A stretch of 64,000 bases of DNA. Origin: Polytrichum commune (lineage: Eukaryota > Streptophyta > Polytrichopsida > Polytrichales > Polytrichaceae). Shown here piece after piece: positions 1 through 64,000 of this stretch. The stretch covers positions 58,151,169-58,215,168 of the forward strand of contig OX485806.1 of NCBI GenBank assembly GCA_950295325.1, given 5' to 3'. Made by a program: the position numbers and the translations under genes. A model generated the notes under the pieces. That model saw nothing but the letters and a program-made list of their open reading frames with translations. It searched no databases and was not told where the DNA came from. Within the stretch, counting starts at the first letter, position 1; each line of letters opens with the position of its first letter.

Positions 1-3000
1 CAACGTAGGAGTGATAGAATGGAAAAACCCAAGACAGTAACTGATATTCATCAACAATGATGAGCAGGGGCACCAACAAATTGCTGGTTGGCGTTGTGCA
101 CGTATCAATATCGTTGGGGCACATGCATGCATGTAAAAATGTGGACAATGACAATGAGGGCAATTAGTTGTGTGTTCATTAAGGTCCTCACAAGTTGCAT
201 TGTGATTGGTGCCAATCCCACAACATACGCCAACCTCCAACAAGATGAGAAAAACACCATGTTGTGGTCAAAATGCATCCTACAAATGCGCAACAATCAG
301 AATCCAACGAACGCCCTTAACATTTTTTACCTCTATTTGGGCCAAGCATAGACACATGAGCTCCAATTTGATATCATTAGAATTGATTCAAAATATTACA
401 CATGTTGAATAATAAATATATAAATTCTAACAACCTACAAAACAACCTACTTAGAGCTTTAAAAAAAAATGAGGCCCCTTGGAACACTTATGGTATTCTA
501 AGGGTTAGCAAACAATTAATGGACCCATCCAAACCCTTAACCTTTTATTGGCTATTTAGGTTAGGTCTCGTGCCCATTTTTGCTCATTACAAAATCATCC
601 CAACATTGGGCATCTTCTAAATTCAAGGTGTACATACATGTACCACCATTAACATTGAATGTCACAGTTGTTATGAACATTGACATTGAATTTCTATTCA
701 CTTGGCATTCATGTGACCATAACATAATTTTTGGTGTCCAGGATGTTTAGAAAAATAACTTAAGTACATTTTGTACATGGGGGTGGAATTTTTTATTGTT
801 TGGCTTTGAAGCTCATCAGATCTATCACGTGAGTAAAAAAACTAATTTTGAGTTGAGTTTCCTCTTTATCAATTAAACCCTCCCCACCCACCACCCTTAA
901 GACACGCATTGCAGAATGGTCCGATTTGGGGGCGGCCTACCTTAATAGTTGGAAAAACCTTTGTAGAACAATTTTGATCAATAATATATCCCCCAAAATG
1001 TTCCCACCCCAAGCAAACAAATGAGTATATATTTTGTAGCACTAATATGGTCATCATTAATATTAAAAAATGTTGAGTTTTTCACTCAAGATCTTTTTTT
1101 AAAATGGTATTTAATTCATTAACAAGTGTGGACTTAAAAATAACATTTTTAAAGTACGAAACAAATGGGACAATTTTAAAAGATGGAAAATCAACTTGGA
1201 CTTGAGGCTCCGAATCATTGAGCATGTTGGTAACCACTACCCGAGCCTACACTTCAAGTTGTGGAAGGGGGTCATAGGTGTCATGTGGGACGGTATTATG
1301 CAAGCCATTTGCTATTACAAATTATTCCATTCCATTGTCATTTAGTTATGAATTATCATCCAACTTTGTTCTTGACACCTCTGAATCTCCGTCCTCTTCA
1401 GCAACCGGGCATGCATTGGCCATGAAAGCAATTTTCTGCTAAAAAAATTGTTCATCTTCCCCCAAAATGAAGTAGACAGGGGTTGGTTTAATTTAACTCA
1501 AATAAATTACATTCTTTTATTTCCATACATTTTTATAGCCAAAGCAAAAGATTGAGTTTTTCGTAAACCTCTTACCGCAATTTGATCGGTTAAGATTAGC
1601 TACCACATCTCAAAGGAGGTCCCAATAAGTTAGTTTCCTTCCAAAAACCCTTGATTGATGTGAGGCTATTATGTTTGTACAATTTTTTTGCATGTGCTAT
1701 GAATTTGCACATAATGCAGCTGACTCCTTTGATGTTGGTCTTGGAACTTTTGAGCATGCAACTCTAGCCTTCCCAAACCAATGAGGAAACCTTTCTTATC
1801 AAAGTTTCTTCATGTTGATTTTGTTTTCATTATTAATTTTTTTCATAAATAAATAACCAATCTCCCTCTTTTCTATAGCACAATCCCCACGTGTCTCTTA
1901 ATCTAAGTTCATCATCCTTTGGGATGGTACAACAAGCAACATACGTCATCCCGGGAAAAGGTTTCTCCAGTCAACAACTATAGTTTACATGCAATTTCTA
2001 AAACATCTATTTACATTCACGTTAATCCCTTCTACATGAAACACAACTCAAAGCTAGGGTTCCGCATACCATTTCCTACTTGCATGTGCGTCATGCAACA
2101 AAGAATCAATATCATTTTTTTTACCTCCTTCTTTGGGTTATACAAATAATATGGGATAATTCTTATTCTAACCAATATAGATCATCGTTGTGGCCTTATT
2201 CTAACCTTATTGTTTGTCATGCTTCTTTGATTACATTTTTATAGCCTACGAGAAATTTATTGTTCTACCTTCTATAATTTACTTTAGTATTACATTTCTA
2301 TGACTACAAACAATTTAATGCTCCACCGTCAACAAATTTGAGATTTAATTTTGAATAGGAACTATGTACGCTAATATCTTTAAAACAATCTTGTTGTACA
2401 AAAACATGAGTGAAGATGGTCATTTTTGGATTTTGCGTCCAAGATCTTAGAATTATAGGTATTTTTGATACTTAGGTTCAAGCATCCATTGTTGTACGAA
2501 CAAACAATTCCTGCACATCCACTATCCAATTACCTATTTGGCTAATGTCAAGATAAAACTAGATGATGATATTATTCTTCTACTCTTGGATTCCGATGAT
2601 GAGGTTTGTTTAATTATTGATTTTTTTGATACATAATTCTTTCCTTTTACAAATAGAACACCCCTTCAACTAGTGGTTTCTATATAAGTTCATAACATCT
2701 TTCGTGGTTTATTATGCATGAAAATTCTTCCTTATAAATATTCTTCACCCTTTCTTCATATTTTTTAGGCTTAAGCATTGACAATGCATTGAAATTGACA
2801 AAGTTCAAGAGAAGGTCCAAATTTGATCATACCACAATTGATTTTGACAACATAAATGTATGTGACATCAAGTACTTGCCACCTTCTATTCATGGCAATG
2901 TTTTATTTGTATTGCCCCTAGTGTATATGGTTGTTTCTAGTGCGAATGGCCATTCATAATATATGGATAAGATATATGATGGCCACCTTGGTGCACAACA

Positions 3001-3600
3001 AAAACAACATATATCCAAAATAATTTTGGACTAACCTTCATGCGTTTTGTGGGTGTTGGTCATCCCCAATGTATAAGCAAAAATTATGATTATAACTATC
3101 ATAATGGAGGGGTCCCCAACTACACCAAATAAATTGGTTAGATTATTATTCTATCTTTTTTGGGAGATGTTGTTCCAAAAAAAAATCAAGAATGAAATAT
3201 AAGATATATATCTTTCCACACTAGTGTGTATTGCATTGTGCCAATCTGAGATGTCAAAGGCTTATATAAATCTTGGTGTTCATAAATACCTTGTGTTAAA
3301 TAATTAATGTCATGAATCATTTGATATGACTTAGCAATGTATTACCAATGAGGTCATGAAAACATCCATTGCCAATAACTATACTATGGTATTGGCATTG
3401 AGCACAAAATTTGCTGCAGTCTACCTCTTCAAATTTTCATTAAACGATGAAGGATATTATTTGGTAGGTTTGTCTTTGGATGTTGTTATGCATTAATTCA
3501 ATAATTTTTCCATACCAAATTGTTATAACTTTGTATCGAGTTTCAAATGTTTTGTTGTATTGGAATGGGCACAATATATAATATTATGGTGCTCAAAGAC
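1..3600. other. AT-rich spacer, no gene seen
   Basis: Both strands are broken by frequent stops. The longest open frames are under 90 codons and show no recognisable domain. Short G- or C-rich patches near 870-960 are unremarkable. I see no LTR ends, terminal inverted repeats or RNA gene here. Confidence 0.6.
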
Positions 3601-3654
3601 CATTCGTGCTTCATGTACGTCCATGGCAGTAAATTCTCAAGGCATCCAAAGACA

Positions 3655-5290
3655 AAGCATTTGTCTTTAAGATGTCAATAGATCCTCCAAAAGGTGGTGT
3701 GGATTTTATTAACCATATGCATGTTAGAAGAAATATGGAAAATTCATGGATAATGTCTAAAAACGTCAAACGTCTAAAGGATTGGACCACCTTTGCATGC
3801 CATGTGTATGATAGGTAAGTATTGCAAGGTACTAACCATTGAGTATTGTAACATGCAATTTCAAGATGGCATAGCTCAAACTATTGTTTGGAGAAACTTG
3901 AATTATGTATTGGTGGAAAATGAAGTATTGAACATAAATACCAAAGGTTTGATGGCAGAGAATGCGCAAACCAATTGGATTGAGGTAGAAAAAACATGGT
4001 AAATGTGATCTAAGTTTCCCAATGGTGGGTAGCGAGCACCATCATCTTTTTCGTTAGTTGTTAAATTTAGATAATATTATGCAAAAGCATATCAAGGTGC
4101 AATTTCAGCACAAACATCTAGGTAAGGATTACAAGGATGCATTATCAAGTTTTTGAGTGGTTGGGTTTTTGATACTCTTGTTATTGGCAATGGGGTGCTT
4201 ACATGAATATTATAAATGTATCACCATTTTTATTTTGCAATATTATGTGATTTTTTAATCCATAATATATGCAATTTACTATGTGCAATGTTTATAAGAT
4301 ATGACTATAGATGAACATACAAATACGCCAACGTGTAATCTTCTAGAGATGATGCACCACAAGTGGCTCTAACAATCTAGAAACAATATGGTTTGTTTGT
4401 ACGAAAAGACAACAACAATTTGATCCATGCATTCATGCAAATTGAAAATGATAGGTCATGGTTGGGAGGTGGTTTTATTGATAAAGGCCTTGATTCCGCA
4501 TCCTTGAAATTAAAGGTTGCTGCCAAATGTGGAGATTTGAAGCTATAAATAGATGCCATAAAATCCTACCCAAGGGAAAAAACTCTCAATACTAAAGATT
4601 ATAGTTGGGAGGAATATGAGTTGTTTAAAATATACCAAATGGAAGCATAATCTGCCACCAAATGAAAATTATGATTCACATCAATCTAACAAAATGAACT
4701 ATTCAATTATTCCTTCAAATACTAAGCTAAAAAGGCATGTATAAAGGAATCCTTCATTTTTGGAGAGCATGTTGTGGCAAATATTACATAAGTGCTAGAA
4801 TTGATTGTCCTCTTTCTATTGGAATCTTACAAAATTGCCATCCAACTTTGCCAAAAGATGTTGGATGATGCAAGCCAATACCAAGACTTTGTATACTACC
4901 AAAGTTGAAATTGGCAAACATAGCATCGTTGATATTACCTACAAAAGATTAGGAAGGAGTATCGCTTCACCAACAATGTGGAGTGTGAATTTTGGTTATG
5001 TCCTCACATTAAGCGTTGTATAAATAATAGCAAGAAAAAATATGCATTGGATTTGCATGTAATATCTAACATATGGCTAGTAAAAATAGGTACCAAAATC
5101 TCAAGGTATGAGGTGTTGACGCTCAACGATATTGGGTTCCAATTGCGGTCATGGAGGTTATTTTTCCTCGACAAAGATTTTTTACAATTGCAACACTTCC
5201 AATACCTTGGACATATTTTTGTGCCTAGATGCCCATCGAATTTTAGAAAAGTAATGTGTCGTAATCCAACATCACCAATGGTGTGAGCCT
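3655..5290 (+). pseudogene. decayed reading frame of unknown, possibly transposase-like family
   Basis: A chain of plus-strand reading-frame pieces (about 3660-4002, 4380-4550, 4805-5023 and 4978-5286) reads as one eroded protein with several stops and frame changes. Seen directly: pieces such as LTIEYCNMQFQDGIAQ, KGLMAENAQTNW and, further on, IWLVKIGTKISRYEV. The spacing of acidic residues and the 'conserved block, then FMADxAQxNW-like block' pattern recalls a DDE-type transposase core or a repeat-associated plant protein family of unknown function. This is recall-level resemblance only. No start codon, intron or terminal repeat could be fixed. It could equally be a decayed host gene. Confidence 0.3.
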
Positions 5291-5329
5291 CGAAATTGCC
5301 ACCAATGGCAACTTGGCTTACAATTGAGG

Positions 5330-7815
5330 TGTTTTAGTAAAATCATTAGATTAGTAATAAGGAAATTTAGCAAAAAACCATTTAGATTAAGGTAGGTTGA
5401 CTAGGGGTGTTTTACCCTTAGGATAAAACTCTTGGGCAAGTAGAAATTAGAAACCAAAGAGATAACAGAGAAATGCCCTTTATCCAAATCGGAAGTGTGA
5501 AAGTAATGGGCTAGTAAGTAGGTAGGTTAATTTAGGAACAACCAATTCAAGCAAGCATAAATCAAGCAACGGCAAAAACAAAAAAAATCGACGTGGCCAA
5601 GAAATAAAAAAAAAGTGACAACTACAAGTGTAAGGGATCTTGCCAACTAGGGCAAGGGGGCCATATTGTCACCCTTGCCAACCAAAAATGAAGTTCAAAC
5701 GGAAATGAAAAAATCTTTATAAGGGCTTGAGCAATTGGGGTGCGAGGTGGCATCCCCCCCATTGACCACTAAGGGCTTGGTTGCCACCGTTCAAGGAACG
5801 GGACCCCTCTATGAAAGGAAGGGAGAAAGGGCCCATCATCTTTCAATTATCTCTTCAAATTTTCATTTTAATACGGCAAACCTTCTAGAATTTTAATTAG
5901 AAGGAGAAAAAATTCTCATTCATTTAATATAGGCATAAGTTAGAATTCTTATAGTTAGAACTCTTGAGAGAAGGTAGTGTGTTTTTTTATATACCCCCTA
6001 AATAGCTGTGTCACTTTTCATCTAGAGTAGTGAACATAAAAATTACAATTCAGCCTTTAAATTTTGACCAATTTTATCCTTAATGTAAGCTTTCCAAAAA
6101 TCCTAAGCTTGTTAGAATCAGAGTTAGATAGCAAAAGTTATGAGTGTTTGAGTGAAGGTATTTCAGCTCCCACTCAATTTACAAACGCATAACTAAACAA
6201 AAAATTGTTTATTTACTTTGATATTTGGTCGTATTATAGGTCTTGTTGTTAGATAATTAAAATGTCTAAGCTTATTGAAATCTAAGTTGATGTGTAAAAG
6301 TTATAAGTAGTCGAGTGAAGATGTTTCAACTGCCTCTTAAATTACAAGTGTTAACTTTGCAATCGCATAACTAAAGGACTAGTTATTCAGTTGCTTTGGT
6401 ATTTAAGTTTGTTATAGGTGTTGTTGTGAGCTTTTTAGAATGTGTATTTTTGCTAGAATATAATTTGATGTGTAAAAATTATAAGTGTTTTAATGAAGGT
6501 GTCTCAGATGCCTCTTAGAATATAAAAACTGATTTTATAAATTCATATCTCTAAGGGAATACATGCAGTTGCTTTAATTATTAAATGAGTTATAGTTTTT
6601 GTTGTTATCTTTTTAAATAACTAACGATTGTTCCAATTAAAGCTTGTGAGCAAAAGTTGTGGCCGTTTAGGCAAAAGGGTTTCTGCTGCCTTACGAGAAG
6701 AGGTTCGTCCATCGAAGATTGGTGGGTATGAGTTGGTGTTGTGGGCGGCCGAACTTTGGATTAGGGGTTCCGCACCAACTATTGCCAAGCCAAGACGGGA
6801 GTCAATCGGTAAGCTTTTTAGCTCTACACCCTTCAATTTAAGAGTGAAGGGAGTGCGGCGAAGGTAAATTCTCACCCCTACCCAACTATCCATGTAAGAC
6901 TAGGGGGACATCACCCACCTAGCCACGGAGGGGATTTCAACTCCCATGTGTGCGGAGCCTCTCAGTTAAGTGTTGTGATAGTAGTTTTTCAATTATAGCT
7001 CGTTCGTGTGTGGTGAAGCCAGATTAATCATCGGCATGACCACTTTACATGTTTGTAGGTGGTAAGGTGGAAGTAATGACCCACGAAATCACCACCATGT
7101 TGTTGGCCCCAACCCTTGAAGATTGTACAACAGGTTGAACACATAAGTTGTCTTATTCCCCGGTTCCATCAAGTTAAATTTTTGTGGTAAAACCGTGTTA
7201 AACTTATTTATAACCAACAAAATTTGTACAACCCCGGTGGGCAAAAGCCAACGGGAAACTTAACTCAGAGGATTGAAACTACCCCTCCAGCAACAAAGAT
7301 CGGAGGGTGTAAGTATCAATCAACCTTCAAGAGACCCGCACAGGGCCTTGAAGGGTTCGGGTTAGGGTGTGCACCAAACATGTTAGTAATATAGATTTTG
7401 TTCAATCAACCATAAACTAAGAATGAAGGTTGAGAGGTGAGACTTAATTAAGGTCCCCCTGTTTAGAAAATTTAATATATATGAAGTAAGGAATTAGATG
7501 TGGCCTTAGGTAAAAGGTAAGGTTATCTCATTCATTAGGATTAGGTTGCCTTGATCCCAAGGCCGGTGCGTCTACACGTAGACTATGATAGGTTAGGCAT
7601 TAGGTTAGGAATATTGATAATTACCTTAGGCACTTAAAATCTAGACACAACCTATCGAAAGGATACGACGCGATTATAAAATTCCTCCACAAACCCAAAA
7701 CACTCATTAAATATCATAACACCGGGGTTCGGCTTGGGCACCTGCTAAGGCGGACCATCCTCACCGAAGGGCTTGTGCGGTACTTTTAAGCTCCGTCGGA
7801 GGGAGGTGCTCAAAA
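5330..7815. repeat. diverged dispersed repeat, copy A (about 2.4 kb)
   Basis: The distal half matches 14,900-16,010 in order: a TGTTGGCCCCA block, a stretch ending in AACTTAACTC, a block about duplicated 'hundreds' of bases later reading GTGCACCAA, and an end block with CTTGGGCAC and GAAGGGCTT. The AT-rich proximal half is only loosely alignable. No coding potential. It may be a long LTR or a non-autonomous element; clear TG..CA ends and a target duplication were not identified. Confidence 0.5.
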
Positions 7816-10554
7816 ACACCACAAATGGCATATCGCAAAAACAAATAAGAAAATGCCAAACTCATGAATAGTTATTTTTGGTTGGAGTAATTGTATTTCC
7901 ATATCCAAGATTTGGCGTTTCAATCAACATTGTCTAAAAAATGACATTACATACTGTGTCACAATTGGTGACACACCCTTTTCCACATGCCTTGATTTCA
8001 CAAAGATCTCATCTCAATCATTGGAAAGGCTAGAGAAATGGATGTATTGCAAACATCATTAGATTTTTGTGCAAGGTGGATTGCAATAATGATAAGTTCA
8101 CTTACACTCCAAGTACTTTTGTAATGAGGTCATGTAGCTACTTGAACTTGCAAGTGTGATAGAGTGTGAATGATAGATATTCCAAATGTTGTGTTCAACC
8201 GCATGCTAGAGACTTTTAGTATATGACATGTATTGGTATGGAATTGTGTAAAATAAATAAATAATATATAAATATTTCATGAAATTATTCATGGTATTAG
8301 GCTTACTTCATTTTTGTTCTATCAAAATGAAAATAATTTAAATTTGAAATTTTTGAAAAAATTAGTATCAATCTTAGAAAATGTACCCTAAAACCATTAT
8401 TAATTACTAGAACATGGTAGGTATTACAACTCACTACTCGCATGGCACAACTCACTACTCATTGTTCATGTCTTAGCCTTCATCTATATATATTTATGTA
8501 AGTCAATGTGGTAGAATACAATGTTATCCACAAACATAAACTCATCATGTATGCCTCCAACTCATCTTGATTTTTGAGTGGCAAAGGAATCATAACTTAA
8601 TGAAGGTGGAATGGAAGTGGGGTCGACATATACACCAATGTAAAATTATTGTTTGTACTTGGAAATGATACCAAATTAGTTTTTTTTAAGAGCCATGCAT
8701 AAATATGGAAGTGGATATTAATGTGGGAGCCACATGTTCTATGTGAATGTCTAGAAATTCACCAACCAATCATTGAAAATCATGCTCATTCAATTTAATG
8801 TTATCAATCCACACTATTTTTCATCAAAACAATTAATGTACCTTATCATATTATTTAACTTGCTTTTAGTGATGAGTAGCATGATAGTCACATTTTATTT
8901 GAGTCACTTCTTGAAGTTTTGCAACAAAATCCTTTCATTGTAATCAATGCCAACCAAAGCCCCAAGTTTGTAACCATCATAGAGGGAGGACATTCCATTT
9001 ACTCTACGAGATACTAGATATCACATGTGCCTACATTTATGATCATCCCATTGAGCATGGCATCATATTTAATGTGATTAGTTTTCCAACTTATTTTGGA
9101 TGATGTTGATGATTGAAAGGTGATTTAAAAATAATCAAGACATCTTAGGATGTAGTTTATGGACATTGTATGGATATCTCAAAGATATCAATATATATTT
9201 TTAAGATTATTTAAATTCAACCCTAATTTTCTGATATTCAATTCTTCAACTTAAGAAACAATAAGAAAATTCATGTCAACTTCTGTCATGTTATGTGACA
9301 ATGACATGATGCATGATACAAAAACATTACGTTGAGGAAATAAGTCCAAAAGTTTATCCAAGGATAATTTGACATGGTAAACATCCTTGTCAACAATTTC
9401 TTCAAATGTTTAATTACATAATGGTTGATTACAAAATGACAATTGACATAGTATCAATCACGTGAAAAAACAATAAAATTCTAACGACAATATTGGACTA
9501 ATGATTTTCAATGGCTAGAAAATCTCGTAGTCTAAAATGCTTTTGGAATTATCTTTGGATTTAGTGCTTACCTAATTCATCAATTGCTCCATATTGCAAC
9601 AATCAACCAAAAAAATTAACTAGCTAATTGATTGCATTGAATTATTCCAATCAATCCAAAAAAATTGATTAATTGGTCAAATTTTCTTAATATTTGACTT
9701 CTAAAAATACCAAATATTTAAAACAATCAAATAAGAAGATCTATTTTTGATACATAAACCAAGCCAAAAGACTAAAGTATGGCACACTACAAGCCAAAAA
9801 CCAAAAGCCATTACAAGCAACACACAACAATGACGTTTGCAGCCAGAGTGAAGGTAAAGGGACCAGCTAGCAACTAAAAAAACGAGAAAGCTTACGAGAA
9901 TGGGAGTGTGCTAAGAATTAAAACCCACCACAAAATTAAAACTTGCCATGAAGTTGAAAGGAAAACGTGCTGCTATAGGGTACAAAACTCACGGTAATAG
10001 GGTACTTAATCTATGGGGATAGGGTAGGCGGAAAGATTTAAATATCAATGCCATAATTTTGAAAGAATAAATTATGAGGATGAAAAAAAATTAGATATCA
10101 AGGCCATTATTTTGGAAGATTGAAGTAGGAGGATAAAATCTAGTATAAAATATATATAGTTACCACACATTAAGTTGGAATTTTGCCAAATCGATCAATT
10201 TTGAAGCTACCTCACCTATACTTTGAGGATTGGTACGTACCAATTTTGTTAGTAAAATGTATTGGTAAATTTATATTTATACAGATTTTGTAATTTGTAG
10301 CCATAATAAGGATGAAAACAAAAGTTTAAGATTATAAACATCCAAAATGCTTAATGGTTGTAACCGTTTGAGAAAACCTCTCATCTAGGAAAGGTAAATA
10401 AGATCTAGAGAGAGGAAGATGAATATCAATTGGAACATAGAAAGGTAAAATTTTGGGAGAAACATTTTTTTCCATGGCAACGAAGTTTTTTTTAGATAAA
10501 GTGTCAAACAATACATGAGTTTATTTTCTATCTCACATTTTTTGAAACATTTGT
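7816..10554. other. AT-rich spacer, no gene seen
   Basis: Very AT-rich, with no open frame above about 60 codons that shows a domain, and no repeat structure I could define. Confidence 0.55.
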
Positions 10555-12433
10555 GTGAGCAAGAATCATCAATTACCCTTGAATGCGTCCTAGTCCGGGT
10601 GGAGAATCCTCTTTCACACAACCTAGTTTATAATTCACATGTGCACCTTTGTTCCATTTGATGGTGAGAGAAGTGGTGTGTATAACACCCTTTTCATTAA
10701 GAAACAACAAGCATTTACAAATACTCGAGTCACTCATAATGCCACTAAATTGTAAAGCCTAATTGTCTCGCCTTCTTGTTGCCTCTAAGTGCTCTAATGT
10801 CACCTACCAGCAATTGCACCACACTTGCGCACATTCCCCTTTTATAATGTCCAACATGCAGCACCTCCATTCACATGCCATGCCACCTTCCAAACACACT
10901 GAGTGCATGAGGGGAGGACCTTGCCGTCAAGAGGATGCAACCAACAAGGCAACAACCACCACGGGAACTGAATGCTTTGCATTTCTTCAAGCAGTGGCTC
11001 AAATGAGCCTCTCAACCTTGACCATCCATGAAGCCTTGTCATCTTCCACGTGTTTGTCTAAGGGTCGCTTCGGAGCAACTACTTTCCAACTCTTGGGTCC
11101 ACTCTGGATGCCAACATTAGCTCCGCTCCCAGTGTGACGTCTTTCGGTTTCACCTGCACCCCGCCTAACCTCACACTTTCTTCCCACAGCCAAAAGCCGA
11201 CCTACCTAACCCCCACCTTACTCAATTGAACAAAAAAACCACGACATTATCTAGGCAATTGGAAAAAGGACCCCATCGCAAATACTTCTTCTTAGCCTGC
11301 CTACCCCTTAGCAACAACACCAACACTATTACCTAAGCAACTCCTTGGACCTTGCCTCCAAGCAGCTGGGTGATTATCTTAGTGGTGTTTTCACATGCAT
11401 ACCACATAATAGGGCCCAGCCGATTACGTGACAATGTAGTTCATTTCTTAGCTTCCCCATGAGATGACCAATTTGGCATAACAAGCTCAATTTAATCACA
11501 CACTCGATGTCGATTCAATGGCCCCAGTGACCATACCTGGCAACCAAACTGGAGGGATGAATCCACTCACTTACACACCCCCGATCGTGCTTGTATGGCA
11601 AAAACCTACTCTTACGGTTGGAACACATAATCCACCCTTTTGCTACGACTAACCGAGGATGCATCCTTCTAACTACAGAACTTGACTTCATCAACAATTC
11701 ACTGTCAAAATACCGCCTAGGCCGTCATGATTGCACATGGCACTCTTCTCACTGTTACCATGGGAGTTGAAGACGAGGGTGAACTAATCATCATAATTAA
11801 CCATGTGAACCTCACTCGCTCCGAAGTCGAAGCTCTGCAAGCACCACTTTGATGGTTGCACTACATGCCAGGATAACAAAGCAGTCCAGGTTGATCCATG
11901 ATTCTTACTAATACCCCTCCACATGATTCTTTAACCTAGACATTTGTACTAAAGACTAAATCATTGCTAAACCACACTGAAAATCAAGGGATCAAGAGAT
12001 ATGACCCTTAGCTTATGCTTGACCTACACTTCCTTTCTCTATGATATACCCTTAATGAAGACGCTCAATGCTCGAGTAGCTGGTTCTATATTCCCATTGT
12101 TTTTATTCTTATGAAGGTGATTGATGTCATGGGTTTTAGCATTAAAACAACACAGATGACCCTAATGATACCATAACTTTCATCATCACGTATTGACTCA
12201 TGGTTTTTTTTCCCTGATACGAAAAAAAATAAAAATGTGATGAAGCAAGAAAACGCAGGATTTACCCAAAATTTTGATCCTACATGAAGGGAATGCAACT
12301 TACCTCCACGTTGGTCCCTGGTAAGTGCTCTTTGATTATTGGTCTGTTGCATTGCACAGGACTCCCAAAACTCTTCCTAGATCTCGGCGATCAAGAGAAG
12401 GCTTCGAGATTTTTTTCATGTGCATCCAACACT
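10555..12433. repeat. unclassified moderately GC-rich segment, partly repeated at 49.36 kb
   Basis: The first ~190 bases (GCGTCCTAGTCC..., then an ACATGTGCA block and AGTGGTGTGTAT) match 49,375-49,510 in the same orientation, so this is a dispersed sequence. The rest contains open frames up to 124 codons on both strands (for example 10,763-11,137 +), but none shows a recognisable domain and they overlap in opposite strands. I do not call a gene. Confidence 0.4.
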
Positions 12434-12438
12434 TGCAA

Positions 12439-13410
12439 TGTCGCAACCCTTGCTAGCCCCCTTGACCATCTTGCCAATTTTCATTCCTAGCAAAGGTTAC
12501 AAATGCTAACCCTTCGCATTCCGCCATGCTAATGGTTAGCTCCTCCTACCCCAGACCTATAGTTCATAGGAGGGAACCAACCCTCCTACTTTGCTTTCGG
12601 GACTCACCCCTTAATCGGTAACCCATTTCCCCAATGCGGACTTCCATTCATGGAAGTCCAATCCCATGTTGATCATCGCGTTGCCGAAGCAACACTACAA
12701 CAACCCGAAGCATACTAGGCAACTATGGCCTCACATTGGGCCAATGCCCATGGAGGCCGTGCCGTTCGGCCTCGGGTGGGTGAGGCCACACCACCTCACC
12801 CATATAAGCCTCTAGGACTCTACGCGGGGCCCCTACCCTACCGTCAACCAACCTCTTGTCTCTCCACCAAGAGTTGGGGCCAAGTAGACATTTTCCCTTA
12901 GCTGCTGGGCCTAGAAGCCCCTAGCAGCTTCAGACCATCATAACTTCCTTGTATGATGTCTGGTGCTAATACGCGACCACTCCATCTTCATCTACGCTTC
13001 ACGTAGATGCCGATGGACTCCTCACTTGCCCCATTCAAGCAAGTATGGAGGAAGTTATGCTTGTTTGAACCTTGGCAGTCCCGGGAACCACTCCCAGGCA
13101 CTGTTGTACCAGGGCGCTGTCCCGGGACAGCGCCACACTCAAATGGCCATAACTCCTAGCTCACACCTCCGATTGAGGTGTTCTTGAGCATTCTAGAATC
13201 ACCACGCCATGAGCTACGCATAGCTCATGGCCTCACCCTCATGCCTCCTAGTCTCCGTGGGTGGGAGGCGTTCCCAATGCCCGGGGCCCTCACCCACACT
13301 AGGATCACTTGGGCCCTCTCACCAACGGCGCCACAAGTCCCGGGTGTCATTCCGGGGTCCCCCTTGTGCCCATGGTGTTTCGGGCAATCCTCATGGAGAG
13401 GTGCGCGACA
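12439..13410 (-). mobile_element. family-A solo LTR with 5-bp TSD
   Basis: This 972-bp LTR begins TGTCGCAACCC and ends GGTGCGCGACA as read on the plus strand, so its termini form the TGTCGC/GCGACA inverted repeat. It is flanked by a perfect 5-bp target duplication TGCAA (12,434-12,438 and 13,411-13,415). No internal sequence is attached, so it is a solo LTR left by LTR-LTR recombination. Coding orientation of the family, taken from the full elements at 53-64 kb, makes the sense strand minus. Open frames inside it (for example 13,178-13,498) recur in every copy and are not genes. Confidence 0.93.
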
Positions 13411-13429
13411 TGCAAGCAGGACTCACCCT

Positions 13430-13530
13430 CCATATGAGCCATTCTTCTTCACCGCCTGTGTACCCAACACTTGCAAGCATGACTTATCCTCCATATGAGC
13501 CATTCTTCTTCACCGCCTGTGTACCCCTAG
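13430..13530. repeat. 60-bp tandem duplication
   Basis: The segment CTCCATATGAGCCATTCTTC with its following bases through GTGTACCC occurs at about 13,430 and again at about 13,490, immediately beyond the solo LTR's target duplication. Confidence 0.8.
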
Positions 13531-13559
13531 AATGGTCCACCACTCAGCGGGACCATTTT

Positions 13560-16015
13560 AAGTTAGGATGCTAGCATTAAAATTTAGAATTGATAGGGAA
13601 TTTAGGGAAAATTAGTTCATTTAGCATTTAGCCTAGAAGAAGGAAAATGAATTACCAAGGATTTTGGAACTTCAACCAGATGAAACGAAAATCTAATGAA
13701 GGGTAAGGTTGGCCAAAATAAAAACTAATTAGAGAAAACATGCTAGCTAGTAAAAAAAACTAGGTAAGATTTCACTTAGTAGATGATAGCTAAGCAAATA
13801 TTGATTTATTAGTTAATATGAGCTACACAAGACAATTAGAGGTGTTTGGCGTAAGAAGACAAAATCAACAAGAAGCATAGAAAAAAAAACAAGGTGGCTA
13901 CTTGCCCACTTGCCACATTGCCAACTCGATGGCAAAAAATTAAAACATTTTTAAGGTCTCCTGTCGGAGCCACCTTGGCGAGAGGGTGCCAACATCAACC
14001 GGGAGAACCCCGAGAGTAAATTTTGGAGAAGGATTTGAAGAATGAAACCGGTGGCGGAGGGGTCCAACCATTTTTTGAGAAAGTTTAAAAACCACCTCCT
14101 TCCACTTTGTATTTTTTTCTTTCTACATGCTTGGGCGAAGCCCTGCTTTTATGTAGTTAAGGAAAAGCTTCTACCTTGCCTTCTCAATGGCCTAATAGCA
14201 AGGCTTGAAAAAATCCTCTTCTATCTCTCATAGTTAGAATATGTGTTTGTTAACATACAAAAATTCTTCATTTTTTATTGTAGAGATATGTTAGATTGTA
14301 CGATTACAAGTAGAATCATTGTAGACCTCAGCCGCCGATGGCCTGAACACTTAGTTCATAATTTAAAACAAAATACTTATCATTTTTATCGTATCGAGAT
14401 TTTCTATAACAATCTGTAGCCGTTTTTTCATTAGTGATTTGTTTAAGATAGCAATTAGTTATGAATTTTAAATAATGGAATAAAAAAAAAGTGTTCCTTT
14501 GGGTAGCGGTTGCTAGCTCATACCCGCTAGCCCAATAAAATTTTTAATTTTTAAAATTTGTATTTTCTCCAAGTAGATATTTTATCTAGCTTTTCGAGGT
14601 TGTTTAGAACGTTTGATTTGAATGATACATGAATTAGATATCAATTTTTGAAGGCGGGATACGTAGTTTGAGACTTCCTAGTTAACTGTTGTATTACAAG
14701 GAATTTGCTGGATTCATCTTGGTTTAACTTGCTAATATCATATTTTTCTCATTTACACCTTGTTAATAACTTTCTAATGGTGTATGGAAAGCTCATATCC
14801 AAGTAGTAATGAATTTACTATGAATTTTTGAAGTTGGAAGTTGGATAGCTACAAGGAAGAAGACAAGGTCAACGTCCGCGAAATGGAGCAAAAAATGATG
14901 TTGCGGCTCGGCCTACATCGAGCTCAATCAACCGAGGAGAATTGAGGTAAACTACCTAACCCTAGCCTTTCATTTAGGATTGGAGGGAGCGCGACCAATG
15001 TATGCATCCCTAAACCCATTCACCTATTTCGTAAGGTCAAGTGGTTTGACCACTTGACCGCCAAGGGGGTACCTAACTTCATTGTTATCGGGCCCCTTGG
15101 TATGTTTTGTGGTTAGTTGGATTATTCACCTACACGACTTATCTGAATGTTGTTGGCCCCATAGATTGGGAGTAATGGCCCCAATTTATGAAGATTCTGC
15201 TACATGTTGAACATACAGGTTGTCCGTCATCCTAGTCCCATTAAGTTGCATTTCGTGGTCTATCCAGTGTAAACACACTTAACAATTAAAAACATACAAA
15301 ACAAATCGTAAACCCTTGTTGGCAAGTGACCCGAATCGGAAACTTAACTCGGTAGGCTGACACCACCCTTCGGACCGTTGAAGTCCGAAGGGTTTGAGAT
15401 GTCAGTCGACCTTTAAAGAACCTGCACGAGGTCTTAGAAGGTTCCGAGCTAAGGGGTGCACCAACCAGGTAAGGGATGATGCCTAATATATGAATGTAGT
15501 AAGGTGGGATGTGTAAACAAAATGAACTAAATAAGAAGGAATTTGTATAAAGGGTGGGATTTAGGCCAAGTCCCCCCGCTTAGGAAATTAAATATAATCA
15601 AGTAAAGAAATTAAAAAGAATTGAATAGTCCATCAAATCGTCGTTATTCTGTTCATCAAGCTATGGGTGGCATGAGTCATACCCGGTTGGTATATATGAG
15701 AGCCATCTCAATTTATAAGTTAGGACTGTCCTGGTTCCAAGGCTGGTGCGTCTGTGCTTAGAATAGATTGTAGGTTTAGATTAGAACTAGATATGAAATT
15801 GATTAGTGGAGTTTAAAGCCACAATAGTAAAAAAACGAAGGTCCAACCTCCGGAGGTACTACAACGCATATTGAATTCCCTTCCAAAAATCTAAGTTCTC
15901 ACGTTATACACCTATCATCCGGGTTTGGCTTGGGCACGTGCAAGTGCATACCATCTTCATAGAAGGGTTTATGTGATATTTTAAGGCTCCCTTAGAATGC
16001 GGTGGCCCAAACGCG
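13560..16015. repeat. diverged dispersed repeat, copy B (about 2.4 kb)
   Basis: The second half (about 14,900-16,010) matches copy A at 6,800-7,810 in sequence order. Landmarks are TGTTGGCCCCA, GGAAACTTAACTC, GGGTGCACCAA and TTTGGCTTGGGCAC. The first half is AT-rich with a weak parallel to copy A. No coding capacity was seen. Element class unknown. Confidence 0.5.
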
Positions 16016-17058
16016 CCACACTGCCACTTGCAAACACATTTTCTAGCACAGATCCGCACACCCAATTCTTCCCTTCCCGTCGTCCATCATAACTTACGTG
16101 ACCCTGAGGTACCCTCTTTTTTGAAACTGCCCACGCGTTTTGTAGGCATTCCCATCCGCAACAACACTTTAATGCCCACCTCCTATCTCCCACTCATGCT
16201 CTACCTTCATTACTCATCATGGGAGGGCTTCCACATGTTATTTCTCCCTTTGCTCTCCTACTCTTGCTTGCCTAAATGAACTCTCCACCTCCTACCTCCC
16301 GTAACCCCTCCAACCTTTTATTTTCGCGTTGCCCGCCATCTTCGGGCCGCCCCAAAGAAAAAACCAGGTTTTACATTTCTCATTGGTTTTTCATCCCTTG
16401 TAAAACTCCACCTTCCCGTGCACAGTAATTGCACTTACCTTTTTATTTTAATTTATCTCATTTTCTCTCTTCTTAAGGGTAAGGTTCACCTGTTTAGCTT
16501 GTCTTTTTACTTCTCAACAATTACGTTAGGGTTTAATAACATGTGAGAAAATACTCAAAAAAATAGTGTAAGAATGAAATTGAAACTCTTAAGATTTCAA
16601 AGAATTAATGCAACTTTGAGAAACAAAGTGACATTGAATCAAACTTTAGCTCTCATTAATAATTTGATAGAATTGAGTTCAAGACTATTATTAATTTCAT
16701 AAAGAAATGCTTATGGATGAACTCGTTAAAAAATAATCTTGAAATTGATTGTTTATAAACTCGAAAAGAATATAGCTTGTACTTTGTAAAGAACAACCAA
16801 AATATATCATAAATGGAATGATTTATAATGTTGTATGCTTATGTATGATAAGCATTTTATTTATGAGTATATCAATATAATTAATTTTTTCATATGCATT
16901 CTTAAAACACTTAGAAGAATTATAATAGTAACACTGAAACTAAAAGACAAAAACTCAAAAACATGCATTTCTCTTTAAGACATTGACATTTAATTCTCAC
17001 TAATACCTTAACTTATCAATGAAGTGATTCAATATTATGCAATATAACATACATTATT

Positions 17059-17091
<33 letters not shown>

Positions 17092-19640
17092 GATTGGATA
17101 TACCATGGAAATTATCGAAAGAACTAAAAACTTGATTTTCTTTGGAAAATTCAATTAAAGCTCTCAAAAATTTATTTTATCATCAATAATCAATCATTTT
17201 GATTGACATGATTTATTTTAAAGAGATTTAGATGGAATTTTAAGATATTAACACACCCTTAGGAATGAGCTTTATTTTAGTTGTTTCACAATCAATGGAC
17301 CTTACATTGAGAGCGGATATAATTAATATTGTGATCTTAATAATTTCAAAGTAATCATATTCAAATCATAAGGAAAAATAAAGGTTAACACATGAAACAA
17401 TGGGTTTTGATCGACCACATTAATGAGGTTTGGTATCATTTAAGTGATTATAAATTAACCTAATGTTTCATCAAGAGTCTAACTAGCTTATTGTAAAAGA
17501 ACAATCCATGATGTTCATCATTAATTAGTGCAGAATCTTTTGGAATATCTAAAGTTTTTAAAATAAAATCTTATTAACTATTGATTAATATTTCATTGTG
17601 GTTCCATATATTTAAAGCAACAAGAGGTGATGTAATAATTACTTTTTTGTGGCAATGTTTTTGTATATTCATTTTATTTTAATAGACCGTTAATAATATT
17701 AACTAGGTAATTGGCAAACACGATTAGTATTTATTTTCTCGATGTTGTTTGTCAACCTATTTTCACATTGTCCTCCATGTTCTAGTTCACTAACATACAA
17801 ATGAAGCCTTGTGGATTTAGACTACAAATTGCCACTACACAAATGATATGATGAAGTCACGTATGGGCATGATGCCCATAAAATGTTACTATGGTATAAA
17901 TTTATTTACCACAAGATGTATTTGTTACAATATCCCCACAATAGTTGATTTTTACTATGATTGATAAATTAACAATTTGTTTACAAACAAATTCATGTCA
18001 GTAATACCTGCCTACCAATTCTATGGAAAACCCCCCCTTAGGAAGTTGGAAAAAATAAAACACTCTAAATCATATCATTGATATTGGATTTCCAGTAGTC
18101 CATCGGCTCATTCCACTTCACATTGTCAATCTACATTTAACATCTTGCAGTAGTCAAGTCAAGGCAACTCCCCACATTGTTTTTGCATAAGAGTTTAAGG
18201 GCCATGGTCCAAAATTTATAGCCCTCCCCGACTTGGAGAATTGAGCCATGACATTGGTGACAAAGTTGCCAATCGTAAAATTCTCAGCCACTTTGGTGTA
18301 ATATGTGGACATATCTTGATGTCTCGTACTCTAGACCTAAACAAACCGGGTGCCACCCATCACCGCTTATTTATCAATTTATTTTTAGATTTTCTGGTTC
18401 TTGCATGCCACAATGATTCAACATTCTCACTTATGTGCAATGCGCACCCCCAACCGCGTCCGTCTAATTAGCACAGATCTCTTAGATCCAAGATCTTTTT
18501 GGGGATTTTTGTTGGAAATTTTTTTTTGAGGGGGAAATAATTTTTCCTTTTGATTCACACTTAAGATTAAGGCCTCCATCCCCACACATAATTTGATTGG
18601 ATGGAAAAGATGGCCAACAGCTAACCCTTTAGCCTTAATGGTCACAAAATGAATTGGTTGGGTGGGATGGTGGCCAAACCCAACCTTGAGCTTATTAGCC
18701 TTAAATGGTCACACATGAAGGCTAAGATGTATGCATGAACTCCAATGGGATGTAAAGTGTGAATCAAAGGTCCAAAAAACAAAAATACGTATAATTACAT
18801 ATAAAAATAAGGACTTGAATTTGCAAAAAACAATAATCCCGGATTTGAGATTTTATTTTTGTAATTTTATATGTTTTGTTGGCTTTTGTTCTTGAGTTCT
18901 TGGCCCTCTCATGCATAGTTGCATCTGCCCAACTCACCATCACGTCCGTCCAACTTGCCATTGCCTCTCACCTTCTTAACGTCTCTTTCGCTAATCACGA
19001 CATCATGTTCCACTCCACAACTGCCTCTTCCCTCCATTGCATCAAATCTCTTTCACTCTTTTCCTTGCCGTTTTTTTCTTCCTTCCATGCTCCCTACTTT
19101 GGAACCTCTTTGTTCCTCCTCTTACACACCTTTATAATGAAGAAGGTTGAGGATTTTGGATGAGGTTACGTGATTAAGGACCTCTCACCTAGAAAAATGA
19201 GCCATGCAAGTCCATCATCCACCCTCATTCTCCACACTAATATCATCCTCACTACTAGAAGGCAATTTCCACATTGACCACCTATCACCTAGTGATGGAC
19301 GCCGTGGGTCGTTCCTTTGTAATTAGCTAAGAAGACTCACGATAAGACATCATGTAAATTTATATTCGCTTGAGAACTACCGTGTCTCATTAATATGCTC
19401 GGTCTCGAATTAGTAATCTCTCTCTTCTCCTTGTGATATGAATATAATTATTAGAGTGAATACAATCTCATTATCATATATTCTCACTCTCAATGTAAGG
19501 CATCATTGATAATAAGAACAATTAGATTAGAGAAGGTTTCAAGAGGTATAACAATATCGTTGATAACAATATAATTTTTCAATAGGTTATATAAGTCTTC
19601 AAGGAGTTAAGTTCGTAGTTCATAAACATCAATCACATAC
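16016..19640. other. AT-rich spacer with a (TA)n microsatellite
   Basis: No gene supported. A TA dinucleotide run lies at about 17,060-17,092. An open frame at 18,876-19,163 (+) starts with a hydrophobic stretch that mimics a signal peptide, but it lacks any domain and is followed by low-complexity serine/leucine. It is not called. Confidence 0.55.
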
Positions 19641-19663
19641 TTTATAATACTACTTCATAACTT

Positions 19664-20055
19664 ATAATAATAAGAAAGATGTTGTGTTCTTGAATCTTCC
19701 TTTTTAAGCTCAAGTGTTACTACTTATAATATTGTAACTTTGATGTGTAATATATAATAGTTATAACCTTATATCCAAAACACCATTGATTGTTTTGCAA
19801 TATCACGTTTTTACTTCAAAGTGTTTCTTGATGACGAGAGTAATTATTACTCCATAATTTATAATAATAAGAAAAATGTTGTGTTCTTGAATCTTCCTTT
19901 TTAAGCTCAAGTGTTACTACTTATAGTATTGTAACTTTGATATGTGTAACATATAGTCGTTATAACCTTATATCCAAAACACCATTAATTGTTTTGCAAT
20001 GTGACGTTTTTACTTCAAGTGTTTTTTGATGACGAGAGTAATTATGTCTCTCTTG
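19664..20055. repeat. 197-bp tandem duplication
   Basis: The block starting ATAATAATAAGAAAGATG at 19,664 is repeated starting at 19,861. Both copies contain TGTTGTGTTCTTGAATCTTC and end in GATGACGAGAGTAATTAT. The copies differ by a few substitutions and small indels. Confidence 0.9.
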
Positions 20056-22420
20056 AGATTTGCTCAAGAGAGAGAACTTTTCTCTTTGATAGTTAATCCT
20101 TCACTTGTAATGACATCCAACAACTCACAAGAATCTTAAAGGTAAGAAGTTTCAATAACAATTGTTGTGAGTAGTTAATCAATCAATCTTTGTTATGTTA
20201 GTATCAATAACATCTTTGTTAATATCCTTACAATTTACTTAAAGACTTAAATATGAGTAAGTTCAACTATCATGCATAAGTCACATAATATATATAGGTA
20301 GTTTATGTTGAGAAGTTTCTTTCAATTAATCGTATATCTTTCTTAGTAATATTTAAGAAGTCTTACTCTCAATTTAATTGAAATATGTATGCAATTCTTA
20401 TCAACTCAATCTTAATCACTCTATCACTTTATATTTGGATAATTCCCTTTTGAGGAGTTCAATGATAACTTCCACTTTTAAGAGACAATATTGTTTCTTT
20501 TATTCACGTTGTATGAATTGACGTTTGCTTCATCATAACAACATCTTTCAAAGTTCCATTGATTCTCCGAATATTCATGAACGTTTTGTTCTCATCCTCA
20601 CACTAATTTTTTGAGTTCTTTCTCAAAAGTATCTACTCTTCTCTTGCTTTTCAATCACTTAAGTTACAAAGGTACCACTTGACAACTCGTAGTTCCATTT
20701 GAGAAAGAAAGAGAAAGATAAAGATCACTCATGTTCGTAGAAAAGATAAATATATTGCAAAACTTCCTCAAGAGGAGAGTTACAAAAAGCTCAAGTGATT
20801 CTTGACACTCAAATTTAAGATAACTTCGTCGTATTGAAAGTGAGGTGTAGTCTCCTAAAATTGCTTCCCTTATATAGCCTTTTCTATCTAACTCAAAATC
20901 TAAATTTAGAGTGGTTGTTATATCCACTTCTCTAAATAACTATCTATCTCTGACATATGTAGATGATATCTATCACAAACGGTTATAACCGTCAAGACAC
21001 CTTAATGTTCGTCTCTTTAAGATTCCACTATATCTTTGCCGTGGCTACATTACAAATCCCTTCTAAGAATCACCAAATCTTACATAATTGATTGATTTGA
21101 ATCCAATGATTTGTACTTTAATTCATACTAAAAGAATGTACCATAGTCCTATATACTCCTTGTATTTGCTTAATGCTCTTCTTTCATAATTTTTTTAAAC
21201 AAAATCTCGTATACTTATACTAATGGAATGTAATCCTAGTCCTATATACTTTTTAATATCCCTATATACCCCTATATACTCCTCATATAAGTCTTTTCAT
21301 ACTTGCATAATGATCCTTTATCTCTAAATACTAAGTTTCCTTCACTAAGCCGTTGGGGACCCATTGCCATGGTTAAGGGGCCCTATAACCGCGCAACTTC
21401 CTTGTATCTCCGTGGAAAGGGGGCCTAAAACCGTGGCCGAGCTCCTAAAGTCGTGGTTGAGAGCTCCCGACTCTCTTCGGCGTTCTTCTTCGTTCTTCTT
21501 CATGAATTCTTCCTTGCTTTTGCATGCTTGGTGATTAAGTGCCGTTGGGCACTTCCTTCTCTTTGAAATTGTTTTCTTCTTCTCTTGGTAGTGTTGTGAC
21601 TCAACACCTAGGAACCCCGTCTCTTTGAATGTCTAGGATGTGGTGCCATTGTTTACCAATAATATAAAAAAAAATTGTTTTTTTACCCCATTTGTATCTC
21701 AAACCCCTATATTATTAGCCACACAACTTCATTAGCAATATTTTTCTTGTAGCTAGCTCAAGATACTTGATATATCCAACTCCATACAATTATCAAGACC
21801 CCACCAATAACCTTAAAGTCCCCACCACACGTCCAACAATAGTTTCTTTGTTAACATCTATTTTTTTAGTTTTATTTGATTTTTTGCTTATTTGTTTCCT
21901 CATTTATTGATTCTTGTATTTTTGGTTGATTCCAATATGGTCACTTCTATATACTATTAACAATGCCTCCCTTTTAAATCAAATACCATGATTGGAAATT
22001 TGTAAGGCCCTATTGGTAACCTTCTTCATGTTCGAATAACTTTCACTCTACATTATTGGCCCCTACTTGATTCCATCATGTGTTCGTTGATATCTAGTGG
22101 AATTGGAGAAAAACTTGATGGGTGCTTGATGGAAACACCTAGCCGCTTGGCCTGATTTAATGTGTTGGGTGAGCTTGGTTAGGCATTTGGAGACCTTGAT
22201 TGAGATCGGAAACTTCATAACTCTACTAAAGGTTTTCATATTGCACTATTTCTTATTCACTGGTCCAAAGAGTTGATTTTTGACTCATACTATGTAATTG
22301 GTTCCAAGCTCGTAGTTGGCTTTGACTTTGGCTTCAATGTTGATTTGGAGGAGATAAATTGGCTATTGGAGTGGAAATGAGTGTTGGTGAGTCTTCAGTT
22401 TCCACTCGCAAAGGTCCAGC
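20056..22420. other. AT-rich spacer, no gene seen
   Basis: No reading frame with a recognisable domain on either strand. An 87-codon minus-strand frame at 20,664-20,927 has no match I know. Confidence 0.5.
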
Positions 22421-22425
22421 TTCAT

Positions 22426-23053
22426 TATTGCACACCTTTCCATGAGGAATACCCAAAACACCATGGACACAAAGGGGACCCTGGAGTGACACCTGGGATT
22501 TGTGGCCCGCCGTTGATGAGAAGGCCTAAGTGATCCTAGTGTGGGTGAGGGCCCCGGGCGTTGCGAACACCTCCCACCAACGGACACTAGGAGTCATAAG
22601 GGTAAGGGAATCAGCTATGCGTAGCTTACGGCGTGTCAATTCTAGAATGCTCAAGAACACCTTAATTGGAGGTGTGAGCTAGCAAATATGGCAATTTGAG
22701 TGGGGAGCTATCCTGGGACAACCCCTTGGTATAGCAGTGGCTTGGAAATGGCTCTCCAAACTGCCAAGGTTTGAATATGCATAACTTCCTTGATATTTGG
22801 CAAGCAATGAATCCATAAGCATCTACGTGAAATGTAGATGACGATGGAGTGGTCATATGCAAGCACCAAAGAACATACAAGATGTTATGCTATTTTGAAG
22901 TTGCTAGGGGCATCTAGTCCTAGCTAAGGTAAAATGTCTATTTGGTCCAACTCTTGATAGATAGACAAAAGGTTTATTTACGGTGGGGCATGAGCCCTAT
23001 CAAAAATCCTAGAGGCTTATATGGGGGAGACGACGTGGTTGGCCAAACCCACC
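22426..23053 (+). mobile_element. family-A solo LTR, left part (split by nested insertion)
   Basis: The plus strand reads in the family's sense orientation, starting TATTGCACACC (the decayed form of TGTCGCGCACC) and running to GGCCAAACCCACC. The rest of this LTR resumes at 40,956 (CACCTGACGCCGAAC) and ends GTTGTGACA at 41,299. The outside flanks are a perfect 5-bp duplication, TTCAT at 22,421-22,425 and 41,300-41,304. The two parts are therefore one solo LTR split by the 18-kb insertion at 23,054-40,955, whose own target duplication is CACC. Confidence 0.9.
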
Positions 23054-23589
23054 TGTCGTGTAAATACCGATCGTGTGTCACTGCAGCTCGAGTACCAACC
23101 ACCACTAATAAACAACACTAAAACATAGCAAGGTCACACATGAACAACACATCTCGACAGAGAAGGAAGAGAGTGGAACACTCATAATAGCTTTAAATCT
23201 CTCTTCAAATGTATACAATTAATCAAGCTATCTCTCACTCCACCATGGGAGAATCCAAGAGTGCAAGAGAGGGGAGAAGAACTCAATATTTATTGCAAAA
23301 ACATGCAATCTACACCTCACACAAGCTCTCTCCACACACTCATTCACAAGACTTGACTTGGCAAGAATGCCAAGCCAAGGAGGAGGCTCCTCACTTTCCA
23401 AAACTAAGGTTCATCCATCCAACTCAAAATGGATGAAGCCCAACGGATAAGGTGCGGCCGTCGACGCCGCATACCGTGACAGCTGTCATGTAAATACCGA
23501 TTGTGTATCACTGCAGCTCGAGTACCAACCTCCATTAACAAACAAAACTAAAACATAGCAAGGTCACACATGAACAACACATCTCGACA
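23054..23589 (-). repeat. 3' terminal region of copy 1: 106-bp direct repeats flanking a ~322-bp segment
   Basis: Two 106-bp units (23,054-23,159 and 23,484-23,589), each running TGTC(G/A)TGTAAATACC to CATCTCGACA, flank 23,160-23,481. That middle segment ends CATACCGTGACA and recurs at 40,621-40,955 at the other end of the element. The segment shared by both element ends must belong to the LTR. The duplicated 106-bp unit sits directly against the polypurine tract. Possible explanations are an LTR rearrangement or partial LTR duplication. Confidence 0.7.
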
Positions 23590-23591
23590 TG

Positions 23592-23599
23592 CCCCCCTT
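23592..23599 (-). promoter_or_regulatory. polypurine tract of copy 1
   Basis: The minus strand reads AAGGGGGG followed by CA and then TGTCGAGATG, the start of the terminal repeat. A purine run immediately upstream of the 3' LTR is the plus-strand DNA primer of LTR retrotransposons, and it confirms the minus orientation of the element. Confidence 0.8.
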
Positions 23600-23873
23600 A
23601 GTTGACTATGGAGTCCCGCCAAGCAGCTAGGACAAAGTTAATCCAAGGGTATGGATAATGAAGGATTGCTCCGCAACCAACTAATGTAGCGAACGTCATC
23701 CCAAGGAACTGTAGGCTGGGTGCAATGTGAGCCCCATCCTTAATCGCCTCTGATGGTTGGCCATCAGATTCCACAGAATTAATTTCATTGCCTCATGTCG
23801 ATTGCGTTTCTAAGCCATAATTTCTCATCTTCCATTTGGGCAGGCCCAAGATGATGAACACCACACATGATCA

Positions 23874-24744
23874 TTAAATATGATTGGTGGAAGCACTAAG
23901 TACCGAAAATCCTTGACAGCGAGGACAACTCCCCGGTCCAAATGGTATAGAAGTCAAGGGTGGCCTCAAGCATGCCATGTGCCAACCACGTTGACACTGA
24001 TCACACAAAAGCATAGTAGCCGCTACTTTCTTATTTCCAAACACAAAACATGGAAGACCCTCTGGCACGATGGCTAGTTCATGATGAATTGTACCCTCAA
24101 TGGGTAGATGACATGGGGCACAGTTTTTGGAATGCTCGCGACATTCCCTGCCATCATTGCCTTCCAACAACAACAAACCACTTGGCAACACCTCCTTCAC
24201 CCGAAGGATAGTGTGCCCCGCCTTGATATCCAATGTTGTAGGCGCCTCACATTGGAGATAAACATAATCCCTTTGCCGGAATCTCTGCAACTGAGGTCGG
24301 TAAGCACCACTGCGAATGCGTGCATAACGCAATGTGTCACGGTGCTGAGAAATGGACAAATTCTCCATGGCCATAGGCATGGCCCTCTGGAAGAATTGAG
24401 CCCGCTCCTACAAACACTCTGCCCAAATGTTTGGGTCATCCAAGTCCACAACAAAAGCTAACTTTTCCCGAATAGAACTTGGGAGAATATGCTCACGTCC
24501 ATACAATAACTGATACGGGTTGTAGGATGCCAAAGAGGCATGCCTACTAAATCGATAGCCCATAGCAATCCAAGGCAACATAAGATCCCAATCCCGGTGG
24601 CTTCCCCGAAGTAATCCATACTTCCTCAAGCCACATTTGGTTGTCTGAACAACCCGTTCAGCCAAGCCATCTGCCTCCGGATGATCTCGAGAGGTGGTGC
24701 GGTGATCTATGAGCACCTTAGTGCACAACTCCTCAAAAGTTTTC
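23874..24744 (-). pseudogene. integrase C-terminal half with PHD finger (copy 1)
   Basis: Gypsy integrase joins reverse-transcribed DNA to host DNA. Visible here is only the part after the first two catalytic acids: IDHRTTSRDHPEADGLAERV contains the HP-x-DG-x-x-E region with the third catalytic acid. The usual GYRFSRHAS...YNPYQLLYGR tail follows, then an SH3-like strand region. An in-frame TAG near 24,408 (probably former CAG) divides two otherwise continuous pieces. The C-terminus carries a PHD zinc finger: CAPC, then after a loop of about 37 residues LLCDQCQRGWHMACLRPPL and SCPRCQG, giving the C4HC3 ligand set. PHD fingers bind histone H3 tails, so this could steer integration where other gypsy elements use a chromodomain. 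The 5' side is cut at about 24,745 by a family-A LTR. Confidence 0.85.
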
Positions 24745-25680
24745 CTTGCAACCCTTGCTAGTTTTCCTTCACTTAGCTTGACCGCCTTTCCAACCTAGCA
24801 AGTGCCACGAGCGCTAACCTGCACATCCCACGCACATGCATGGTTAGCTCCCAAAACCGCGGACCTTCGAGCTCATGGCTAGGTCACCAAACCCTCCTAC
24901 ACATGCATTCGGGACTCTCCCCTTCGTAGGTAGCCAATGGCTAAGGTGGACTTCCATCCATGGAAGTCCACTCTTGAGTTGATCATCGTGTTGCCAAAAC
25001 AACACTACAACTACCCGGAGCACATTGCCAAGTATCCTCCGGGGGGGTCGGTCGGCTAAGCCGCCTCACCCATATAAGCCTCTAGGACTTTAGGCGGGGC
25101 CCCTACCCCACCATCAAGTATCCTTTTGTCTCTCTACAAGGGTTGGGGCCAAGTGGACATTTTCCCTTAGCCGCTGGGGCTGGAACCCCCCAGCAGCTTC
25201 AGACCACCATAACTTCTACATATGATGTCTGATGCTCTCAAGCGACCACTCTATCGTCACCTAATCTTTGCGTAGATGCCGATGGACCCCTCACTTGCCT
25301 CATTCAGGCAAGTATTGAGGAAGTTATGGCTCTTCAAACCTTGGCAGTCCCGGGCACCACTCCCAGGTCACTGCTGTCACAGGGTGTTGTCCCGGGACAG
25401 CGCCCCACTCAAATGGCCATATCTCCTAGCTAGCACCTCCGATCGAGGTGTTCCTTAGCATTCTAGAATTCCACCACCATAAGCTACTCATAACTTATGG
25501 CCTTACCCTCATGACTCTTAGTCCCCGTGGGTGAGAGGCGTTCTCAACGCCCGGGGCCCTCACCCATGCTATGAGTACTTGGGCCCTCTCACCAATGGCG
25601 CCACAAGTCCTGGGTGTCACTGCGGGGTCCCCCTTGTGCCCATGGTGTTGCGGGCACTCCTCATGGAGAGGTGCGCGACA
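24745..25680 (-). mobile_element. family-A LTR at the left border of the 8-kb block
   Basis: The plus strand runs from TTGCAACCCTTGC (the first bases of the usual TGTCGCAACC are altered or lost) to GGTGCGCGACA. Left flank is integrase coding sequence; right flank (ATCGC) is the truncated last exon of the ParB-methylase gene. The two flanks do not repeat each other, so this is not a simple solo LTR. It marks a recombination or deletion junction, or one end of a rearranged element. It is inverted relative to the LTR at 31,701-32,673. Confidence 0.85.
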
Positions 25681-25855
25681 ATCGCCATATCATGGGCATA
25701 GATAGGCAAAGTGAAACCCATGGTGGGAGTACCAAACACATCCGCTCCAACGCCAAGTCTGAAAAAAACCACAAGAATTGTAAGAAAGAGTATGAAAAGT
25801 GTAAAATTTGAATGGACAAGGAAAATAAGCGAAGAAGGTCATCATACTCACTTAC

Positions 25856-27388
25856 TGCGAGGGCTTTGGCCTCGATTGCTTCAAGGCCGGCGGCCTCTTC
25901 TGCGTGCCTTGTGAAGCCTGCGTGGAAGCAACAACTATGGATGGAACCTTCACCGTAGGCTTAACACTCTTAAGAGGCTTAAGGACTCGGTTGAAGGTGT
26001 CCTCATCCTCCTCAAGAGCAACGATATGGCGCCCAAGCTGCCTGCATGCATGGATAGAAGTCCCTGTTGCGGAGGAAATGGTAGCAAAGGGAAAAAAAAA
26101 AACTTAGAAATTGAAAACTAGAATATGTTGGGAAGTGAATTAGGACATACCAACGCCTGCATTAACGTCCACCACAACCTGTCCAATGTCCGTAGTGGCC
26201 ATGATCAAGGAGGACATGAAATAAATATCTTTCTCCCGGGGACCCCGCCAAGCTTTCGAGCCGTCCATGAGAGGAGTTGCGGTATAATTCATAATGGCAT
26301 CATCCATGTCGAGCTCAATGCCAAGAGCCTTGAGCTCATTGGCATCGCAAAGGCAAAATGACGAGTGCCGGGGCCGCTTATCAAGGTCGGATCCAATTGT
26401 TTTCGTGGCACGAACAAGTAGTACAACTTGGAAGAGGTTGGTGGTCTTGTCCTTATGCTTAGCTGAATGTAGGCGAAGACGGTTGATTCCCAGCCACTCC
26501 TTGAAGATGGTGAACCCAAAAGCAGCGAAATGGTCCTCAATGCTCTCCCTGAAGTCACCATTGTCATCTGGATGAAAGAGGAGGAGAGCTCCATCGTCAT
26601 GCAGGATCTCGTCCGCAAAATCGAAGAGTTCACCAATAAAATCGGGATTTAATGCATTCCAGGAAAGTACACTATAGGAGGGATCGGAGACATTGGGCAC
26701 GGGCAGGTTCTCAGGGATGTCAGCAATGACAAGATCAGCCATGCCCACATCTGACCTCGTGACGCCTAGAGCTCTCTTAGGATGGGAGGGTGGAAGAAAA
26801 AGAATGAACTCCGAAACCTCCTGAAAATGACGACGTTGATGGAGAATGGAGGCATTCAAGATGCATTCTAAAACAACAGGAGGACGCCTAGCAGATGAAA
26901 GAACGGGCGGTGGAGGCGGCCTGGACAGAGTAGGTACTTGACTAAGAGTTGCAGTGGATGCAACAGCCGCCTCAGGTGAAGCAGGAGGATCATCCTCCAC
27001 AGTCTTGAGCTTCCTCGCGCGCTTTTTCAGTGAAGACTCGTCTTGAGTCGCACGCTTCCTCCTCTTGGACTTCTGAGTGTTGGCCTCATCGACAGTCGCA
27101 ACAACCTCGTCCGCCTTCGGAAGCTGACTGTCGAGGAGAACAACCTCATCGCTTTGAAAAGGAGGCTCTCCACCGGAGAGCCGAATCTTCAAGGCCGCCT
27201 CCTCATCCGGTTGCCACGTCCTCTTACATTCCAAGTACCAGCAACACTTGCGGAGATGCGGGAGGGAGAAGTAGTACTTTTGAAGCGGGGAAAAAACGAA
27301 GGTGGGCGAAGAGGAATCTGACCATGCGTCTAGAAATGGAGGGAGCTTCTTCAAATCCTTCTTCTTGAATAGCTCATGTTTGATGTAC
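25856..27388 (-). CDS. permuted amino-type DNA methyltransferase exons (beta-class motif order)
   Basis: Exons 27388-26151 and 26063-25856 encode, in order: a basic bipartite segment (KSKRRKRATQ...KKRARK, a likely nuclear localisation signal), a proline-rich linker, motif IV-like DLVIADIPENLP, a strand-helix region with ILHDDGALLLFHP, and then WRGPREKDIYFMSSLI leading into motif I. Motif I spans the splice junction: VVVDVNAGVG plus TSIHACRQLGRHIVALEED. That is the SAM-binding D-x-x-AGxGTS signature normally reading DPFAGSGTT. The catalytic motif is DIPE rather than DPPY/NPPY, so the aromatic residue that stacks on the flipped base is absent and activity is doubtful or altered. Motif IV before motif I is the order of beta-class N6-adenine/N4-cytosine DNA methylases. 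Phase at both junctions is maintained. Confidence 0.78.
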
Positions 27389-28139
27389 CTTCACAACCAA
27401 GTGAGGCCAATCAGCAACTTAGAAAACACATGGGTTGATATGAATGAAGAAAACAATAGATGTGTTAACTAACGTACCGAAAAATTAATCGCTTGACAAT
27501 GTTGTCACCGCCTTTGACATCCTTCCACCACGTCCCTTTGCCGTATATATTTGACCTTGAAAAGTGACCAAAGAACGCCTTATCCCATAGACAGATTCGC
27601 CACTTCTCCAAGTACTCCGGCAATGAATCAACTTCCACGTCTCCGTCAAGCCCAACCAATGCATTTAGTATATCGGGTATCTCCTTGACCGCGGCCTCCT
27701 CTAGCTATGGATAAATTCAATGCCAAGATAAGAATTGGCACAAAATGAAGAGTTGAAAGGTAAAGAAGGATAAGGAATATAAACGTACCCCCGCCCAGAA
27801 CGCTGCTTTATTGAGCCAAGGTTTCAAGGTGTCCTTGCTTGCTGGACTTTTGGGAAACCGGATAGCTTCACGATTGAAACTTCCACTATTCCACCACTTT
27901 AGCCAACGGACTTTATAATCTGGCTCCATAGCAGCTGTGGCAATGAGTTGCAATTTCTCCAATGTCATCTCAATCTTCTGAGAATGGTGGGCGCTATAAT
28001 GCCTAGTAATCTGAAACAAATGCAATCAACATAGAAGGCGAATTAAATTTAAGAATATATACCGAGAAAATGCTGCACAATATGCGAGCAATACGGAAGG
28101 TATAATTCCGAGGGTGAAAACACAGAAATTACCTCATCT

Positions 28140-29100
28140 TGGAACATCAGACCTTTTAATCAACGCCGTCCACCTAGAAATCCAGCAATTGAAACCTTTC
28201 ACCCTCTTCTCATCAGATCATAAACCACCACTAACTAACTTAGGTGGACCTCAGGGCCTCTCTCCCTACTACCTATAGAGCATACAACCACATATTACAC
28301 ATTCAGGCCCTCACATCAGACCTCTATTCAGACCTCCCTAGCCAAGCCGAACAGTCATAAACCACCATTAACTATCCTAGTTGGCCCTCAGATTACTCGA
28401 TTCCCCGAGCACCCAGAAAATAAAAATAAAAATAAAAACCTTTTTGAGGTTCTGAAGGAGGCACCCAAAGGGTCTGTCGGATCCGACAGACCATTAGGCC
28501 CCCCCCCACCAGACCTCGCAAGCATCCACCTATGGATTTTATATCCACCAATCTAACCTTACCCCCCTCTATTCAGACCTATGACGATCTTACCTCTAGA
28601 GCATACAACCAAATATTAATCATTCACACCCTCACATCAGACCCCTCAAGCTACTACATTTCCAGCATACTAACAAAAATTAAACCTTACAGCCCTCATT
28701 TCAGACCACTCAAGCTACTACCATTCCAGCATATTAGCAAAAATTAAACCTCACAGCCCTCATTTCAGACCACTCAAGCTACTACCATTCCAACATATTA
28801 GCAAAAATCAAACCTCTCAGCCCTCATTTCAGACCACTCAAGCTATTACCATTCCAGCATATTATCAAAAATTAAGCCTCACAGCCCTCATTTCAGACCA
28901 TTAGGGCCCTCACATCAGACCTCTATTCAGACCTCACTAGCCAAGCCGAAAAACCATAAACCACCACTAACTAGCCTAGTTGGCCCTTAGTTACTCAATT
29001 CCATGTGCACCTAGAAATCCAACAATTGAAACGTTTCACCCCCCTCTCATCAGACCCTCAAACAAAACATTTCAGCCATAAAACACCACTAACTAACCTA
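28140..29100. repeat. intron repeat related to the sequence upstream of the gene
   Basis: Blocks such as CCTCACATCAGACCTCTATT, GGTCTGTCGGATCCGACAG and GACCTCGCAAGCATCCACCT recur at 30,570-31,090, beyond the 5' end of the gene. The same low-complexity, C-rich repeat family has therefore invaded or been copied between the intron and the upstream region. Confidence 0.85.
28626..28900. repeat. 64-bp tandem array in an intron of the ParB-methylase gene
   Basis: Units contain CAGCCCTCATTTCAGACCAC and CATATTAGCAAAAATTAAAC. They begin at 28,690, 28,754, 28,818 and 28,882 (64-bp steps), with a more diverged unit before them. They lie in the intron between the exons ending at 29,227 and starting at 28,010. 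Confidence 0.92.
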
Positions 29101-29777
29101 GTTGGACCTTAGTTTACACGATTCCCTGAGCACCCAGATCTCAGAAATTAAAAAAAAAAAACATATGTGAGCTTCTGTGGGATGCACCCAATGGTCTATC
29201 GGATACGGCAGACCAAGAGAAATTACCTCCTCTAGGAACTGTTTTCCGAGGGCCGGGTTTGCGATCGATTGTTGCTTATTAAACTTGTGCCCAAGTTCCT
29301 CAGTCATCTTCTTTATCACAACGTCCAATACTTCACCCAACCCGTTCCCTGACTGCTCCTCAAGAGGCATTTCCTCTTTGTAGATTTGGGCTGCCTCATC
29401 TACCGCATTGGCTATCTCTTGCTGAACATGTATGCTCAATTGTTAGATCATGACTAAGAGTAATGAATGCGAATTAGAAGGTTGAGGAATTTGGAGTGAC
29501 TTACATTGAATATGAAGGACACCATAAGATCATGGGTCAGCGGGTACCAAGGGCTCTTAGGGCCTCTGCTCTTGCATGCTTGGAATTGCGACTCGGTCAA
29601 TAATGGTTGGTAGTAGCTAAGATCATACTAACCGTATTTTTGAATGCGGTGTAGAGTGTGTACGAGGCTAGTTTTAACGTGCACGGTCTGGTTAGCCCTG
29701 TTGCGGTTGAGAAAAATGCCATTAGATACCAATCATAAAATGAAAGAAACTAAGATTTGAAAAAATATAATACTTAC

Positions 29778-30566
29778 TTGTTGATGTCATGCATTGCGTT
29801 AAGGACATCCCCACGCCCACCCGTTGTGTCGAGGACGACACATTCTGGGCAACCATGCTTCTCGTACCAGAGTGCATCATCCTTGTGCTCTGATTCGATA
29901 CACTCTTTCCATGCAAACAAACGATGATTACCATCATAGATAAAGAACATACATCCACTGAGGCTCATCAAGTCCTTATCCGCGCGCAAAAAAGATTCAA
30001 ACTTATCATTTTCTGCACCCCATAGCTCTCCCCATTCACGCCTGTCTTTCGCCGAAATGAATCGATTATCTCCAGACTCATTTGTAGTAGATACATACAA
30101 AGTGGAAGATCCAGCTTGGTATCCAAATTGAAATGCCGCCATGAGCTTTGTAACGTCGTTGCGGAGGGTTGGGCGAACCAATGGCATGTGAATCAACCTG
30201 CAGAGGGGGATTCTCATGAAGGACTTTTCCACCGGTTGTATCCTCATGCCCTCAACAACTAAGAAGCTATCTTTATTTAAATTGTGGCGAATCCAATACT
30301 CCATTGCATGAACACCCACATCCGACTCTGCAGGGGATTTGCAAAGGGGCTTCCCAGGTGTCTCGGGTTCGCTACTACCGGGTGTAAGCCCAGTAGTTTC
30401 AGCACATGACAACGGAGACACTTGCTCCTTATGCTCCTCAATACTAAGGGATGACCCACCGCCAATGCGAACCCGAACATCCAATGACTCTCCATCCTCA
30501 ACCATCTCAACGATCTCCTGACAAGAAATTTCTTGCACACATGAGAAGCAATCAAGTGAACAAAGG
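29778..30566 (-). CDS. ParB/sulfiredoxin-like domain exon of the ParB-methylase gene
   Basis: About 260 residues in one frame. An acidic, serine-rich N-terminal part is followed by MRIPLCRLIHMPLVRP, a run like the opening strand and helix of ParB/Srx domains. About 80 residues later comes MFFIYDGNHRLFAWKECI, the GxHR nucleotide-binding signature (DGNHR) of the fold. ParB proteins bind CTP; Srx-like relatives bind ATP or act as nucleases. In phages the same domain is often fused to DNA methylases. No ATG is in frame before the codons for MVEDGES, so translation may start there or in a lost upstream exon. The donor AACAA|GTAAGT joins in phase to the exon at 29,697. Confidence 0.75.
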
Positions 30567-31096
30567 CTGCATCAGACCTCGCAAGCATTCACCTATGGAT
30601 TTTATATCCAGAAATCTAACCTTACCCCCCTCTACCTAAAGAGCTAACAACCACATATTAGACATTGAGGCCCTCACATCAGACCTCTAAACAGACCTCC
30701 CTAGCCAAGCCGAACAGCCATAAACCACCACTAACTATCCTAGTTGGCCGTCAGCTTACTCGATTCCCCGAGCAACCAGAAAGAGAAAATTAAAAAATAA
30801 AACCTTTTTGAGGTTCTGAGGGAGGCACCAAAAGGGTCTGTCGGATCCGACACACCATTAGGCCACCCCACCAGACCTCGCAAGCATCCACCTATGGATA
30901 TTAAATCCACCAATCTAACATTAGCCCCCTCTATTCAGATCCCTCTCACTCCTACCTATAGAGCATAATACCACATATTACACATTCAGGCCCTCACATC
31001 AGACCTCTAAACAGACCTCCCTAGCCAAGCCAAACAGCCATAAACCACCACTAACTAACCTATGTTGCCCTCAGCTTAGTCGATTCCCTGAGCAAC

Positions 31097-31136
<40 letters not shown>

Positions 31137-31138
31137 TT
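30567..31138. repeat. upstream copies of the intron repeat, ending in a poly(A) run
   Basis: At least two partial copies of the 28.1-29.1 kb intron repeat. A run of more than 30 A at about 31,099-31,131 is followed by CCTTTTTG and then the abrupt start of family-A internal sequence at about 31,139. If the gene has an upstream exon, it is not visible here. Confidence 0.75.
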
Positions 31139-32673
31139 GATAAAACCAAGAAACTTCTTAGTTGTGGGCTTGTCCGGGCGGGGACAAGGTGATGGCGCGT
31201 GCTCATAAAAGTGCTACCCGCGAGCTAACGAGAGTTGGTGCATGGGAATCATGAACCCATGTCTCGAAAGAGCAAAGTGAGAACCGAGTCGGGCGGGACT
31301 TGGCATCACCCCCGTGCGATCGAGGCGTGGCTTAACAATGGAAAGCCATCTCGGAGTTGCAACCGAGATAACTTAGTGGAAGCGTTGAGGTCTCGCCTAG
31401 ATGTGTCATGTTAGGCTAGTGGAGCCTAACGGGGGGAGGCCCCAAAGGAGGGGCAACCCAAGTGAGTCCCAAAGTAGGTGGGTCTAGTGTAGGTTAGGTC
31501 CTTGGAGGAGAGATCCCAGGTCGCTAACGGACCACCTAGGAATGACACCTTTGGGACTATGCCAAATTTGAAGATGCATTGTGGGGGTCGCGCCCTAAGG
31601 TAAACACAATGCCGCACCATAGAGGATGACAACTTGAGAATTGGTGTGCCGACTACGAGTATAGTCGATGAGGGCATCGACTCTGTTTGGTGGGGGTGAG
31701 TGTCGCGCACCTCTCCATGAGGAGTGCCCGAAACACCATGGGCACAAGGGGGACCCCGGAGTGACACCCGGGACTTGTGGCGCCGTTGGTGAGAGGGCCC
31801 AAGTGATCCTAGTGTGGGTGAGGGCCCCGGGCGTTGGGAACGCCTCCCACCCACGGAGACTAGGAGGCATGAGGGTAAGGCCATGAGCTTTGCGTAGCTC
31901 ATGGCGTGGTGATTCTAGAATGCTCAAGAACACCTCGAGCGGAGGTGTGAGCTAGGAGTTATGGCCATTTGAGTGGGGCGCTGTCCCGGGACAGCGCCCT
32001 GCTACAGCAGTGCCTGGGAGTGATTCCCGGGACTGCCAAGGTTCAAACAAGAATAACTTCCTCAAGACTTGCCCGAATGGAGCAAGTGAGGAGTCCATCG
32101 GCATCTACGTGAAGCGTAGATAAAGATGGAGTGGTCGCTTGTTTGTATCAGACATGATACAAGGAAGTTATGATGGTCTGAAGCTGCTGGGGGCTTCTAG
32201 GCCCAGCGGCTAAAGGAAAGTGTCCACTTGGCCCCAACTCTTGGTGGAGAGACAAGAGGTTGGTTGACGGTGGGGTAGGGGCCCCGCGTAAAGTCCTAGA
32301 GGCTTATATGGGTGAGGTGGTGTGGCCTCACCCACCCGAGGCCGAACGGCAAGGCCTCCATGGGCATTGGCCCATTGTGAGGCCATAGTTGCCTAGTATG
32401 GTTCGGGTTGTTGTAGTGTTGCTCCGGCAATGCGATGATCAACATGGGATTGGACTTCCATGGATGGAAGTTCACATCTAGGAATGGGTTACCGATTAAG
32501 GGGTGAGTCCCGAAAGCAAAGTAGGAGGGTTGGTTCCCTCCTATGAACTATAAGGTCCGGGGTAGGAGGAGCTAATCATTAGCATGGCGGAATGCGAATG
32601 GTTAGCACTCGTAACCTTTGCTAGAATTGGAAATTGGCAAGATTGTCAAGGGGGGCTAGCAAGGGTTGCGACA
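31139..32673 (+). mobile_element. 3' end of a truncated family-A element: internal tail, polypurine tract and 3' LTR
   Basis: 31,139-31,700 is the reverse complement of 53,803-54,360, the 3' internal end of the full family-A elements. It ends in the purine run GGTGGGGGTGAG, directly followed by an LTR of 973 bp (31,701 TGTCGCGCAC to 32,673 TTGCGACA). The element is plus-sense and its 5' part is missing. The right flank GCAAT interrupts the reverse transcriptase/RNase H reading frame of copy 1 within AVWAIA. No matching GCAAT was found on the other side of the block. Confidence 0.9.
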
Positions 32674-34000
32674 GCAATAGCCCATACCGCTGCCAATGCT
32701 TCTCCTTCGTAGGACGAATAATTAGCCTCCGTCGTGTTATTGCTTCGCAAAGCGTAAGCAACAACATACTCCTGGCCGAAATCATCCTTCCGAGTGAGAA
32801 CTGCTCCCAAACCCAATGAACTCCAATCCGTATGCAACTGGAAGGATTTGGAGACATCCGGACGTCGAAGCACTGGAGCAGCACCCAGTTTCTGCTTCAA
32901 TGTCTCAAATGCCTGTTGTTGCTCACGACCCCAAGTCCAAGGTTGGTCCTTGCTTGTGAAAATGGTGTGAGGCTTGGCGATCAAGCTAAAGTTCTTGACG
33001 AACCGACGATAGTTATTCTCCAAGCCCAAGAAAGCAAGAAGTCTCGGCACATTGACCGGTGCTGGTATCTTTTGCAAGGCGTCCACCTTAGCTTGTTGCA
33101 CCCCAAGACCTCCTGGAATAATAATATGACCTAGATATGGAAGTCGGTCATGGAAAAACTTGCACTTGCCATGGTGCAAGCGCAATCCCCACCGCCGCAA
33201 TCGCTCAAAAACGGCTTGAAGATGCTTTACATGCTCCTGTGGTGTTTTGCTGAAAATGATCACGTCATCAATGTAACACCGAGCAAAAGGCAGGCCAGAG
33301 AGAACTTGGTCCATCACTCTCTGAACTCAGTAGGCGCATTCTTGAGGCCAAATGGAAGAAACTTCCAATGGTATAGTTGATCCTTCCCATCATGATCAAC
33401 TCCCCAAAATGCGGTTTTCACCCGATCTCCCGTAAGTAATGGAAGTTGGTGATATCCGGATCTCAAGTCCAAAGTGCTAAAGACCCGAGAAAATCCGATG
33501 GCATTGAACAACTCCTCCAGGATCGGCATGGGATACCGATCCGACTTGGTCTTCCGATTAATTGGACGGTAATTCCCACACATATGCTTCTCCGTCCAAT
33601 TGCCAAAGATGTCCTTCTTTGATGGCATAACCGTAGCACAGGCATACTCCCCGTTGGAAAGTTCGATTAACCTTGCTGCCAAGAGCTTTCGGCAACGAGC
33701 CTGAGCGCCAATCCGCTCGGAAATACAGAGCCTATAAGGTCTCAAAAAAATGGGATGGTCGTCCTCCAACTGAATGTGGATGGGTTTTCCTTTATATCCT
33801 TCAAGATCATGAAGGCTAAAAGCAAAACATTTACGGTACGAGCAAATAAATGCTCGTACCTTCCGTGCCTCAGCACCAGTGAAAGCTGTGTAAAAATGTT
33901 GAGCTCGAAGCTCCTCCATCACATGCTGCTCGAATTGAAAAATTTGTTCGGCTTCTCCAATCATGGCGTGAATTCCCTCCTCCATGGGTGTGGACCGATG
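32674..34000 (-). pseudogene. reverse transcriptase of copy 1 (truncated in RNase H)
   Basis: Ty3/gypsy reverse transcriptase copies element RNA into DNA. Seen in order: a linker with YRKCFAFSLHDLEGYKG, the fingers region (GEYACATVMPSKKD, MCGNYRPINRKT), FSTLDLRSGYHQL, FGLKNAPTEF, and the catalytic YIDD in FARCYIDDVIIFSKT. The connection and the start of RNase H follow (FQLHTDWSSLGLGAVL, ANYSSYEGEALAAVWAIA). A one-base loss near 33,315 shifts frame between NAPTEF and MDQVLSGLP. The right side is interrupted by the solo LTR at 34,001. The left side is cut by the LTR ending at 32,673, so most of RNase H is absent. Confidence 0.92.
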
Positions 34001-34946
34001 TGTCGCAGCCCTTGCTAGCCCCCCTTGACAATCTTGCCAATTTTCAATTTTAGCAAAGGTTACGAGCGCTAACCATTCGCATTCCGCCAAGCTAATAATT
34101 AGCTCCTCCTACCCCGGATCTTATAGTTCATAGGAGGGAACCAACCCTCCTACTTTGCTTTCGGGACTCACCCCTTAATTGGTAACCCATTCCTAGATGT
34201 GGACTTCCATCCATGGAAGTCCAATCCCATGTTGATCATCGCTTTGCCGGAGCAACACTACAACAACCCGAACCATACTAAGCAACTATGGCCTCACAAT
34301 GGGCCAATGCCCATGGAGGCCTTGCCGTTCAGCCTCGGGTGGGTGAGGCCACACCACCTCACCCATATAAGCCTCTAGGACTTCACGCGGGGTCCCTACC
34401 CCACCGTCAACCAACCTCTTGTCTCTCGACCAAGAGTTGGGGCCAAGTGGACATTTTCCTTTAGCTACTGGGCCTAGAAGCCCCCAGCAGCTTCAGACCA
34501 TCATAACTTCCTTGTATGGTATCTAATCATAACAACCAACCACTTCATCCTCATCTACGCTTCACGTAGATGCCGATGGACTCCTCACTTGCCCCATTTG
34601 AGCAAGTCTTGAGGAAGTTATGCCTATTTGAACCTTGGCAGTCCCGGGAATCACACCCAGGCACTGATGTACCAGGGCGCTGTCCCGGTACAGCGCCCCA
34701 CTCAACGATTGAGATGTTCTTGAGCTTTCTAGAATCACCACGCCATGAGCTACGCATAACTTATGGCCTTACCCTTGTGCCTCATAATCTTCGTGGATGG
34801 GAGGCGTTCCCAACACCCGGGACCCTCACCCACACTAAGATCACTTGGGCCCTCTCACCAACAGAGCCACAAGTCCCGGGTGTCACTCCAGGGTCCCCCT
34901 TATGCCCATGGTGTTTTGGTTACTCCTCATGGAGAGGTGCGCGACA
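34001..34946 (-). mobile_element. family-A solo LTR with TSD CGATG, between methyltransferase and reverse transcriptase
   Basis: Starts TGTCGCAGCCC, ends GTGCGCGACA, about 946 bp. The perfect 5-bp flanks are CGATG (33,996-34,000 and 34,947-34,951). Removing the LTR and one CGATG restores continuous polyprotein coding from the end of the methyltransferase domain into the reverse transcriptase linker, which proves it entered after the element. Confidence 0.94.
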
Positions 34947-34951
34947 CGATG

Positions 34952-36395
34952 TGTCCCCTGACCAGAGTCCTCTACCCCCAGAAACAACTATTGGTCACCA
35001 CGATGCCTTTGCAATGAAAGGCATAAAGCAACAATCCACACCATGGTATGAAGATCCATGGCTTGGCCCAACACGAAGCGTCGTTGACCCTCAGAAAGGT
35101 CGGGAGCTGCGGTGGTGCCAATGCGGAATCCCATGGCACGCTCTTGCTCGTCAGCCAATGGTTGGGTGTTGTTTTCGGTGTGAGCATCCTACACCATACC
35201 CGCCCCTAATTGCGGAAAGCGAATGACTGTGGAAATGTCATAAACGTGGGAAAAGCCCGCCGTGGTGCCCTCACTTTGTTGACCAATGCCAACCGGGGCA
35301 AATCATCTCGAACAACCGGCAAAGAAATTCAGTTCGGATCCAAGATGTCATCCACCTTTTGATCTAAAGGTGGAGGCACTACAGAAAATGCTGTAGCTAA
35401 AGTAGATGACGGTGTGAGGTTGGTCCAAATCCATCAAGGCCTGTGGGCATAAGAACCAATGCTCGCGGCATCCACAAAAATGGGATCTCCAAGGTGTTGA
35501 CGAACATAATGATCACCTTCCAACACCTTGTCCCAAGAGTCTCCCAACAAAGGTACATTATCAAAAATATACACTGGAAGGGAAGGTTGGTGGGAAAACC
35601 ACCACTGCATGAGGCGGATGAGGTCCCAAAATAAACTGGACTTGGGATCCTCTAGACCTTGGCCCGCTCTAGCACGTGAATGGCCCTGGCATGGCCATCC
35701 CACAATCACCATATCCACTGGACCCAAGTGTCGTAAGTCGGCGTCACGAAAGAGACGTGAAAAACATCCACGAATGGCAGTCGGGTGTAACTGCTGTGGA
35801 TACATCACCATCAACTGGTGAAAATGATGACGAGCCACACGGGTGGACACTTGAGAGTTGTCCACATAGACATACCGCTTGACCGTAAGGCCAGCCTCCA
35901 ATACGGCTGCTAATCCTGCGCCAATGCCCCCAAACAGCTCCACCAAAGTAATCCCAGTGTCTGGAGGGCGCCACAAAATGGGGCGTGCCAATGTGGATAG
36001 ACTATCCGATATGACTGGTGTGGTAGAACTGAGAGAGAGGACAATGTCCTCACACCGTTGGAACAGGCTGGAGGAATCACGCCACGGAGGTAGAGGGTCC
36101 TTAGGATAGCGTACCAAGGAATGCCTAGGTGCCATCTCTGGTGGGTCTTCAACATCCCCCATGAATGCCAATGACTCCTCCAATAATGCGGATCCATAAG
36201 GCAATGTATATAGCACTGCATCCAAAAACCATGGATAATGGTTCGATGGTGGCGGGCGCTGCAAAGGCCACATGAATAAGTTCCCTACGGCCGTCTCCAG
36301 CTGACCAACCTGATCAGATCCAAGCCTCTTCAGTCCAGTTGTCCAAACCAAAGCCAAGGGGGTAAAGTGTTTGCTGACCAACTAAAATGTCATAG
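34952..36395 (-). pseudogene. C5 cytosine DNA methyltransferase domain inside the gypsy polyprotein (copy 1)
   Basis: C5 methyltransferases transfer a methyl group from SAM to cytosine C5. The frame at 36,381-35,434 (315 residues) has motif I at residues 146-156 (LVELFGGIGAG), then VYVDNS, then motif IV at 228-235 with the catalytic Cys231 (GWPCQGHS). Motif VI is FDNV where FENV is usual, and motif VIII starts VDAASIGSYAHRP. The frame then meets TGA (probably former CGA: AHRPR) and another TGA after DDILDPN. Beyond these stops the remainder continues to the TRD and motif IX/X-like segment (LGQAMDLHTMVW) near 35,060. It lies between protease and reverse transcriptase, in phase with the protease tail. 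Motif composition fits DNMT3/DRM-like eukaryotic enzymes better than bacterial ones, but subclass needs a tree. Confidence 0.9.
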
Positions 36396-36403
36396 TTGGT
36401 CGC

Positions 36404-36899
36404 CACGGGTAGATCACTTAGTGCATTTTAAAAACGACGTGCGGCATAATATAGAGAGGATAAAAATCATTTGAATTAAAAATTATAAAGGAATTCCAAA
36501 TAATGAAGGGGCCATTAAATGTAGATAATCCCATTATAAGTAAGTTAGATGGACATAAAACGTGGGCCATTATTTTTGTAAAATTAATATAGGGGCTGAA
36601 GATAAGGATCCTAGAAGGTATCTTTAGTATGGTATATAAATGGATTTAGGACTCACTGGGGTAGATGATAATTGGGATTTCCGTCTGTCCAAAAATGGAT
36701 TAAAATGAATGTAGAGTACAAAATATTGCAGTGACTTGGACAATATAAGTAATGGAAGGGTGCAAACAAATGGGCCATTTTTGAAATTTAAGTAATTATA
36801 GGGAGGCTTTAATTCAGCCCTTGAAGGTAAATAGCCCCAAAACAAAAAACCCCTAGCCGCACGTGGTGCACAAAAATGCCTTAGAGTGATCTACTCGTG
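36404..36899. mobile_element. hAT-like MITE with 8-bp TSD
   Basis: A 496-bp AT-rich insert with imperfect terminal inverted repeats: CACGGGTAGATCACT at the left and AGTGATCTACTCGTG at the right, the similarity extending inward to CGTGCGGC. It is flanked by a perfect 8-bp duplication TTGGTCGC (36,396-36,403 and 36,900-36,907). An 8-bp duplication and C-A-rich inverted-repeat ends are typical of hAT elements. It has no coding capacity. It splits the protease C-terminus (TDATN | YD-type continuation) from the methyltransferase region, so it is younger than copy 1. Confidence 0.9.
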
Positions 36900-36907
36900 T
36901 TGGTCGC

Positions 36908-37160
36908 ATCCGTCACCGCACACCTGAGAAGAAGAGGTGCGGGTGAATATCCAGGCTTTACTTGGAAGCTAAGCTGTAATGGCTCCCGGGTATAACTAGT
37001 GGTCCGCTCCACGTGGCCAATAGATGTGACGATGGTAAATGGGCATGGAGCCAAGTCGTAGGCTGTCAACCGCAATGCCTGCGCCAATTTTTTGCCGATC
37101 ATAACAGGTTGTGTTCCCGAATCCATCATCACACACTATGGAGCAACTCGAATAGGGTTG
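36908..37160 (-). pseudogene. retroviral-type aspartic protease (copy 1)
   Basis: The catalytic loop is MMDSGTQPVMIG (D-S-G triad), followed by PFTIVTSIGHVER and the LQLSFQVKPG strand region ending LLRCAVTDATN. Family knowledge: this is the pepsin-like dimeric protease that cleaves the polyprotein. An in-frame TAG lies just before the active site (VAP*CVMMDSG; probably former CAG). The C-terminal tail is separated from the rest by the MITE. Confidence 0.88.
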
Positions 37161-39084
37161 CCACCAGCCCGACTGACCATGAAAATGCTAGAATCATTCA
37201 CCATCCGTACAACGCCAGGTCGAATGCCTCGACGCTCACGAGCAGGTCGAGCAGCGACATCTGAAAGATAAGCAATGCTTGCAGAGGCTGGTGAATCATG
37301 AGATGAGGTTGGCAGTTGGCCATCTAAGTTGTGTGCGTCAAAAGATGCAATGGCCTCCGCCGCAAGCCTCGCTTGTAGTTTGGCGGCTTCCGTAGGATCC
37401 TCCGTGGTAGGAATGTCCGCGGTGGCTTGAGCCACAATCAAAGAAGACGGGGATGCCTTTCCCTCCAGAATCCTACCTCCTAGGTGAAAAACCTTAGCGG
37501 GTTGGACATCCCATGACGACCACTCCATTGCTGTGAACAAAGGGGTGTGCAACACTTTGGATGCCAAAGTGTGCACCACGTCGGTCTCCGGATTTGAAGC
37601 CTCCAAGCTCGAATTACGACCACTAATAGATTGGACAGCATCAGCCAATCCAAAAGACAATGGAGGACGTGCCTAGCCAATCTGATCCGCAGGACCATTG
37701 TTCCGAGCGCGTAAGTTGTCCACAGACTCCCTTGTGGTCGAAGGCATGGCTTGTGACACGGTTTGAGCACGTGCCACCGTTGCGGAACTCACCACATGTC
37801 TAGAAGCTCCGAACATATAATAATCTGGAGTGGAAGAACTAGCCTTAGTTCCGGAGGTAGACGGTGAGTCCAAAATTTGGCTGGATGACGCCAAAGTTTT
37901 GAACCTCTCCTCCAAGACACCAATCTTTGCCTCCAATGTCTTTTCCCGTTCGGAAGGACGTTTCTCTGGATGGAGAGCGAAGCAGTTCTCCACCGCATGA
38001 TTGTTCCGCCCACAATGGGAACACTTCAACTGTTTGGGTAACTAATTACCCGCCCCCTTCGCCGAGCCCTTAGCAGGAACAAATGGTTTCAGCTTTGGAG
38101 TAGCGACGGTCTGGGCTTGCTTTTGCTTCGAAGTACAATCCTTCTTAGTATGGCCCGCCTGCCCACAAGACCAACAATACAAGGTCTTGTCCACCTCTGC
38201 CTCTGCCAACCCCGCAGCTGCAACCAGAACCTTCCGGGATTTGCTAGAATCCACTAGCATAGACACCAAGTCAGTGGCATCGTGGTGACACAAGTTACGA
38301 TCACACTGCTCAACAATGGCGAAAGCTTCCGCAAGTGTCGCTCGGCCACCATGATCCATGATGATCCTGGACAGCGCCAAGTCAAGAGGCGTTTGTTAAT
38401 CTTTGACAAAAACACCTTCACCAATTGACTTTCCGCGAACACACCTCCAAATTCTCTGACAAACCTCATGTACATGGTACGAGGTGTGTCATCTTTCTCC
38501 CGTCGAAAGTTTTGGATATGCTGCATTTGATCACGGCGGAAGCCTCCATATTCCTCCAAATGGAGTTGGAATTCCTATAGAGGATCAAAATCCGGCAGAG
38601 CTCCTAAAGACGCTAATGCCGCCTGGGTGGCCTGGGCACAACGTGACAGTGGAATAATGAGATTCGAAGTACTCGCCGCGGCGGGAGGAGGACCCGCAGC
38701 CCTCGGCTCACCAGAAGGAGCTCCCTCCACATCCACCACATAACCTCCCTTCGGTACCTCTGACTTAACCTCAAGAACGGCCATCAAATTGGAAGTTGTG
38801 CCTTCTTTCAATGCGGACACCAACTCAACCCGAGTCTTCCAGTACCGCTCCACTTGGCGTAGCTCCATCCAATGAGCATCCGTCCATTGCTCATAGGTCT
38901 GGAGAGCTTTGTGCTCCAAATCCTATGGCTGAAGCTCGAACGCATACCAATCGTTGAAGTCGGTATTGCATTGACGCTTCTCCCTCATCCATGTTCTGAA
39001 CCAAATTTTCCAATCTTGCAGGGAAATAGTTCCCGCTTGACCAAAAAATCGGTCCCGGATGCCGCCTTGCGTCTCCTCCTTCAT
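37161..39084 (-). pseudogene. gag with two zinc knuckles (copy 1)
   Basis: Gag forms the virus-like particle and binds element RNA. The frame can be followed from an ATG at 39,084 (MKEETQGGIRDRFFGQAG) through a capsid-like region (FRRDQMQHIQNFRREKDD, MYMRFVREF) to two CCHC knuckles: CWSCGQAGHTKKDC and CSHCGRNNHAVENC. A coiled-coil-like stretch (EKTLEAKIGVLEERFKTL) and a linker to protease follow. In-frame TAG stops occur near 38,924, 38,575 and 38,043, plus one frame change near 38,395. At the first of these stops, copy 2 has Gln, which supports CAG or CAA to TAG. Confidence 0.85.
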
Positions 39085-40620
39085 CTCGTCAAAGGATCCC
39101 ACCCAAAGGACGTGAGACCGAGTGGCAGTCCGGTTTAGGATTTAGGGTTTAGGGTTACCCGTGAAAAGCCTCGTCGGGTGCTACCACGGGTTCACTGTCC
39201 AAAAGGTGCGAAGATCGACCTTGCGATGATGCCGAAGACGGAAATCGATAATGTTGGCTCTGAGTTGTAACCATAAACCCGCAATGGATTTGGTCACTGG
39301 AGCCAAACAAACTAAACTAATGTGGTATTAGGGTAAAGACAACCTGCACCTGCAACCACCACCAAATCTTATGGTCTGCTGGTCATCAATCCAACCTCAC
39401 CATAAGGAAATACAAGCACCGTCCACTTGGTGCACACACAAGGGTTTCGACGGTCATTACTCCGACCTCACCCCCACGATACCCTATCACAAATTACGAC
39501 AACACAAAATGGGGCAATGTTAGAAGACTCCAACACAATAACCCGCCACGGGGGAAGGTACCACAACAAAATACAAGGAACAATGCAATAATAGTTTTGG
39601 ATCCTCTTCCCCAAAACAACACTTAAACAAAAATTAAAAGCGACCGCAACCAACTTGCACCCGCCTGCAGTTGGTGGTCACAAATCAAAGGCCTTGTGCT
39701 TAGGAAAAAAAATTTGCATAAGCACATCTCTCATCTCCCCACTACTACCTAAAAATCCCTCCATACAAAAATGTCGAGAATATGTGTTGACAAATACAAT
39801 TTGACCCTAATAATAATTTATTTGGGGCCGAACAGAAATCCCACATGCCATCCAGTCTCCAATGACACCCCACTTGGAAATTTTGTACAACACAACCCCC
39901 AAAAGAAATCCCAAGTATAATTTTCTCAATCCCTAAGATTTAATTTCTTACAGACAAAAGGAATCGTAGAAGTGGAAATGAAACATAAATTATTTAATTT
40001 AGGGGAACCCAAATATGTAACTAAAATAAATATTTAAAATAAAATAAAATAAGAACGAAGACAATTTAATATGTATCCGGTTGGACGTGCAAGTACTCGA
40101 AGCTCAACCGACTACGCTCACAAATCTCCCCCATTACTGCCCCGCGTTCGGTACGCAACTGCAGCTGACTCTCCCTCTGCTGGCAGGCAAGCAAACGCCG
40201 CCACCGCAGGAAGCCGCAGGCAGGCTCACCTGCAAACCAGCTGCTGGGCAGAGCAGGCAGCGGAGGGAGGCACGCCGCCTCCCTCTTCTACACTTAAAAT
40301 TTTTATTTTATTTTTTTGAGAAAAATTTGATCCATTTGAAGATCACAAATGCTTGTACACTTCCCACTTCACAAATTCATGTTTGTGAGCAACCAAATGG
40401 TACAAAATTCCGTGGGAAATTCAACAATTTCTCTCCACAATTCAAAATGATGTGCACACATCACAAGCACACATTTTTCCTCCTTGTTTCTCCGCGAATC
40501 CGCAATGTTTGTTTTTCTTCATTCCAAAATCTCGCAACCACTTGTCCTCACACTCTTTCTCGAGTGTTGGAGCTCAAGATTTGAAGAAAAGAGAAGGAAT
40601 CATGCACATTCTTGCCAAGT
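39085..40620 (-). other. 5' leader and probable 5' LTR inner part of copy 1
   Basis: Non-coding. 39,330-39,680 is shared with 49,020-49,350 in copy 2, so it belongs to the element. The minus strand near 39,283-39,260 reads TGGTTACAACTCAGAGCCAAC, which resembles but does not equal the common plant initiator-Met primer-binding sequence. A TTTAGGG-type pair lies at about 39,138-39,156. GC-rich ORFs at 40,071-40,319 are not supported as genes. The boundary between LTR and leader could not be fixed. Confidence 0.5.
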
Positions 40621-40955
40621 GAGAAGGAAGAGAGTAGAACACTCATAATAGCTCTAAATCTCTCTTCAAATGCATACAATTAATCAAGCTATCTCTCACT
40701 CCACCATGGGAGAATCCAAGAATGCAAGAAAGGGGAGAAGAACTCAAGATTTATTGCAAAAACATGCAATCTACACCTCACACAAGCTCTCTCCACACAA
40801 TCACTCATAATACTTGACTTGGCAAGAATGCCAAGCCAAGGAGGAGGCTCCTCACTTAGGAGCCTCACTTTCCAAAACTAAGGTTCATCCATCCAACTCT
40901 AAATGGATGAAGTCCAACGGATAAGGTGCGGCCGCCGACGCCGCATACCGCGACA
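40621..40955 (-). repeat. terminal segment at the 5' end of copy 1
   Basis: About 335 bp matching 23,160-23,481 at high identity, from GAGAAGGAAGAGAG to CATACCGCGACA. It lacks the 106-bp unit found beside the equivalent segment at the 3' end. Its outer edge is the element boundary with the CACC duplication. Confidence 0.85.
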
Positions 40956-41299
40956 CACCTGACGCCGAACAACAGAACCTCCATGAGCATTGGCCCACCA
41001 TGGGGGCATAGTTGCCTAGTATGGTTCGGGTTGTTGTAGTGTTTTTATCGCAACATGATGATCAACTTAAGATTGGACTTCCATGAATGGAAGTCGAGAT
41101 CTTATCATTGGTTACCGATAAAAGAGTGAATCCTGAATACAAGTGTAGAAGGGTTGGTCTCCCTCCTATGAACTAAGAGGTCTGCTGTATGGAGAACTAA
41201 TCATTAGCATGGCGGAATGCAAAGGCTTAGCACTCGTGAGCCTTGTTAGAATTGAAAAATGACCAAGTTAGTGAAGGGGCGCTAGCAAGGGTTGTGACA
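40956..41299 (+). mobile_element. family-A solo LTR, right part
   Basis: This is the second part of the LTR begun at 22,426, ending GTTGTGACA with flank TTCAT (41,300-41,304). It continues exactly where the left part stops, apart from the CACC duplication made by the nested element. Confidence 0.9.
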
Positions 41300-41304
41300 T
41301 TCAT

Positions 41305-41924
41305 TGTCCCTAGGAGGATTGGCTTTTCTATGGTCTGAATCCTCTTAGTTTGATTGTGGTGCGGTTGGCATCTCAAAGTTGGAAAATGCTAACCTACACT
41401 TCCACAATTGTCGAACATACTTTGCCTCATCCATCCTAATTGAATCAAAGTGGTATTGTAAAATTTTAATATAACTATCTTTGATATCTTTAACGTTCTT
41501 CGTCTTTGTTGCACTCATCTCTAGAAACAAATCATATACTAGCAAACTCATGTAATTCTAAACAATGATATTAATTTTTCCTAGCCTATTTTGTGCAAGG
41601 ATTTTGTACTATAATTTTATTTTATTTCATTAATCCTCAACCTTAGATTCTCAATTCCTGGTTGTAATTTGACCACTATTGATCAATTTGCTAGTGTTGT
41701 CTCCAACTCTAACATTATCTTTTCGTACCTATTTTGAAGCTCGTCAAATCTTTATAGTTGCTTAGCCATCTTTCCATTCCTTGCTGTTATGTTCAAAACT
41801 TGTTGTTAATTCCAGTACGTCATTTCCACATTCTTGACCTAAATTTTGCAAGCTGTTGCTTGAACTATTTTTTGCCTCTTTCTAGTCATCATGTTTCATA
41901 ATTATTTTTTAATTAGCCCTTTAC
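41305..41924. other. AT-rich sequence flanking the nested stack
   Basis: This is the original sequence continuous with 22,420 before the solo LTR inserted. A 68-codon minus-strand frame (41,345-41,551) has no recognisable domain. Confidence 0.5.
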
Positions 41925-42489
41925 AATCTTTTGGCATCTTCCTATAAATTAGCCACATGCCGTTTGTACGGTTTTCTTTCCCCCTCTCCACATTCAAGTT
42001 TCTGCAAGAAAAAAAAATCCATGATTACAAATCTCCAATGGTGTTTTCAATTTTCAAACCAAGGCATGCAATCATGCAAGACGTTTTATCTAGAATTCCC
42101 AAGTAAGCATGTTTTACAATTTTTTGCATGCAACATGGAATGTGTCCAGCGTATGCCAAAATGGCCAAGTTCCTCATGCACTTGCCGCACCAAGGAGGCC
42201 CGCTGATCCGGTCTAGGAATAATGCGCCTTGACCCGTCCAACCACAATCAAAATAACAAATTGTTTTCCAACGGAACCTTGTAATTTGATGTCCAATCCT
42301 ATCATTTTCCATCGCCAAGATAGACAACGTAAAGGTCCCTAGCTGAAGCTTACGCAATACAGGATGATCCTCTAATATATCCGCAATATCTTGAGGTCGA
42401 TCAATCTCATCCTCCGAGCATTGTATCAGAACCTCAGCAGCAGTGCTAGAAAACAAAGTGAGGTAAGCAGTTGCGTCTCGATTATAATC

Positions 42490-43906
42490 CCCATGCCACT
42501 TGGCTTCGATCAAATCCTCATCCGAAGGACTTGAATTGCGTGAGGGTAAATTTTCATCCAAGTTGGTAATCCCAACACGGTGTATCACCTCAAAGTTGTA
42601 CTCTTGGAGCAATAAAGCCCACAAGGTGAATTTGCCAGTAAGCTTATCCAACTCCATTAGCCACCATAAAGGTTGATGGTCAATCACTAAAATAAAGAGT
42701 TGATCATAGAAATATGGCCAGAAATGGGCAATAGTCCACACTGTCACCAACACTTCTCCCACGTAGGATGAATAATTGGCTCCCGCAGTGTTATTGCTTC
42801 GCAAAGCATAAGCAAGAACATACTCCCGGCTAGGTTCATTATTCTGAGTGAGAACTGATCCGAGAGCCAATGAACTCTTGTGCGTATGCAACGGAAGGGT
42901 TTGGAAACATCCAAATGTTGAAGCATTAGAGCCGCACCTAGTCTCTGCTTCAATGTCTCGAATGCGTACTCTTGCTCATGAAAATGGTGAAAGGCTTGGC
43001 GATCAAGCTAAGGTTCTTGACAAATTGACAATAGTAATTCGCCAAACCCAAGAAAACACAAAGTCTTGGCACATTGATTGGTGTCCGGATCTTCTCCAAG
43101 GTGTCCACCTTAGTTTGTTTTACCCTAAGACCTTCTCGGATAATCATATGACCCAGAGATGCTAGTTAATCATAGAAAAACTTGTACTTACCATGGTGTA
43201 AGCGCAATCCATACTACCACAACCATTCAAAAAGGGTTTACAGATGCCTCACATGCTCTTGTGGTGTCTTACTGAAGATGATTACGTCATCAATGTAAAA
43301 CCAAGCAAAAGGCAAGCCAAAGACGACCTTGTCCATCAATTTCTAAAACTCCATAGGTGCATTCTTGAGGCCAAATAGAAGAAATTTCCAATGGTACAAC
43401 TGATCATTCCCATCTTGATCAACTTCCCAAGATGCGGTTTTCACTCGATCTCCCACAAGTAATGAGAGTTGGTGATAGCCGGATCTCATGTCCAAGGTGC
43501 TAAAGACTTGAGAAAATCCAATAGCATCGAATAACTCCTTTGGAATTCGCATGGGATATCGATCCAACTTGGTCTTCTAGTTAACAAGATGGTAATCTTT
43601 GCACATCCGCTTCTCTGTCAAATTGCCAAAGATATCCTTCTTCGATGGCATAACTGTACCATAAGCATACTCCCCGCTAGAGAGTTTGCTCAGCCTTGCT
43701 CCCAAGAGCTCTCGGCAACGAGCTATGATACCAATCCTCTCGGAAACACTGAGCTTATAAGGTCTCTAAAAAATAAAATGGTCTTCCTCCAACTGAATGT
43801 AAATGGGTTTTCCTTTATAGCCTTGAAGATCCTGAAGGCTAAAAGCAATACACCTACGGTACAAACAAATGAACACTCGTACCTTCGTGCCTTAGCACAA
43901 CTGTGA
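42490..43906 (-). pseudogene. reverse transcriptase and RNase H (copy 2)
   Basis: Fragments in order: FSTLDMRSGYHQLSLL, FGLKNAPMEF, FYIDDVIIFSKT (catalytic YIDD near 43,280), FLGLANYYCQFVKN, then the RNase H region LGSVLTQNNE, YALRSNNTAGANYSSY and LVIDHQPLWWLM. Unlike copy 1, the RNase H domain is complete enough to see its middle and C-terminal parts. Stops follow NAPMEF and several later positions. Integrase N-terminal sequence follows down to about 41,950. Confidence 0.88.
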
Positions 43907-44229
43907 TGAGGGCCTAATCCCAATGGCCAATCATCAAACTCTTTGGTTTTTTTCTCCACTAAAAGGGGACCACCCGATGTTGACACACACTAACAACTAT
44001 TGAAAAGAGCGGGCATTAACCATGCCTCCAATGTCAATGCCAGCAATAGAGTTTGGCCTCTTTTCATCACCACCAATATCTAATGATGAAGCCACCGCCG
44101 GAGGCGGAGAAGCCAAAGCAATATAAATTCACTGAGCTTGAAGTTCTTCCATCATGTATTACTCGAATTGAGAGAATTTTTTGGCTTCTACAACCATGAC
44201 CTCAATTCTCTCCTCCATGGATGTGAACC

Positions 44230-45690
44230 GTTGTGTCCCCTAACCAGAGTCATATACCCCAGAAAAAACAATTGGTCATCACGATGTCCTTGCGGAGCAA
44301 GGCATAAACCAACAGTCCACACCATGGTGTTAAGATCCATGGTTTGGCCCAATACAAAGTGTTGTTGGCCCTCAAAATGGCCAGGAATTGTTGTGGTGTT
44401 TGTGCAAAATTCCATGGCACGCTCCCATTCGTCAGCCAATGGCTCGGTATGGATTTTGGTGTAATTGTCCCACACCATGTCATCGAGGAATGCAAATTAT
44501 TGTGGAAAAGTCATAAAGGTGGGCAAGGCCCTCCATGGTGCCCCCACTGAGGTCGGTGGGAATAAAAACTAAGGCCCGCGGCATCCAAAAAAATGGGATC
44601 ATCAAGGTGTTGACAAGCATAATGCATTCCTTCCAACACCTTGTCCCAAGAGTCCCCCAACAGAGGTACATTCTTGAATATGTAGGAAAAAGTTGGTGGG
44701 CAAACCACCACTGCATGAGCCGGATGAGATCCCAGAAAAAAACTAGACCTAGGATCCTCCAACCCAAACAAAACATAAACCAACAGTCCATACCATGATG
44801 TGAAGATTCATGGCTTGGCCCAATACAAAGCATAGTTGGCCCTTAGAAAAGCCATAATCTATTTTAGTACTAGTGCGGAATCCTATAGCACGCTCTTGTT
44901 CGTCAACCAATGATTCGGTTTGGGTTTTGGTGTAAGCATCCCACACCATACGAAACCTTCGATCGCGAGCCACCAAGGCCAGCAACATTCACAAGAATAG
45001 AATCACCAAGGTGTTCACAAACATAATTTTTGCCTTCCAACAGAGGTGCATTCTTGAATATGTACCCTCAAGGGTAAGGTTAATGGGCAAACCACTAGTG
45101 CATGAGCCGAATGAGGTCCCAGAATTGTCTAAACCTGGGTTCATCTAAGCCTCGGCCTACTCCAACACGTGAGTGGCCCTGGCATGGCCATCCCGCAATC
45201 ACCAGATCCTCCACATGACCCAATTGTCGTAAGTTTTCCTCACTCATATGGGTAACATCATGAGGGAGATGTGCAAAACACCCATGAATGGCAATTGGAG
45301 ATAATTGCTAAGGGTAACAGACCATCATTTGGTGGAAATGATGATGAGCCACATGGGTGGACATCTGAATGTCCACACATAGACAAATTGTCAAACCATG
45401 AGGCCAGCTTCCAACATAACCGCCAATCTTATCCCAATGCCCCAAAAAATTCTACAAAAAGGATCTTTTCAACTGGCAGACGCCACAAAATGGGATGTAC
45501 AAACGCCGTTGAAGTATTTGGTATAAGTGGTGTTGTAGAACCAAGAGAGAGGACAATGCCCTCACACCTCCAAAATAACTCGGCGGAATCGTGCCAGGGA
45601 GGAAGAGGATCCTTAGGATGGCACACCAATGCACCCGTTGGTATTATCTCTTGTTGAACCTCAACACTTCCTATGAATGCCAATGACTGT
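44230..45690 (-). pseudogene. C5 DNA methyltransferase domain (copy 2), C-terminal half duplicated
   Basis: Going down the minus strand: an N-terminal flank matching copy 1 (LVCHPKDPLPPWHDSAELF), motif I remnant FVEFFGALG (45,430), motif IV remnant GWPCQGHSR (45,180), then a TRD and motif X-like segment with QERAIGFRTS and LGQAMNLH (44.99-44.80). The sequence then jumps back to GLEDPRSSFF, FKNVPLLGDSWDKVLEG and a second TRD/motif X block (LGQTMDLNTMVWTVGL) ending near 44,230. Motifs VI-X are therefore present twice in tandem. Frames change several times; non-functional. Confidence 0.82.
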
Positions 45691-45893
45691 TCTTGTGGAT
45701 CCTTAGGGCAATGTACCGACGTACAATAGCACTACATCCAAAAACCATGGATATTGAGGCTATGGTCGCGGCCGTCGCAAATGCCACAGGGATACGTTCC
45801 ATGCGGCCATCCCCAGCCGACCAACTTGGTCGGATCCAAGCTTTCTCAATCTAGTTGTCCAAACCAAAACCGAAAGGATAGAGTGTTTGCTGA

Positions 45894-46512
45894 CTAACAC
45901 ATGAGAAAAAAAGGTGCGGGTGGATCTATAAATTTCATTCGGAAGCTAATTTGTAATGGCTCCCGAGTATAACAAATATCCCATTCCACGTGGCCAATAG
46001 ATGTGACGATGGTAAATGGACAAAGAGCCAAATCATCGACCATCAACAAAAATTCATGGCCAAATCTTTTGCCGATCATAACTGGTTGTGCCCCTGAATC
46101 CTTCATCACATACTAGGTTGCTCCCAGTCCGACTGATTACTAAAATGCTGATATCATTCACCATACGCACGACTTCGAGTCGAATACATCGGCATTTGCA
46201 AGCTGGTCTAGCAACTACATAAAATAGATAAGTTGTTTCCGTGGATTTTGGTGAGTTACGACATGTGGTCGGCCCCCCGTCATCTGAGGTGAATACGTTA
46301 AAACACGCAATGGACTTTGCTGCAAGCCTTGTTTGCCGTTTGGCCGTCTCCTTAGGATCCTTAGTGGTAGGGAAGACAACGGTTGTTTGAGCCACAGTCA
46401 ATGAAGACAAGGATGCCTTTTCTTTCAAAATCCTACTTGCTAGGTGGAAAAATTTAGTCAATTGGATGTTGGGTGATGACCACTTTATTGTTGTGAACAA
46501 AGGTATATGCAA
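45894..46512 (-). pseudogene. gag C-terminal part and aspartic protease (copy 2)
   Basis: The protease is marked by MMKDSGAQPVMIGKR (DSG triad; an extra Lys relative to copy 1) followed by PFTIVTSIGHVEW. The preceding gag linker resembles copy 1 residue for residue at the level of PLFTTIKWSS and FHLASRILK. It is cut upstream by the solo LTR at 46,520. Confidence 0.82.
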
Positions 46513-46519
46513 CCTTGGA

Positions 46520-47476
46520 TGTCACGCATTTCTCCATGAAAAATACATGAAACACCATGGGTACAAAAGGGACCCCGGAATGACACCTAAGACTTCTGGC
46601 ACCATTGGTGAGAAGACCCTAGTGATCCTAGTGTGGGTGAGGGCCCAGGGCGTTGGGAACACCTCCCACATACATAGACTAGGAATCACGAAGGTAAGGC
46701 CATCATCTATGCATAGCTCATGGTGCTTAGAATGCTTAACGACACCTCAATCAGAGGTGTAACCTAGGAGATATTGCAATTTGAATGGGGCGCTATTCCG
46801 GGACATCGCCCTAGTGCAACAAATGCCTGGGAGTGGCTCCCGAGACTGCCAAAGATTGAACAAACATAACTTCCTTAATAATTTCCTGAATGGGGCAAGT
46901 GAGGAATCCATCGGCATCTATGCAAAACGTAGAGGACGATGGAGTGGTCATATGTGAGCATCAAAGATCATACAAGGATGTTATGGTGTTTTGAATTTGT
47001 TGGGGGCTTCTAGCCCTAGTGCCTAAGGGGGAATGTTTATTTGGCCCCAATTCTGGATACAAAGACAAAAGGTTTTGGACGGTGAGATAGGGGCCCTTCC
47101 AAAAGCCCTAGAGGCTTGTATGGGTGAGGTGGTGTGGCCAAACCCACCGGAGGCCGTACGGCACGGCCTTTATGGGAGGAAATAGTTGCCTAGTATGGTT
47201 AGGATTGTTATAGTGTTGCTTTGGCAACACGATAATCAACATAAGATTAGACGTCCATTGATGGAAGTCCACATCTAAGAGTTGGTTACCAATTAAGGAG
47301 AGAGTCTCGAAAGCAAAATAAAAGGGTTGGTTTCCCTCCTATAAACTATAAGGTCCGCGGTCTGGGGAGCTAACCATTGGCATGGCGGAATGCCAAGGGT
47401 TAGTGTTTGTGACCGTTGCTAGAATTGAAAAAAAAATGACCAAGTTAGTTCTAGGAATCTAGCAATGGTTGCGACA
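46520..47476 (+). mobile_element. family-A solo LTR with TSD TTGGA
   Basis: Starts TGTCACGCATT, ends GGTTGCGACA, 957 bp, with perfect flanks TTGGA (46,515-46,519 and 47,477-47,481). It is inserted in the gag linker of copy 2; the homologous site in copy 1 (near 37,560) is uninterrupted. Confidence 0.93.
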
Positions 47477-47481
47477 TTGGA

Positions 47482-48985
47482 TGCCAATGCGTGCACCATG
47501 TCGATCGCGAGATTGGAAGATTCTATGCTCAAATTATAACCATTGATAGGTTGGATAGCATTGGAGAATCTAAAACATTATAGTAGTGGTACTTGACCAA
47601 TCTAATCCGCAGGACCATTGCCCCGGACTTCCAAGCTCTTCACAAACTCCTCTATGGTCAAAGGTGTGGCTCATAATACGGATTGAACATGTGTTACAGT
47701 TGTCAAATTCATCACCTCCCCTGAAGCTTCGAACATATAATAATCCGGAGTGAAAGAACTACCTTTAGTTTTGGATGGAGCCGATGATTTCAAGAATTGG
47801 ACAAATGACGCCAATTTCTTGCACCTCTCCTCCAAAGCGCCAATCTTTGCCTCCAACATCTTTTTTCGTTCGAAAGAAGGGCGTTTTTCTAGATGGAGAT
47901 TGAAGCAGTTTTCCACCTCGTGATTGTTTTACCTATAGTAAGAACATTTCAATTTCTCGGTAGATGTGTATCAACCTCCTTTGTTGAATTCTTAGTGGGA
48001 ACAACTGGGTTCCACTTCGGATGATTAATGACGCAATATTGCTTGTGATTTGACAAACAATCATTTTTAGCATGGCCCGACTGTCCACAAGAAAAACAAT
48101 ATAAGGTCTTTTCCACATCTGTTTTTGCCAATCCCACAACTACGACATAGGTCTTCTAGGATTTGCTAAAATCTACTAGCAAGGATACCAAGTCAGTGGC
48201 ATCGTGCTAATATAAGGCACGATTACAGTGCTTTACAATGGCAAATGCCTCTACAAGTGTCATCCACCTACCATAATCCATGATGATCTTGGGCATCGTT
48301 AATTCAATGAGACATTTATCAATCTTTGACAAAAAAAATCCTTCACCAACTGGCTCTCCGCAAAAGTACCTTGTGATACCATAACAAATCTTGTCAACCT
48401 CATACACATGGTATGAGTTGTATCATTGTTCTTCCACCTGAAGTCTTGGATCCTTTGTATTTGATCTTGATGGAAATTTTTGTATGTTTCGTTCAAATGG
48501 AAATGGAATTCATGCAAAGAATCGAGATATGGCGGAGCCCTAAGGAAACTAATGTTGTTTGGATAGTTTAGGCATAATGGAAGAGTGGAAAAATTGGCTT
48601 GACGTAATAGCAAATGTGAAAGCATAAACGTGCTCCTTAGGTTCACTAGAGAAAGTCCCTTTCACATCCACTACAAAGACATCCTTCATATGTACTACAA
48701 ACACAGTTTTTGCTTGCTCCATCTTAAACACATGTGTGGCCAATGAATTGAAAGCCGCGCCTTCATTCAGTGTAGAAACCAACTCCACTCAAGTCTTCCA
48801 ATCCCGCTCCATTTGGCGCAACTCCATCCAATGAGCATCCTTTCATTGCTCATAAGTTTATAGCCTTTTGTTCTTCAAATGTTGGGGCAAAAGCTTGAAC
48901 ATATACCAAATTTTAAAAGTCATTGTGCGTTGTCGCTTCTTCCTTATCCACATCCTAAACCAAATTCTCCAGTCTTGTAGGGAAA
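47482..48985 (-). pseudogene. gag N-terminal and zinc-knuckle region (copy 2)
   Basis: Recognisable by alignment to copy 1: FHQDQIQRIQDFRWKNND, the zinc knuckle in CFSCGQSGHAKNDC (48,090), LEAKIGALEERCKKLAS, and the ELVSTLNEGAAFNSL block. Stops and frameshifts are frequent. The second knuckle is degraded. Confidence 0.8.
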
Positions 48986-49361
48986 TGGTTCCTCTTCGAC
49001 TAGTGTAAAAAAAATAAAAAATAAAAAACAACCTATACTTGCAACCACCACCAAACTTATGGTTTGCTGGTCATCAACCTAGACTCACCATTAGGGAATA
49101 CAAGCATAAAAATCACGTCAGTTATCACTCTGACCTCACCCCTACGATACCTTATTACAAACAAGTACAACACAAAAAGAGACAATGTTGGCAATTTCCA
49201 GTGACACAACCCGCTACGCGAGAAGATACCACAACGAAATACAAAAAATAATGCAATTGCAACATTGGATCTTCTTCCCCAAATAACAATTAGGCAAAAA
49301 TTAAGATTGACCGCGTACAACCGACACTTGCCTACGGCTTGTTGTGAGCAATAATCACCAC

Positions 49362-51420
49362 CACCCTTGATTGCGTCCTAGTCCAGGTGGAGGGTCAATT
49401 GTTACATCCTAAATTCACCATTTACATGTGCAATCACATTCCAATTGAAGTGGAACAAGTGGTGTGTATGATACATTCTTTATTAACTCATGTGAGCATT
49501 CACAAATGCTTGATTACCCTACGATGTTAATGCACGTCTATCAACCCATTTGATTCCCTTCATACCCAACACTAGTGATCTGAACTTGCCCCCCCCCCCA
49601 CTAGTTTGCTTAATTTTCCTAGTCCCTCTCCTCTGCCGCAACCTCATCTACCTCAAATACCACTGCAATGCACGTGTATTCACCTAGCCATAGTTTTTCA
49701 AGAAAGTCACAATGACTGGTCAATAAACCAATTCAAAGTGTAGCTTAACCAAGTCCCTAATGCCGCAGTCTTGAAACGCATGCGGTTCCACTGTTGCTTG
49801 CTCGCCCAATCTACTATTTACTCAATTTTTCGTCAACCCGATGCCTCTCCTATGTGCAGCTCTCCTCGAACTCACCGCCGATTTAGCACCTCCCAAAGCA
49901 TCAACCTCGCTGTCACGTCCAGTGTGTGCAGCTGCTTGCATTTGGCCAATGGTTGGGTGGACCACAACGGAATCATCCTCCGTCACACTAGTCTTGCCCA
50001 TGGTGGACGAGAGTGCAGATCGAGCAGGGTAGATAGGCCATGAAGACTGAAGCTTGTGATCGCACAAATATTCCGTGCACCAACTCCACACTCCAAAAAA
50101 CTTCTCTGTTGTTGCCCATGCTGCAACATCAGACTTCTCCTACCTAAACCCAACAAATCAATTTGGACAAGCAAGTCTTCATTTATTTTTAGAACCCAAT
50201 ATCGATGCCAATTCCTGAGTGTGGAGCAAATTGCCGTGAGTAAGTTCATAACGACAGAATGGCCCTCAACCGGAACTACATCCAAGAGCAGACAACATCG
50301 GCTCTGAAATGTCAAGGAGTGACAGGATGACGGCCGTCAAATCACAAAGGTTGGGGCAACAGGGCGGAATGTTGGAACCACTATCAGTATCAGCTACCAA
50401 AGGATAGGCGGAGTAGCTCAGCATGCCAAGACTGATGATAATAATTTTTACTCTTCAATCTGTAATTTTGCCAAAGGTTGCATTACGCTTGGTCTCTGTG
50501 AGCCCAAAATGGAGCCCACACATGCTCTTAAACCTTAAAATTCACTAAAACTTAGGCTTTGATTTTCATCAAATGTTCAAAAACATAAAAAGAGTGAGCT
50601 TTGAATTTAGAAGTTGAATTAAGCATTAGGCTAGGACTTTAGCACTTAATTGCTAGTAAGGAAGTAGCTCAAGTTAGGATTTAGTAACCATGCTTGGGTG
50701 TTGGAGTGTTCATTTTGGGCAATGGCTATGCTTGTGATGGGAGGAGGCCGTTACCCAACGGTGGGTAAGGCTCTGGATTTCCGGATCCAAGGGAGAGGCC
50801 CCTGGACCTCTTTCACTCTCGGAGAGTGAACAGGGGAGGTTTAAACGATGCGGAAGAGCTGCCAAATTTCGGATGTGGGAGGCCGTCCTCGATGAGGGAG
50901 GAAGAGGATGGATTATCAGCTCCCTAAAGAGAGGTCGGATGCCGAATCTTCTGTCGGCTGTCTCCATCAGCTCAATGCGACTTCAAACCAGAAACAGATT
51001 GCGGATTCCAACCCCGACACACATGATGAGGGGGAGTGTGCGGAGCTGAACCAGGACCTTCGGCAATTTGCGGCTTGGTCTGCGAGTGCAGGCAGGTGAA
51101 GGAGTAAGGAGCATCTTCGGTCGACGATTCAGAGGAGGCGAGGACATTAATGGCAAGTTGCAGGAGGTGAGTTACATGTAGTCGACCGCGTGTTTCACGG
51201 AGAATGAGGAGCAACCCTGGACAATCTGAGGTGGAGTGGAGAGGCGAGCTAGCAGCTGTCGACATTGAGACAGAGCGAATTAGTCGACTGTCGTTGTCGC
51301 ATCAACCGGCTCTCTGACTCCTTGCACAACAGATGGTGGCATTCAAACGATTATGCTGTTGCATTCTGTATCGGTTGGGAAGAATCAACAATAGACGCGG
51401 CGGAGTGTCCTCTCTTTGTG
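49362..51420. other. spacer with a dispersed-repeat fragment, no gene called
   Basis: 49,375-49,510 matches 10,570-10,740. A C-homopolymer lies at about 49,590. Open frames of 60-97 codons occur on both strands between 49.8 and 51.5 kb, overlapping each other; none has a domain I recognise. Confidence 0.45.
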
Positions 51421-51429
51421 GGGACACGC

Positions 51430-52700
51430 GAACACCAACATATCCGGATTGGCGTTTTTAAGTGCCTAATCCGGTTTTGTCCGGATGACCCTAGTATCGT
51501 CCAGGGATTCTATGAAGTGTAGGAGGTCGAGAACTCTCCGTACCCGCTTATCTTCCACTCCTTAGCCAAATTTCCGAAAACTCCAGTTTTCGGTCTTCCA
51601 GTCTTTGGGACACTCTTCGTCTTCTTCCGGAGGGTGCCTTTCTGGATTGTGCCTCTAGGTCCTAATTATAACGCTAACTTGCCCCTCTACGTCTACCCTC
51701 TAGAATAGGTGGTTCCTTCTGGCAAAGACGTCTTTTATAAGATTAGAATCCGGAAACTCCCTCACAATCAATCCGGATTGATCAGATCCATCCTGGCAGG
51801 TCACGCAGAGAGATCCGGATTATTTCTTAGGACCACAGTGACTAGAGGAGTCCGGATTCCAACCGGAGATCTGACTCGACGGGTTAAGTGGGTGACCCGT
51901 ACCACTTTCCGGATTGTCCCGCTCTCCGGCGATGAGACCTCTTCGGAAGATTAGATTGGCGCAATTCCGGATCCCTTCCGGACCTTTGCTCAATCTTCCC
52001 CACGGCTATCTCACCTGGACGTTACCCAGACACCCGGAACAATGAGGATCTCTTCCACTACACTCCGGAGGTGGCCTCCAACCCGGAACCCTTACTGATC
52101 CGGTCCTTCCCTTCTCCTTCCGACAGATCTATCCGACTACCTCTACCTTGGATTCTACTCAATCTAAGCTAATTGGGCGATCCGTACCACCTTCCGGATT
52201 GGTCCGTCTAAGGGCGGTGGGACCTTTTCAGAAGATCAGATTGGCGTGAGTTCGGGTCCCTTCCGGATCTCACCCAATCCTCCCAGCGGTTATCCCACCT
52301 AGACGTTACTCAACCATCCGGGTTAATGAGGTTTCCCTCCCACTACACACAGAGAGGATCTACAAGGCAATAACCGGATCATATCCGGGTATCCTCTCCC
52401 ATGTCCTATCCGGAACTCCTATCCCTCATACTCTCTCTCCTCCGCTAACGATCTCCGGATCATCCATATAAACATCGATCAAGGAAAGTCAAGGAGTGAG
52501 AAACCAAGTAATTTATTAGAGTTGGAGCAATTGAAATACAACAATGGAGAAGGAACCCTTCCCCAACTCCTTATTCAGCCTTAAGTAGAGGCTCAAAATC
52601 CCTAATCTAAGGGTGGCGGCCCAGGCGGCCACCCCGAAGGAAAACCCTAACTACACCCGTTCTCCCGGATTTCCCAGATCAAGATCCGGATTTTTCGCTG
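51430..52700. repeat. CCGG-rich patch with an imperfect 285-bp direct repeat
   Basis: The patch contains roughly two dozen CCGG sites, mostly as TCCGGA, in about 1.2 kb. Two related blocks carry ACCACTTTCCGGATTG (51,901) and ACCACCTTCCGGATTG (about 52,186), followed in both by GAAGAT(T/C)AGATTGGCG and CCCTTCCGGA. It may be LTR or satellite-like sequence. No coding assignment. Confidence 0.65.
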
Positions 52701-52830
52701 ACACATCCAAGGGAGAATTTTATTCCTCATCTTCAAAAACTCCTAAGTCCTCCCTGCCTACCTCTATTCTGCCTAACTAATCTAGTTGCCCTTCTAAGCT
52801 AAGAAGAGCGGTGCTTCTTCTGAGCTGATC

Positions 52831-53802
52831 TGTCGCAACCCTTGCTAACCCCCTTAGCAATCTTGCCAATTTTCAATTCTAGCAAAGGTTACGAGCGCTA
52901 ACCATTCGCATTCCGCCATGCTAATGGTTAGCTCCTCCTACCCCGGACCTTATAGTTCATAGGAAGGAACCAACCCTCCTACTTTGCTTTAGGGACTCAC
53001 CCCTTAATCGGTAACCCATTCCTAGATGTGGACTTCCATCCATGGAAGTCCAATCCTATGTTGATCATCGCGTTGCCGGAGCAACACTACAACAACCCGA
53101 ACCATACTAGGCAACTATGGCCTCACATTGGGCCAATGCCCATGGAGGCCGTGCCGTTCGGCCTCGGGTGGGTGAGGCCACACCACCTCACCCATATAAG
53201 CCTCTAGGACTTCACGCGGGGCCCCTACCCCACCGTCAACCAACCTCTTGTCTCTCTACCAAGAGTTGGGGCCAAGTGGACATTTTGCCTTAGCTGCTGG
53301 GCCTAGAACCCCCCCAGCAGCTTCAGACCATCATAACTTCCTTGTATCATGTCTGATCATAACAACCAACCACTCCATCCTCATCTACGCTTCACGTAGA
53401 TGAAGATGGACTCCTCACTTGCCCCATTCGGGCAAGTCTTGAGGAAGTTATGCCTGTTTGAACCCTGGCAGTCCCGGGAATCACTCCCAGGCACTGCTGT
53501 ACCAGGCGCTGTCCCGGGACAGCGCCCCACTCAAATGGCCATAACTCCTAGCTCACACCTCCGATTGAGGTGTTCTTGAGCATTCTAGAATCACCACGCC
53601 ATGAGCTACGCATAGCTCATGGCCTTACCCTTGTGCCTCCTAGTCTCCGTGGGTGGGAGGCGTTCCCAACGCCCGGGGCCCTCACCCACACTAGGATCAC
53701 TTGGGCCCTCTCACCAATGGCGCCACAAGTCCCGGGTGTCACTCCGGGGTCCCCCTTGTGCCCATGGTGTTTCGGGCACTCCTCATGGAGAGGTGCGCGA
53801 CA
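52831..53802 (-). mobile_element. family-A 3' LTR of left tandem element
   Basis: 972 bp, TGTCGCAACCC to GTGCGCGACA on the plus strand. The adjacent internal side (53,803-53,815, CTCACCCCCACCA) is the complement of a polypurine tract, so on the minus strand this is the 3' LTR. Contains CACCCATATAAGCC. Confidence 0.95.
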
Positions 53803-54599
53803 CTCACCCCCACCAAACGGAGTCGATGCCCTCATCGACTATACTCGTAGTCGGCACACCAATTCTCAAGTTTCCATCCTCTATGGTGCGGCATTGTGTT
53901 TACCTTAGGGCGCGACCCCCACAATGCATCTTCAAATTTGGCATAGTCCCAAAGGTGTCGTTCCTAGGTGTTCCGTTAGCGACCTTGGAACTCCTCCAAG
54001 GACCTAACCTATACTAGACCCACCTACTTTGGGACTCACTTGGGTTGCCCCTCCTTTGGGGCCTCCCCCGTTAGGCTCCACTAGCCTAACATGACACATC
54101 TAGGCGAGACCTCAACGCTTCCACTAAGTTGTCTCGGTTGCAACTCCGAGATGGCTTTCCATTGTTAAGCCACGCCTCGATCGCACGGGGGTGATGCCAA
54201 GTCCCGCCCGACTCGGTTCCCACTTTGTTCTTTCGAGACATGGGTTCATGACTCCCATGCGCCAACTCTCGTTAGCTCGCAGGTAGCACTTTTATGAGCA
54301 CGCGCCATCACCTTGTCCCCGCCCGGACAAGCCCACGGCTAAGAAGTTTCTTGGTTTTATCCAAGGCCCTTCCAAGCCATGGCCCCCAATTACTCGGCTT
54401 ACCCAACCTAGTTTGGCATGTCTATTCCCCCTCTTCCATTAACCAAGCACAAGTACAAGACTAGGACCTCATCTCATACTTTTCTCTTTGCACCACTAAA
54501 GTTTGGACTTTATTCCCTCAAGCCAAAGAACAAGTTCATGTTGTGGAGCAATTAGCCTCGAAGGTAAGTGTGCTACTAACGTCTCTCCCCCACTAAAGG

Positions 54600-54880
54600 A
54601 GATTGATGTCCTCATCAATGCCTACGCTTCATTTTATTGGAATCCATAGCCTTAGTTTCTTCAAAGTGCTTCACCAATTCATTGGTGGTTACCATGTCTC
54701 TTGCCGCTACCCAAACGGCTTCTTTCTCATGGTATCCACACCATTTCACCAAGTACTCCTTTGTACATTTTTTTTTCCTTTTCACTTGGGCTTCCTACAC
54801 TTGAGGATGCCCTCGTACCTCATGTTCCAAATGATGTCCACAAGGTCGGGAGGTGGCCTAATCATTTGCTTGTGATCGGG
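54600..54880 (-). pseudogene. chromodomain-like C-terminus (left copy)
   Basis: After the integrase tail (HPIFHVSFLKSFKDDTLWPDHK, IRPPPDLV) comes a basic stretch RYEGILKCRKPK and then, across two stops, pieces VLGEMVW and VWVAARDMV. This matches the strand pattern of integrase chromodomains, which tether insertion to marked histones. It is heavily eroded. Confidence 0.65.
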
Positions 54881-56060
54881 CCACAAGGTGTCGTCCTTAA
54901 ATGACTTTAGGAATGAGACATGAAATATGGGATGCACTTTGATCTCGGGCGGTAATTCCAACTTATACATGTCCTTGAACACTTGTTCCACAATGGGAAA
55001 CGGAGCTCCAATTTTGGACATGAACTTTGGAGTGAGGCCTTGCGGGTAAGTGAAGTTGTTCACATTCAACAACACCTTTTGGCCCACCTCATTCTCCACT
55101 TGGCGTCTTCCGGCATTGATTCGCACTTCGTACCACCTTCAGGCTTTCTCCACCAACAACTTGGTCATCTCCAAGACTTGTTTTTTTGCTCCTTGGCCAA
55201 GTCCTCACCATCTTGGTTGAACTCTAGTGTTGAATGTGCCCCCTCGAGAGCTAGGTTAATAGGTTGGAGCGCATCCACTCCATAAGCCACCACCAAAGAC
55301 CACCCCATGGTAGCCAAGTGCGTGGCTACATTGCAATTACACTCCGCTCGACCCACATAGTCCGCCCAATCTCCTTGGTCCGCCCCCACCAAGTTCCTCA
55401 AGTATTGCTTCAAGACTCCATTCACACGCTCCGCTTTCCCATACATTTGGGAATGCAAGGTCATGCTAAACCTTAGTTTCATTCCGACCTCCTTAGAGAA
55501 ATGCATTGAAAATGCACTTGTGAACTTTGGATCTTGATCCCACACAATCACTCTTGGCAACCCGTGGTGCCTCAACCATCCTTTGAGAAAAGGCTATGCG
55601 GTCTCCAACGCGGTGGCGGTTCCCACAATCGGCACCATGTGTGCCCACTTGGCAAACCACTCTACCATCAACAAGATGGCATCATACCCATGTGACTCCG
55701 GCAAACTTGTGATCAAGTCCATGCACATACCATGCCATGGCGCCAACGGGATAGGCAACGGTTGCAAGAAGCCGCCTTGCTTTTGGTAAGATGCTCGGTT
55801 CACTTGGCAATTTGATTCAAACCTTCACAAAGTGGGCTATATCTTCCTTTATGCACCGCCAATGGTACCTCCAAGACACCATTCTATGGCGGTTTTTTCT
55901 TTCTTCTCTTTGGCCGGCCATGTGGCTATCATATTCCTTCTTCAAAACCGATAGCCTCAACTTGCCTTGTGGCACATACACCCAACTTTGCTTGCACTTG
56001 AACAATCCGTCCACCAACTTAACCTCTTTGAGCACCTTGCTCTTGTGAATCTCACTTAAA
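54880..56060 (-). pseudogene. integrase (left copy)
   Basis: Zinc-binding and core domains are visible: HWRCIKEDIAHFVKVCIKCQ, then CMDLITSLPE (first catalytic Asp), VIVWDQDPKFTSAF (second Asp) and GKAERVNGVLKQYL (catalytic Glu). The tail follows with YPQGLTPKFMSKIGAPF. An in-frame TAG after ALETA (about 55,596) is also present at the same place in the right copy, and small frame changes occur near 55,160. Confidence 0.9.
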
Positions 56061-56339
56061 AGCTTTTGTGCTTTGGGGTAGTGAATTTACCCCTCCCGTA
56101 TCTTGCATCACAAATTTCCTTTGCCGGCACACATTAGCCACAAGGTTTGGATGGTTCTCATTGCTTGGAACTCTTCCGGTCTACTTCGCGCATCCGGCAC
56201 CACATTTCCACGGTCCGGTTTGTGGATCAAATCCACCTTCATAAGCGCCAAACTATCATGCCACCGCAATGACTTGGCGCTCACTTGCGCTTGTATGTCA
56301 AAATACTTTTAGGACACATTGTCCATGTAGACCTTTGCT

Positions 56340-57300
56340 TTGTGCGACCCCAAATAGTGTCGCCACATCTTCAAGCAATGCACTACGGCAAAGAAGTTGT
56401 TTGTCATGAGTTGGTTGTCTTCTTTGACAACCATCGAGCTTCATGCTCCCATATGCAATGGCCATCCATCTTACACATAATCCACCATTGGCAAAGTCAC
56501 TCGCCCCCGTATGCACTTCAAAAGGTTTCTCAAACTCCGCGAACTTGAGCACGGGCGGCGAAGAGAACTTGCTCTTAAGCTCTCCAAAGACTTGGTGAAA
56601 ATGCTCATCCCACTCTTCGGATAGCCTTTTCTTTCACAAGTCGCACAAGGTTCGACAACTGTTAAGCTTAATGCTCCCATATGCAATGGGCATCCATCTT
56701 GGATCGCATCCGCCAATGGTAAAGTTACTCGCCCCCGTATGTACCTCAAAAGGTATGTCAAACTCCGCGAACTTGAGCACGGGCGGCGAAGAGAACTTGC
56801 TCTTAAGCTTCTCAAAGACTTGGTGGGAAGGCTCATCCCACTCTTGGGATAGCCATTTCTTGCACAAGTTGGACAAGGTCGGACAACCATCGAGCTTCAT
56901 GCTTTTATATGCAATGGCCATCCATTTTGCCTCAACATCCGCCAATGGTAAAGTCACTCGCCCCCATATGCACCTCAAAAGGATAGTCAAGCTACGCGAA
57001 CTTGAGCACGGGCGGCGAAGAAAACTTTCTCTTAAGTTCCCCAAAGGCTTTGTGGCAAGGCTCATCCCACTCTTGGGATAACCATTTTTTGCACAAGCCG
57101 GACAAGGTTCGACAACCATGGAGCTTAATGCTCCCACAAGCAATGGTCATCCATCTTGGATCAACATCCACCAATGGTAAAATTCTTCGCCTCCATGTGC
57201 ACCTCAAAATGCTTATGAAAACCCGGAAACTTAACCACATCTTGTGAAGAGAACTTGCTCTTGAGCTCCCCAAAGGCTTGGCGACAAGGCTCATCCCACT
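56340..57300 (-). repeat. four-unit 228-229 bp tandem array of the RNase H segment (left copy)
   Basis: The plus-strand marker ACGGGCGGCGAAGA starts at 56,551, 56,779 and 57,008, with a diverged fourth unit near 57,237, i.e. 228-229 bp steps. Each unit encodes on the minus strand a piece like KFSSPPVLKFAEFDKPFEVH, TGAS and IAYGSIKLDGC followed by WLSQEWDE, i.e. the RT/RNase H junction. The last unit leads into the rest of RNase H (THDKQLL). Confidence 0.93.
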
Positions 57301-58179
57301 ATTGGGATAGCCATTTCCCTCAATAAGTTGAATAAGGTCCTAGCAACCTTCAAAAACTCTCGAATGAAGTGGTGGTAGTAGTTGGCTAGGCCAACAAATG
57401 ACCTAAGCCCTTTTTGAATGAAGGGCCAATTCTCCTTTTGGATTGCCTTCACATTCTTCATGTTCGTCCACCAACTTCCTTTGTCACCACATACCTCAAG
57501 AACTCAATCTCTCGTTGAGCAAAGTTCTTTTTCACTCCTTGGTGGTAACTTTTTGGGCAACACATTGGTGAATACATCCTTGTATTTCACCAACATCCCA
57601 CCAATGTGGTTTGGAGGAGGCCCATCTTTCCTAGCCTCCCCATACGTTCCTTGGAGTTTCTCCAATTGAACCACGACCATTATGTTTTCTATTTTTCATT
57701 TGGTCTATTAAGACCAAATTCGACTCGGGTCCTCCTACCATAGGAGTTCTTGTCAATTTGAACTTCAATTCTTTGCCATTATGACACATCATAATGCACC
57801 GCAAGCACACCGGCTTGCACCTCACATCTATCATGTGAATTTCAAAGAAGGCGGCCTTCACAATGATATGCATTTCATCTATTTCACATGGTGTGAAATT
57901 TTGACAAAAATCCAATGTCCCACATTGAAAGGTTACATGCATCGCGGGCTCCTTTGTCTCATGCGGATCGCCCTTTCCAAACCGCACCTTGGTGGGCTTG
58001 CCCGCTCTATCAATTGGCAAGCCCCAACTCCCTTGTGAGCTTTGGGCTCATGAAAGAATCCGTTGCCTCTTTGTCAACTCATGAGACATATCTCCCATTC
58101 ATTTGAGCCTCAAGGTACAAAAAACTTGGCCTCGGCTTAAGGCTACTAGCCTTGGCCACAATGCCATCGTCGTACATTT

Positions 58180-58475
58180 GGTCCTCCGCAACTTGGCTTG
58201 GCTTGGTCCGCAAAGCCAACTTCAAACATTTCGTGCGCGGGACAAATTGGTTTGGTGCTACAAAACCAATTTCTAATAGTTTGTCCGCAAAACAAACATA
58301 TTTTGCCTTGGTAGCACAAAGCCACCTTCCCACACTCCGTCCGCGGCACAAACATGAATTGCCTTGATAGGACAAACCCACCTCCCAACATTCCGTCCGC
58401 GGCACAAGTATGATTTGCTTTGGAAGCATAAAGCCACCTTTCAACATTCCGTCCACGGCACCAACATGTTTTGCC
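58180..58475. repeat. about 55-bp tandem array in the family-A leader
   Basis: Units with TTCCGTCCGCGGCACAA start near 58,231, 58,281, 58,338, 58,393 and 58,449. Translated on the minus strand they give a Cys/Gly-rich repeat (PRTECWEVGLSYQGN-like), but I see no reason to think it is translated. Confidence 0.85.
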
Positions 58476-59067
58476 TAAGTAAAATGGACCAAACAATTTG
58501 CACTCATTTCTTTGGGACCTACTTTTGCTAAAGCCACTTGTGGTGATGCGCCGCCAAACTTCTCTTTGGGACCATCGGCTTCAATGCTCTTGCAAACTTG
58601 ATGGTCCCCACCATGTCCTCAAGAAGCCTTGGGGACTTAAACAAGGCATCCACCACCCGCTTTTAAAACCCCACCTAAAAAGATGCATTTCTTAGAAAGT
58701 TCGTCCGTTTTAGGTGTATCCTTCATTTGTGCGTTTGAATAGCGCACATAGGCCTTAAGAGGCCCCGGGTGCCTCATTAGCACCAAATTCATTCCAACAT
58801 CAATACCTTCCAAGCATTTCGAATTGGAATTTCAATCCAACATTAATGCCCTCCAAGGTTTTGGGTGCTTTCGGTATTCTAGGCCCCAAATGTTTTTTTG
58901 AGGTTGCGGGAGCCCTTTTCAAAGCACTCCTCCATTTTCCTTACCAAATCCACCCTCATGCCCACCATTGTCATTGGAACCAATGGTATGGTCAAATTCC
59001 ACTTGCACATGATCCTTGTTCCAATTTGAGCCTCATAACCTTTTGGAAACCCCGGGCTCACCATCAT

Positions 59068-60040
59068 TGTCGCAACCCTTGCTAGGTCCCTTAATAATCT
59101 TGCCAATTTTCGTTTCTAGCAAAGGTTACGAGCGCTAACCATTCGCATTCCGCCATGCTAATGGATAGCTCCTCTTACCCCGGACCAATAGTTCATAGGA
59201 GGGAACCAACCCTCCTACTTTGCTTTCGGGACTCACCCCTTAATCGGTAACCCATTTCCCCAATGTGGACTTCCATCCATGGAAGTCCAATCCTATGTTG
59301 ATCATCGCGTTGCCGGAGCAACACTACAACAACCCGAACCATACTAGGCAACTATGGCCTCACATTGGGCCAATGCCCATGGAGGCCGTGCCGTTCGGCC
59401 TCGGGTGGGTGAGGCCACACCACCTCACCCATATAAGCCTCTAGGACTTCACGCGGGGCCCCTACCCCACCGTCAACCAACCTCTTGTCTCTCTACCAAG
59501 AGTTGGGGCCAAGTGGACATTTTCCTTTAGCTGCTGGGCCTAGAACCCCCCCAGCAGCTTCAGACCATCATAACTTCCTTGTATGATGTCTGATCATAAC
59601 AACCAACCACTCCATGTTCATCTACGCTTCACGTAGATGCCAATGGACTCCTCACTTGCTCCATTTGAGCAAGTCTTGAGGAAGTTATGCCTGTTTGAAC
59701 CTTGGCAGTCCCGGGAATCACTCCCAGGCACTGCTGTAGCAGGGCGCTGTCCCGGGACAGCGCCCCACTCAAATGGCCATAACTCCTAGCTCACACCTCC
59801 GATTGAGGTGTTCTTGAGCTTCCTAGAATCACCACGCCATGAGCTACGCATAGCTCATGGCCTTACCCTTGTGCCTCCTAGTCTCCGTGGGTGGGAGGCG
59901 TTCCCAACGCCCGGGGCCCTCACCCACACTAGGATCACTTGGGCCCTCTCACCAACGGAGCCACAAGTCCCGGGTGTCACTCCGGGGTCCCCCTTGTGCC
60001 CATGGTGTTTCGGGCACTCCTCATGGAGAGGTGCGCGACA
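59068..60040 (-). mobile_element. family-A LTR shared by the two tandem elements
   Basis: 973 bp, TGTCGCAACCC to GTGCGCGACA. It has a polypurine-tract complement on its right (60,041-60,053, CTCACCCCCACCA), making it the 3' LTR of the right element. On its left is leader sequence (minus: TGGTGAGCCCGGGG, a possible primer-binding site 4 bases from the LTR), making it also the 5' LTR of the left element. Confidence 0.95.
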
Positions 60041-61139
60041 CTCACCCCCACCATACGGAGTCGATGCCCTCATCGACTATACTCGTAGTCGGCACACCAA
60101 TTCTCAAGTTGCCATCCTCTATGGTGCGGCATTGTGTTTACCTTAGGGCGCGACCCCCACAATGCATCTTCAAATTTGGCATAGTCCCAAAGGTGTCGTT
60201 CCTAGGTGGTCCGTTAGCGACCTTGGATCTCTCCTCCAAGGACCTAACCTATACTGGACCCACCTACTTTGGGACTCACTTGGGTTGCCCCTCCTTTAGG
60301 GCCTCCCCCGTTAGGCTCCACTAGCCTAACATGACACATCTAGGCGAGACCTCAACGCTTCCACTAAGTTGTCTCGGTTGCAACTCCGAGATGGCTTTCC
60401 ATTGTTAAGCCACGCCTCGATCGCACGGGGGTGATGCCAAGTCCCGCCCGACTCGGTTCTCACTTTGCTCTTTCGAGACATGGGTTCATGATTCCCATGC
60501 ACCAACTCTCGTTAGCTCGCAGGTAGCACTTTTATGAGCACGCGCCATCACCTTGTCCCCGCCCGGACAAGCCCACAACTAAGATGTTTCTTGGTTTTAT
60601 CCAAGGCCCCTCCAAGCCATGGCCCCAATTACTCGGCTTACCCAACCTAGTTTGGCATGTCTATTCCCCCTCTTCCATTAACCAAGCACAAGTACAAGAC
60701 TAGGACCTCATCTCATACTTTTCTCTTTGCACCACTAAAGTTTGGATTTTATTCCCTCAAGCCAAAGAACAAGTGCATGTTGTGGAGCAATTAACCTCAA
60801 AGCTATGTTTGCTACTAGAGTCTCTCCCCCACTAAAGGAGATTGATGTCCTCATCAATGCCTACGCTTCTTTTTATTGGAATGTCTAGCCTTAGTTTCTT
60901 CAAAGTGCTTCACCAATTCATTGGTGTTGACCATGTCTCTTGCCGCCACCCAAGCGGTTTCTTTCTCATGGTATCCTCACCATTTCACCAAGTATTCCTT
61001 TGTACTTTTTCTTTCCTTTTCATTTGGGCTTCCTACACTTGAGGATGCCCTCTTACCTCATGTTCCAAATGACGTCCACAAGGCCGGAAGGTGGCCTAAT
61101 CACTTGCTTGTGATCGGGCCACAAGGTGTCGTCCTAAAA

Positions 61140-62300
61140 TGACTTTCGTAATGAGACATGAAATGTCGGATGCACTTTGATCTCCGGCGGTAATTCCAAC
61201 TTATATATGTCCTTGACCACTTGTTCCACAATGGGAAACGGAGCTCCAATTTTGGACATGAACTTTGGAGTGAGGCCTTCCGGCTAAGTGAAGTTGTTCA
61301 CATTCAACAACGCCTTTTGGCCCACCTCATTCTCCACTTCGCGTCTTCCGGCATTGACTTGCACTTCGTACCACCTTCGGGCTTTCTCCACCAACAACTT
61401 GGTCATCTCCAAGACTTGTTCACGCTTCTTGGCCAAGTCCTCACCATCTTGGTTGAACTCTAGTGTTGAATGTGCCCCCTCGAGAGCTAGGTTAATAGGT
61501 TGGAGCGCATCCACTCCATAAGCCACCACCAAAGACCACCCCTTGGTAGCCAAGTGCGTGGCTACATTGCAATTACACTCCGCTCGACCCACATAGTCCG
61601 CCCAATCTCCTTGGTCCGCCCCCACCAAGTTCCTCAAGTATTGCTTCAAGACTCCATTCACACGCTCCGATTTCCCATTCATTTGGGAATGCAAGGTCGT
61701 GCTAAACCTTAGTTTCATTCCGACCTCCTTAGAGAAATGCATTGAAAATGCACTTGTGAACTTTGGATCTTGATCCCACACAATCACTCTTGGCAACCCG
61801 TGGTGCCTCAACCATCCTTTGAGAAAAGGCTATGCGGTCTCCAACGCGGTGGCGGTTCCCACAATCGGCACCATGTGTGCCAACTTGGCAAACCACTCTA
61901 CCATCAACAAGATGGCATCATACCCATGTGACTCCGGCAAACTTGTGATCAAGTCCATGCACATACCATGCCATGGCGCCAACGGGATAGGCAACGGTTG
62001 CAAGAAGCCGCCTTGCTTTTGGTAAGATGCTCGGTTCACTTGGCAATTTGATTCAAACCTTCACAAAGTGGGCTATATCTTCCTTTATGCACCGCCAATG
62101 GTACCTCCAAGACACCATTCTATGGCGGCTTTTTCTTTCTCCTCTATGGCCGGCAATAGGACTATCATATTCCTCCTTCAAAACCGATAGCCTCAACTTG
62201 CCTTGTGGCACATATACCCGACTTTGTTTGCACTTGAACAATCCGTCCACCAACTTAACCTCTTTGAGCACCTTGCTCTTGCGAAGCTCACCTAAAAGCT
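61140..62300 (-). pseudogene. integrase (right copy)
   Basis: Same catalytic signatures as the left copy: CMDLITSLPE, VIVWDQDPKF, GKSERVNGVLKQYL (Ala-Glu replaced by Ser-Glu; the catalytic Glu is kept). A 175-residue frame (61,284-61,811) is intact across the point where the left copy has a frame change. The stop after ALETA is shared. Confidence 0.9.
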
Positions 62301-62689
62301 TTTGTGCTTTGGGGTAGTGAATTTACCCCTCCCGTATCTTGCATCACAAGTTTCCTTTGCCGGCACACATTAGCCACAAGGTTTGGATGGTTCTCATTGC
62401 TTGGAACTCTTCCGGTCTACTTCGCGCATCCGGCACCACATTTCCACGGTCCGGTTTGTGGATCAAATCCACCTTCATAAGCGCCAAACTATCATGCCTC
62501 CGCAATGACTTCGCGTTCACTTATGCTTGTATGTCAAAATACTTTTAGGACACATTGTCCATGTAGACCTTTGCTTTGTGCGACCCCATATAATGTCGCC
62601 ACATCTTCAAGCAATGCACTACGGCAAAGAAGTTGTTTGTCATGAGTTGGTTGTCTTCTTTGACAACCATCGAGCTTTATGCTCCCATA

Positions 62690-63530
62690 TGCAATGGCCA
62701 TCCATCTTACACATAATCCACCATTGGCAAAGGCACTCACCCCCGTATGCACCTCGAAAGGTTTGTCAAGCTCCGCGAACTTGAGCACGGGCGGCGAAGA
62801 GAACTTGGTGTCAAGCTCCCCAAAGACTCGTGACAAACATCATCCCACTCTTGGGATAGCCATTTCTTCCACAAGTCGCACAAGGTGGGACAACCATCGA
62901 GCTTCATGCTCTCATATGCCATGGCCATCCATCTTGCCTCAACGTCCGCCAATGGTAAAGTCACTCGCCCCCGTATGTACCTCAAAAGGTTTGTCAAACT
63001 CCGCGAACTTGAGCACGGGCGGCGAAGAGAACTTGCTCTTAAGCTTCTCAAAGACTTGGTGGCAAGGCTCATCCCACTCTTGGGATAGCCATTTCTTTCA
63101 CAAGTCGCACAAGGTTTGACAACCTTTAAGCTTAATGCTCCCATATGCAATGGGCATCCATCTTGGATCAACATCCGCCAATGGTAAAGTTACTCGCCCC
63201 CGTATGCACCTCAAAAGGTTTGTCAAATTTCGCAAACTTGAGCACGGGCGGCGAAGAAAACTTGGTCTTAAGCTCCTTAAAGACTTGGTGGCAAAGCTCA
63301 TCCCACTTTTGGGATAGCCATTTCTTGCATAAGTTGGACAAGGTCGGACAACCATCGAGCTTCATGCTCTTATATGCAATGGCCATCCATTTTGCCTCAA
63401 CATCCGCCAATGCTAATGTCACTCGCCCCCGTATGCACCTCAAAAGGTTTGTCAAAGTCCGCGAACTTAAGCACGGGTGGCGAAGAGAACTTGTTTTTGA
63501 GCCCCCCCAAAGGCTTGGTGACAAGGCTCA
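62690..63530 (-). repeat. four-unit 228-229 bp tandem array of the RNase H segment (right copy)
   Basis: Plus-strand marker ACGGGCGGCGAAGA starts at 62,787, 63,015 and 63,244, with a variant unit at 63,473. Same unit number and spacing as the left copy. Confidence 0.93.
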
Positions 63531-63925
63531 TCCCACTCTTGGGATAGCCATTTTCCTCAATAAGTTGAATAAGGTCCTAGCAACCTTAGAAAACTCTCGA
63601 ATGAAGTTGTGGTACTAATTGGCTAGGCCAACAAATGACCTAAGCCCTTTTGAATCAAGGGCCAATTCTCCTTTTAGATTGCCTTGACATTCTTCATGTT
63701 TGTCCACCAACTTCATTTATCACCACATACCTCAAGAGCTCAATCTCTCGTTGAGCAAAGTTATTTTTCACTTCTTGGCGGTAATTTTTTTTTTGGGCAA
63801 CACATTGGTGAATACATCCTTGTATTTCACCAACATCACACCAATGTTGTTTGGGGGAGGCCCATCTTTCCTAGCCTCCCAATACGTTCCTTGGAGTTGC
63901 TCCAATTGAACCACGACCATTATGT

Positions 63926-63948
63926 TTTTTTTTTTTTTTTTTTTTTTA
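63926..63948. repeat. poly(T) run
   Basis: An uninterrupted run of more than 20 T in the right element; the left element has only a short mixed T-rich stretch at the matching position (about 57,684). Confidence 0.9.
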
Positions 63949-64000
63949 ATTCGGTCCATTAAGACCAAATTCAACTTAGGTCCTCCTACCATAGGAGTCA

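Follow-up and report, generated by a model that had tools for sequence, protein, structure and literature searches.

We find that a gene joining a ParB/Srx-like domain to a permuted DNA methyltransferase (MTase) in Polytrichum commune is a decayed, damaged copy of a transposon accessory gene. It lies in a window of 64,000 nt (GCA_950295325.1, OX485806.1:58,151,169-58,215,168, forward strand), to which all positions below refer. In the reading that we favour with moderate confidence, the gene belonged to a large Mutator-like DNA transposon and its protein would recognise palindromes, in a role similar to that of the VANC proteins.

Eight minus-strand exons between 25681 and 30505 join in frame, as the first-pass annotation had proposed, with AG preceding exons 2-8 and GT following exons 1-7. 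They are exon 1 (29778-30505, counted from the first ATG), which encodes the ParB/Srx-like domain, exon 2 (29505-29697), exon 3 (29227-29421), exon 4 (27789-28010), exon 5 (27478-27704), exon 6 (26151-27388), which includes a linker and the first half of the MTase, exon 7 (25856-26063), which provides the remainder of motif I and the C-terminal part of the MTase, and exon 8 (25681-25758), which is cut at 25681 and has 92 codons in other copies. The joined product begins with the ParB/Srx-like domain, continues through a helical middle and ends with the permuted N4/N6-type MTase. The motifs named in the annotation were found as described, all on the minus strand: DGNHR (29921-29935) in exon 1, motif IV DIPEN (26707-26721) and WRGPREK (26230-26250) in exon 6, and motif I, which starts in exon 6 (26151-26169) and is completed across the exon 6/7 junction. 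Both the plant-type introns and the ParB/Srx-like/permuted MTase architecture are upheld, and the undamaged protein would have about 1096 residues. Other copies in the genome have the same exons and keep the GT/AG sites with few exceptions, and their introns have diverged. An intron at the exon 6/7 position is also present in P0003 and P0004, both of which read through it. Exon 8 was at first doubted as not real; this was ruled out because its frame is kept, at identical length, in eight of the nine other copies compared (the ninth, L024, is without the acceptor).

The window copy is broken, since exon 2 carries an in-frame TAG (29628-29630). Its 3′ end is also truncated: position 25681 is not the natural end of the gene but the point at which an LTR-like repeat (25061-25680, minus strand) interrupts exon 8. 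A 973-bp LTR-like repeat (31701-32673, plus strand by an arbitrary choice of orientation), present in several copies in the window, is located upstream of the gene. LTR-retroelement-like sequences flank the surviving part of the transposon copy (25681-31119, minus strand), which is 96% identical to L010. Inverted repeats near the gene were initially taken as the ends of its element; they are LTR-like repeats which occur at several places in the window.

The family is multicopy and occurs on all seven large contigs. When 100 of 1733 candidates in the 408-Mb genome were scored, exon 6 had 43 other full-length matches (88-94%) and was fully covered at at least 44 places, the window's included (88-100%); it is stop-free in 36 of the 44. 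Exons 1-7 are stop-free in 9 of 19 copies, these being the nine complete ones. Comparison of L012 with L010, the window, L023 and L025 (groups about 90% alike) gives dN/dS values of 0.21-0.23, and the gene is under purifying selection, with dN/dS about 0.2. The 44 complete matches to exon 6, together with these dN/dS values, exclude chance. Across 5.6-6.6 kb, L012 shares 99.4-99.7% identity with L009, L011 and L013-L019, and these copies have therefore moved recently. There are also a few diverged copies in the genome at 31-37% identity.

Purifying selection, plant introns and the few diverged copies could fit the suggestion of the first-pass annotation that a mobile element gave rise to a domesticated host gene. 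We rejected this highly improbable reading on account of the multicopy gene and its target duplications: dozens of similar copies exist, about ten of them near-identical and three with target duplications, and for the window copy, a decayed fragment with a stop and a truncation, the reading is refuted. The other option given there, a transposon-borne gene, is borne out by recent copies lying inside an element with 10-bp target duplications.

A single element was measured over its whole length: it is a DNA transposon of about 17.8 kb holding an intact copy of the gene. Target duplications of 10 bp were found in all three copies with both ends seen, and for one of these joining the flanks restores the frame of another gene; the elements have demonstrably transposed. 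The right end is sharp (...CGCATACTAACTTTCCCC): the flanking DNA differs from copy to copy in all 11 looked at. This end is also found in L024 and, altered at two positions, in L028, a subfamily of 44% identity. The termini are short, imperfect inverted ends (15/23). The element carries a transposase-like gene directed leftwards and the ParB-MTase gene directed rightwards, with a tandem array between them. The transposase-like gene is divergent, with a weak SWIM match in its C-terminal exon; its 762-aa ORF has no Pfam match even at E 10 and thus no MULE match. Mutator-like is the best reading of the element.

The array between the genes is composed of 171-bp units, each with the palindrome TGTCGGATCCGACA; one element has 23 exact palindromes against 0.0007 expected by base composition. 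In the window copy, TGTCGGATCCGACA occurs in intron 3 (28475-28488) and upstream of exon 1 (30839-30852). In two diverged subfamilies the arrays are unrelated and the palindromes share the core TCGGnnCCGA, while a third is without an array. This core is present at 12 per 10 kb in L012, 10 in L027, 14 in L028, 12 in L033 and 9 in L032, against shuffle means of about 0.1 per 10 kb (L012, L028 and L032 shuffled). Beside TGTCGGATCCGACA, GGTGGTCGGGTCCGACCACC and GGTTTCGGGACCGAAACC are candidate subfamily binding sites.

Transposases commonly bind repeated sites and we infer, rather than observe, which protein recognises the palindromes; the arrays might instead serve the transposase or host factors, with the role of the ParB-MTase protein unrelated to them. 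The location of the sites makes this fairly unlikely. In the L012 element none of the 23 comes closer than 5.5 kb to an end, four are no more than 1.2 kb away from the start codon of the ParB-MTase gene, and the intron 3 site is present in the window copy, L021 and L022. It is less likely still that the ParB-like domain is a helper which cleaves or nicks DNA in transposon excision or replication: nicking is reported for the Bacillus cereus ParB-methylase Bce_0392 in the relevant passages of PMC5512222, but that activity is nonspecific, whereas the element has specific-site arrays far from its ends.

Our preferred reading, recognition of the palindromes by the ParB-MTase protein, calls for a closer look at its two domains. 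A structure search gave the ParB/Srx fold in 13 of 13 entries among the matches listed, and the N-terminal domain has the alpha+beta fold which defines ParB/Srx proteins. In DGNHR, which we take to be the conserved basic ParB motif (DGxHR/GERR type), G, N, H and R are invariant in eight aligned members and D is found in seven of the eight. Pfam gave no ParB family for eight members at E ≤ 5, NCBIfam gave no ParB profile match and PHROG 1033 (ParB-like) covered the DGNHR stretch at E 0.55 only. A viral structure library returned ParB-like names among its weak top matches, none significant, and neither the window exons nor the ParB alignment found a relevant sequence in the PDB.

The joined product (with X at its stop) matched PF01555 at E 3.7e-5, with a score of 24.2 bits that falls short of the 26.7 cut-off, in an alignment spanning the exon 6/7 junction; Pfam gave nothing for exon 1 alone or exon 6 alone. 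A homologue from the moss Ceratodon purpureus (M758_1G295400, a hypothetical protein) scores 30.4, above this gathering cut-off, in a match of nearly full length. A PDB sequence search with the moss protein gave a marginal adenine-methyltransferase match (E 0.053), and its predicted structure (pLDDT 41.5) was left out of the fold searches. Catalytic motif IV is defined as [DNS]PP[YFW], with an aromatic residue that stacks the target base. In four subfamilies (the main family, L028, L031 and L032) it is DIPE or DLPE, not DPPY, and in P0003 it is NIAE. This departs from what catalysis requires and an active methylase is therefore not claimed; the DIPE/DLPE motif agrees with the catalytically altered enzyme that the first-pass annotation had offered as an option. 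We consider it rather unlikely that the protein is an active writer, depositing N6-methyladenine or N4-methylcytosine on element DNA and so marking or shielding it from the host. The PF01555 domain, the motif IV P and glycine-containing motif I retained in most copies read, and the aromatic kept by the Ceratodon homologue (DTPF, which differs from the DIPE/DLPE of the Polytrichum family) point towards such an enzyme; the replaced aromatic in the four subfamilies and a motif I without the usual F point away from it.

The annotation's statement that it knew of no described land-plant gene of this architecture has to be qualified. A literature search found no paper on the ParB/Srx plus MTase architecture, and neither PMC6446971 nor PMC13317346 uses the term ParB in its main text. 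Public databases, however, already contained hypothetical proteins from a moss and from ferns. M758_1G295400 is homologous over both domains (32% over 88%), Adiantum L7F22_001330 over the ParB region and, weakly, around motif I (PF01555 E 0.011), and Adiantum GOP47_0030188 over the ParB region. The N-terminal start of L7F22_001330 is presumably a Ty3-type integrase C-terminus, recognised by eye, which suggests that a retroelement has captured it there. An origin from phage or bacterial ParB-methylases is plausible but unproven. Viral and prokaryotic contigs, searched with the family alignment and two peptide patterns each, yielded no relative, and exon 1 gave nothing of note by tblastn against phages and plasmids. 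The moss protein matched phage methylases weakly (264 records, best E 7e-5 among the 20 listed), and the two loci inspected hold annotated lone methylases, with no ParB part in the methylase gene itself. No close relative in phages, plasmids or prokaryotes emerged from these patterns and queries.

We propose that the ParB-MTase protein, probably as a dimer, would recognise the TCGGnnCCGA palindromes of its element, both in the array and in non-coding parts, and act there, most likely keeping element DNA free of host silencing or regulating expression, by analogy with the VANC proteins of Arabidopsis VANDAL elements. In the MTase-like domain cofactor-site features are kept, but the base-handling aromatic of motif IV has given way to a conserved glutamate; given this replacement, a SAM-binding or DNA-contacting module would be expected and not an ordinary methylating enzyme. 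More tentatively, it is conceivable that a plant transposon took over a bacterial ParB-methylase together with its logic, with a clamp loading on, and maybe spreading from, parS-like TCGGnnCCGA arrays with subfamily-variable flanks, and a SAM-binding altered MTase, which together would constitute a system for self-recognition and anti-silencing that has no known parallel in eukaryotes. With its palindrome arrays and its intact copies of recent movement, the family lends itself to direct tests of the model. If the protein binds the arrays, it might give a mobile element a novel means of controlling or escaping its host. Among anti-silencing proteins of plant transposons the VANC type is known; another one, unrelated to it and assembled from bacterial-type ParB and MTase domains, would indicate repeated invention of self-recognising proteins which evolve with arrays of their own sites. 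It would also add to the eukaryotic repertoire a ParB-type protein for which a specific candidate site can be named, along with a methyltransferase-like fold that is conserved and has had its catalytic motif replaced.

Like bacterial and phage ParB-methylases such as Bce_0392, as presented in passages of PMC5512222, the protein has a ParB/Srx-type domain fused to an amino-methyltransferase; unlike the bacterial proteins, the Polytrichum gene has introns, a long helical middle and DIPE/DLPE, and is part of a plant DNA transposon with palindrome arrays. The 10-bp target duplications fall within the 8-11 bp range given for MULEs in the pertinent section of PMC6446971 and, with the transposase-like gene and its weak SWIM match, resemble that group, from which the short imperfect ends, large size, transposase without a Pfam MULE match and ParB-MTase cargo set the element apart. 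VANC motifs, in the sections of PMC5735166 concerned, are found in tandem repeats, introns and upstream regions and evolve together with the protein; the Polytrichum gene is similarly a Mutator-type accessory gene, with a short, subfamily-specific motif in repeats, introns and upstream. In contrast to VANC, its protein domains are unrelated (Pfam scans of the ParB-MTase proteins gave PF01555 and otherwise chance-level matches, and no membership of the VANC family is claimed) and its motif is palindromic, so the likeness is one of working, with hypomethylation of elements by analogy only. VANDALs are termed non-TIR MULEs in a passage of PMC13317346, whereas inverted ends, short and imperfect, are present in the Polytrichum element. 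Retrotransposons of Symbiodinium and Klebsormidium, in the portion of PMC5890265 describing them, are likewise mobile elements with a DNA methyltransferase (DNMT) gene; these encode C5-cytosine enzymes, whereas in Polytrichum a DNA transposon carries a ParB-fused amino-methyltransferase-like protein.

All eight exons proposed in the first-pass annotation for a gene joining a ParB-like domain to a DNA methyltransferase (MTase) were found on the minus strand (25681-30505), with standard splice sites and the frame kept across the joins. Joined as drawn, they give a product of 1050 codons up to the terminal stop, with a single internal stop (TAG, 29628-29630). The methylase assignment also held: the exons 1-7 product matches PF01555 (N6/N4 methylase; E 3.7e-5, slightly under the Pfam cut-off) across the exon 6/7 junction, while exon 1 alone and exon 6 alone gave no Pfam match. 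An intron at this same position, flanked by the same coding blocks, is also read through in two proteins that come from short contigs of JGI and ENA and have 76% and 61% identity to the query over 49% of its length. The homologues sought in bryophytes and ferns exist as well. Among the 7986 candidates with most shared words, to which scoring was limited, a Ceratodon purpureus protein of 1147 residues shows 32% identity over 88% (E 1.3e-114) and carries an almost full-length PF01555 above cut-off. More distant relatives occur in Adiantum. One of them, the annotated protein L7F22_001330 of Adiantum nelumboides, seems to start with a Ty3-type integrase C-terminus (recognized by eye), followed by a ParB-like domain and then a motif-I-like region, which suggests that in ferns a retroelement may have captured the same family. 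Viral and prokaryotic contigs searched with tool-chosen patterns yielded no relative.

The ParB-MTase gene belongs to a mobile family. An exon 6 search of the 407.8-Mb assembly (64 contigs, seven of them large), in which 100 of 1733 candidates were scored, gave at least 108 matching places. The full 416-residue query ORF is covered at no fewer than 44 of these (the window at 100%, the 43 others at 88-94%), and 36 of the 44 are stop-free. Twenty copies were taken with 10 kb around each: L028, which is diverged, and 19 of the main family. Exons 1-7 are complete and without stop in nine of the 19; seven have stops or shifted frames and three are without some exons. To L012, an intact element, copies L009, L011 and L013-L019 show 99.4-99.7% identity across 5.6-6.6 kb, and L020 aligns with it in two shorter segments at 99.7 and 99.2%; dS between L012 and L016 is 0.0015. 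The gene is under selection, with dN/dS of 0.21-0.23 between L012 and each of L010, the window copy, L023 and L025 (the last two with one stop each) and of 0.29-0.35 in three other pairs. The 0.59 between the window copy and its nearest relative, L010, is expected of a decaying copy, and the values from three near-identical pairs (0.39-3.2) are uninformative. Exon 8 has 92 codons in all seven copies measured and is under weaker constraint (0.34-0.94).

The family transposes with 10-bp duplications. In each of 11 copies inspected, the element stops sharply at CGCATACTAACTTTCCCC, and the flanks beyond it differ. Within the fetched stretches, 12 of the 19 main-family copies have this end, and L028, which represents a 44%-identical subfamily, has it with two changes; it was not found in the stretches of L010, L021-L023, L025-L027, the window copy and L031-L033. 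The L012 element, read as one contiguous stretch to its other end, spans 17,848 bp, with one copy of TGGTACAGTG on each side. It interrupts a different gene (L030:4767-5258, with a continuation past the L012 element), which is transposase-like and has a SWIM-like finger (weak match); the open frame of this gene is restored once the flanks are joined. Two further copies have 10-bp duplications (AGGTCCAAGG and GTTTGGTAGT), and in a fourth the left end is absent from the 4 kb fetched. As inverted repeats, the element ends match at 15 of 23 positions. An internal, leftward ORF of 762 residues (2105-4393 of the L012 element) is apparently extended by exons, the last of which finish in a zinc-finger-like stretch (weak SWIM, E 0.11); the ORF has no Pfam transposase match and from its motifs we take it to be Mutator-like. 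The 10-bp duplications fit the 8-11 bp given for MULE target duplications in an excerpt of PMC6446971.

The window also includes retroelement-like neighbours. The start of a C5-cytosine methyltransferase (PF00145, E 8.3e-8, motif GWPCQGHS; ORF 35434-36381, minus strand) lies near Ty3-type reverse transcriptase pieces (32646-34108, minus strand), and together these are possibly a DNMT-carrying retroelement, a type known in a dinoflagellate and a charophyte (excerpt of PMC5890265). A PHD finger (PF00628, E 5.3e-7; 23874-24407, minus strand) closes a retroelement-like ORF, adjoined by an ORF (24408-24794) that is integrase-like by eye and without relevant Pfam match. A 973-bp LTR-like repeat (31701-32673) has copies in both orientations at 12439-13410, 25061-25680, 34001-34947, 52830-54200 and 59068-60440; part of it occurs in the array-to-gene interval of transposon copies L009 and L011-L019.

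Between its two genes the L012 element carries 171-bp tandem units, usually with one TGTCGGATCCGACA palindrome each. This element has 23 exact copies, of which 19 lie in the array and four closer to the gene, against 0.0007 expected; the 10-kb stretches of the 19 main-family copies hold from 0 (L020) to 13. The window remnant retains two palindromes, one within intron 3; the 64-kb window has no other TCGGnnCCGA site. Over 61 units from 15 copies, identity is 98.5% in the palindrome versus 92.5% in its flank, the choice of units via words adjoining the palindrome favouring well-kept ones. The L028/L033 subfamily has two distinct arrays (107-bp and 322-bp units), each with GGTGGTCGGGTCCGACCACC or close variants, and L032 has 85-bp units with six copies of GGTTTCGGnnCCGAAACC. 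The 85-bp array stretch of L032 (C7:4761298-4771297) also holds six copies of a second palindrome, TTGAAGCCnnGGCTTCAA, unrelated to the TCGGnnCCGA core. Per 10 kb, this core occurs 12 times in L012, 10 in L027, 14 in L028, 12 in L033 and nine in L032, against a mean of about 0.1 and a maximum of 2 in block shuffles of L012, L028 and L032; in L031, a further subfamily, the count is zero. Three of the four subfamilies thus have lineage-specific palindromes with a common core. Protein pieces match the L012 protein at 42-59% (L028), 40-57% (L033), 30-68% (L032) and 24-38% (L031).

We infer that the ParB-MTase protein would bind these palindromes, whose two-fold symmetry suits a dimer such as ParB; alternatively, the arrays may serve the transposase instead. 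Rival roles for the protein are those of a writer of a methyl mark or of a nickase helper, DNA nicking having been reported for one bacterial ParB-methylase (excerpt of PMC5512222). We favour a role in self-recognition, anti-silencing or expression, since the motif layout resembles that of the sites bound by VANC proteins of Arabidopsis VANDAL elements. As described in part of PMC5735166, these proteins bind short motifs that tandem repeats have accumulated in introns and upstream regions, and they cause DNA methylation to be lost there. Although the protein parts of that system are unrelated to ParB-MTase, the motif layout of the moss element is strikingly similar to the one set out in that part of PMC5735166.
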